Shown here one piece after another: positions 1 to 38,747 of a stretch of DNA of 38,747 nucleotides; position 1 is the first letter of the stretch; every line of letters starts with the position of its first letter. The position numbers were made by a program, and so were the translations under genes. The notes under the pieces were generated by a model. It saw nothing but the letters and a program-made list of their open reading frames with translations. It searched no databases and had not been told where the DNA came from. The DNA is taken from the NCBI GenBank assembly GCA_005889075.1, contig VBDQ01000035.1:1-38747 (forward strand). Reading direction: 5' to 3'. The stretch is from Chloroflexota bacterium (GTDB lineage: Bacteria > Chloroflexota > Limnocylindria > P2-11E).

Positions 1-331
1 CCTCGTGGGCTAGGGCGGTCGCCGCCAGTACCGCGTCGAACGCGCCGAGCTCCGGATGCTCTTCGAACAAGCGCAGACCTCGTTCGAGGTGATCCGACTC
101 AACCACGAGCAGCGGCGACAGGAGTTCGGAGTACCGCCGTCCCAGCTGAGCAGCGTCCGCCCGGCCATACCGCCGGGCGCGAACATGCGCGAACTCCTGG
201 ATCACTTCAGGTGTCGTGGCAGCCTCGAGGCTCCGAGTCGTGACGGCACTCACGAGCCGACGGGCCGCATCCCGGAGCTCGTGTTCGGTACCCACGGCGA
301 GCGCGAGGATCGTCGTGTCGACGACGATCAC
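1..331 (-). CDS. PIN-domain toxin, VapC-like (3' end beyond window)
   Basis: Reading leftward from a GTG at 331, the frame stays open to the window edge for 110 codons. It begins VIVVDTTILALAVG, whose Asp5 matches the first acidic residue of PIN domains, and runs to ELGAFDAVLAATAL, the usual late Asp plus Ala-rich helix of VapC toxins. PIN toxins are Mg-dependent ribonucleases, usually directed at tRNA or rRNA. The GTG overlaps the stop codon of the upstream RHH-type antitoxin, so the two are translationally coupled in the usual antitoxin-then-toxin order. The last part of the protein lies outside the window, so the final acidic residues cannot be checked. The PIN call is firm; the RNA target is unknown. 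Confidence 0.8.
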   Translation of the reverse strand, partial: MIVVDTTILALAVGTEHELRDAARRLVSAVTTRSLEAATTPEVIQEFAHVRARRYGRADAAQLGRRYSELLSPLLVVESDHLERGLRLFEEHPELGAFDAVLAATALAHE

Positions 332-585
332 TTCTTCGCGCCAGCGCGTATCTCGGCAAGCTCGGCCTTGAGGTCCGCGATGTCGGCAGGTAGCGGCATC
401 GGACGCGCGGATAGGATCGCCTTTGCGGCCGCACGCTTCCTCTCGAGCGAGACAGGGAACGCCTTATCGATCGCCTCGCGTACCAGTGCGCCAACCGACG
501 CCCGCCGCGCGCGGGCCTCGGCGTGGAGCCGTCGGTAGCGGCGCTCGTCGAGCAGGATCTGAAGCCGCCGCGATAACATACACAT
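328..585 (-). CDS. Ribbon-helix-helix antitoxin (VapB/CopG-like)
   Basis: An 85-residue basic protein. The N-terminal part (RLQILLDERRYRRL followed by SVGALVREAIDKAF) has the beta-strand/helix/helix pattern of CopG/Arc-type antitoxins, which bind DNA as dimers and neutralise a partner toxin through the C-terminal tail. It overlaps the PIN toxin downstream (stop TGA shares bases with the toxin GTG). A second in-frame ATG at 579 gives 83 residues and fits the family start (MLSRRLQ) equally well. With that start, the 7-bp palindrome at 579-600 would lie mostly upstream of the gene as an operator. Function is inferred from fold pattern and gene pairing. Confidence 0.75.
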   Translation of the reverse strand: MCMLSRRLQILLDERRYRRLHAEARARRASVGALVREAIDKAFPVSLERKRAAAKAILSARPMPLPADIADLKAELAEIRAGAKK

Positions 586-600
586 ACATTAGCATGTGTA
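579..600. promoter_or_regulatory. Candidate operator palindrome of the toxin-antitoxin pair
   Basis: Inverted repeat TACACAT, 8-bp spacer, ATGTGTA. It is AT-rich in a GC-rich window and sits on the start codon of the antitoxin gene. RHH antitoxins commonly autoregulate by binding short inverted repeats at their own promoter, so this is the likely binding site. It is also 50 bp upstream of recG on the other strand. Inferred; no binding data. Confidence 0.45.
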
Positions 601-651
601 ATTTCGGTCGCCGGAGGCTGAGGTGATCGTCTCCGGCACCATGTTCATCGG

Positions 652-2784
652 ATGACCGAAGCCCCTGCGCGCGTGCGCGAGCATCCGCGTAGCTCGCTCG
701 ACCTGCCCGCCGTCCGGCTCCCCGGGATCGGCCCCGAATCGGCGAAGCTGCTCGAGCGGCTCGGCGTCCGGACGATCGGCGACCTGCTCTGGCACCTTCC
801 GACGCGGTACAAGGATTTCTCGAGGTTCCGCCCGCTCCGCGCTCTCGTCGCGGAGCAAGAACAGAGCGCCATCGCGATCCTCGGTGAGATCTCGCAGCGC
901 CGTACCGCTCGCGGCCAGCTGCTCACGGAGGCCGAGCTGCTCGAGGAGGACGGAGCGCCGTCGCAGGTGCGCGCCTCGTGGTTCGGCCGTGCCTTCATCA
1001 AGGAGACGCATCGCACCGGCGAGCGCGTGCGGATCAGCGGCCGCGTTCGCTGGGTCGGACGGTCCCTTCAGTTCAGCCAGCCCGCGCTTGAGCCTGCGGA
1101 CGCGCCTTTAGTGCATACCGGCCGGCTGGTCCCTGTTTATGGGTTGACCGAAGGGCTTAAAGACGGCCAGGTGCGCCGGTGGCTTCACACCGCGATCGAG
1201 GGCGGGCCTCGTAGGACCGCGATCGTCGGCGAGGTCCCCGAGCCACTTCCGCAGGATCTGCGCAATCGCCATCGCCTTCCCGACATCGCAGCGGCATTGC
1301 GGCAGGTGCACTTTCCCGATGACGAAAGTCGCCTGCTCGCCGCGCGGCGCCGCCTCGCCTTCGACGAGCTCCTCGTCCTTCAGTTAGCCCTCGCGCAGCG
1401 GCGCGCGCGCTGGACCAAGGACGCGCACGCGTCACCGCTTCGGGTCGCCGACGAACAGCTCGCCACGTGGGTCGCGACGCTGCCGTTCACGCTCACGGCG
1501 GCGCAGGGGCGCGCCCTCGCGGAGGTGCGCGCGGACCTGGAGCGGCCGATCCCGATGTCGCGCCTGCTCGAGGGCGAGGTCGGTTCAGGCAAGACCGTGA
1601 TCGCGGCGCTTGCGGCGCGGATCGCTCAGGTCTCGGGCGCGCAGACCGCGATCATGGCGCCGACCGAATTGCTCGCTGAGCAGCATGCGCGATCGCTCGC
1701 CGCGCTCTTTGCCGATGGCGGGCCGCGGCATGCCCTGCTGACCTCGAGCGTTACCGGCGAAGAGCGCAAGCGCGTCGTTGCCGGCACCGCCGAGGGATCC
1801 ATCGACGTCGTCGTCGGCACGCACGCGCTCGTCGAGGAGAACGTCGTCTTCGCGCGGCTGGGGCTCGCGGTGGTCGACGAGCAGCATCGCTTCGGCGTGC
1901 GCCAGCGTGCGACGTTCCGCGAGAAGGGCGACGGCCTCGACCCGCATCTTCTCCTCACCACCGCCACGCCGATCCCGCAGACCTTGAATCAGACCGTGTA
2001 TCGCGACCTCGACGTCTCGCTCCTGGACGAGCTGCCGATCGGTCGCAAGCCGATCACGACGCATCTGCGCACCCCCGACCAGCTCGCTGGGGTCTGGGAA
2101 GGGATGCGGATCGCGGTCGGGCGCGGTCAGCAGGCCTTCGTCGTATGCCCACGGATCGATCCCGACGAGGCGGGCGATGACATCCCGAGCGCCATCGCGA
2201 CCGAGCGCGATCTCAGGATGGGCGAGCTTCGCGGCTTGCGGCTCGGGTTGATGCACGGGCGCATGGCCGCGAAGGAGCGCGACGATGTCATGCGCCGATT
2301 CGCCGCGCGCGAGATCGACGTGCTCGTCGCGACGACCGTCATCGAGGTCGGTATCGACATTCCGAATGCGACGGTCATGGTCGTTCTCGGCGCCGATCGG
2401 TTTGGCCTCGCACAGCTGCATCAGCTGCGCGGCCGCGTCGGTCGCGGGACCGAGAAGGCGTACTGCGTCTTGGTGAGCGACGCGGCTGACTCACCGCGAC
2501 TTGCGGCCATGGTCGAGCAGAAGGACGGACGGGCGCTGAACGGCTTCGAGCTCGCCGCGCGTGATCTCGAGATCCGTGGCGCAGGCGAGTTCCTCGGGGA
2601 GCGACAGTCAGGAGCGCCGGAGCTACGCGTGGTTGACCTCGCGGACGTCGATCCGCGGCTTGTCGAAGAGACGGCCGGCGAGGCGGACCGGATCTTGCGC
2701 GTCGATCCGGAGCTGGGCCGCTCGGAGCACGAGCTGCTGGCGCGCGCCGTCGAGCAGCTCTGGCGCCGCTACGCCCTCGCGTGA
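652..2784 (+). CDS. recG: ATP-dependent DNA helicase RecG
   Basis: 710 residues, about the normal RecG length. RecG remodels stalled forks and Holliday junctions. The order of parts is right: an N-terminal wedge region beginning with a helix-hairpin-helix-like stretch (LPGIGPESAKLLERLGV, about residues 23-39), an OB fold, then two helicase lobes with Walker A GEVGSGKT (about 307-314), the DEQH box (409-412) followed by RFG, TATPIPQTL, and motif VI-like QLRGRVGRG near residue 590. The start ATG at 652 lacks a strong Shine-Dalgarno. A GGAGG at 613-617 instead serves a 10-codon GTG ORF (624-655) that ends inside the recG start, a possible leader. The 3' end overlaps rsmD by 4 nt (GTGA), so the two are coupled. 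Confidence 0.95.
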   Translation: MTEAPARVREHPRSSLDLPAVRLPGIGPESAKLLERLGVRTIGDLLWHLPTRYKDFSRFRPLRALVAEQEQSAIAILGEISQRRTARGQLLTEAELLEEDGAPSQVRASWFGRAFIKETHRTGERVRISGRVRWVGRSLQFSQPALEPADAPLVHTGRLVPVYGLTEGLKDGQVRRWLHTAIEGGPRRTAIVGEVPEPLPQDLRNRHRLPDIAAALRQVHFPDDESRLLAARRRLAFDELLVLQLALAQRRARWTKDAHASPLRVADEQLATWVATLPFTLTAAQGRALAEVRADLERPIPMSRLLEGEVGSGKTVIAALAARIAQVSGAQTAIMAPTELLAEQHARSLAALFADGGPRHALLTSSVTGEERKRVVAGTAEGSIDVVVGTHALVEENVVFARLGLAVVDEQHRFGVRQRATFREKGDGLDPHLLLTTATPIPQTLNQTVYRDLDVSLLDELPIGRKPITTHLRTPDQLAGVWEGMRIAVGRGQQAFVVCPRIDPDEAGDDIPSAIATERDLRMGELRGLRLGLMHGRMAAKERDDVMRRFAAREIDVLVATTVIEVGIDIPNATVMVVLGADRFGLAQLHQLRGRVGRGTEKAYCVLVSDAADSPRLAAMVEQKDGRALNGFELAARDLEIRGAGEFLGERQSGAPELRVVDLADVDPRLVEETAGEADRILRVDPELGRSEHELLARAVEQLWRRYALA

Positions 2785-3344
2785 GGGTCATCGCAGGGAA
2801 GGCGAAGGGGCGGACGCTCGTGGTGCCACGCGGCGGGGCGACTCGTCCCGCGACCGACCGGATCCGCGAGACGCTCTTCGCGATCCTCGAACCGGAGCTG
2901 CCAGGGGCGCGCGTCCTCGATCTGTTCGCAGGCGCTGGAACGCTCGGCATCGAGGCGCTCTCCCGCGGCGCGATACACGCGACCTTCGTCGAGCGCGGCA
3001 AGGAGGCGGTCGCGGCGCTGCGGAAGAACGTTGCGGCGACCCAGTTCACGGATCGTGCGTCGATCGTCGAGGCGAATGTGCTCTCGTTCCTGAACGAGCC
3101 ACCCATCGAACCATTCGATCTCGCGTTCTGCGATCCACCGTTCGTCGACGTCGAGCTCGCGAATGCGACTCTGGCGCACCCCGGCCTCGCCGCGGCTCTG
3201 CCAGCCGATGCACTTGTAGTGGCGCGTTTTCACAAGAAGCATCCGCCCACACCCCCGCCACGCGCGCGTGTCGTACGCACGACAGAGATCGGCGAGGAAA
3301 CGCTGCTTTTCCTGCGGTACTCTGGCCTCGCTGCGGGAGGGTGA
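2781..3344 (+). CDS. rsmD: 16S rRNA (guanine966-N2)-methyltransferase RsmD
   Basis: 187 residues, typical for RsmD, which methylates G966 of 16S rRNA during 30S assembly. It starts with the family signature MRVIAGKAKG, has the SAM-binding motif DLFAGAGTLGIEAL (47-60) and the catalytic N6/N2-MTase motif DPPF (118-121). GTG start overlaps the recG stop. In many bacteria coaD follows rsmD; here no phosphopantetheine adenylyltransferase is present and a small coiled-coil gene follows after 1 nt, which is a departure from the common order. Confidence 0.93.
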   Translation: MRVIAGKAKGRTLVVPRGGATRPATDRIRETLFAILEPELPGARVLDLFAGAGTLGIEALSRGAIHATFVERGKEAVAALRKNVAATQFTDRASIVEANVLSFLNEPPIEPFDLAFCDPPFVDVELANATLAHPGLAAALPADALVVARFHKKHPPTPPPRARVVRTTEIGEETLLFLRYSGLAAGG

Positions 3345-3345
3345 C

Positions 3346-3810
3346 GTGGACATACAGTTCCTGGTCGAGCGCCTCGAGGCCCTCGTCGTCAATGGACGAA
3401 AAGTACCGATGACGAGCCAGGTCATCCTCGAGCAGGCTGCCGTGCTCGATTTGATCGATCAGCTGCGCGTCGCGATCCCCGAGGAGGTCAAGCAAGCACG
3501 GCGCATCAATCAGGAGACCGACCGCGTTCTCGCGAAGGCGCGCGAGGAGGCGGAGCAGATCATCGGCGCGGCGCAGGAGCAGGCGGCGCTCTTGCTCCAG
3601 GATCACTCCATCCTGAGGGAGGCCGAATCTCGCGCTCAGGACATCGTGGATCGCTCACAGGCGAAGTCGGAGGAGACGATGCGCGGCGCGGACCAGTACG
3701 CCGCGGACGTGCTCGTTCGACTCGAGAGCGATCTCGTCAAAACGCTCTCGATCATCAAGAAGAGCCTCGAGGTCCTCGAGGAGAGACGAGCACAGCCGGC
3801 GGAGACCTAG
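3346..3810 (+). CDS. Coiled-coil protein of unknown function (ATP synthase E/H-like or DivIVA-like)
   Basis: 154 residues from a GTG at 3346, chosen because GGGAGG at 3335-3340 sits 5 nt upstream. The protein is almost entirely helical and charged: Glu/Gln/Ala/Arg-rich heptads from about residue 40 to 145 (for example LAKAREEAEQIIGAAQEQAA). No signal peptide or membrane segment. Its composition resembles the stalk subunits of rotary ATPases and DivIVA-family scaffolds, and homologues are often just called ATPase by name transfer. Its place, 1 nt after rsmD and 2 nt before yceD, points to co-expression with ribosome genes. No function can be assigned from the sequence. Confidence 0.75.
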   Translation: MDIQFLVERLEALVVNGRKVPMTSQVILEQAAVLDLIDQLRVAIPEEVKQARRINQETDRVLAKAREEAEQIIGAAQEQAALLLQDHSILREAESRAQDIVDRSQAKSEETMRGADQYAADVLVRLESDLVKTLSIIKKSLEVLEERRAQPAET

Positions 3811-3812
3811 AC

Positions 3813-4355
3813 GTGAAGATCAGCATCGCGCCTCTTTTGAAGCAGCCGGTCGGCACACATACCGATTACGAGATCGAGGAGTCGCCCATCGACCCCCGCG
3901 GAGAGAATGCGGGCCTTCTCGACGCCGGGGTATCGAGCATCGACGCGGACATCGTCGCGACGCACACCAACCCTGGTGCGCTTCTCGAGGGCGATGCGGC
4001 GGCAAGCGTGTCGCAGCAGTGCAGCCGCTGCCTCAAGCCGATCGAGACGCCCGTCCAGGCTCACTTCGCTGAGCAGTACTACGCCACGATCGACGTCGTG
4101 AGCGGAGTGGAGAAATCAGCTGTCCCTCGCGACGCGAAGACCATCGGCAGCGATTTCCGTATCGACCTCACGCCGCTCTTGCGCGAGGAGGTCATCCTTG
4201 CGACGCCGCTCGCGCCACTCTGCCGGCCGGACTGCAAGGGCCTCTGTGCAGTGTGCGGTCGCGACCTCAATCTCGAGCCGCATATCCACGAGGGCACCAC
4301 CGACGAACGTTGGAGCACGCTTGACGAGTTGCACGATTTTCGCCCGGACCACTAG
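3813..4355 (+). CDS. yceD: YceD-family (DUF177) protein
   Basis: 180 residues. DUF177/YceD proteins are encoded next to rpmF and are needed for normal 23S rRNA accumulation in bacteria and plastids. Visible hallmarks are CSRC (Cys70, Cys73) in the middle and the C-terminal LCRPDCKGLCAVCG with Cys137, 141, 145 and 148, a likely metal-binding knuckle. GTG start at 3813, 2 nt after the previous stop. The usual direct neighbour rpmF is displaced by about 1.1 kb because a lipoprotein gene sits between them. Confidence 0.88.
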   Translation: MKISIAPLLKQPVGTHTDYEIEESPIDPRGENAGLLDAGVSSIDADIVATHTNPGALLEGDAAASVSQQCSRCLKPIETPVQAHFAEQYYATIDVVSGVEKSAVPRDAKTIGSDFRIDLTPLLREEVILATPLAPLCRPDCKGLCAVCGRDLNLEPHIHEGTTDERWSTLDELHDFRPDH

Positions 4356-4375
4356 CGAGGTCTCACCGTAGGCGG

Positions 4376-5395
4376 GTGATGATCTCGAGAGCGGGCGTCG
4401 CGGGCGCGTTGCTGGCGGCGGTGCTCATCACGGCGGCGTGCGCCAGCGGGACGCCGACACGCACCACACAACCGCAGGGCGGGCTGGGCGGGACGACGGG
4501 CGCCACGGGTGTTGGGCTTAAGGCGACATGGGTGCTCGCCAACCCCTCGGGGCTGCTGGGCCTCGACGAGAAGGGTCAGGTCATCGGCGCGATCGTCAAC
4601 CTGCCGCCGCAGAGCGCACCGGCGACCCCGGCGCTCGCCCCCTCGGGGAAGGCCATCGTGTTCGCGCTGACCCCACAGACTGATCCGAAGACAGGGTTCG
4701 GTTCCGACCTCTACGAGGTGAACCTCGACGGAAGCAACCTGCATCCGCTTCTCCAGCACGAGGCAGACAACGTCTTCTACAGCACGCCGCGCCTCGATCC
4801 GACCGGCAACGTCCTCTATTTCCAGCGGACGGCCGGGATCATCGAGGGCGGGCAGTACGTACGCAATGACTACTCGATCGAGCGAATGGATCTTCGGACT
4901 GGCGAGCGCAAGAAGCTGCTGGTCGACGGTGGCGACTTCGGCATCCCGCCCGCGGCCGATCGCCTGATCTACGTCCACCTCACCGAAGGACAGCCCGACA
5001 CGCTTTGGACCTCGAACGTCGACGGTAGTGACGCGCGGCCGTTCTTCGGCAAGGACAAGTGGTTCTATCTGCAGGCCCCGCGCTTCGCGCCGTCGGGTTG
5101 CCGGCTCGTGTTCTCCGCCGCGGGGCACAGCGCGACGCGGATGATCGGCGGCAAGGCGGGGTACGCGCACCTCGGCATCCCCTCGGATCTCGACCTCGTG
5201 CAGTGCGATAACTCCGGTCTTCGCACCATCGCGACGACGGTGGACGACGTCGATCCGGCGTGGTCCCCCGATAGCACCCAGATCGCGTACGTCGCGACCG
5301 GCGGTTTGTTCGTCGTAACGGTCGGTGACGGCAGCACCCGAACGGTGACGCAGGGAAAGGACTTCTTCTTCGGCGGGCTCGTCTGGCTGAAGTAG
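4376..5395 (+). CDS. TolB-like beta-propeller lipoprotein
   Basis: 339 residues with a lipoprotein signal peptide: short hydrophobic stretch then the lipobox TAAC with Cys at about residue 22, followed by a Gly/Thr/Pro-rich linker. The body holds PD40/WD40-like strands typical of TolB propellers, such as APSGKAIVFAL, DLYEVNLDGSNLHPLL, RLDPTGNVLYFQRT and PAWSPDSTQIAYVATGG, each a Pro/Ser-Asp-Gly turn followed by a beta strand. It is probably membrane-anchored on the outside and bound to unknown ligands. GTG at 4376 or ATG at 4379 could both serve. It interrupts the common yceD-rpmF adjacency, and rpmF after it seems to have its own promoter. Role unknown. Confidence 0.8.
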   Translation: MMISRAGVAGALLAAVLITAACASGTPTRTTQPQGGLGGTTGATGVGLKATWVLANPSGLLGLDEKGQVIGAIVNLPPQSAPATPALAPSGKAIVFALTPQTDPKTGFGSDLYEVNLDGSNLHPLLQHEADNVFYSTPRLDPTGNVLYFQRTAGIIEGGQYVRNDYSIERMDLRTGERKKLLVDGGDFGIPPAADRLIYVHLTEGQPDTLWTSNVDGSDARPFFGKDKWFYLQAPRFAPSGCRLVFSAAGHSATRMIGGKAGYAHLGIPSDLDLVQCDNSGLRTIATTVDDVDPAWSPDSTQIAYVATGGLFVVTVGDGSTRTVTQGKDFFFGGLVWLK

Positions 5396-5407
5396 GCCGG
5401 CGCCCGA

Positions 5408-5413
5408 TAGAAT
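5408..5413 (+). promoter_or_regulatory. Candidate -10 box for rpmF-plsX-nusB
   Basis: TAGAAT in the 49-bp gap before rpmF, inside TAGAATCGACCGC. The same TAGA[A/G]TCG core occurs upstream of three other genes in the window (19382, 24602, 27806). No clear -35 is seen 16-18 bp upstream. A start about 7 nt downstream would leave a leader of about 25 nt containing AAGGAG at 5431-5436, a good Shine-Dalgarno 8 nt from the TTG start. Confidence 0.4.
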
Positions 5414-5444
5414 CGACCGCAGTCCCCCTGAAGGAGCACCGTTT

Positions 5445-5642
5445 TTGGCTGGCCAACCCAAGAAACGCATACCGCGAGCGGCGCAGGGCGAGAGGCGCAG
5501 CCACCTGGCGCTGCGCGCGATGACGCTCGTTCCTTGTCCTCAGTGCAAGAGTCCCAAGCCGCCGCACCAAGCGTGTCCCCACTGCGGCACTTTCCGCGGC
5601 CGGCAGGTTATCCCGATCAAGACGAAGCGGACGCCGGCTTAG
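5445..5642 (+). CDS. rpmF: 50S ribosomal protein L32
   Basis: 65 residues, normal for L32. Starts M-A-x-Q-P-K-K-R as in the family and carries the zinc-ribbon form: Cys31-x2-Cys34 and Cys44-x2-Cys47. The start is TTG at 5445 with AAGGAG 8 nt upstream. L32 sits near the peptidyl transferase exit region of the 50S subunit. Basic tail RGRQVIPIKTKRTPA is typical. plsX follows after 15 nt, the conserved rpmF-plsX arrangement linking ribosome and lipid synthesis. Confidence 0.95.
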   Translation: MAGQPKKRIPRAAQGERRSHLALRAMTLVPCPQCKSPKPPHQACPHCGTFRGRQVIPIKTKRTPA

Positions 5643-5657
5643 CCCGAGAACGCGCCA

Positions 5658-6656
5658 GTGAAGATCGCCGTCGATGCAATGGGCGGCGACCACGCCCCGG
5701 ACGAGATCGTCCGGGGCGCGCTGTTGTACCGGGACGAAGGCGGGACAGCGGAGCTCATCCTCGTAGGCCGTGATGAGGATCTGCGCCGGATCGTCGGCGC
5801 GGCGGTGCCCCCGGGGATCACCGTCCGCGACGCGCGCGATGTCGTCGCGATGGACGAGCATCCGGCCAGCGCGCTCCGGCGGCGGGCGGACACGTCGATC
5901 GGCATCGCGACCTCGCTCGTGAAGCATGGCGAGGCGGATGCCGTCGTTTCCGCCGGCAACACCGGCGCCACCATGGCTGCCGCGCTGCTCCTCCTCGGGC
6001 GCATCCGCGGCATTGACCGTCCGGCGCTCTGCGGGATGCTTCCCACAACGAAGGGGAAGCCGGCGTGCCTTCTCGATGCCGGCGCGACGATGGACGCCGA
6101 CGAGCACAACATCCTTCAGTTCGCCCGGATGGCCGCGCGCTTCATGGAGCAGGTGCACGGCGTGGAGCGACCGTCGGTCGGACTCATCAACGTGGGCGAG
6201 GAAGCCGAGAAGGGTGGCCGCCTGCAGCAGACCGCGCATGCGCTCCTCTCCGGCGCGGAAGATCTCAACTTCTACGGGAACATCGAAGGCCGCGACGTCG
6301 TCCGCGGGACGACGGACATCTGCGTGACCGACGGCTTCACCGGCAACGTCCTTGCGAAGGGAATGGAGGGCGTCGTCGACGTCTTCGTGGAAGGCATCCG
6401 CAACGACATCTTCGGCGGCCCACTCGGCAAGGTCGCAGGGCTCTTCGCGTTGCCAGGGCTCGGCAAGTTCCGAAGTCGGATGGACTACGACCCGTATGTC
6501 TCGGCGCCGCTGCTCGGCGTCGCGGGCGTCTCGGTCGTCACCCATGGTCGCGCGCGGGCGAACATGATGCGCCGCGCGATCGAGGTGGCCGAGCGCGCCG
6601 TGGACACCCGACTTGTTGACGTGATCGCCGAGATCCCGACGCGGAACGCGGCGTGA
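5658..6656 (+). CDS. plsX: Phosphate acyltransferase PlsX
   Basis: 332 residues, as expected. PlsX makes acyl-phosphate from acyl-ACP, the first step of phospholipid synthesis in the PlsX/PlsY pathway. It begins MKIAVDAMGGDHAPDEIV, the diagnostic N-terminus, and contains SAGNTGATMAAAL (about 94-106), NVGEEAEKGG and DGFTGNVLAKGMEG, all conserved family blocks. GTG start. The stop is overlapped by the GTG of nusB (GTGA). The fabH/fabD/fabG genes that often follow plsX are absent; acpP comes 2.6 kb later after nusB and two minus-strand genes. Confidence 0.96.
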   Translation: MKIAVDAMGGDHAPDEIVRGALLYRDEGGTAELILVGRDEDLRRIVGAAVPPGITVRDARDVVAMDEHPASALRRRADTSIGIATSLVKHGEADAVVSAGNTGATMAAALLLLGRIRGIDRPALCGMLPTTKGKPACLLDAGATMDADEHNILQFARMAARFMEQVHGVERPSVGLINVGEEAEKGGRLQQTAHALLSGAEDLNFYGNIEGRDVVRGTTDICVTDGFTGNVLAKGMEGVVDVFVEGIRNDIFGGPLGKVAGLFALPGLGKFRSRMDYDPYVSAPLLGVAGVSVVTHGRARANMMRRAIEVAERAVDTRLVDVIAEIPTRNAA

Positions 6657-7087
6657 GCACCGGCGCCGCGCGGCCTCCGCGCGGCGGCCGTCACCCCGCG
6701 CGACGTCTGGCCCTGCAGACGCTCTTCGAGATCGACTTCAACCGCGCCGACGCCAAAGAGACCTGGCAGCGCGGTGCATTCCGAGCGGGATTGACCGAGG
6801 AGGCGGCCGCCTTCGCCTGGGAGATCGTCGAGGGCGTCCTCCAGCATCGCAAAGACCTCGATCGCGAGATCGCCACGTTGGCCCCGGAATTTCCAATCGA
6901 CCAGATGGCCCGCATCGACCGGAACGTGCTGCGAATCGCGCTCTACGAGCTGCGCGTCTCGGGCGACGCGCCCGCGGGAGTGATCATCGACGAGGCGGTC
7001 GAGCTGGCGAAGATGTTCGGAAGCGAGGCGTCACCCAAGTTCGTGAACGGCGTCCTCGCCACCGCGGTGGGCGGCGGCAAGACCTAG
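6653..7087 (+). CDS. nusB: Transcription antitermination factor NusB
   Basis: 144 residues, normal for NusB, the all-helical protein that with NusE/S10 binds boxA RNA in rRNA antitermination. Recognisable blocks are RRLALQTLFEIDFN, the central FPIDQMARIDRNVLRIALYEL and the C-terminal VIIDEAVELAKMFGSEASPKFVNGVL. GTG start overlaps the plsX stop, so it is translationally coupled. Its stop TAG is shared, through the palindrome CTAG at 7084-7087, with the stop of the convergent gene. Confidence 0.95.
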   Translation: MSTGAARPPRGGRHPARRLALQTLFEIDFNRADAKETWQRGAFRAGLTEEAAAFAWEIVEGVLQHRKDLDREIATLAPEFPIDQMARIDRNVLRIALYELRVSGDAPAGVIIDEAVELAKMFGSEASPKFVNGVLATAVGGGKT

Positions 7088-8631
7088 CGGATCACGAGCG
7101 GGATCTGCACCAGACCCTGCTCGCTTCCGTCCTTCGGACTGGCCTCGTAGACCTCGAGTGTGACGTTGCCGGTGAACCTCGGCGGGACCTGTACGTCGGT
7201 GTCGAAGGTCCCCCAGAGCGCGCTCGACCCCACGCTTGCGAGGAAGTGGCCGTTCGCGATGACCTTTCCAGCGCTGTCCTTCACGCGCCAGACGACGTTC
7301 GCTTCGAAGACGCGGGCCGCGCCGCTCAGCTGTATGTCACAGGTCGTGGAGCAGACGGGGGTCGCGGGCACCGGCTGTGCCCTGTAGATCGCAATGCGGT
7401 CACTCACGTTCGGAGCCGTCCCGCCGACGTCGATCACTAGACGCAGCGGATCCTGCAGCACGAACGCGCGCCAGGGCCGGGCATCGTCGAGGTTGATGCC
7501 GAACCCGACGCCCCGATACGCGCCATTGCCGGTCGGCGGATCGCCGGTGAGCGGCCCCGCGGTCAGCTCGCGGATCGGGGTCTTCTCGACCACCTTGAGC
7601 GGGCAGCAATGGAACGCTTCGCCGGGCGGCTGGTTCCACACCGCGTCGGGCATTGAGATCAGGATGGTCCATTTGCCGTGACCCGGCGTCGTCTCTCGGC
7701 TCGGCTGAAGGACGGCCGTGAAGCGCGGCGTCGGCCTCGTCGTGGCCGTCTGCGGCTTCAGCTCGACCACGAACCGGCCGAGACCCGGAGCGACCTGATC
7801 GACCGAGGCCCGCCAATCGACGATGTCGGCGAGGCCGGCGGTGCCCCCATCCTCGATCTTGTCCGGCTTCGCGGCGTTCGCGTAACCGAAGACGTCCTCG
7901 CGTGACAGTGGCTTGTCGACGACGAGTTGGTCGATGGTGGCACTCTGCCTGCCTTTATCGGTGATGACCGCGTAGTTGATGCCGGGCTCCTCGGTGATCG
8001 TGTAGACGATCTGCTGCAACAGCGCGAGAGACTGGGCGCTGCCGTGGGCGCCCCAGCCGGTCGGAAGGTCGAACTCCACGAAGGCCTTGTCACCCGACGT
8101 GTGTACGCCGAGGCCGGTTTGCCGGCTTCCGTTCACCGCAGGCGATACCGACCCCAGGGGATTGAGAAGGCCGGCCGGAACCCGGCTCGGTTGGAGGCCC
8201 ATGAGCAGGCTCAGGCGCGATGTGGTCCGACCTTCGGACGAGCTGTCATCCAGGATCCCTTGGAGATAGACGCCGACCGGCGGGAGGCTATCGCGCGCGA
8301 AGTACACCCAGATGCGGTCGCGGTTCGGATCGATGGACGCGACGGGTGTGGCCACCGCGGCGGGTGCGGTGGTGCCAGGAACGGCGGTGGGGGAGCCGAC
8401 CGCCGGAACCTCGCGGGCCTCGCGGACACTGTTGAACCACGCCCCGAGCGCAACGGCGAGAACGACGACCGCGATCGTGGCCGCGACCTGCGGCAATCCG
8501 AAGAGTGCCCGGCGTTCCGCTGGGCTTGCCATCCGCGAGCGCTCGTATGGGGTCTCGTTCACGTGAAGCGTCTCGATCGCGCGCCCGAGGGCGCGGCCGA
8601 GGATCTCGTCGTCGCGTCGTTCGTCGCTCAT
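7084..8631 (-). CDS. Membrane-anchored GerMN/Gmad2-type protein, likely partner of the ECF sigma factor
   Basis: 515 residues. Residues 1-47 are charged and probably cytoplasmic, 48-66 form one membrane helix (VAATIAVVVLAVALGAW), and the rest is outside. The outer part begins with a Pro/Val/Ala linker, then a GerMN-like region (about 105-245, with WVYFARDSLPPVGVYL and KAFVEFDLPTGW), a middle region, and a C-terminal Gmad2-like Ig fold ending VTLEVYEASPKDGSEQGLVQIPLVI. The start ATG overlaps the stop of the sigma gene (ATGA). That topology and coupling suggest a membrane sensor or anti-sigma factor, but the short cytoplasmic part has no HxxxCxxC zinc anti-sigma motif, so this role is inference. 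No other sporulation genes are in the window; these domains also occur in non-spore-formers. Confidence 0.75.
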   Translation of the reverse strand: MSDERRDDEILGRALGRAIETLHVNETPYERSRMASPAERRALFGLPQVAATIAVVVLAVALGAWFNSVREAREVPAVGSPTAVPGTTAPAAVATPVASIDPNRDRIWVYFARDSLPPVGVYLQGILDDSSSEGRTTSRLSLLMGLQPSRVPAGLLNPLGSVSPAVNGSRQTGLGVHTSGDKAFVEFDLPTGWGAHGSAQSLALLQQIVYTITEEPGINYAVITDKGRQSATIDQLVVDKPLSREDVFGYANAAKPDKIEDGGTAGLADIVDWRASVDQVAPGLGRFVVELKPQTATTRPTPRFTAVLQPSRETTPGHGKWTILISMPDAVWNQPPGEAFHCCPLKVVEKTPIRELTAGPLTGDPPTGNGAYRGVGFGINLDDARPWRAFVLQDPLRLVIDVGGTAPNVSDRIAIYRAQPVPATPVCSTTCDIQLSGAARVFEANVVWRVKDSAGKVIANGHFLASVGSSALWGTFDTDVQVPPRFTGNVTLEVYEASPKDGSEQGLVQIPLVIR

Positions 8632-9116
8632 CGCATCACTCCTCGCGCGAGCCGGCCGGCGAGCTGTATCTGGCGCAGGCGCTCGATCGCCTGATGGAGG
8701 GTCGCGCCGACCGTGCCGCTCTTGATGTCGAAATGGGAGGCGATCTCGTCGTAGGAGAGGCCGTAGAAATAGCGGGCGACGACCACCGTCCGCTGGCGCT
8801 CGGACAGCTCGCCGAGCGCGGCGAGGAGGTCCGCACGGTCGGCCACCGTGTCGATCTCGTCGTGACGCTCCGGTAACGAAGCCCAGAGCTCGAGCTCGCG
8901 GCGCGATCGGCGGGCACGCCGGAATACCTCACGGCTGCCGACCACCAGCAGCCACGCTGCGGGCTTTTCGATGCGGTCCAGGCCGGTCCGGTGAGCCTTC
9001 ACGAACGCCTCCTGTGCCGCGTCTTCAGCGGCGGCCGGATCGCGACCGAGCGCGACGAGCGCGCGCAAGAGACGCGGGTACTCGCGCTCGTAGAGCTCGC
9101 GCCACGGGTCGGTCAT
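8628..9116 (-). CDS. ECF-family RNA polymerase sigma factor
   Basis: 162 residues with the two domains of ECF sigma-70 factors. Region 2 covers about residues 8-75 (YPRLLRALVALGRDPAAAEDAAQEAFVKA for 2.1-2.2, then PAAWLLVVGSREVFRRARR for 2.3-2.4). Region 4 (about 98-155) ends in the helix-turn-helix GLSYDEIASHFDIKSGTVGATLHQAIERLR. It directs RNA polymerase to a small regulon, commonly including its own promoter. The next gene is fused to it by an ATGA overlap and encodes a membrane protein that probably controls it. A -10-like TATGGT lies 8 nt before the ATG. Confidence 0.92.
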   Translation of the reverse strand: MTDPWRELYEREYPRLLRALVALGRDPAAAEDAAQEAFVKAHRTGLDRIEKPAAWLLVVGSREVFRRARRSRRELELWASLPERHDEIDTVADRADLLAALGELSERQRTVVVARYFYGLSYDEIASHFDIKSGTVGATLHQAIERLRQIQLAGRLARGVMR

Positions 9117-9124
9117 CGGCCTTC

Positions 9125-9130
9125 ACCATA
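9125..9130 (-). promoter_or_regulatory. Candidate -10 box of the sigma-factor operon
   Basis: TATGGT on the minus strand, 8 nt upstream of the ATG at 9116. That spacing would put the transcription start at or next to the start codon, a leaderless arrangement. No TTGACA-like box is found 17 bp upstream, so it may be read by an ECF factor or be a chance match. Confidence 0.3.
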
Positions 9131-9166
9131 GAGAGGCGCGCCACCCCCTATTTCTTTAGTCCCCGA

Positions 9167-9196
9167 TTGACAGGCCAGATGGGTCGCCGTGACACT
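9167..9196 (+). promoter_or_regulatory. Candidate sigma-70-type promoter of acpP
   Basis: A perfect -35 TTGACA at 9167-9172 followed, after 18 bp, by a poor -10 GACACT at 9191-9196. It lies in the 139-bp divergent gap between the sigma gene and acpP and would give a leader of about 50 nt carrying the strong GGAGGAGG at 9245-9252. The -35 is convincing; the -10 is weak. Confidence 0.4.
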
Positions 9197-9255
9197 TGCG
9201 CGGACCTGTCCGTGGGCGGACGGTCGGGGGTCGACTTGACCCGCGGAGGAGGTAA

Positions 9256-9501
9256 GTGTTGGCGCAGGGAAACACCTACGAGCGCCTCAAGAAGATCATC
9301 GTCGAGCAGCTGGGCGTGGATGAAGGCGATGTGAAACCTGAGGCGTCGTTCGTGGACGATCTGAACGCTGACTCGCTTGACCTGGTCGAGTTGATCATGA
9401 GCCTCGAGGAAGAGTTCGGGATGGAGATCTCGGACGAAGAGGCGGAGAAGATCAAGACGGTCGGCGACGCGCAGGAGTACATCGAGGAGCACGTGGCTTA
9501 G
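9256..9501 (+). CDS. acpP: Acyl carrier protein
   Basis: 81 residues, strongly acidic, the normal size for ACP, which carries growing acyl chains on a 4'-phosphopantetheine arm. The attachment serine is in the canonical DSLD motif (Ser40, within [15 protein letters not shown]), followed by the recognition helix and [17 protein letters not shown]. Start GTG at 9256 or TTG at 9259; both fit the GGAGGAGG at 9245-9252. It stands alone between its own promoter region and a strong terminator, consistent with high independent expression. No fabF or fabG is adjacent. Confidence 0.96.
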
Positions 9502-9531
9502 CGACAAACCATCACGCCGCGCCATCAAGGG

Positions 9532-9565
9532 GAGGCAGGGGCACGAGAGCCCCTGCCTCTTTGTT
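9532..9565 (+). terminator. Intrinsic terminator after acpP
   Basis: Perfect 11-bp inverted repeat GAGGCAGGGGC (9532-9542) and GCCCCTGCCTC (9549-9559) around a 6-nt loop, followed by TTTGTT. It is the only textbook rho-independent terminator I see in the window. It ends 13 nt before the rnc start, so it may also limit read-through into rnc-smc-ftsY. Confidence 0.85.
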
Positions 9566-9578
9566 ATCTGTGGAGGAG

Positions 9579-10256
9579 ATGAGCGACATCGAGATCGCCG
9601 GATATCGCTTCAGGGATCCGTCTCTGCTCGAAACAGCGCTGACGCACAGCTCGTACCTGCACGAGCACACGGACGTCGCCGCAACAGACTTCGAGCGCCT
9701 CGAATTCCTTGGTGACGCGGTCGTCGATCTCGTGATCGGCGAGGAGCTCTTCCGCCGATTCCCCGACGCGACCGAGGGCGAGCTCACCGCACTTCGCGCG
9801 CAGCTGGTCTCTTCCGCTGCGCTCGCCGAGGTCGGAAGGCGCCTCGCGCTGCCCGAGCTCGCGCGGCTCGGGCGCGGCGAAGAGGAGACCGGGGGCCGGT
9901 CGCGCGTCGGTCTCGCGGCGAGCTTACTTGAGTCCGTGATCGGCGCGATCTACATCGAGGCCGGCCTCGACGCGACGAGAGACGCGATCCTGCGCACGAT
10001 GGGCGATGCGATCGCCGCGACCGTCACCGCGCCGCGCAAGACCGCGAAGACGGTGTTGCAGGAATGGGCGCAGGCCGAGCACCACCCGCTTCCGCTCTAC
10101 CGGACGCTCGACATCAGCGGCCCGGAGCACCGCCGCGGTTTCGTCGTCGAGGTCGAGGTCGAGGGCAACGTCGCGCAAGGCAGCGGTCAGTCCAAGCGCG
10201 CGGCCGAGGAGGCCGCGGCCGCGAAGCTGCTCGAGCTGGTGACGCATGAGCGATGA
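9579..10256 (+). CDS. rnc: Ribonuclease III
   Basis: 225 residues from ATG 9579. RNase III cuts double-stranded RNA, including rRNA precursors. The signature ERLEFLGDA lies at 39-47 with Glu42 and Asp46 as metal ligands, Glu67 in TEGELTALR matches the E65 position of the E. coli enzyme, and a double-stranded RNA-binding domain fills the C-terminus from about residue 155 (LQEWAQAEHHPLPLYR). At the second metal-ligand pair the sequence is LAASLLESVIGAIY: Glu118 is present but the usual Asp (D114 in E. coli) is Ser115. TTG 9561 and GTG 9570 are in-frame alternatives; the GGAGG at 9572-9576 is only 2 nt from the ATG. Overlaps smc by 11 nt. Confidence 0.93.
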   Translation: MSDIEIAGYRFRDPSLLETALTHSSYLHEHTDVAATDFERLEFLGDAVVDLVIGEELFRRFPDATEGELTALRAQLVSSAALAEVGRRLALPELARLGRGEEETGGRSRVGLAASLLESVIGAIYIEAGLDATRDAILRTMGDAIAATVTAPRKTAKTVLQEWAQAEHHPLPLYRTLDISGPEHRRGFVVEVEVEGNVAQGSGQSKRAAEEAAAAKLLELVTHER

Positions 10257-13200
10257 GCTGAAGGTCATCGACGGCGGGGTGAGCGCGCCGAACGCGGTGC
10301 TGAAGACGCTCGATCTCGCCGGCTTCAAGAGCTTCGTGCACAAGACCCATCTCGAGTTCGCTCCGGGGATCACCGCGATCATCGGTCCGAATGGCAGCGG
10401 GAAGACGAATCTTGTTGACGCGCTGCGATGGGCGCTTGGCGAGAACAACGCGCGCATCCTGCGCGCGAAGCGCAATGAAGAGCTGATCTTCGGCGGATCC
10501 GAGAGTCGCAAAGCCCTCGGCTTCGCCGAGGTGCTGATGCAGCTCGACAACACGTCGAGACGTTTGCCGATCGCGTTCACCGAGGTCGAGGTCGGACGGC
10601 GACTTTTCCGAAATGGCGACGCGGAATATCTCGTCAACCGTTCGCGGGTGCGGCTGCGCGACATGCAGGAGCTTCTCGCGGGCGCGAATCTCGCGGACAA
10701 CGCATTCGTGGTAGTCGGCCAGGGCCTGACGGATCAGATCCTCGCGCTCCGTCCCGCTGACCGGCGGACCGTCATCGAAGAAGCCTCTGGCACACGGAGG
10801 TTGCAGCTGCGCCGCGAGGAGGCGCTTCAGCGGATGAAGCTCTCCGAAGGGGAGCTCGTGCGAGTGAACGACATCCTTCGCGAGATCGGGCCGCGGGTCG
10901 AAGCGCTCCGCGAGCAAGCCGCGAAGTGGAACGAGTACGAGACCATCCGGAACGAGCTACGCCGTCGCGCGCTCCGCTGGTACAAGGCCTCGTTTGGGAC
11001 GACAGCCGAGGAGCGTGCGGACCTCGCGGCCAAGATCGTGGGCGTCGATCGCGAGATCGAGCGACTCGCCGACTTCGTCGCCGAGGGCGAATCCGCGACG
11101 GTCGGAACCGACGAGGAGCTGCGGACAGCCCGAGCGGAAGAGGAGCTCCGACGTATCGCCGCAGCCGACGCGACCGCCACCGAGAGCGCCGCGCGAGAGC
11201 GTCTCGCGGTCCTGGAGGCGAGCCTTGCCGCGATCACAGCAGAGCGTGAACGGACGGGCGCGGCGCTGGCCGCATTACCCGCAGAGCTCGCGACCCTGCG
11301 CGCTCGGCGCGCAAAGGTGGACGAGGAGGCAAGCGAAAGCGCGCGTCACGCGCGCGCGGCCGCTGACGGCGCGCGGACCGCCGAGGAGGATGCCTCGCGC
11401 ACCCGGGTCGCCCTCGCCGAAGCGCGCGCCGCGCGAGTCGAAGCTGAACGCGCGCACCTGATACGTGAAGGCGATGAGATCCGTCTCCGAGATGAAGAAC
11501 AGCAGCTGCTCGAGCGGGAGGGGGACCTTTCGCAGAGCGCTGCGAGACTCGGGCGCGAGCGCGCGGAGCGCGAGCGAGAACGAAGCGAGCTCGCCGCCGA
11601 GCTCGAGCGGGCGCGCACGACGGTCGCGGAGAGCGCGCGCTTCGCCGAGAGCACCGCCGAGCGGGCCGGCGCCGCACGCAACGATCTGCAGCGGATCGAT
11701 GGAGACCTCGCACTGCTGCGCGGTCAGACCTCGGCACTACGCGAAGCGCTCGAGCGCGCAGAAGCCGAGATCGCGACTCGCGAAGCCGCGACCGACCTTC
11801 CGCCGCTTCCGAACGGATTCTCGTGGCTGCACGAACGGATCGCGTCGTCGGACGCGATCCGCGACGCGCTCGGCGGCCCGGTCGCGTTGACGGGCGCTGG
11901 GATCGACGCCCCTGTCCCGAAAGGAATGCGGCGCGTCGCCGACGGGGTTGCGATCTTCATCGCGTCGGACGACGAGACCGCGCTCGCGGCGGCGTCGACG
12001 CTGCGCGGAGGAGTCGTCGTCGCGCCAAGCGGGCTACTTGTTCTCCCGGGCCTGGCGAGGCTCGTCGAGCCGCGGGCGCGAGCGGAGCGCGACGCGATCG
12101 CGCAGCTGCGAGCGATGGGCGCTCGCCTCGGCGAGGAGCTTCTCGCCTCCGAGCGCGCGCACAGGGACGTGCTCCTGCAGCGGGCGGCGGCCGAGCAGCG
12201 TCTGAACGAGGCGGAGGCGCGGCTCGCGTCGGCACAACGCTCGCGAGGCGAGGCGGAGCGCGCAGCAGATTCGCTCGCTACCGCGGAAGCGGATGTCCGC
12301 GACGACGTTCGGGCCGGCGAAGCGAGCGCATCGGCGATCGAGCGCGAGCGTGCGGCGGTCCTCACTCGACGGGACAAGCTCGCCGCCGACCGCGGCCTTG
12401 CGGCGAAAGCGCGCTCCGTCGCGGCCGAGGCGTTCGCGGCCGCCGAGCGCAGTGAGCAAGCCGCGATCGATGCGCACAACGCGGCAGCGAAGCGTGCGGA
12501 AGAGGCGCGGCTCGACGCCGCGACGATGGAAGAACGGAGGTCGGCCGCAGTGCGCTTGCGCGACGCGCTGGACGAACAGGTCGGCGCCACGGAGCGCCGC
12601 ATCCACGAAGAGGAGGAAAGGCTGCGCGCGCTGACCGGTCAGGAGCGCGACGTGCGCGGTCGTCGCGAGACCGGGCAGCAGGACCTCGGGCGCGCGGTCG
12701 CGGACGCGAAAGAAGGGCGGCGCTCGGCGGACCTCGCGCGCGAGCGAGCGCGCGCTGCCGAGGGTTCGCGTCGAGAGCAGGAACAGCGGCTCGCGAAAGC
12801 TCGCGAGCGACTCGCCGAGATCAGGGGGGAACGTGGCAAGCTCGCGGTCGAGGAGGAGCGCGCCGCTGGTGCGCTGCGCTTGTTGGAGGAGCAGGTCCGG
12901 GCCGAGCTCGGGCTTCCGGAAGACGAACCGTTGCCCGACCCCGCGAGCATCACGGTCGACGCCGAGCCGGACGAGAAGGAGCGCGCGAGCACGCTCGGCG
13001 CGCTTCAGCGCCTACGCCGGCGGCTGATCGCGCTCGAGCCTGTGAATCCGCTCGCAGCGACCGAGCTCGCGGACATCGGGCAGCGCCACGACTTCCTGTC
13101 GACGCAGAAGGTGGATCTCGAGCGCGCGATGCGGGATCTCCGAACGCTCGCCGGCGAGCTCGCGACCACGATCGCCGAGCAGTTCAGCGCGACGCTGCAG

Positions 13201-13644
13201 GCCGTCGACCGCGAATTCGGGGTCTTCTTCCAGCGGCTGTTCAACGGCGGCCAGGCGTCGCTTCGTACGAGCGAAGACGTGGAAGATCCAGGGATCGACA
13301 TCTATGCGCGACCGCCGGGCAAGCGGATCGGCAGCCTCGCCCAGCTGTCGGGTGGCGAGCGCGCGCTTACGGCCACGGCGCTGCTCCTCGCTATCCTGCG
13401 CGTGCGGCCTGCGCCGTTTTGCGTCCTCGACGAGGTCGACGCGGCGCTCGACGAGCGCAACGTCGGCCGCTTCACCCAGGCGCTCCGCGAGCTCACCGAC
13501 CGCACGCAATTCGTCGTCATCACGCACAACCGCGCGACGATCGAAGCCGCCGATGCGATCTACGGGGTCTCGATGGATGACGCCGGCGTATCGAAGGTGA
13601 TTTCGCTCCGGCTCGCGGACCTCGACGCGGCGCGCGCCGGCTAG
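10246..13644 (+). CDS. smc: Chromosome segregation protein SMC (short hinge)
   Basis: 1132 residues, slightly short for bacterial SMC (usually about 1150-1190). SMC dimers extrude and align DNA loops. Head parts are complete: Walker A GPNGSGKTNLVDALRWALGE (about 46-65), the ABC signature LSGGERALTATALLLAIL and Walker B FCVLDEVDAALDE near the C-terminus. Two coiled-coil arms of about equal length (roughly 165-515 and 607-950), rich in Glu/Arg/Ala, are joined by a hinge of only about 90 residues (517-607) without the usual GRATFLP-like block. ATG start at 10246 overlaps rnc by 11 nt. No scpA or scpB is in the window. ftsY follows, as in many bacteria. Confidence 0.93.
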   Translation: MSDELKVIDGGVSAPNAVLKTLDLAGFKSFVHKTHLEFAPGITAIIGPNGSGKTNLVDALRWALGENNARILRAKRNEELIFGGSESRKALGFAEVLMQLDNTSRRLPIAFTEVEVGRRLFRNGDAEYLVNRSRVRLRDMQELLAGANLADNAFVVVGQGLTDQILALRPADRRTVIEEASGTRRLQLRREEALQRMKLSEGELVRVNDILREIGPRVEALREQAAKWNEYETIRNELRRRALRWYKASFGTTAEERADLAAKIVGVDREIERLADFVAEGESATVGTDEELRTARAEEELRRIAAADATATESAARERLAVLEASLAAITAERERTGAALAALPAELATLRARRAKVDEEASESARHARAAADGARTAEEDASRTRVALAEARAARVEAERAHLIREGDEIRLRDEEQQLLEREGDLSQSAARLGRERAERERERSELAAELERARTTVAESARFAESTAERAGAARNDLQRIDGDLALLRGQTSALREALERAEAEIATREAATDLPPLPNGFSWLHERIASSDAIRDALGGPVALTGAGIDAPVPKGMRRVADGVAIFIASDDETALAAASTLRGGVVVAPSGLLVLPGLARLVEPRARAERDAIAQLRAMGARLGEELLASERAHRDVLLQRAAAEQRLNEAEARLASAQRSRGEAERAADSLATAEADVRDDVRAGEASASAIERERAAVLTRRDKLAADRGLAAKARSVAAEAFAAAERSEQAAIDAHNAAAKRAEEARLDAATMEERRSAAVRLRDALDEQVGATERRIHEEEERLRALTGQERDVRGRRETGQQDLGRAVADAKEGRRSADLARERARAAEGSRREQEQRLAKARERLAEIRGERGKLAVEEERAAGALRLLEEQVRAELGLPEDEPLPDPASITVDAEPDEKERASTLGALQRLRRRLIALEPVNPLAATELADIGQRHDFLSTQKVDLERAMRDLRTLAGELATTIAEQFSATLQAVDREFGVFFQRLFNGGQASLRTSEDVEDPGIDIYARPPGKRIGSLAQLSGGERALTATALLLAILRVRPAPFCVLDEVDAALDERNVGRFTQALRELTDRTQFVVITHNRATIEAADAIYGVSMDDAGVSKVISLRLADLDAARAG

Positions 13645-13673
13645 CTCGGTCCTCGAGGGTACCGTCTGGCGTA

Positions 13674-14573
13674 ATGAGCATCGAGCAAGCGCTCGCAAAG
13701 ACCCGCGGGGGACTCTTGTCGCGCCTCTTCGGCCGAGGCGACGAGAAGGTCACCGCCGAGTGGCTCGACTCGCTCGAGGAGTCGCTCCTGCGTGCGGATC
13801 TATCCGTCTCGCTGGTGGATCCGCTGATGGCGCAGCTACGCGACCTCTTTGCGACCGGCGCGATCAAGACCGTCCCCAAGGCGCTGGACGCCGTACGCGA
13901 CACGCTGGTCGCGGCGCTCGCCGGCGACCTCGCGCTGAACTCGAGCGGCCAGAAACCGCGTGTGATCCTTATCGTCGGGGTCAACGGAAGCGGCAAGACG
14001 ACGACCGCGGCGAAGCTCGCGAAGCGTCTCAAGGATGCGGGCGAACGTCCGCTTCTCGCCGCGGCGGACACGTTCCGCGCGGCGGCCATCGAACAGCTCG
14101 AGCGATGGGCCGAGCGCATCGACGTTCCTGTCGTGTCCGGGAAGCCCGAAGGCGACCCAGCCGCGGTCGTCTTCGACGCGGTGCAGGCCGCGGCCGCGCG
14201 CGATAACACGACGGTGATCGCGGACACTGCCGGCCGTCTCCACACGAAAGGCCATCTCATGGACGAGCTCGGGAAGATCGTCCGCGTAACCGGGCGAGCC
14301 CGCGCGGGCGCGCCCGACGAGGTCCTGCTCGTGCTCGACGGCACCGCGGGCCAGAACGCTATCCAGCAAGCACGCCAGTTCACGGCTACGGCTGCAGTCA
14401 CCGGCCTCGTGGTCGCGAAGCTCGACGGCACAGCGAAGGGTGGAGCGGTGTTCGCGATCGCACAGGAGCTCAAGCTCCCGGTGAAGCTCGTCGGCGTGGG
14501 TGAGAAACCCGATGACCTCATCCCGATGGATCCGGTCGCTTTCGTGAACGGTCTTCTGCCCGCGCACACCTGA
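13674..14573 (+). CDS. ftsY: Signal recognition particle receptor FtsY
   Basis: 299 residues, an FtsY without the long acidic A-domain. FtsY is the membrane-associated GTPase that receives SRP-ribosome complexes. N domain from residue 1 (LLSRLFGRGDEKVTAEWLDSLEESLLRADLSV), then the G domain with P-loop GVNGSGKTTTAAKLAK (about 102-117), the DTFRAAAIEQLERWA insertion box, DTAGRLHTKGHLMDEL, the TKxD-type KLDGTAKGG and GVGEKPDDLIPMDP. A TACCGT -10-like box lies 8 nt before the ATG. The gap after smc is 29 nt. The C-terminus is GLLPAHT, normal for the family. Confidence 0.96.
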   Translation: MSIEQALAKTRGGLLSRLFGRGDEKVTAEWLDSLEESLLRADLSVSLVDPLMAQLRDLFATGAIKTVPKALDAVRDTLVAALAGDLALNSSGQKPRVILIVGVNGSGKTTTAAKLAKRLKDAGERPLLAAADTFRAAAIEQLERWAERIDVPVVSGKPEGDPAAVVFDAVQAAAARDNTTVIADTAGRLHTKGHLMDELGKIVRVTGRARAGAPDEVLLVLDGTAGQNAIQQARQFTATAAVTGLVVAKLDGTAKGGAVFAIAQELKLPVKLVGVGEKPDDLIPMDPVAFVNGLLPAHT

Positions 14574-14592
14574 GCCTCATACTCGCTGGCTG

Positions 14593-15345
14593 ATGGCGGT
14601 CGTTCGTTTGCGCAGCGGTGATCTCAAGCAGGCCCTCGAGGCCGGCGCGCTTTCAGTTCATTACCAGCCGCAGGTACACGTACCGACGGGAAAGCTCGCC
14701 GGTGTCGAGGCGTTCGTGCGCTGGCCGCATCCGGCGTACGGAATGATCGGACCGGGCGACATCATCCCGCTCGTCGATCAGGCCGGACTCCACGTCGAGT
14801 TCGACCGGTGGGTCGTCGGCGCGATCTGCACGCAAGCGAAGCGATGGAAGAAGGCGAAGGTCGATGTTCCGATCGTCGCCGCGAACGTCTGGGCGCAGAC
14901 CCTTCGCCATCCCGACGTGCTCAAGCTCATGGAGGCGCTCGCCGACACAGGAGCCGACCCGCGGCAGATCGAGCTCGAATGTCCCCGCGGATCGACCGCC
15001 GATCCCGCTCTGCACAAGACCCTCGTGAGCATCCGCGCGCTTGGCGTGCGGCTCGCGTCCGAGGAATACGCGAGCGGCGCCCGCCCCTCCGGCAAGCTCC
15101 GGTTCGACACCCTCAAGATCCCGTTCCCGATCTCGCGCGATCACCAGTCGAACGCGGACGCGATCCGTTCGGTGGTCGCCGCGGGTCAGTCGATCGGCGC
15201 GCGCGTGATCGCGGATTCGGTCGAGACGCTGGCTCAGGAGGACGCCCTCGTCGCTCTGGGAGTCGAGATCGTTCAGGGTTATCTGTACGGTCCGGAGGTC
15301 GCTCCCGGGGAGCTCAGGACGCTGATCAGCCGGCCGGCCGAGTAG
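14593..15345 (+). CDS. EAL-domain protein, probably catalytically inactive
   Basis: 250 residues forming a lone EAL domain with no sensor region. Active EAL domains hydrolyse c-di-GMP to pGpG with two metal ions. Here the frame of the family is clear (VHYQPQVHVPTGKLAGVEAFVRWPHP, Asn98, Lys175, Gln228 in VQGYLYGP), but key residues have changed: EAL reads EAF (39-41), LEITE reads LECPR with Arg132 for the second Glu, the DDFG pair reads EEYA (157-160), and LKID reads LKIP (Pro177). This suggests a c-di-GMP binding or structural role rather than hydrolysis. ATG start 19 nt after ftsY. Its 3' end overlaps the convergent GGDEF gene by 20 nt. Confidence 0.85.
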   Translation: MAVVRLRSGDLKQALEAGALSVHYQPQVHVPTGKLAGVEAFVRWPHPAYGMIGPGDIIPLVDQAGLHVEFDRWVVGAICTQAKRWKKAKVDVPIVAANVWAQTLRHPDVLKLMEALADTGADPRQIELECPRGSTADPALHKTLVSIRALGVRLASEEYASGARPSGKLRFDTLKIPFPISRDHQSNADAIRSVVAAGQSIGARVIADSVETLAQEDALVALGVEIVQGYLYGPEVAPGELRTLISRPAE

Positions 15346-16105
15346 CTCCCGCAAGCCGCAGCTGATCTTTTCCCTCGCGCTTCACTTCGAGAAGCGCGAG
15401 GTCGGCGTCCTGGAGCAGCTCGTCGAAGCCTTCGCCCTCGCTTGAGACGGCGAGGCCGACGGAGGCGGTCACCGCGGTACCCGAGGCGCGCGTGATGCCG
15501 GCGACCACCGCGCGGATTCGCTCCATGATCCGCAGCGCGTTCTCCACGTCGCAGGCATCGAGGTAAACGACGAACTCATCACCTCCATAGCGACCGGCGA
15601 GATCACGTGGCCGGAGGTTCGCGCGGATCGCGCTGGCGACGAGCTCGAGGACCTTGTCGCCAGTCGGATGCCCGCGCGAGTCGTTCACCGCCTTGAATCC
15701 ATCGAGATCGACCACCGCGATCGCGGCCGGGCTCCGGTTGGGCCGATGGAGCAGCGCGGCCACGGCGCGATGGAAGGCCTCGCGGTTCAAAAGCCCGGTC
15801 GTGATGTCGTGCTCGGCACGGGTCTCGATGTCCCGCAGCTGATCGCGTTCGGAGCCGTATAGCAGGACGAATCCTGTCGCAAAGAGCGCCAAGGTAAGGA
15901 GTTCGAACAAAGCGGCCGCGTCGGCCTGGCCTGCGAGTCCATCGAGCGCGCTGTGCGCGACCAGCGTCAACGAACCGACCGCGAAGAGCAGCCACGAGCG
16001 CATGTGCCGGGGACGCCGTCCGCTGCGAAGGGCGGTGATGCTCACGGCGGCGAGTGAGATCGCGATGGCGAGATCGGCGCTCATCACGAAGGTCTGCACC
16101 GTCAT
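15326..16105 (-). CDS. Membrane-bound diguanylate cyclase (GGDEF)
   Basis: 259 residues. Three or so hydrophobic helices (about 10-27, 36-52, 65-84) anchor the protein, followed by a GGDEF domain from about residue 95. The domain has LDGFKAVNDSRGHPTGDKVL, the intact active-site GGDEF (174-178) and, five residues before it, RPRD (165-168), the RxxD inhibitory site that binds product. It should therefore make c-di-GMP from two GTP and be feedback-inhibited. It faces the degenerate EAL gene, with overlapping 3' ends, and is divergent from the S8 protease gene. No known sensory domain is visible beyond the membrane helices. Confidence 0.9.
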   Translation of the reverse strand: MTVQTFVMSADLAIAISLAAVSITALRSGRRPRHMRSWLLFAVGSLTLVAHSALDGLAGQADAAALFELLTLALFATGFVLLYGSERDQLRDIETRAEHDITTGLLNREAFHRAVAALLHRPNRSPAAIAVVDLDGFKAVNDSRGHPTGDKVLELVASAIRANLRPRDLAGRYGGDEFVVYLDACDVENALRIMERIRAVVAGITRASGTAVTASVGLAVSSEGEGFDELLQDADLALLEVKREGKDQLRLAGATRPAG

Positions 16106-16293
16106 GCCGCGAGCATGCGCTCAACGCGTCGCGACGACACGCGTCCCGGTGACAAATGCGTGCCGACCGCACAGCGCAATGCCCAAAACATCTTGAAGTC
16201 CCGCGCGAAAAGGCGCTTGCTACTGCGCCAGACGGGGTGGTGAGGGCGCGGATCGGCCGCGCTGGGGGAGCGTTGCAGCACGGGGGAGTCGCG

Positions 16294-17967
16294 TTGAAGC
16301 GCTGGACCGCGGCATCGCTTGCCGCCGTCCTTCTCATGACCGCACTCGGCGCGAGCGTCGAGGCGAAAAGCGATGACACCAAGATCAGCCCGCCGCTTCT
16401 CGCGGCCATGCGCGCGAATCCGCAGCTCGACTTCGCGGTGATCGTGCGCGCGACTGGAGGCAACAGAGACAAGACTCGCGAATCCGCGCTCGCGGCCGCG
16501 GCCGTTGTGAAGACGAAGGGTCGCCTTGGCCACGGGCTTTCGATCATCGGCAGCGTCTCGGCTCGGCTCCGCTGGTCGCAGGTGCAGGCGCTCTCGCATG
16601 ACAAGGACGTCGCGTACATCTCGCGCGACGACGTCGTGCTGGCGAAGTTCGACCCGGTCGAAACCGCGACGCTCGTGACGACACCGGGCGTGCGGGAGAT
16701 CGGGGCGCCGGACGCCTGGACGCGTTATGGCGTGACCGGCAAGGGGATCGGTGTCGCGATCCTCGACAGCGGTATCGCTCCCCATCCGGACCTCGCCGGC
16801 CGGATCGTCGCGTCGGTCGATCTCACGAGCGGACTTCCGGGCGAGCCGCTGGTCGCGCCGGCCGATCCGGGCGGTCACGGGACGCACGTTGCCGGTCTTG
16901 TCGCCGGCGACGGCACCGCGTCGGCCGGCATGTACACCGGTGTCGCGCCGGGCGCGAATCTCGTGGACGTTCGGGTCATCGGCTCGGGTGGAGCGACGAC
17001 GATCTCAACCCTTGTGCGTGGGATGCAGTGGGTTCTCGCGCATCGGGCGACGTACAACATCCGCGTCGCGAACCTCTCCGCGGGCGCGCCGGTAGCGACG
17101 AGCTACAAGACCGACCCGCTCGCGGCCGCCGTCGAGGTGCTCATCCTCGCGGGCGTCACGGTCGTGGTCTCGGCTGGGAATAACGGACCGGGCAATTCGA
17201 CGATCACGACACCCGGCAGCGATCCGTACGTCGTCACGGTGGGCGCGATCGACGACAACGCGACGCCCTCGCTCGACGACGACTCGTCAGCGTCGTGGTC
17301 ATCGCGCGGTCCGACGTACATCGATGCCACCGCGAAGCCCGATCTCGTGGCGCCTGGCCGAAAGATGGTGAGCCTGCGCTCGCCGGGCAGCACGCTCGAT
17401 CTCGAGCTGCCCGACCGGCAAGTCGCCGGGCTCGATGCGGCCGCACCGGCGTACTTCCGCCTTTCGGGCTCGTCGATGGCCGCACCCGTGGTCACGGGCG
17501 TCGTGGCCCTCATGCTTGAGCGCAATCCGGGGCTCACCCCCGCGCAGGTGAAGCACCGGCTCAAGACCACCGCCACACCGCTTGCGTACGGAACTCCGAC
17601 ATCGACGGGAAGCGGTCTCGTGAACGCCGTCGCCGCGGTCGGCTCGGGCGACGCCGCCGCCGATACGGCGAGCAACGGATTCTCGGACGGCCTCGCCGAC
17701 GAGATGTATCCGTATATCTACGGCCAGCCGATCCAATGGCGCGATCCGAACTTCAACGGCGGTGTCGACACCAACGGCACCGCGTGGTCGCAGGTCACCT
17801 GGTCGACCGTGGTGTGGGACGAAGTCACCTGGCAGAACATCACCTGGGAGGCGTTCAGCTGGAGCGGCGTGACATGGGAGGACATCACATGGGAGGACAT
17901 CACCTGGGAGACCGCGTCGCAGAACGTCAACGGCCTGAGTGGGCCGCTGGCGGTGCCGCTGGACTAG
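16294..17967 (+). CDS. Secreted S8 (subtilisin-like) serine protease with Trp-pentad tail
   Basis: 557 residues from a TTG at 16294, chosen because GGGGGAG at 16282-16288 is 5 nt upstream and it gives a classic signal peptide (KRW, then AASLAAVLLMTALGA, cut near SVEA). After a propeptide-like I9 region, the catalytic triad is complete: Asp158 in AILDSGIAPHPD, His195 in GHGTHVAGL and Ser394 in SGSSMAAPVVTG. The C-terminal tail carries nine pentads W-x-x-[V/I/F]-[T/S/V] (encoded at 17785-17919), then QNVNGLSGPLAVPLD. Such Trp repeats occur on extracellular proteases of some Chloroflexota and actinobacteria; they may stick the enzyme to the cell surface. HD-GYP starts 2 nt after the stop, so the two are probably co-transcribed. 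Confidence 0.92.
   Translation: MKRWTAASLAAVLLMTALGASVEAKSDDTKISPPLLAAMRANPQLDFAVIVRATGGNRDKTRESALAAAAVVKTKGRLGHGLSIIGSVSARLRWSQVQALSHDKDVAYISRDDVVLAKFDPVETATLVTTPGVREIGAPDAWTRYGVTGKGIGVAILDSGIAPHPDLAGRIVASVDLTSGLPGEPLVAPADPGGHGTHVAGLVAGDGTASAGMYTGVAPGANLVDVRVIGSGGATTISTLVRGMQWVLAHRATYNIRVANLSAGAPVATSYKTDPLAAAVEVLILAGVTVVVSAGNNGPGNSTITTPGSDPYVVTVGAIDDNATPSLDDDSSASWSSRGPTYIDATAKPDLVAPGRKMVSLRSPGSTLDLELPDRQVAGLDAAAPAYFRLSGSSMAAPVVTGVVALMLERNPGLTPAQVKHRLKTTATPLAYGTPTSTGSGLVNAVAAVGSGDAAADTASNGFSDGLADEMYPYIYGQPIQWRDPNFNGGVDTNGTAWSQVTWSTVVWDEVTWQNITWEAFSWSGVTWEDITWEDITWETASQNVNGLSGPLAVPLD
17785..17919 (+). repeat. 15-bp-period tandem repeat coding for Trp pentads
   Basis: Nine consecutive 15-nt units, each coding for Trp plus four residues, at the 3' end of the S8 protease gene. 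The last units are the most alike at DNA level (TGGGAGGACATCAC twice in succession), while the first have diverged, which fits stepwise expansion by slippage or unequal crossing-over. Confidence 0.85.
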
Positions 17968-17969
17968 GG

Positions 17970-19364
17970 ATGAAGCACGCTGTCGCCACTGCCTACATCG
18001 CGATCGTCGCGGCTCTTGGTGCGGCGCTCCTCGTCGTGAGCTCGATCGGTGTGCGCACGAGCGCCATCGACCCGGTGATGTTCATCCTGATCCTCGCGCT
18101 TGCGGGCGTCGCGCAGCGCAACCCCGTCGTGCTCTTCCGCTCGAGCGCGATCTCGGTCGCGTTCGCGGTGAAGATCGCGGCCTACGTGCTGTTCGGGACG
18201 CCACTCGCCTTGTGGGCGACTGTGGTCGTCGCCGCGGTGAACGCCTACACGCCGAAGCCGAAGCCCGCGAGGAAGGTGCTCTTCAACTTCGGCCAGCTGG
18301 CCGTGTCCACGTACCTCGCTTCGTCGACGTACCAGCTTGTCGGCGGGATGGTGCCGCCGGGAGCCCTCGTCCCGACGATGCTCGCCGTCGGGGTTTCGGC
18401 CGCGGTGTACTTCGCAGCGAACAGCCTGCTGACCGCCGGCGTCATCACGCTCACGTCGGACGCGCGCTTCTGGCAGGTCTGGACGCAGAACTTCGCCTGG
18501 ATGCCGCTGAACTACCTCGCGACCGCGATCAACGGCGCGGCGCTCGCGCTCGCGTACCAATCGCTCGGTCTCGTTGGCGTGGTCGTCTTCGTCCTTCCGC
18601 TCACCGTGGCGTGGTACTCGTTCAACCTGTACATGATGAAATCGACCGAGGTCCGCCAGCAGAACAAGGAGCTCGTCGCCATGAACGAGAGCTTGCAGCG
18701 GACGTCCGAACGGCTCGAGGCGTCGCACGTCTCTGTCATCGCGGCGCTCCTCGGCTCGCTCGCGGCGAAGGATCATTACACCCAGGGCCACTCGGCCTCG
18801 ACGATGCATCACGCGCTGGCTGCGGCGAAGGCGCTCGGGCTCGGCCCGGACGAGGTCGCCGCTGTGAATCTCGGTGCGCTTTTCCATGACATCGGCAAGA
18901 TCGGCATCCCGGAGCACATCCTCCGCAAGCCCACGGCGCTCACGGAAGAAGAGTGGGCCGAGATGAAGACGCATCCGATCATCGGCGCGAACCTCATCGG
19001 GGAGGTACCGAACCTCGAGCGGATCAGGCCCATCGTCCTCGCGCACCACGAGCGCTACGACGGCTCGGGTTACCCGAACGGGCTCAGGGCCGACGAAATC
19101 CCACTGGCTGCTCAGATCATCGCGGTCGCGGACACCTACGAGGCGATGACCTCAACACGGCCATACCGCGCGGCCCTCTCGCACGAGGCCGCCCTCGCGG
19201 AGCTGAGGCTCGTCTCGGGCACGCAGCTCAATCCCGTGGTGGTGGACGCGTTCATACGCCAGCTCGACACGCCCGGGCCCGGGGTCGCGCACGCTCACGA
19301 CGGTCTCGAGCACGTGCACGTGCGCGAGCGCGCGGCGGAGGCGGTGCGGCTCACCACGAACTGA
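17970..19364 (+). CDS. Membrane-bound HD-GYP phosphodiesterase
   Basis: 464 residues from ATG 17970 (AGGG just upstream). The N-terminal half (to about 225) has seven or so hydrophobic helices, a MASE-like sensor not matching a family I can name. A short coiled segment leads into the HD-GYP domain, with HD at 306-307 (LFHDIGKIGIPEHIL), HHERYDGSGYP with Gly367-Tyr368-Pro369, and VADTYEAMTSTRPYR. HD-GYP enzymes degrade c-di-GMP (or cGAMP) to mono- or dinucleotides. Metal-binding His and Asp residues look intact, so this rather than the nearby EAL protein is the probable active c-di-GMP phosphodiesterase. The Arg/Glu-rich end (HVRERAAEAV) is a plain tail. Confidence 0.92.
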   Translation: MKHAVATAYIAIVAALGAALLVVSSIGVRTSAIDPVMFILILALAGVAQRNPVVLFRSSAISVAFAVKIAAYVLFGTPLALWATVVVAAVNAYTPKPKPARKVLFNFGQLAVSTYLASSTYQLVGGMVPPGALVPTMLAVGVSAAVYFAANSLLTAGVITLTSDARFWQVWTQNFAWMPLNYLATAINGAALALAYQSLGLVGVVVFVLPLTVAWYSFNLYMMKSTEVRQQNKELVAMNESLQRTSERLEASHVSVIAALLGSLAAKDHYTQGHSASTMHHALAAAKALGLGPDEVAAVNLGALFHDIGKIGIPEHILRKPTALTEEEWAEMKTHPIIGANLIGEVPNLERIRPIVLAHHERYDGSGYPNGLRADEIPLAAQIIAVADTYEAMTSTRPYRAALSHEAALAELRLVSGTQLNPVVVDAFIRQLDTPGPGVAHAHDGLEHVHVRERAAEAVRLTTN

Positions 19365-19381
19365 ACGAGGCGACGGCCGTT

Positions 19382-19387
19382 TAGAGT
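19382..19387 (+). promoter_or_regulatory. Candidate -10 box, leaderless type
   Basis: TAGAGT, 7 nt before the GTG at 19395. The 14 bases from TAGAGT to the start (TAGAGTCGAGCGCG) match those before the ATG at 27820 (TAGAATCGAGCGCG) at 13 of 14 positions, so this is likely a real promoter element with transcription beginning at the start codon. Confidence 0.5.
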
Positions 19388-19394
19388 CGAGCGC

Positions 19395-19997
19395 GTGGAT
19401 ACGTGGACGGTGCTCCTGATCGGGGGGCCCGCGGCGACGCGAAAGACCTCCGTCGCTAAGACGATCGCAGCCCGTTGCGGGGCCGAAGCACTCCAAGCGG
19501 ACGATGTCTGGCTTGCGTTGCAGCGCGCCATCGACCCTGATACGCGGCCGACCCTGCACTTCTTCGCCCGAGAGACTGTCTGGGATCGGCCGATCGAGGA
19601 GCTCGTGACCGCCATGCGAGTTCTCGCGGACGAAGTCTCGGCCGCGCTGGAGCCCGTGACGGCCCACCACCTCAGAGTGCGGGATCGGATCGTCATCGAG
19701 GGCGTCTGGATCACGCCAGCGTTCGCTGCTCGCAAGGCGTTCGGGGGAAGTACCTACGACGGCGCGGTGCGCTCGGTCTTCATCGACGAGCGAGACCAGA
19801 CCGCCATACGCGACGTGATGCTTGCGCGCGGCCGCGGCATCCAGGAGTGGCTGCCGCGAAGGCAGACCGCGATGGTGCGGATGCAGGCGGGCTACGGGGA
19901 ATGGCTTCGCGAGGCCGCCAGCGCTCAAGGCTTGCCGCTCGTTGCGGCGCGACCGGTCGAAACGCTCGTCGACCGAGTGCTCACCGCGGTCAATTGA
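19395..19997 (+). CDS. P-loop kinase-like protein with altered Walker A
   Basis: 200 residues with a nucleoside-kinase-like layout: N-terminal strand and loop VLLIGGPAATRKTSVAKTIA (6-25), then LQADDVWLALQRA, where the Asp pair resembles the substrate-binding DD of small P-loop kinases, and RIVIEGVWITP as a later strand. The Walker A reads GPAATRKT, with Arg16 where Gly is normal in GxxxxGK[ST], so nucleotide binding may be changed. It could be a small-molecule kinase (2-phosphoglycerate kinase or antibiotic kinase type) or a divergent AAA protein. GTG start; its TGA overlaps the ATG of ffh by one base. No substrate can be named. Confidence 0.7.
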   Translation: MDTWTVLLIGGPAATRKTSVAKTIAARCGAEALQADDVWLALQRAIDPDTRPTLHFFARETVWDRPIEELVTAMRVLADEVSAALEPVTAHHLRVRDRIVIEGVWITPAFAARKAFGGSTYDGAVRSVFIDERDQTAIRDVMLARGRGIQEWLPRRQTAMVRMQAGYGEWLREAASAQGLPLVAARPVETLVDRVLTAVN

Positions 19998-21337
19998 TGT
20001 TCGAGCAGCTCTCGGACCGGCTCGCGAACACGTTCGAGCGCCTCCGGGGTCGCCCACGCGTCACCGAGGCCGATCTCGAGGAGGCCCTGCGGGACGTGCG
20101 CGTCGCGCTCCTCGAGGCCGACGTCAACCTCAAAGTCGTCCGTCAGCTCGTCGCCACGGTCCGTGAGCGCGCGCTCGGCGAGCGGGTGCTCGAATCGATC
20201 ACCGGCGCCCAGCAGGTCGTCAAGATCGTCCACGACGCGATCGTCGACATGCTCGGGGGAGCGGCCACGCCGCTTGCGCGCGCCGAGCCGCCGCCGACGG
20301 TCATCGTCCTCGCAGGACTTCAGGGCTCGGGGAAGACGACGACAGCAGCGAAGCTCGCGAACATGCTCCGCAAACAGGGCCGCCATCCGCTGCTTGTTGC
20401 GGCCGACGTCCATCGTCCCGCCGCGATCGATCAGCTCCAGACACTGGGAAAGCAGCTCGGTATCCCGGTGCGTGCTGTCGATCCGGCTCGCATCGCGGAC
20501 GATGTCGCATCGTTCGCGGCCGGGGCGTCGGCCGAGGGACGGGACGCCGTGATCGTCGACACCGCCGGACGCCTGCACATCGATGAGGCGATGATGAGCG
20601 AGATCGCCGAGGTCGTCGCAGCGAGCAAACCGCACGAGGTCCTCCTCGTCGTCGACGCGATGGCCGGGCAGGATGCTGTCGAGAGCGCCACGGCATTTCA
20701 TGCGCGGTTGCCGCTCACCGGACTGGTCCTCGCGAAGGCGGACGGTGACGCGCGCGGCGGCGCGTCGCTCTCCGTGCGCGCCGTCACCGGCGTCCCGGTG
20801 AAGCTCATCGGGACCGGCGAGAAGCTCGACGCGATCGAAGTCTTCCACCCGGACCGCCTGGCGCAGCGCATCCTCGGAATGGGGGACATCCTCACGCTCG
20901 TCGAGCGTGCCCAAGAACAGGTCGACCAGAAGACCGCTGAAGAGCAGGCGCGCAAGCTTCTCGATGCGCAGTTCACGTTCGACGATTTCTACACGCAGCT
21001 CCAGCAGGTCAAGCGGATGGGCCCCCTCGGAGACCTGTTGAAGATGATTCCCGGCATGGGTGGGCTCGCGAAGCAGCTCCCCGAAGGACCGGCCGCCGAG
21101 CGGGAGATGCGAAAGATCGAGGCGGTGATCTCGTCGATGACGAAAGCCGAGCGGGCCGATCCAGGGCTGATCAACGGATCCCGCCGGCGGCGGATCGCGG
21201 CAGGCTCCGGGACGACGGTCGCCGACGTAAATCAGCTCATCAAGCAATTCGCCGAGATGCGCAAGCTCATGAAGCAGATGGGCACGATGGCTCGATCCGG
21301 GCGTCTCCCTCGGTTGCCCGGGATGCCCCGCGTCTAG
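19997..21337 (+). CDS. ffh: Signal recognition particle protein Ffh
   Basis: 446 residues from ATG 19997, the normal Ffh length. Ffh with 4.5S RNA binds signal sequences and targets ribosomes to FtsY. N domain MFEQLSDRLANTFERLRG; G domain with P-loop GLQGSGKTTTAAKLANML (about 107-124), DTAGRLHIDEAMMSE, LAKADGDARGGA and GTGEKLDAIEVFHP. The Met-rich M domain from about residue 300 has MGPLGDLLKMIPGMGGL, SMTKAERADP, RRRRIAAGSG for RNA binding and MRKLMKQMGTM. The frame is open further upstream, but that part has no family similarity. The partner ftsY is 5.4 kb upstream, separated by the signalling genes; no ylxM is present. Confidence 0.96.
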   Translation: MFEQLSDRLANTFERLRGRPRVTEADLEEALRDVRVALLEADVNLKVVRQLVATVRERALGERVLESITGAQQVVKIVHDAIVDMLGGAATPLARAEPPPTVIVLAGLQGSGKTTTAAKLANMLRKQGRHPLLVAADVHRPAAIDQLQTLGKQLGIPVRAVDPARIADDVASFAAGASAEGRDAVIVDTAGRLHIDEAMMSEIAEVVAASKPHEVLLVVDAMAGQDAVESATAFHARLPLTGLVLAKADGDARGGASLSVRAVTGVPVKLIGTGEKLDAIEVFHPDRLAQRILGMGDILTLVERAQEQVDQKTAEEQARKLLDAQFTFDDFYTQLQQVKRMGPLGDLLKMIPGMGGLAKQLPEGPAAEREMRKIEAVISSMTKAERADPGLINGSRRRRIAAGSGTTVADVNQLIKQFAEMRKLMKQMGTMARSGRLPRLPGMPRV

Positions 21338-21343
21338 GCAAAA

Positions 21344-21352
21344 TGCGATAAT
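21344..21352 (+). promoter_or_regulatory. Candidate extended -10 for the rpsP operon
   Basis: TGCGATAAT, a TGn extension followed by GATAAT (21347-21352), in the 69-bp gap between ffh and rpsP. No good -35 is seen at the right distance, which extended -10 promoters do not need. It would drive rpsP-khpA-rimM-trmD with a leader of about 50 nt including GGAGG at 21391-21395. Confidence 0.4.
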
Positions 21353-21406
21353 CATCCGCATATCCGCGCCAGCGGACCGCAGATCGCTGAGGAGGACCCC
21401 GTCGAC

Positions 21407-21676
21407 TTGGCCGTGCACATCCGCCTGCGCCGCGTAGGCAAGACGAAAGCGCCGACGTACCGCGTCGTCATCGCGGACTCGCGCGCGCCCCGCAACGGAA
21501 AGTTCATCGAATCCATCGGGCATTACGACCCACGGTCTGAGCCCGTCACCCTCGTGGTGAACGCCGAGCGTGCCCGCCACTGGTTCAAGAACGGCGCGAA
21601 GCCGACGGCGACCGCACGCTCGCTGCTCGTCCGCAGCGGAATTCCCGAGGGGGAGGTCCCCGCATCAGTCAGATGA
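21407..21676 (+). CDS. rpsP: 30S ribosomal protein S16
   Basis: 89 residues, normal for S16, an early assembly protein of the 30S subunit. The start block MAVHIRLRRVGKTKAPTYRV and the following VVIADSRAPRNGKFIESIGHYDP are diagnostic. The TTG at 21407 is preceded by GGAGG 11 nt upstream; the GTG at 21413 is a shorter alternative. The stop is overlapped by khpA (ATGA). Confidence 0.96.
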   Translation: MAVHIRLRRVGKTKAPTYRVVIADSRAPRNGKFIESIGHYDPRSEPVTLVVNAERARHWFKNGAKPTATARSLLVRSGIPEGEVPASVR

Positions 21677-21945
21677 GCGGCGAGAGGGCGAGCACCGAGT
21701 CGGTCTCGAACGGGAGCATGCGCGGGCTGCTCGAGCACGTCGCCAGGGCGCTCGTCGACGATCCGACGGCGGTGGTCGTCACCGAGACGCAGGACGGCGA
21801 CTTCACCAAGTTCCATCTCCAGGTCGCGGAAGCCGACGTCGGCAAAGTCATCGGACGTGGCGGCCGTATCGCGAAGGCCATCCGCGCGCTCCTGAAAGTG
21901 ATGGCGACGCGCGATGGAACAAAGGTCAACCTCGAGATCGATTAG
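21673..21945 (+). CDS. khpA: KH-domain RNA-binding protein KhpA
   Basis: 90 residues with one type II KH domain. The GxxG loop is GRGG (61-64) in KVIGRGGRIAKAIRALLKV, and the strand before it is KFHLQVAEADVG. KhpA, often with KhpB/Jag, binds many RNAs and affects cell division and translation in Gram-positives. The position between rpsP and rimM is the conserved one. ATG start coupled to rpsP. About 15 extra N-terminal residues (SGERASTESVSNGS) precede the domain. Confidence 0.92.
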   Translation: MSGERASTESVSNGSMRGLLEHVARALVDDPTAVVVTETQDGDFTKFHLQVAEADVGKVIGRGGRIAKAIRALLKVMATRDGTKVNLEID

Positions 21946-22441
21946 CAGCGAAGATCTCGTCATCGGCGTCATTCGCGCGCCGCACGGCGTGCGGGGCGAA
22001 GTGAAGGTCGAGTCGCGGACGGATGTCCCAGGGCGGTTCAAGAAGGGTTCGCGCTTGCGCTGCGATGACGTGGGCGAGCTGGTGGTGGCATCGGTCCGGG
22101 GCACCGCGGACGTGCCGATCGTGCGGTTCGACGGCCGGACGACCCGGGAGGATGCCGAGCGGCTCCGCGGCAAGCGCCTTCGGGTCTCGCGAGCGGACGC
22201 GCGCCGCGCGGCGAAGGGCGCGTACCTGTGGGCCGATCTGCTCGGCCTGCATGCGGAGACGCCGGAGGGACAGCCGCTCGGAGACGTTCGCGAAGTGCTT
22301 CGGGCTGGGGAGACCGACGTGCTGGTGATCCGCCCGGTGTCCGGTGCGGATCTGCTCGTGCCGGCGATCGCTTCCGTGGTGCGCGAGGTCGACGTCGCCG
22401 CGGGCCGCGTGGTGATCGTGCCTCAGGAGACTTTCGAGTGA
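21914..22441 (+). CDS. rimM: Ribosome maturation factor RimM
   Basis: 175 residues. RimM binds S19 and helps 30S head maturation. The N-terminal RimM fold shows [20 protein letters not shown] (15-34), a family signature, and the C-terminal PRC-barrel part shows [17 protein letters not shown] and [12 protein letters not shown]. The ATG at 21914 overlaps khpA by 32 nt, longer than usual; no ATG/GTG/TTG is closer to the conserved block, so this start is the best one seen. The stop overlaps the trmD GTG (GTGA). Confidence 0.92.
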
Positions 22442-23439
22442 GCCTGCGCATCGATGTGCTGACGCTCTTTCCGAAGATGTTCGAGAGCCCCTTCGCCGAG
22501 AGCATCGTCGCTCGCGCGCGAGCCGCAGGACAGCTCGAGCTCGCGATCCACGACATCCGCGAATGGACCACCGACCGCCACCGCGTAGTCGACGACGCAC
22601 CCTACGGCGGCGGTGCGGGCATGGTCCTGAAACCGGAGCCGCTGACACGAGCGATCCGCACGACGAAAGCCGAGCGTGGCCACGTCGTGCTGATGAGCGC
22701 GCAAGGAAGGCTCTTCGATCAAGCCACGGCACGCCGTCTCGCGACGCAGCGGCATCTGGTGCTCGTCTGCGGTCACTACGAGGGTATCGACGAGCGCGTC
22801 GTCGAGAAGGACGTCGACGAGGAGATCTCGATCGGCGATTTCATCCTCACCGGCGGCGAGCTCGCGGCGATGGTCGTCATCGACGCGGTCACGCGGATCG
22901 TGCCGGGCGTGATCGAGACCGCGTCTCTCGAGCGCGAGTCGCATACAGAGGGTCTGCTGGAGGGGCCGCAGTACACGAGGCCGGCCGAGCACGAGGGTCG
23001 GCGCGTGCCTGGCGTGCTTCTGTCGGGCGACCATGCCGCGATCGCGCGGTGGCGCCGCGCTGAATCGATCCGCAGGACGGCCGAGCGGCGCCCCGATCTT
23101 CTTTCGACCGCTGCGCTCACTCCCGCGGAGCGAGCGCGCCTGCCGCGCCCGAGCGGGACCGAGCCGGTCGCGGACGCGGATCTGATCGCCGCATACGCGT
23201 CAGGGGTCGGGTCGTATCGGATCGCGGCACGGTTTGGGATCTCGCCCGCGACCGTGCGCAGCCGCCTCCGCGCCGCCGGCATCCGCCTGCGCCCGCCGCG
23301 CGGAGCCCAGCGCGGGCCGACGGCGGCGGAGGTCGCCCGGATGCGATCGTCGGGTCTCACGATCCGCCAGCTCGCACGTCACTTCGGCGTTTCGCACGTG
23401 ACGATCATCGATCGGTTGAAGCGCGCGAGACCGGCTTGA
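22438..23439 (+). CDS. trmD: tRNA (guanine37-N1)-methyltransferase TrmD with C-terminal double HTH extension
   Basis: 333 residues, about 85-95 more than usual TrmD. TrmD methylates G37 in tRNAs reading CNN codons and prevents +1 frameshifting. Residues 1-233 are a full Trm[29 protein letters not shown], the knot region [13 protein letters not shown] (109-121), [13 protein letters not shown] with the catalytic Asp134, and [14 protein letters not shown] (169-182). After a linker (PRPSGTEP) come two helix-turn-helix units, about 246-282 ([34 protein letters not shown]) and 295-330 ([34 protein letters not shown]). The frame is unbroken and its codon use looks the same throughout. GTG start coupled to rimM. 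Confidence 0.95.
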
Positions 23440-23440
23440 T

Positions 23441-23472
23441 CCGGGGGCTGGGGGGCACAGCCCCCCAATTGG
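23441..23472. repeat. Dispersed GC-rich hairpin repeat, copy 1
   Basis: Right after the trmD stop: CCGGGGGCTGGGGGG, then CACAGCCCCCCAATTGG. The second copy at 37605-37636 matches at all but two of the 32 positions and has the same orientation. It can fold as TGGGGGGC/GCCCCCCA with a 3-nt loop or as GGGGGCT/AGCCCCC with a 9-nt loop. Here it is intergenic and might act as a terminator-like structure before rplS, but no T-run follows. Confidence 0.85.
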
Positions 23473-23513
23473 CGCTAGACTTTCGACGCTTCGTGAGTGT
23501 GATCACCATTCCT

Positions 23514-23861
23514 ATGAACGACCTGGTCAACACGCTTGCCCGTGAGCAGCTGAAGGCCGACCTCCCCGAGGTCAGGCCCGGTGACACCGTGCGCGTAAGC
23601 GTTCGTGTCGTCGAGGGCAACCGCGAACGGCTCCAGAACTTCGAGGGGGTCGTTCTTCGCGTGCGCAACGGAGGGCTCGATCGTCAGATCACCGTAAGGC
23701 GGATCGCGAGCGGGATCGGCGTGGAGCGCACGTTCCTCATGCACTCGCCGCGCGTCGAGAAGATCGAGCTCGTGAAGCACGGACACGCCCGCCGCGCGGC
23801 CCTGTATTTCCTGCGCGACCGGGTCGGCAAAGCCGCGACTCTGCGCGAAAAGCGCCGCTGA
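23514..23861 (+). CDS. rplS: 50S ribosomal protein L19
   Basis: 115 residues from ATG 23514. L19 lies at the 30S-50S interface. Blocks [64 protein letters not shown] and [15 protein letters not shown] are diagnostic. GTG codons at 23493 and 23499 are in frame and would add 5-7 residues; no good Shine-Dalgarno supports any of them. A TAGACT at 23476-23481 could be the -10 box, giving a leader of about 25 nt for the ATG, or nearly leaderless for the GTG at 23493. Confidence 0.95.
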
Positions 23862-23864
23862 CCC

Positions 23865-23894
23865 TTGACCGGCGACCCGCCGGTCCGTTGAACT
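23865..23894 (+). promoter_or_regulatory. Candidate promoter and hairpin before rnhB
   Basis: TTGACC (23865-23870), 18 bp, TGAACT (23889-23894), then 7 nt to the GTG of rnhB, again a leaderless-type spacing. The spacer holds the inverted repeat GACCGGC (23867-23873)/GCCGGTC (23879-23885), which may end rplS transcription or bind a regulator. The two readings compete for the same bases. Confidence 0.35.
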
Positions 23895-23901
23895 AATCGC
23901 C

Positions 23902-24576
23902 GTGCCGTCTCTTAACGCCGAGAAACGCCTCTGGGCCGAAGGACTGCTTCGCGTCGTCGGCGTCGACGAAGTGGGGATGGCGACGCTCGCGGGTCCGGTG
24001 GTCGCCGCCGCATGCCTTGTCACGCCCGACGTCCGCCTGATCCGCGCGGTCCGCGATTCGAAGGTGCTCACGCGACAGCAACGCGAGGAGCTGGTCCCCG
24101 AGATCCGCGCCCGTGTCGCGAAGATCGGCGTCGGCGCGGCGTCCGTCGCCGAGATCCATCGCCTCAACATCTATCACGCGTCGCATCTTGCGATGCTGCG
24201 CGCGCTCCGTCAGGTCGGCGAGTATGACTGGGTCTTGGTCGATGGACGGCGCATCGTCGATCCCGCGTTCGCGCCAGGGCGCCACACCGAGATCGTGAAA
24301 GGCGACTCGAAGAGCTTCGCGATCGCGGCCGCGTCGATCGTGGCAAAGGTGACGCGCGATCGGTTGATGTCAAAGCTCGCGGCGAAGTACCCCGGCTACG
24401 GCTGGGAGCACAACTGCGGGTACCCGACGATCGACCACCGCAAGGCTCTGCGCGCGCTCGGAGTCACGCCGTACCACCGGCAGGATTTCGGGACCGTGAA
24501 ATTCCTGATCATGCGCGAGCACCAGATGGCGCTCGAGCTCGACGGGGCTGAGCTCGCCGAAGTGTCGCTGAGTTGA
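23902..24576 (+). CDS. rnhB: Ribonuclease HII with a changed GRG motif
   Basis: 224 residues. RNase HII removes ribonucleotides from DNA and RNA from RNA/DNA hybrids. Asp22 and Glu23 (VGVDEVG), Asp in DWVLVDGRRIVD, and the GDSKSFAIAAASIVAKVTRD block keep the DEDD-type active site. The block that is normally DE[AV]GRGxLAGP reads DEVGMATLAGPV: the GRG used to recognise the RNA-DNA junction is GMA (25-27). The C-terminal block GYGWEHNCGYPTIDHRKALRALGVTPYHRQ is normal. GTG start; gene order rplS-rnhB-yraN is conserved, though two accessory genes now separate rnhB and yraN. Confidence 0.93.
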   Translation: MPSLNAEKRLWAEGLLRVVGVDEVGMATLAGPVVAAACLVTPDVRLIRAVRDSKVLTRQQREELVPEIRARVAKIGVGAASVAEIHRLNIYHASHLAMLRALRQVGEYDWVLVDGRRIVDPAFAPGRHTEIVKGDSKSFAIAAASIVAKVTRDRLMSKLAAKYPGYGWEHNCGYPTIDHRKALRALGVTPYHRQDFGTVKFLIMREHQMALELDGAELAEVSLS

Positions 24577-24581
24577 TGTTC

Positions 24582-24602
24582 ACCCGAGCGCTTCGCTCGG
24601 GT
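24582..24602. other. Perfect hairpin after rnhB
   Basis: ACCCGAGCG and CGCTCGGGT, 9-bp arms with a 3-nt loop CTT, 6 nt after the rnhB stop. No T-run follows, so it is a poor intrinsic terminator; it might stabilise the 3' end. It directly precedes the TAGAGT box and the broken start of the GNAT gene. Confidence 0.7.
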
Positions 24603-24607
24603 AGAGT
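24602..24607 (+). promoter_or_regulatory. Orphaned -10-like box before the GNAT gene
   Basis: TAGAGT within TAGAGTCGCGACGC, the same type of box found 7-8 nt before the starts at 19395 and 27820. Here no start codon stands at the matching distance, although the GNAT frame is open from 24605. It looks like a promoter whose start codon has been lost. Confidence 0.35.
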
Positions 24608-24679
24608 CGCGACGCCGACGACACCTGGGACGCGAAGAAGTACTTCAAAGCGCGCCTCGTCGCGGAAGATGGCGGCCGA

Positions 24680-25474
24680 GTGGTGGGGTGGGGCCAGTTG
24701 AACCACGCGCCGTGGGCATTCGTCTCGGACAAGTACCGGGTCGACATCACGGTGCTGCCCGACTTCAGGCGACGCGGCCACGGCTCGGCGCTGCACGACG
24801 AGCTCGTCGCGATCGGGCGCGGTCGTCATGCGTCGACGCTTCAGGCGGCCGCGAGGGAGAGTCACACCGACGGCGTCGCGTTCCTGGCGCGCCGGGGCTA
24901 TCAGGAGCGAAAGCGCGACTTTGAATCTCGACTGTTCGTGGGGAAGTTCGACTTCTCGCGGTTCGCCACGGCTGACGCGCGGGTCGAACGGGAGGGCGTC
25001 CGCATCACCTCGCTGGCGGCCGAGCGCGCCAGGGATCCGGAGGCGCTACGTAAGGCGTACGAGCTGAGCGAGGACTGCGCGGCGGACGTCCCGAGCATCG
25101 ACCCGCACACCCAACGTCCGTATGAGGAGTGGCTCAAGAACGCGATCGAGGCACCCAACGCCTTGCCCGAGGCCTACTTCATCGCGATCGATCGCGATGG
25201 CCGATACCAGGGCGTGTCGAACATGTTCGCGGCGCTCGACGATCCGTCGTTCCTCTGGCAAGGCTTGACCGGAGTGCGGCGCGCGGCGCGCGGCCGGGGA
25301 ATCGCGATGGCGCTCAAGCTGCGGACGGTCCGGTACGCTCTCGACCGCGGCGTCGAGCACATCAAAACCTGGAACGACCAATACAACCGGCCCATGCTCG
25401 CCATAAACGAGGCTCTCGGGTTCGAGCGGCAGCCGGCCTGGATCACGTACGAGAAGGATCTGTCGGTTCCCTAG
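24680..25474 (+). CDS. Tandem GNAT acetyltransferase, 5' end missing
   Basis: 264 residues from the first possible start, GTG 24680. Two GNAT domains are present. The first is cut: its acetyl-CoA loop is seen as VLPDFRRRGHGSALHDEL and GVAFLARRGYQERKRD, but the earlier strands are missing. The second (about 100-255) is complete, with AYFIAIDRDGRYQGVSNM, TGVRRAARGRGIAMALKLRTV and NRPMLAINEALGFERQPAW. The same frame stays open back to a TAG at 24602-24604, and the stretch before GTG reads WDAKKYFKARLVAEDGGRV, clearly GNAT-like, yet contains no start codon. So some 40-50 codons appear deleted. It may be a pseudogene or make a shortened protein with one working domain. Substrate unknown. Confidence 0.7.
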   Translation: MVGWGQLNHAPWAFVSDKYRVDITVLPDFRRRGHGSALHDELVAIGRGRHASTLQAAARESHTDGVAFLARRGYQERKRDFESRLFVGKFDFSRFATADARVEREGVRITSLAAERARDPEALRKAYELSEDCAADVPSIDPHTQRPYEEWLKNAIEAPNALPEAYFIAIDRDGRYQGVSNMFAALDDPSFLWQGLTGVRRAARGRGIAMALKLRTVRYALDRGVEHIKTWNDQYNRPMLAINEALGFERQPAWITYEKDLSVP

Positions 25475-25507
25475 TCTTCGCTCGGAGTTGCAGTCCGGCT
25501 TCCGTCC

Positions 25508-25537
25508 TTGCACCGAAACGAGGATTGGCGCGATAAC
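25508..25537 (+). promoter_or_regulatory. Candidate promoter of the Ig-like/dehydrogenase gene
   Basis: TTGCAC (25508-25513), 18 bp, GATAAC (25532-25537), then 6 nt to the GTG at 25544. This is another leaderless-type spacing and explains the absence of a Shine-Dalgarno before that GTG. Confidence 0.35.
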
Positions 25538-25543
25538 CGGCTA

Positions 25544-27418
25544 GTGAGGATCGTTCTTGCCGCGGTCTGCGCGGCGCTCATCGCCGGGGTGATCGCGCCG
25601 CAGCCGGTCGCGGGGGCGACCGGATTCCACGCCGCCTGGGTCGACCAGAGTCCCTGGCCGGTCCTCATGCCGTCCGCGACCACGTCCTACACCGTGCACT
25701 ACCGCAACACCGGGACCGAGACGTGGCAGCGCGGCATCGCCGGGCGTCAGGTGAATCTCGGGATCACGGGCGACTCGACCGCGTTTGCCAACATCGGGAT
25801 GGCGGTCGGATGGCTGAGCGCGAACCGCGTCGCGACGACGGCCGAGGCCGTGGTTGCTCCGGGGGCGATCGGCACCTTCACCTTCACCTTGCGCGCGCCC
25901 GGAACACCGGGGACCTACCGGGTTCCGCTCCATCCAGTGCTCGAGGGCGTGCAGCACCTCGAGGACGAGGGCGTCTACCTGCTCGTGGTCAGCGATCTCG
26001 GCTTCCACAGCGCGTGGGTGAGCCAGTCGGCCTATCCGACGCTGCAGCCGGGCCAGGTCAGCACGCCGCTAAACGTGGTCTTCCGCAACGTCGGCTCGCA
26101 GACCTGGACGAAAGGCGTGCTCGGCCAGGAGGCGAGGCTCGGGATCAACCTCGACGACGCTCAGTGGGCGCCGCTCGCCGTGAACTGGCCGTACTCCACG
26201 CGCGTGGCGGTGCAGGCGGAGGCGACGGTCGCGCCCGGAGCGACCACGACGTTCACCTTCCAAGTCAAGGCGCCGCAATCGCCAGGGAGCTATTCGCTGC
26301 ACCTTCGCCCGGTTGTCGACGGCGCGTGGTGGATGGAGGATGAGGGCGTTTTCCTGACGATCACCGTGCCCGGCCTTCCGGTCGGCACCGGCGCCGCGCC
26401 AAAGCTCACGACGACCATCGTGCAGTCCGGCCTCCAATTTCCCTGGGACATCGCGTTCGCCCCCGACGGACGCATGTTCGTGACCGAGCGCGCCGGGAAC
26501 ATCCTCGTGTTTGCGAGCAGTGCCGCCGGCGCGCCACAGCTCGCGAACAACGCCGTCGCCGGGATCCACGCCGAAGGCGAGGCCGGCGCGATGGGCATCG
26601 CTCTCGATCCCGCTTTCGCGACGAACCACTTCGTGTACGTCTGCGCGTCGCGCGACGACAACGGGTGGGTCAACCAGGTGCTCCGGTACCGCGAGGCGAA
26701 CAGTGTGCTCACCTTCGACGGCTACGTCGTGCGGACCGGGATCTTCGCAGGCGGTAACCACGACGGCTGCCGCGTCCGCTTCGGCCCCGACGGGAAGCTC
26801 TGGTTCACGATGGGCGAGGTGGGCAACACCGCCTTCTCGCAAAACCCGAACTCGCTCAATGGCAAGGTCCTCCGCGTGAATCCAGACGGCAGCGTTCCCG
26901 AGGACAACCCGATCCTCCCGGGAGCGTTCGGGCGGTCGATCGCGTACACGATGGGTCACCGGAACCCGCAGGGGCTTGCGTTCCAGCCGGGCACCGGGCT
27001 GCCCTACACGAGCGAGCACGCGCACTACACCGACCGCGCCACTGGCGCGCACTCTCACGCCACCGTCAACCTGCTCAAGCCGGGCCTGAACTTCTCGTGG
27101 CCGAACGGTGCCGGGCCCGGTTTCACACCACCCGCGTGGCAGTCGTTCGACAATCCCTACGTCGCGACGAGCGGCAACACGTTCGTGAGCGGCGCGGCAT
27201 GGGGCGCGTGGAACGGAGACCTGTTCCTCGCGGCGCTCGCCGGGACGATGCTTCTCCGCCTCGAGCAGCAGCCCGATGGGACCTTCAAGACCGCGGGAGT
27301 CCTCTTCAACGGTACGTACGGCCGGCTCCGCGCAGCCGTCCAGGGGCCCGACGGATCGCTCTACCTCAGCACGGACAACGGTTCGGATCGGATCATCCGC
27401 GTCACACCGTCCCCATAA
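25544..27418 (+). CDS. Secreted PQQ-type sugar dehydrogenase with two Ig-like domains
   Basis: 624 residues from GTG 25544; TTG 25508 would add 12. A signal peptide (VRIVLAAVCAALIAGVIAP, cut near VAGA) is followed by two similar Ig-like domains of about 115 residues (FHAAWVDQSPWPVLMPSATT and FHSAWVSQSAYPTLQPGQVS starts, each with a TxTWxxG turn). From about residue 285 comes a soluble glucose/aldose dehydrogenase-like beta-propeller: LQFPWDIAFAPDGRMFVTER, EGEAGAMGIALDPAFATN, CRVRFGPDGKLWFTMGEVGN, YTMGHRNPQGLAFQPG, SEHAH. Such enzymes oxidise sugars outside the cell with PQQ as cofactor; the acceptor is not evident. No PQQ synthesis genes are here. A lipoprotein homologue without Ig domains lies at 32820-33935. 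Confidence 0.87.
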   Translation: MRIVLAAVCAALIAGVIAPQPVAGATGFHAAWVDQSPWPVLMPSATTSYTVHYRNTGTETWQRGIAGRQVNLGITGDSTAFANIGMAVGWLSANRVATTAEAVVAPGAIGTFTFTLRAPGTPGTYRVPLHPVLEGVQHLEDEGVYLLVVSDLGFHSAWVSQSAYPTLQPGQVSTPLNVVFRNVGSQTWTKGVLGQEARLGINLDDAQWAPLAVNWPYSTRVAVQAEATVAPGATTTFTFQVKAPQSPGSYSLHLRPVVDGAWWMEDEGVFLTITVPGLPVGTGAAPKLTTTIVQSGLQFPWDIAFAPDGRMFVTERAGNILVFASSAAGAPQLANNAVAGIHAEGEAGAMGIALDPAFATNHFVYVCASRDDNGWVNQVLRYREANSVLTFDGYVVRTGIFAGGNHDGCRVRFGPDGKLWFTMGEVGNTAFSQNPNSLNGKVLRVNPDGSVPEDNPILPGAFGRSIAYTMGHRNPQGLAFQPGTGLPYTSEHAHYTDRATGAHSHATVNLLKPGLNFSWPNGAGPGFTPPAWQSFDNPYVATSGNTFVSGAAWGAWNGDLFLAALAGTMLLRLEQQPDGTFKTAGVLFNGTYGRLRAAVQGPDGSLYLSTDNGSDRIIRVTPSP

Positions 27419-27454
27419 CAGAGGCCTCGCAAGCCACATCCGTTCCTTAGAGGA

Positions 27455-27808
27455 GTGCATCCGCGCGTCGTGCTCGGCATGGCCGGCCAGCGCGTGGCCG
27501 AGGCAGAGCTCGCGCGCCGCGGAATGACCATCGTCGCGCGCAACGCTCGCACGCGATTCGGAGAGATCGACCTCGTGTGCCGCGATCGCGCCGGTTACGT
27601 GTTCGTCGAAGTGAAGACGCGACGCGCGGGATCCTTCGTGGCCGCGGCCGAGGCCGTGGATCGCCGCAAGCTCGAGCGGATCGCGCGGCTCGCGCTCGGG
27701 TGGCTCGCGCTCCGCGGCGAGCGCGAGGCGCGCTGGCGGGTCGTCGTAGCTGCTCTCACGATCGGCCGGTCGGGCACGCGCGTCGAATTGCTCGAAGCCA
27801 CTCCCTAG
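27455..27808 (+). CDS. yraN: UPF0102 (YraN-like) protein
   Basis: 117 residues, the usual length. UPF0102 proteins have a Holliday-junction-resolvase/restriction-endonuclease fold of uncertain function. The nuclease-like core is visible: GQRVAEAELARRG (11-23), FGEIDLVCRD with Glu37 and Asp39, and FVEVKTRR with Glu52-x-Lys54. GTG start. In many genomes it lies between rnhB and comM/dprA, as here, with accessory genes inserted on both sides. Confidence 0.92.
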   Translation: MHPRVVLGMAGQRVAEAELARRGMTIVARNARTRFGEIDLVCRDRAGYVFVEVKTRRAGSFVAAAEAVDRRKLERIARLALGWLALRGEREARWRVVVAALTIGRSGTRVELLEATP

Positions 27809-27811
27809 AAT
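27806..27811 (+). promoter_or_regulatory. Candidate -10 box, leaderless type
   Basis: TAGAAT overlapping the yraN stop codon and ending 8 nt before the ATG at 27820. Nearly the same 14-nt sequence stands before the GTG at 19395. No Shine-Dalgarno is present between it and the ATG, which supports a leaderless mRNA. Confidence 0.5.
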
Positions 27812-27819
27812 CGAGCGCG

Positions 27820-28932
27820 ATGGCGACGATCGCGCTACCGCTGCGTCGCGGGTCGCTCGCTCGCGTGGGGACCGGCGTCCCGCTCGTGGTCGGCATGGTC
27901 GGAACGCTGGCGAGCTGGTTGGGCTCCGGGTGGGACGTCTCGTGGCACCGGATCTTCGGCCGCGACACGTTCTGGACGACGCCGCACCTGTTCATCTACG
28001 TGGGCGTCTCCCTCTGGGGGATCGCGGCCCTCTTTGCCACGGTCACGGCGATGGCCGGGCGCCCCATTCGCGGTCGGGCGCTGGTCGTGGGGCCGCTGCG
28101 CGCTGAGCTTGGCATCGGGCTCATCGGGATCGGTGCGCTCATCACGATCCTCGCGGCGCCTTTCGATAATGCCTGGCACGCGGCCTTCGGACGCGACGTC
28201 GACATCTGGAGCCCGCCCCATATTTTTGGCATCGCGGGCGGGGGGATCGGCCTCGTCGGGTGGATCGCCGCCCTCGCGCCCGGCGTGTTCTCGCTCGGCG
28301 AGCCCCTCCGGCGGCTGCTTCGACTCTTCATGCTCGGAAACCTGTGCGCGGTCTGCGTGTTCGGAATGAACTTCTATTACATCTTCGCGAGCACACGCGA
28401 GGCCTTCTTCTATCCCCTGCTGATCGCGGCATTGCTTCCTGCGGTCCTGGCGATTGGAACGCTCGCCGTTCCCGGTCGTTGGGCTGCGACCGCGACCGCG
28501 GCGTCGTACACGGCGATCGGTCTCGCGGGGTACGGCATCCTCGCCGGCAGCGGCTGGAGACCGCCGGCGTTTCCCGCGCTCGTCATCGTCGGCGCGGTCG
28601 CGATCGATCTGTTGCGCGCGCGCGGCGGCAAGTGGGCGCAACCTCTCGTGCTCGGCTTTGCATTCAGCGGGGTGTTCGTGATCGCGGAGCTGCTGCGGAT
28701 GACATTCTTCGGCCCGCCGGCGCCGACCGCGGTCATCGGAGGCACGGAACAGCTGTCACGCCTCTTCTTCCAGTACTACGAGCAGGCCGTCGCGCGTCCC
28801 TGGCTCTCGGTGTGGCCGATCCTCGCGGCGCTGCTCGGGGGCCCGATCGCCGCCGCGAGCTGGGGTGCGGGACGCCGCCTTGGATCCGCGCTAGTGGACG
28901 ATCTCCACTCCGAGGCCTTGGCTCACTCGTAG
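27820..28932 (+). CDS. Multi-pass membrane protein with duplicated WHxxFGRD...PH motif
   Basis: 370 residues with about ten hydrophobic helices and no signal peptide. I do not recognise a named family. Two early loops carry the same motif: SWHRIFGRDTFWTTPH (41-56) and AWHAAFGRDVDIWSPPH (118-134), i.e. Trp-His-x2-Phe-Gly-Arg-Asp, then Trp and Pro-His. The spacing suggests an internal duplication of a two-helix unit, and the four His could bind metal or heme. A later loop has NFYYIFASTREAFFYP. ATG start with a -10 box 8 nt upstream. The 3' end overlaps the convergent GT39-like gene by 42 nt. Confidence 0.75.
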   Translation: MATIALPLRRGSLARVGTGVPLVVGMVGTLASWLGSGWDVSWHRIFGRDTFWTTPHLFIYVGVSLWGIAALFATVTAMAGRPIRGRALVVGPLRAELGIGLIGIGALITILAAPFDNAWHAAFGRDVDIWSPPHIFGIAGGGIGLVGWIAALAPGVFSLGEPLRRLLRLFMLGNLCAVCVFGMNFYYIFASTREAFFYPLLIAALLPAVLAIGTLAVPGRWAATATAASYTAIGLAGYGILAGSGWRPPAFPALVIVGAVAIDLLRARGGKWAQPLVLGFAFSGVFVIAELLRMTFFGPPAPTAVIGGTEQLSRLFFQYYEQAVARPWLSVWPILAALLGGPIAAASWGAGRRLGSALVDDLHSEALAHS

Positions 28933-30363
28933 CGACGCCGTCCGCGCTGCATTCTGGATGCGCAAGCGACCGCCGTGCGCCATACGAACCTCCTGCCACC
29001 CACCGCCCTCAGCGCGCAGCAGATCGTCCCAGAGCACGACGTCGACGGTCGTGCCGGCGCACGGCATGTGCGGCGGCGCGTGGTCGCAGGAGAGCGGGAT
29101 CGTAAAGTCGGCATTCGCCGGGTCGTATTCGAGGGCGGGCAGTCGTCCGCCGAGATAGTTCTGGACCAAGACGGAGTCGAATCCGCTGACGACTTGCGTG
29201 GCTTGGGGCCTGAATGTGGAAAGGTAGGCGAGCTTTTCGTCGATGCCGTGATCCTGACGCGCGATGTCACGGGCGGAGATCGGCGTGTCGCTCAGCAGGA
29301 AGATCGCGGCGTTCGCGAGCGCGACGGCGCCGACGATCCACGGAAAGAGACGAGGCCTCCGGATCCCTTTCGCGAAAGCGACCGCCCCGCGCGCGGCGAT
29401 GATCGCGAGTCCGGGCAGCATGCTGAAGACATAGCCGTACTCGCCGACGTGGATGAAGACGTAGAACGGCAGCGGTGCGAAGGTCCAGACAAGGAGGAAC
29501 GCGGTCCGCCAGCGGTCGCGCAGCTCGGCACGGCGCGCCTCGGACGATAGACCTGCGATCGCGACGAGCGGGAGCAGGAAGTACAGGCCGCGGCCGAGAA
29601 AGCGCGCGAGCTCGTACAGGTTGCGGTAGATCGCGATCGGACCATTGCCGAACACGCTGTAGCGCTCGTTGACGAAGCTGCTCTGCGCCGACACGGCCGC
29701 GAGGAATCGCGCGACACCTCCGTCGGCGAGTCCGCTCGCGCCGACCCAGGTGAGCACCGCCGCGGCGGCCGTCGCGGCGGCCAGGATCGCGGTCATGACC
29801 GTGGCGCGGACGGCGGTGAGCAGCCAGAGCGGGGCAAGGAAGATCGCGAGGTCTGAGCGGAAGCCGATCGCCGCGCCGTACGCGGCCGATGCGACGACGA
29901 GACGAACGCCGCGCGTGCCCGGCGCTGCCGCGCGGTCGTGAGATCGCCAGAACAGCAGCGCGCAGAACGTCGTTAGCGCCGCAAGAAGTGTGTAGCCGTA
30001 CGCGACCCCGCCGTACGCCCAAAAGGTGACCGCCGTCAGCGTGAAGATGGCGGCGACGCGCCCGGTGCGCTCCTCGTAGAGGCGCGCCCCGACGAGGTAC
30101 ACGAGCGCGACCGTGGCCGCCCCGGCGACCGCGGACACGATCGTCATCGCCCGGTTGGGATCGCCGGTCACGAGATCGATCGCGCGAAGCACCAGCACGT
30201 ACCAGAGGTAGCCAGGCGGCTGCGGGCGCTGCTCGAACGGGTCGAAGCTATCGATCGCCCGTGCGAACAGGACCGAATCGGGGGCGTAGAGATTCGTCGT
30301 GCCGAACGGGATCCGTGTCATGAGCGCGAGGCCGAAGAGTGCGGACGCGAGCCGCCAACTCAC
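28891..30363 (-). CDS. GT39-like membrane glycosyltransferase
   Basis: 490 residues from GTG at 30363; the frame is open further upstream but that sequence is low-complexity and overlaps the comM leader. About eleven hydrophobic helices, with a first outer loop PDSVLFARAIDSFDPFEQRP followed by QPPGYLWYVLVLRAI. The acidic residue in that loop and the PPGY block are typical of dolichyl- or undecaprenyl-phosphate-sugar transferases (PMT/ArnT-like). A soluble C-terminal part (about 380-490) follows the last helix. It probably moves sugar from a lipid carrier to a protein or lipid outside the membrane; acceptor unknown. A CAGACT box lies 7 nt before the GTG. The 3' end overlaps the convergent membrane-protein gene. 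Confidence 0.8.
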   Translation of the reverse strand: MSWRLASALFGLALMTRIPFGTTNLYAPDSVLFARAIDSFDPFEQRPQPPGYLWYVLVLRAIDLVTGDPNRAMTIVSAVAGAATVALVYLVGARLYEERTGRVAAIFTLTAVTFWAYGGVAYGYTLLAALTTFCALLFWRSHDRAAAPGTRGVRLVVASAAYGAAIGFRSDLAIFLAPLWLLTAVRATVMTAILAAATAAAAVLTWVGASGLADGGVARFLAAVSAQSSFVNERYSVFGNGPIAIYRNLYELARFLGRGLYFLLPLVAIAGLSSEARRAELRDRWRTAFLLVWTFAPLPFYVFIHVGEYGYVFSMLPGLAIIAARGAVAFAKGIRRPRLFPWIVGAVALANAAIFLLSDTPISARDIARQDHGIDEKLAYLSTFRPQATQVVSGFDSVLVQNYLGGRLPALEYDPANADFTIPLSCDHAPPHMPCAGTTVDVVLWDDLLRAEGGGWQEVRMAHGGRLRIQNAARTASLRVSQGLGVEIVH

Positions 30364-30496
30364 CGCGCGTAGTCTGCGTGATGGGACTTCGGTACCGGCC
30401 GGTGGTCCCGTGTGCGCCCGTCGGACGCGTGGCCACGCTATCGCGATCGCGATCGCCGCTGCCGACCGGCCGGAAACCGCGCGCAGCGTCGCGCGC

Positions 30497-31978
30497 GTGA
30501 CCGCCTGCGCGCTCTGGGGTCTCGAGACCGCGCTCGTCACGGTCGAGGTCGACGTCGCGAACGGTCTTCCCGCTTTCGTGGTTGTCGGGTTGCCCGATGC
30601 CGCGGTGCAGGAGGCCCGCGAACGCGTGCGCGCCGCGATCCGCAACTCAGGGTACGAGTTCCCGCTGCGTCGGGTGACCGTGAATCTCGCTCCCGCGGAG
30701 CGTCGCAAGGAAGGCACAGGCTTCGACCTAGCGATCGCGCTCGGGATACTGCGCGCCAGCGGCCAGCTCGCGGTCGACGTCGCGGCGCTCTGTCTTGGAG
30801 AGCTCGCGCTCGACGGTGCGTTGCGCCCGGTCCGCGGCGCGATGCCGCGCGTCCGCCATGCCGTCGCCCGCGGTGTGAGCGAGATCCTGGTCGCCCGGGC
30901 GAACGCGGGCGAGGGCGCCGCGTGCGGGATTGCGGCGTTCGGCTTCGTATCGCTCCGTGAGACGGTCGATCACCTCGAGGGCCGCGTGCGGGTGGCCTCA
31001 GCCGAGGTGCCGACTCGCGCGCCGGAGCCAACACCCGCGGTCGATCTGTGCGATATCGCCGGACAGGAGACGCCTAAGCGCGCGCTCGAGATCGCCGCGG
31101 CTGGAGGCCACAACCTGCTTCTTGTGGGACCTCCGGGCACCGGCAAGACGATGCTGGCCCGCGCTCTGCCGTCGCTGCTGCCGCCGCTCGACGACGACGA
31201 AGCGATCGCGGCGAGCGCGATCCATAGCGTCGCCGGCCTCGCCGATCCAGATCATCCAGTCCTTGCGGCGCCTCCGTTCCGCGCGCCCCACCACACCGCG
31301 TCGCATCTCGCACTCGTTGGTGGTGGGTCGCCGCCTCGTCCCGGAGAGGTCAGCCTCGCGCATTTCGGAGTGCTCTTTCTGGACGAGGTCGCGGAGTTTT
31401 CGCCATCGGTCCTGGACACGCTGCGCGAGCCGCTCGAAGAGCGGGCCATCACCATCTCCCGCGCGGGTACCGCCGCGACGTACCCCGCTCGCTTCGTCCT
31501 CATCGCGGCGATGAACCCGTGTCCGTGCGGGCGCTTCGGAGACCAAGCTGCCGAGTGCCGCTGTCTCCCCGATGCGATCGAGCGCTACAGAGGAAGGGTG
31601 TCGGGACCGCTCCTCGACCGGATCGACCTCCGCGCCCACGTGCCGCGGGTGCCGTACGAGCGCCTTCGCGAAGAGCGGCGTGAAGCATCCTTAGCGGTCC
31701 GCGTACGCGTGCACGCGGCGCGCGAGCGCATGCGCGATCGGCTGCGTGGCACGGGCCGGCGACTGAACGCCGATCTCACGGTCGCGGAGGTACGGCGGTT
31801 CTGCCGCGTCGACGAGGACACCGACAAGCTGCTCGCGGACGCTGTTCGCGCACGGCGACTCTCCGTCCGCGGATTTCACCGTGTCCTGCGGGTCGCGCGA
31901 ACCGCTGCCGACCTATCGTTCCGTGATGAGATCGCGACTGAGGATGTCGCACTCGCGCTGCTGCTGCGCGGCGAGTGA
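30497..31978 (+). CDS. comM: ComM-like Mg-chelatase-type AAA+ ATPase
   Basis: 493 residues from GTG 30497, normal for the YifB/ComM family, a hexameric helicase that helps branch migration during natural transformation. Start block VTACALWGLETALVTVEVDV; ChlI-like N-domain with VGLPDAAVQEARERVRAAI and VNLAPAERRKEGTGFDLAIA; AAA+ module with Walker A GPPGTGKTMLA (about 211-221), FRAPHHTASHLALVGGG, Walker B GVLFLDEVAEF, the Cys cluster NPCPCGRFGDQAAECRC, and LLDRIDLRAHVPRV. C-terminal GFHRVLRVARTAADL is typical. GTGA overlap with dprA supports a shared role in DNA uptake. Confidence 0.93.
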   Translation: MTACALWGLETALVTVEVDVANGLPAFVVVGLPDAAVQEARERVRAAIRNSGYEFPLRRVTVNLAPAERRKEGTGFDLAIALGILRASGQLAVDVAALCLGELALDGALRPVRGAMPRVRHAVARGVSEILVARANAGEGAACGIAAFGFVSLRETVDHLEGRVRVASAEVPTRAPEPTPAVDLCDIAGQETPKRALEIAAAGGHNLLLVGPPGTGKTMLARALPSLLPPLDDDEAIAASAIHSVAGLADPDHPVLAAPPFRAPHHTASHLALVGGGSPPRPGEVSLAHFGVLFLDEVAEFSPSVLDTLREPLEERAITISRAGTAATYPARFVLIAAMNPCPCGRFGDQAAECRCLPDAIERYRGRVSGPLLDRIDLRAHVPRVPYERLREERREASLAVRVRVHAARERMRDRLRGTGRRLNADLTVAEVRRFCRVDEDTDKLLADAVRARRLSVRGFHRVLRVARTAADLSFRDEIATEDVALALLLRGE

Positions 31979-32823
31979 AAGCGCTCAGCTCCGACAGCGA
32001 GGACTATCCGCGCGCGCTGCTCGATCTTCGCGATCCGCCACATCCGTTGTGGCTCGAGGGCGACGCCGGAGTCCTCTCGCGACGCGCAGTCAGCATCGTC
32101 GGCACGCGGCGGATGACGCCCTACGGCGCACGCGTGGCGCGCGAGCTCGCGACCGCGTTCGCGTCAGCGGGGATCGTGGTTGTGTCGGGCCTTGCGCAAG
32201 GCATCGATAGCGCCGCGCATGAAGGCGCGCTCGAGGCGGGCGGGATCAGCGTCGCGGTCGTCGGGGCAGGTCTCGAGGCGTTCCTCGCGGACAGCCGCGG
32301 CCGTCGCGGAGCGCTTGCCCAGCGGATCCGCGATTCGGGAGCGCTGGTCTCCGAGTTTCCTCCGGATGCGCCCGCACGCACGTGGACGTTCGCGAAGCGT
32401 GACGCGACGATCGCCGCGCTCGGCGAGATCACGATCGTCGTCGAAGCGCCCGCCGGCTCGGGCGCGCTCATCACTGCGGACGAAGCGCATCGCCTCGGGC
32501 GGACCGTCTATGCCGTGCCCGGGCCGCTCGGCGCGAGGACATCGGTCGGAACGAACACCCTCATCGCCGAGGGGCGAGCGCGCGCGATCACGAGCGTGCC
32601 AATGGTCCTCGACGCGATGGGTGCGAGCGCGACGACGCTGCGCGTCGATCGAGATCCGATCGGCGCGCGGATCCTCGAGGCGCTGGCGCCGGCGCCTGCC
32701 GATCCAGATGCGCTGGCACGGCGTCTCGGATTGCGACCGGCGCAGCTCACCACCGAGGTCGCGAGGCTCGTTGTGTCGGGTGAAGTGGTGTGCGGGGCAG
32801 ATGGACGGCTCGCACGCCGCTAG
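31975..32823 (+). CDS. dprA: DNA-processing protein DprA
   Basis: 282 residues. DprA binds incoming single-stranded DNA and loads RecA in transformation. The Rossmann core shows VSIVGTRRMTPYGARVAREL, VVSGLAQGIDSAAHEGAL, VVEAPAGSGALITADEAHRLGRTVYAVPGPLG and GTNTLIAEGRA. A C-terminal winged helix (about 222-280) is present. The normally strict FPxRNRxIA motif reads FAKRDATIAAL, losing the Asn and second Arg. GTG start is coupled to comM. The N-terminal helical part is short. The stop TAG is interlocked with that of the convergent gene through CTAG. Confidence 0.92.
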   Translation: MKALSSDSEDYPRALLDLRDPPHPLWLEGDAGVLSRRAVSIVGTRRMTPYGARVARELATAFASAGIVVVSGLAQGIDSAAHEGALEAGGISVAVVGAGLEAFLADSRGRRGALAQRIRDSGALVSEFPPDAPARTWTFAKRDATIAALGEITIVVEAPAGSGALITADEAHRLGRTVYAVPGPLGARTSVGTNTLIAEGRARAITSVPMVLDAMGASATTLRVDRDPIGARILEALAPAPADPDALARRLGLRPAQLTTEVARLVVSGEVVCGADGRLARR

Positions 32824-33935
32824 CGCGACGGGACGATGCGCACGATGCGGTCGCTGTTCCCGTTGCTCGTCGCGATCAGCAACGACCCGTCGGGCGCGAC
32901 GACGACGCTGCGGAGCCTGCCGTACTTCTGGTCGACGAGGATGTCACGGAGCTGCGCGTGCGTTCCATCAATCGCGAACCGGCGCAGGTCCTGCTCCTTC
33001 AGCGTCGCGACGACGAGGGAGTCGTTCCACGCGCCCCACTCGTCGCCGGCGAGAAACGCGGCGCCCGCGACCGCGTAGTTCGTCGCTCCAGAGGTCCAGA
33101 TCGGGTCGACAAATCCTCTTGGGCCCCCGCCGGTGCCCGCGACGGACGGCCAGCCGAAGTTCGCCCCCGCGGTCACGAGATCGATCTCGTCCTGCATCTG
33201 GTCGCCGGCGTCGACGACGAAGCAAGCTCCGGTGGTTGGCTGGAACGCGAGCCCTCCGGGATTCCGCAGGCCGAGCGCATAGACCAGGCCGGGACTGGAC
33301 GCCCCTTTGAGCGTCGGATTGTCGAGTGGGACGGTACCGTCCGCGTTCATGCGCAGGATCTTTCCGTTCATTGAGCCGGCGTCTTGTGCGAGCGGGCCCT
33401 GACCCGCATCACCGGTCGCGATCCACAGCTTCCCATCGGGCCCGAAGCGTGGCCGGCAGGAGTCGTGGATCCCTGCCGCGATCGGGCCCGCTCGGAGGAC
33501 GACGGTATCGAGGACGGGCGCGCCGCTGGCCGCGCGAAAGCGAAGGATCTGGTTGCGCCATTCGCTGCCATCGACCCGCGATGCGCACGCGTAGAGGAAG
33601 CCGTTCGTCGCGAAGTCGGGATCGAGGGCGAGACCGAGCAGGCCGGCTTCGCCCATGGCGCGAACGCCAGCGACCTGGGTCGTCGCGATGCGCTTCGCCA
33701 TGGGGGCGGTATTCGCGAATACGTCGATCGTGCCGGGACGCTCGGTGACGAAGAGCCGGCCATCAGGCGCGACGGCCATGTCCCAGGGCACGACGAGGCT
33801 CGTTTGCAGGACGCTCTCGGTGGTCGCGGGAGTGACAGACGGAGCGGGAGTGCCGACGGCGCCGCTCCCCGAGGCGCAGGCCGCCGCCACCATCCCCACG
33901 AGCCCGAGCGCTCCGCGGAGCGCACGACCACCCAC
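32820..33935 (-). CDS. PQQ-type sugar dehydrogenase lipoprotein
   Basis: 371 residues from a GTG at 33935. Signal peptide ALRGALGLVGMVAAAC with the lipobox AAAC, so it is lipid-anchored outside the cell. The rest is a GSDH-type propeller: LVVPWDMAVAPDGRLFVTER, MGEAGLLGLALDPDFATNGF, CRPRFGPDGKLWIATGDAGQ, YALGLRNPGGLAFQPTTGA, GDQMQDEIDLV and ANFGWPSVAG. It matches the catalytic half of the protein at 25544-27418 block by block, so the two are paralogues. Sugar oxidation is inferred from the family; no pqq genes are here. The frame is open for 385 more codons upstream, but that part is the shadow of the divergent S9 gene. Confidence 0.87.
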   Translation of the reverse strand: MGGRALRGALGLVGMVAAACASGSGAVGTPAPSVTPATTESVLQTSLVVPWDMAVAPDGRLFVTERPGTIDVFANTAPMAKRIATTQVAGVRAMGEAGLLGLALDPDFATNGFLYACASRVDGSEWRNQILRFRAASGAPVLDTVVLRAGPIAAGIHDSCRPRFGPDGKLWIATGDAGQGPLAQDAGSMNGKILRMNADGTVPLDNPTLKGASSPGLVYALGLRNPGGLAFQPTTGACFVVDAGDQMQDEIDLVTAGANFGWPSVAGTGGGPRGFVDPIWTSGATNYAVAGAAFLAGDEWGAWNDSLVVATLKEQDLRRFAIDGTHAQLRDILVDQKYGRLRSVVVAPDGSLLIATSNGNSDRIVRIVPSR

Positions 33936-33974
33936 TCGGGGACATTGTCCACCTGCCCGTGCGAGACTCGCCCG

Positions 33975-35756
33975 GTGCCCCCGTCGTTGAAACGGATCCT
34001 CGACGCGCGTGGCGCGCAGCGCGTCGCCCTCTCGCCTGATGGAGGGAGGCTTTTCTACGTCACCGACATCACGGGGACGATGCAGCTCTGGAGCGTGCCG
34101 GCCGCCGGGGGGACCCCCACCCGGCTGAGCTACGAGTGCGACCGCGTTGGCGCGTACCAGATCTCGCTGGACGGGGCGCGCGTCGCGTACGGCGCCGACG
34201 AAGGCGGCGACGAGCGTTGGGCGATCTGGGTCATGCGCGCCGATGGCAGCGCCGCGCGGCGCCTCACCGACCGTCCCGATCGGATCCATCACGTCGCCGG
34301 CTGGACCGCCGACGGCGCGATCCTCGCGTTCGCCAATCTCCGCGATGAGCGGTACTTCGACTTGCATCGCTTCTCTCCGGACGGAGATACCCCGCGGCTG
34401 GTGTTTCGTCATGACGGGACAGGATTCCGGGCGACCGTGCTCGATGACGGTCGGATCGCGGTCGCGACCAACCGGATACGCGGAGATCAGCACCACCTCA
34501 CGCTTATCGAGGCCGACGGATCGATCAGACGGCTGACCCCCGAAACGCCCGCCGCCATGCACGCCAACGTCCATGCGTTCGCCGGCGGCCTCCTCGTTCG
34601 CTCCGATCGTGACCGAGACAAGGACGCCGTCGCGCGGGTGGGCCTCGATGGCTCCTTCGCGTATCTCGTCGCACCCGACCGCGTGGTCGACGATCTCGCC
34701 GTCGCGGGCGAACGCTTCGCGTACGCGCTGAACGTCGATGGGCGCAGCGAGATCCACCTTGCCTCGGGCGAGGACGATGCGGTCGTCCGAGGTCTCCCGC
34801 CGGGCGATCTTGCGACGGACCTGATCGGACAGAGCCTCGCGCTCTCGCCCGACGGGACGCTGGCGATCGCGTGGGCGCGCTTCGATGCGCCCTCGGCGGT
34901 CTACGTCGCGAGGCCGGGCGCGGCGGCCGAGATCATCGTGCCGCCACAGATGGCCGGCCTCGCCGGCGAGGGGATGCCGGACGAGGAGCTCGTCAGCTGG
35001 CGCTCGTTCGACGGTCGCGAGATACCCGGCTTCCTCTTGCGCCCGCGTGGTGTCCCGAGAGGTCCTCGCCCGACGGTCGTTCAGGTGCATGGCGGGCCCG
35101 AAGGTCAGGCGCGTCCGCTGTGGAATCCGCTCACGGTCGCGCTCGTCGCTGCCGGCTTCAACGTGCTGCAGCCCAACGTCCGAGGCTCGAGTGGATACGG
35201 GCGCGCGTACATGTCGCTCGATGACGTGCGGCTTCGGATGGACTCGGTGAAGGACCTCGATGCGGCCGCCGCGTGGCTCGCCGAGTCAAAGATCGCGCCG
35301 CGCGAGCGAATCGGCGTCATCGGCGGGTCGTACGGCGGCTTCATGACCCTCGCGGCGATCGCGTTCTTCGCCGAGCGCGGCTGGGCGGCGGCGGTGGACA
35401 TCGTCGGTATCGCGAGCTTCGAGAGCTTCTTTGCGCGAACCGCTCCGTGGCGCCGACCGTTGCGTGTCGCGGAATACGGCGACCCCGTCAACGATGCGGA
35501 GTTCCTGCGCTCGATCTCGCCCATCAATTCGCTCGACCGGATAAAGGCGCCCTTGATGGTCATCCACGGCGCCAACGATCCTCGCGTTCCGGTCGAGGAG
35601 GCGGAGCAGATCGTCGCCGCACTTCGCCGTCGTGGCGTCTCGGTCGAGTACCTTCGCTACGAGGACGAAGGCCACGGGCTCGCCAAAGCGAAGAATCGCG
35701 CCGACGCCTGGCCTAAGGTGGTGTCGTTCTTCGAGCGGTACCTCGGGTCGGCCTAG
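33975..35756 (+). CDS. S9-family (prolyl oligopeptidase-like) peptidase
   Basis: 593 residues from GTG 33975; TTG 33945 is an alternative. No signal peptide, so probably cytoplasmic. The N-terminal half is a beta-propeller with repeats such as RVALSPDGGRLFYVTDITG and WAIWVMRADGSAARRLTD. The alpha/beta-hydrolase half from about 340 has VQVHGGPEG as oxyanion region, NVRGSSGYGRAYM, Ser452 in GGSYGGFM, Asp535 in GANDPRVP and His567 in EGHGL, a full catalytic triad. Such acylaminoacyl peptidases take amino acids from peptide N-termini. Its TAG is shared with the convergent gene via CTAG. Confidence 0.92.
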   Translation: MPPSLKRILDARGAQRVALSPDGGRLFYVTDITGTMQLWSVPAAGGTPTRLSYECDRVGAYQISLDGARVAYGADEGGDERWAIWVMRADGSAARRLTDRPDRIHHVAGWTADGAILAFANLRDERYFDLHRFSPDGDTPRLVFRHDGTGFRATVLDDGRIAVATNRIRGDQHHLTLIEADGSIRRLTPETPAAMHANVHAFAGGLLVRSDRDRDKDAVARVGLDGSFAYLVAPDRVVDDLAVAGERFAYALNVDGRSEIHLASGEDDAVVRGLPPGDLATDLIGQSLALSPDGTLAIAWARFDAPSAVYVARPGAAAEIIVPPQMAGLAGEGMPDEELVSWRSFDGREIPGFLLRPRGVPRGPRPTVVQVHGGPEGQARPLWNPLTVALVAAGFNVLQPNVRGSSGYGRAYMSLDDVRLRMDSVKDLDAAAAWLAESKIAPRERIGVIGGSYGGFMTLAAIAFFAERGWAAAVDIVGIASFESFFARTAPWRRPLRVAEYGDPVNDAEFLRSISPINSLDRIKAPLMVIHGANDPRVPVEEAEQIVAALRRRGVSVEYLRYEDEGHGLAKAKNRADAWPKVVSFFERYLGSA

Positions 35757-37642
35757 TAGCTCGCGACCAGGATGTGGCTCGGGTCCGCATCGAGCTCGAT
35801 GAGGTTCGCGACGCGAAGATGCGGCGCGTCGACGACGGCGATCGCGTGTGTGAGGCCGGCGAGGGCGACGTACAGCTGATCGCCGTTCGGCGAGACCGCC
35901 AGGTCCGCTACCGATCCGAGGAACGCCGCTGACGCCGTGACCGTCCCATCCTTGATGGCGATGGCCTCAACGCCCTGACCCGATCCGACGTAAAGGGTGT
36001 CCTCGCGCGGAGAGATCGTGACCGACGTGGCGACCACGTCCAGAGCGATCCGTCCGGTGACGGCGTACTGCTCCGTGTCGACGACATCGATCACGCGCTG
36101 GCCGGCGATCGCGGCGTAGATCCGCGTACCGGACTCGGCCATGACCATCGCGGTGGGCCGCCCGTCGAGGGGAATCGTGTAGGGCGTCCGCCCGCCGAGA
36201 TTGAGGTAGAGCAGGTCGATACCGCGAGCGGTCGCGACGAACACGTGGTTGTGCTTGTAGCTGGGGGCGAGCGACTGCGCCTGGCCGTGATAGTCGAAGT
36301 ACTCGTTCTGTCCCGTTTCGAGGTCGATCTGCTCGACCCCGCTCGATCCGACGACCATGAGCGAGTGACCGTCGCGGTTCGCGGCCACGAGGCCGTCGAC
36401 GGTCAACGCCTGCTTCGCGGTCGCGCCGCCCGTCACGACGTCCTGCGCGACCACGAACCGATCGGTGTAGGAGTAGACCGTCCGCTCGTCGGTGCCGAGC
36501 GCGATCTGCGTGACGTTCCGTGAGTCTCGTGCGAGGAGATCCGTGGGTCGCTCGGCGGTCGGGTGCATCGCCTCGACCGCGCCGCCGACGAGCGCCACGA
36601 TGGTCACGCCGCGCGGCGGCTGAGATGCCGCAGGCTGGTAGTGGTCGATCGTCGCGCGCCTTTTCCTTGTCCAGCCATCCTTCTCGACGAACGGATACGC
36701 ATCGACCATGCCGCCGGGCCCGAGGATCGGATAGGGCGTGTCGCCGATGAGGTCGTTGTCGCTGTCCTTGCCTTTGTAGTCCGCCCAGTAGTTGCCCTCT
36801 TTCGTCGTCGGGTCGTACCACACGTTTGATCCCTCGGTGTTGTCGCTGACCTGCGGGTTGTTTCCAATGACGTTGTTGTGGAAGATCGCGTTCTCTTTCG
36901 CGTCACTGAACCAGATGCCCCAGTTGATGTTCGAGTCGATGGTGTTCTCGACGACCTTGTTGCTTTTGCTCGAGTACATGTAGAGCCCATATCCGCCGGG
37001 GCTGTTGTAGGTCTGTCGCGCCAACAGGTTGCCCTGCAGCAGATTGTCGTCAGAGCTCTGGAGGTGGAGCCCGTAGATGTTGAACTCGACGTCCGAGCCC
37101 TTGACCGTGTTGTGCGTCGAGTTGTGGATGTAGAAGCCGAAGCGGTTGTGCTGCGTCGTCACGTTGTCGATCGTGCTCGCGGTCGTGTCGACGAAGTAGA
37201 TGCCCGTCGAGAACGCGACGGTCTTCCCGTTTCGGATCGTGACGCCGCTGCGTCCGGCGACCCGGACGCCGACGCTGTCGAGCTGCGGCAAGGGCCACGT
37301 CTGCGGCCCCATGCCCGGTCCGGTGAGGGTGTGCCCACCGAGGTCGACGGTGACGTTGTCGGCCACGATGACGAGCCCGTCGCCCTGACAGCTCAGGTCA
37401 TTCGCGATGGTGAAGCTCGCGCTGACGCGCATCGCACATGACGCCTCGCGCGTCGGGAGCGAGCCGGCCGCCGCCGCGCTCGGTGCGCCGGCCGAACCCG
37501 CCGGACCCGCTGAAGGGGATGAGCTTGTGGGATTGGTCGCGCCCTGGCAGGCAACGACGCCAGCGAGGCCGAGGGCCAACAACGCCAGCGCCCGGGGCCG
37601 AAGGCCGGGGGCTGGGGGGCAAAGCCCCCCAATCGGTTGCAT
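35753..37642 (-). CDS. NosD-like beta-helix plus YVTN propeller lipoprotein
   Basis: 629 residues from ATG 37642. Signal peptide with lipobox VVAC (ALALLALGLAGVVACQ), then a Ser/Ala/Gly/Pro linker. Residues about 75-310 form a right-handed beta-helix of CASH/NosD type: VTVDLGGHTLTG, then GIYFVDTTASTIDNVTTQHN, GFYIHNSTHNTVKGSDVEFN and GYGLYMYSSKSNKVVENTID, ending with the NosD-like NYWADYKGKDSDNDLIGDTPYP. From about 340 a seven-bladed-propeller-like part follows (NRDGHSLMVVGSSG, SPREDTLYVGSGQG, SPNGDQLYVALAG). It is a surface protein, perhaps binding polysaccharide. The N-terminal residues [14 protein letters not shown] are encoded by the dispersed repeat at 37605-37636. A TATAGC box lies 9 nt before the ATG. 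Confidence 0.85.
   Translation of the reverse strand: MQPIGGLCPPAPGLRPRALALLALGLAGVVACQGATNPTSSSPSAGPAGSAGAPSAAAAGSLPTREASCAMRVSASFTIANDLSCQGDGLVIVADNVTVDLGGHTLTGPGMGPQTWPLPQLDSVGVRVAGRSGVTIRNGKTVAFSTGIYFVDTTASTIDNVTTQHNRFGFYIHNSTHNTVKGSDVEFNIYGLHLQSSDDNLLQGNLLARQTYNSPGGYGLYMYSSKSNKVVENTIDSNINWGIWFSDAKENAIFHNNVIGNNPQVSDNTEGSNVWYDPTTKEGNYWADYKGKDSDNDLIGDTPYPILGPGGMVDAYPFVEKDGWTRKRRATIDHYQPAASQPPRGVTIVALVGGAVEAMHPTAERPTDLLARDSRNVTQIALGTDERTVYSYTDRFVVAQDVVTGGATAKQALTVDGLVAANRDGHSLMVVGSSGVEQIDLETGQNEYFDYHGQAQSLAPSYKHNHVFVATARGIDLLYLNLGGRTPYTIPLDGRPTAMVMAESGTRIYAAIAGQRVIDVVDTEQYAVTGRIALDVVATSVTISPREDTLYVGSGQGVEAIAIKDGTVTASAAFLGSVADLAVSPNGDQLYVALAGLTHAIAVVDAPHLRVANLIELDADPSHILVASY
37605..37636. repeat. 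Dispersed GC-rich hairpin repeat, copy 2 (inside a signal peptide)
   Basis: Copy 2 of the repeat at 23441-23472, with two mismatches in 32 positions and the same orientation. It lies just after the start codon of the minus-strand beta-helix lipoprotein and codes there for [10 protein letters not shown]. Hairpin arms TGGGGGGC and GCCCCCCA are preserved around the changed loop (AAA instead of ACA). Confidence 0.85.
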
Positions 37643-37696
37643 CGTCGCAACGCTATACAGCATGCGACGGCGAGCGGTTCCCTCGACACTGGAGCG

Positions 37697-38329
37697 GTGC
37701 GCGAGGAGCCCCAGCGCATCGACGGGCGTCTCGAGGCGACGCTGCGGGTACCGGATGTCGATCCGGCGGCGATCGTCGTGATCGCGCATGCCTTGCCGAC
37801 GCACGGAGGCACGATGCGCACGCCGATCATGGCCGCGATAGCACGCGCGTGCGCGGCACGGGGCTGGTACGCGCTGCGCTTCAACTTCCGCGGCGTCGGC
37901 GAGAGCGCGGGGACCTGGAGCGGAGGTCGCGATGAGCCGGACGATCTCGCAGCCGCCGTCGCCCACGCCAGGGCGGTCGGGCGCGGCCTCCCACTGGCGC
38001 TCGTCGGCTATAGCTTCGGCGCGTTCGCGGTGCTCGCCTATCTCGCGCGCGGCGGCCGGGCCGAGGCGGTCGCGCTCGTCGGGATCGGAACGAAGGACGT
38101 GAACTTCGCGCCGCGCAAGCTGCCGCTCATCCCACCGGGGACGTTCATCGTGGCGGCGGAGCACGACCAGTTCGGAACACCCGACGAGCTGCGCGCGATC
38201 GTCCCCGATGCGCGCATCGCCGTGGTGAAGGGCGTCGACCACTTCTTCGTCGGCAAACGGGACGAGGTCGGCGAGCTGGTCGCGGATGAGCTCGCGCGGA
38301 CGCTGCCTGTACCATCGCATCTCCCATGA
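37697..38329 (+). CDS. Alpha/beta hydrolase
   Basis: 210 residues from GTG 37697 with GGAG close upstream; TTG 37637 would add 20 residues of doubtful sequence. The fold is seen from VVIAHALPTHGGTMRTP (the oxyanion loop, His-rich) through LRFNFRGVGESAGTW, the nucleophile Ser106 in LVGYSFGAF, Asp157 in AAEHDQFG and His182 in GVDHFFVGK. This pattern fits small dienelactone-hydrolase-like or lysophospholipase-like esterases; the substrate is open. No signal peptide. It is divergent from the beta-helix lipoprotein gene, with TATACA at 37654-37659 in the 54-bp gap. It overlaps trpS by ATGA. Confidence 0.85.
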   Translation: MREEPQRIDGRLEATLRVPDVDPAAIVVIAHALPTHGGTMRTPIMAAIARACAARGWYALRFNFRGVGESAGTWSGGRDEPDDLAAAVAHARAVGRGLPLALVGYSFGAFAVLAYLARGGRAEAVALVGIGTKDVNFAPRKLPLIPPGTFIVAAEHDQFGTPDELRAIVPDARIAVVKGVDHFFVGKRDEVGELVADELARTLPVPSHLP

Positions 38330-38747
38330 GCGCGCAGGCAACGACCGTGGATGCATCGCCGCCTTCCGCGAAAAAGACGCGGAAGCGCATCCTCACGGGC
38401 GATCGCCCGACGGGGCCGCTCCATGTCGGGAACTACGTCGGCACGCTCGCAAATCGCGTGAAGCTCCAGGACTCGTACGACACATTCCTTCTGGTCGCCG
38501 ACCACCACATGCTCACGACGCGCCTCGATCATCTAAGCGAGATCGAGCAGAACATCCGCGACGACGTCATCGACAATCTCGCCGTCGGGGTCGACCCGGA
38601 AAAAGTTACCTATCTCCTCCAGTCGCTCGTGCCGCAGATCCCCGAGCTCCATCTCTATTTCTCGATGCTCGTATCGGTTCCTCGCGTCCAACGAATCCCC
38701 ACGCTCAAGGAGCAGCTGCGCGACCACGAGCTGATGCAGCCAACGTA
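38326..38747 (+). CDS. trpS: Tryptophanyl-tRNA synthetase, N-terminal part
   Basis: 140 codons to the window edge. TrpRS charges tRNA-Trp. After a non-conserved 19-residue start, the class I N-terminus reads KRILTGDRPTGPLHVGNYVG, in which PLHVGN is the HIGH-like motif, followed by LLVADHHMLTTR, IRDDVIDNLAVGVDPEKVTY, LLQSLVPQIPELHLYFSML and QRIPTLKEQLRD. The KMSKS region lies outside the window. The ATG overlaps the hydrolase stop, so the two are coupled. Confidence 0.95.
   Translation, partial: MSAQATTVDASPPSAKKTRKRILTGDRPTGPLHVGNYVGTLANRVKLQDSYDTFLLVADHHMLTTRLDHLSEIEQNIRDDVIDNLAVGVDPEKVTYLLQSLVPQIPELHLYFSMLVSVPRVQRIPTLKEQLRDHELMQPT

Follow-up and report, generated by a model that had tools for sequence, protein, structure and literature searches.

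Do the c-di-GMP signalling genes and the exported protease that lie between the two SRP GTPase genes, ftsY and ffh, of a soil Chloroflexota genome (2.83 Mb in 144 contigs) form one device, or do separate units share a single interval? The first-pass annotation of the stretch of DNA analysed here (the window; 38 747 nucleotides) had described four signalling or secretion genes that together make, break and bind c-di-GMP and export a protease, and had suggested control of secretion or surface release by c-di-GMP. Chloroflexota are a large, mostly uncultured soil phylum. To our knowledge, surface proteolysis has been linked to c-di-GMP in few cases, the best known of which runs from c-di-GMP to the protease.

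Based on the window sequence and Pfam/NCBIfam searches, the ftsY–ffh interval contains five genes, which encode an EAL-domain protein (EAL1), a GGDEF protein, an S8 subtilase, an HD-GYP protein and a P-loop kinase-like protein (Table 1). Pfam confirmed the positions and domains of the four genes annotated previously, and the RxxD inhibitory site of the GGDEF protein and the HD-GYP start codon (ATG), 2 nt past the S8 stop codon, were both found in the sequence as described; the fifth, kinase-like gene had been missed. GGDEF, encoded on the minus strand, is convergent with EAL1 (20-nt overlap) and divergent from S8. No riboswitch was found in an Rfam scan of window positions 9000–24000.

Table 1. 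Features of the ftsY–ffh interval and its borders
Feature	Position in window	Strand	Evidence
ftsY (SRP receptor GTPase), left border	13674–14573	+	Pfam SRP54 242 bits; congener orthologues 82–87% identity
EAL1, degenerate soluble EAL-domain protein	14593–15345	+	Pfam EAL 136 bits; residue comparison; synteny
Membrane GGDEF, RxxD I-site, cassette member	15326–16105	-	Pfam GGDEF 129 bits; motifs; co-occurrence
Divergent intergenic region GGDEF/S8	16106–16293		Alignment of 8 holders; Rfam scan
S8 subtilase	about 16294–17967 (start uncertain)	+	Pfam S8 168 bits; motifs; model
Membrane HD-GYP, MASE9-like domain	17970–19364	+	Pfam HD_5 122 bits, MASE9 48.1 bits; motifs; model
P-loop kinase-like gene, outside cassette	19395–19997	+	Weak NCBIfam matches; absent from relatives' intervals
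ffh (SRP54), right border	19997–21337	+	Pfam SRP54, SRP_SPB

The kinase-like gene, whose stop codon overlaps the start of ffh (ATGA type), has weak similarity to 2-phosphoglycerate kinase and is found at this site in the window genome only, where it sits behind the TAGAGT-like element conserved upstream of ffh in relatives. Other guests of the ftsY–ffh gap in relatives are a second EAL gene and a 406-aa exported-looking protein. The latter is encoded on the opposite strand between ftsY and EAL in G008 and G006 (loci L044 and L040), and its G008 copy has no match in Pfam or NCBIfam. Elsewhere in the window, TrmD (22438–23439, plus strand) has a C-terminal extension of about 90–110 aa with weak tandem HTH matches, also present in the G008 orthologue (L044), and an ECF sigma-factor gene and, after it, a gene for a Gmad2-domain protein (7084–9116, minus strand) run opposite to the surrounding genes.

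FtsY was used as an anchor in 61 genomes, and the ftsY–ffh intervals were then re-read. The order ftsY–EAL–ffh occurs in the window and in all nine congeners with a readable interval (10/10 readable genus genomes), in 5/5 genomes from genus g7, and in several further genera of the family; other genomes lack an EAL gene here, their interval being empty or containing a reductase-like gene or other genes. EAL1 is a long-standing member of an ftsY–EAL–ffh operon, older than the GGDEF, S8 and HD-GYP genes at this site and inherited apart from them. When its residues were scored against the solved MorA EAL domain (4rni), it failed to show the full metal/catalytic set of an active EAL phosphodiesterase. 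The LTES Glu, at a metal-ligand position, is Arg in all ftsY-linked EAL1 orthologues examined, DD is EE in the window's genus and g7, and the AEG Glu is Asp in the same two genera, except in a truncated G006 copy. Because of these three replacements, EAL1 is predicted to be dead as a phosphodiesterase. Six motif residues (Q, E, R, N, K and Q) are almost fully retained, with few exceptions, in distant orthologues, which agrees with the earlier description of a degenerate EAL protein compatible with ligand binding. EAL1 has no TM-like segment and is a candidate cytoplasmic receptor of c-di-GMP or another ligand. Such a conserved, apparently dead EAL protein in an SRP operon is a second puzzle, separate from that of the neighbouring genes. 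In G004, G020 and G022 (L045, L049 and L050) a second EAL gene lies behind EAL1, with DDFG kept and the LTES Glu replaced by Pro, and a decayed remnant of a second EAL can be read from the sequence between EAL and ffh in G002 (L046).

Between EAL1 and ffh, the GGDEF, S8 and HD-GYP genes are present or absent together throughout the genus, and we refer to them as the cassette. Among the genomes compared, which are MAG assemblies and incomplete, the cassette occupies this site in the window, G003, G006, G008 and G009, its genes being ordered and oriented alike in all five. It is missing from the interval in G001, G002, G004, G007 and G010, and EAL1 stands there without it in these five congeners as well as in other genera. 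Intact cassettes are found at unrelated loci in the congener G007, in G022 (genus g7) and in G028 (another family of the order), without SRP genes and without EAL1. The EAL, GGDEF, S8 and HD-GYP genes are under purifying selection (dN/dS 0.07–0.24 among close holders). Recurrence of the cassette is beyond chance, because four congeners carry the set at this site and three further genomes carry it elsewhere, and because it is under purifying selection. Comparison of the interval among relatives thus reveals a conserved set and not random single insertions; the grouping proposed by the first-pass annotation stands for GGDEF, S8 and HD-GYP and falls for EAL1. Since EAL1 and the cassette each occur without the other, the SRP context is incidental to the cassette.

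A species tree built from SMC, FtsY, Ffh, RpsP and RimM clusters G003, G006, G008 and G009 and places the window apart. The holders therefore do not form a single clade, and their distribution requires either an insertion with later losses or more than one arrival. In the GGDEF, S8 and HD-GYP gene trees the genus copies stay together. The simplest account is that the cassette entered the EAL–ffh junction once in the genus and was later lost from some members; it may also have arrived there repeatedly.

The core of the cassette is the pair formed by S8 and the membrane HD-GYP gene. In a genome scan, all 19 HD-GYP loci with at least 51% identity have an S8 gene immediately upstream on the same strand, and many congeners carry a second, diverged (paralogous) S8/HD-GYP pair elsewhere. 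Phosphate-permease-like and DUF47-like genes lie close to this second pair (L134, on contig C6 of the host genome, G000, and counterparts), and a large BTAD/TPR regulator is encoded in between.

The S8 protein, the TTG start of which was set by comparison with relatives, consists of a signal peptide, a propeptide-like domain, a catalytic domain with intact Asp/His/Ser motifs and a C-terminal W-x4 pentad repeat (at about 17785–17910) that has no Pfam match. The repeat is common to the S8 proteins of the pairs, and its second position is usually acidic. The structural model has a subtilisin fold with the propeptide-like domain and matches pro-subtilisins, the nearest solved structure by fold being ProN-Tk-SP (3afg); the repeat tail has a pLDDT mostly below 50. 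Identity with the type VII mycosins was rejected, as the protein scores 154 bits compared with the NCBIfam TIGR03921 cut-off of 278.75 bits. The HD-GYP protein has a MASE9-like membrane domain (residues about 1–200; PF20972, 48.1 bits against a gathering score of 24.3, and borderline in distant relatives), a signalling helix and an HD-GYP domain with intact HD and HHExxDGxGYP motifs, and it is predicted to be a c-di-GMP phosphodiesterase. Its model (mean pLDDT 85) agrees in fold with solved HD-GYP domains, including c-di-GMP-bound DvhD, and in it a long helix joins the membrane domain to HD-GYP. The modelled membrane domain resembles ECF S-components (TmRibU) with TM scores of 0.67–0.68 by target length; as the E-value is weak (about 0.1), this likeness is suggestive only. 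The GGDEF protein (RPRD-LAGRY-GGDEF) carries an RxxD I-site, a GGDEF motif and two TM-like segments; both motifs are present in the window protein and in 9/10 relatives, and a feedback-limited diguanylate cyclase is predicted. An alignment of eight holders shows a weakly conserved promoter-like stretch between GGDEF and S8.

The pairing extends beyond the family. In a phylum sample picked by S8 similarity alone, 13 of the 22 W-repeat S8 genes whose downstream DNA could be read have a MASE9-like, GGDEF or HD-GYP gene on the same strand no more than 2 kb downstream, compared with none of 18 S8 genes that lack the repeat (a hand calculation of the one-sided Fisher test gives about 4e-5). Among the 13 positives, six come from a single family; the 18 controls come from the window's own family. 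About 40% of the W-repeat S8 genes lack a neighbour of this kind, and the MASE9-like HD-GYP proteins L172–L174 and L176 have no S8 in the surrounding DNA examined; neither partner is obligate, since each also occurs without the other. According to Pfam, the outputs behind the membrane domain are HD-GYP, GAF-HD-GYP, GGDEF, GGDEF-PAS-GGDEF-EAL and GAF-HisKA-HATPase. Because the output varies, the protease and the membrane domain are the constant part. The linkage between protease and c-di-GMP enzymes is supported as real and phylum-wide. Two further loci were recorded: L143 (contig C129), a third W-repeat S8 of the host genome, adjoins a GAF-PAS histidine kinase, and L276 (G175), which lies downstream of a W-repeat S8, is a long frame that joins GGDEF, MASE9-like, GAF and histidine-kinase domains.

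We hold with moderate confidence that the interval contains two independent units: an EAL protein, predicted to be dead and probably a receptor, and a cassette in which a protease–sensor pair, with its divergent cyclase, signals from outside in. Most likely, the cassette is a protease-coupled sensor that tunes c-di-GMP, an input role for the protease/membrane pair being favoured because the pair is constant and the outputs are interchangeable. The secreted S8 protease would act outside the cell, and the MASE9-like membrane domain may read the state, tail or product of the protease, perhaps by direct contact. The signal would then be relayed along the long helix to HD-GYP, which would lower c-di-GMP against the feedback-limited cyclase. 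If this is true, the cassette would offer a testable case of a protease acting on c-di-GMP, the reverse of the best-known link, together with a partner and a possible role for MASE9 and a first entry point to the study of c-di-GMP signalling across Chloroflexota. More tentatively, W-pentad-repeat subtilases and MASE9/S-component-like domains may constitute an undescribed class of protease-coupled transmembrane sensors, widespread in Chloroflexota and with varied outputs. A search of the open-access literature returned nothing on subtilases with HD-GYP, on MASE9, on tryptophan-repeat subtilases, or on c-di-GMP with subtilases in Chloroflexi.

The main rival, unlikely though credible, runs from inside out: c-di-GMP status, read by HD-GYP or EAL, would switch the exported protease and so surface release, as the first-pass annotation had in part supposed. 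Its precedent is LapD/LapG, in which a c-di-GMP receptor and a protease share one operon (PMC3032553), and it accords with an exported S8 beside a membrane protein and with a cassette that encodes both the making and the breaking of c-di-GMP. However, the HD-GYP catalytic motifs are intact and not those of a degenerate receptor fold, the membrane domain comes without a large LapD-type extracytoplasmic domain, and EAL1 is soluble and lies outside the cassette. Furthermore, the same position is elsewhere occupied by a GGDEF or histidine-kinase output, a pattern more in keeping with input from a sensor than with a readout of c-di-GMP. Control of surface release by c-di-GMP is thus one of two directions, of which the interchangeable outputs favour the reverse, and control of secretion in general is unsupported.

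It is improbable that the protease and the c-di-GMP enzymes are simply co-expressed from a shared promoter in one surface-lifestyle regulon, with no contact or signalling between them. Neither gene is obligate for the other, and S8 evolves faster than HD-GYP (62% versus 81% identity in the same genome pair), as such a regulon would allow, but only W-repeat S8 and MASE9-like partners show the linkage, it persists across families with different outputs, and the pair survives relocation and duplication. We regard as very improbable a single four-gene block that makes, breaks and binds c-di-GMP and exports a protease in concert with SRP, so that c-di-GMP controls secretion. All of the genes are adjacent in five genus genomes and EAL1 retains likely ligand-contact residues; against this, EAL1 and the cassette are inherited separately, the cassette stands at other loci without SRP genes, and ffh in the holders retains its own conserved upstream TAGAGT-like element, so ffh need not depend on the cassette. 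Chance gathering of unrelated genes in an insertion-prone gap is the best account of EAL1 lying beside the cassette, but as a general explanation it is hardly credible. In its favour, the gap also takes the kinase-like gene (window), a second EAL (G004, G020, G022) and, in G006 and G008, the 406-aa protein, and the genomes that hold the cassette do not form one clade, so that the cassette must have been lost or have arrived more than once. For the internal linkage of the cassette, chance is already refuted, since the three genes are always together at ftsY–ffh, recur together elsewhere and are under purifying selection.

Among known systems, LapD/LapG resembles the cassette in combining a c-di-GMP-type membrane protein and an exported protease in one operon, and in tying surface proteolysis to c-di-GMP. 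However, LapG is not a subtilase, whereas the cassette protease is of the S8 family; LapD is a degenerate HAMP-GGDEF-EAL receptor, whereas the membrane partner here is a MASE9-HD-GYP protein with intact motifs; and signalling in the cassette would likely run in the opposite direction. By Pfam, the cassette contains neither a degenerate HAMP-GGDEF-EAL receptor nor a LapG-type protease. EAL1 resembles the EAL domain of LapD and FimX in that the EAL fold and much of the ligand site are kept and catalytic residues are lost, but it is a stand-alone soluble protein in the ftsY–ffh operon, with the EAL Glu kept, the LTES Glu (now Arg) and the DD pair lost, and c-di-GMP binding putative. The cassette S8 shares a propeptide-like domain and the catalytic fold with propeptide subtilases such as ProN-Tk-SP, and differs from known subtilases in its C-terminal W-x4 repeat and its genetic tie to a membrane sensor. 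The modelled membrane domain is similar in fold to ECF S-components such as TmRibU, here fused to a signalling helix and HD-GYP. With the MASE9 signalling proteins (PF20972), which have HD-GYP or GGDEF outputs, the cassette shares the N-terminal domain, above cut-off, and an HD-GYP output, and it differs from those known in its operon partner, a protease with a W-pentad repeat, a combination of which we found no published account in the open-access literature.
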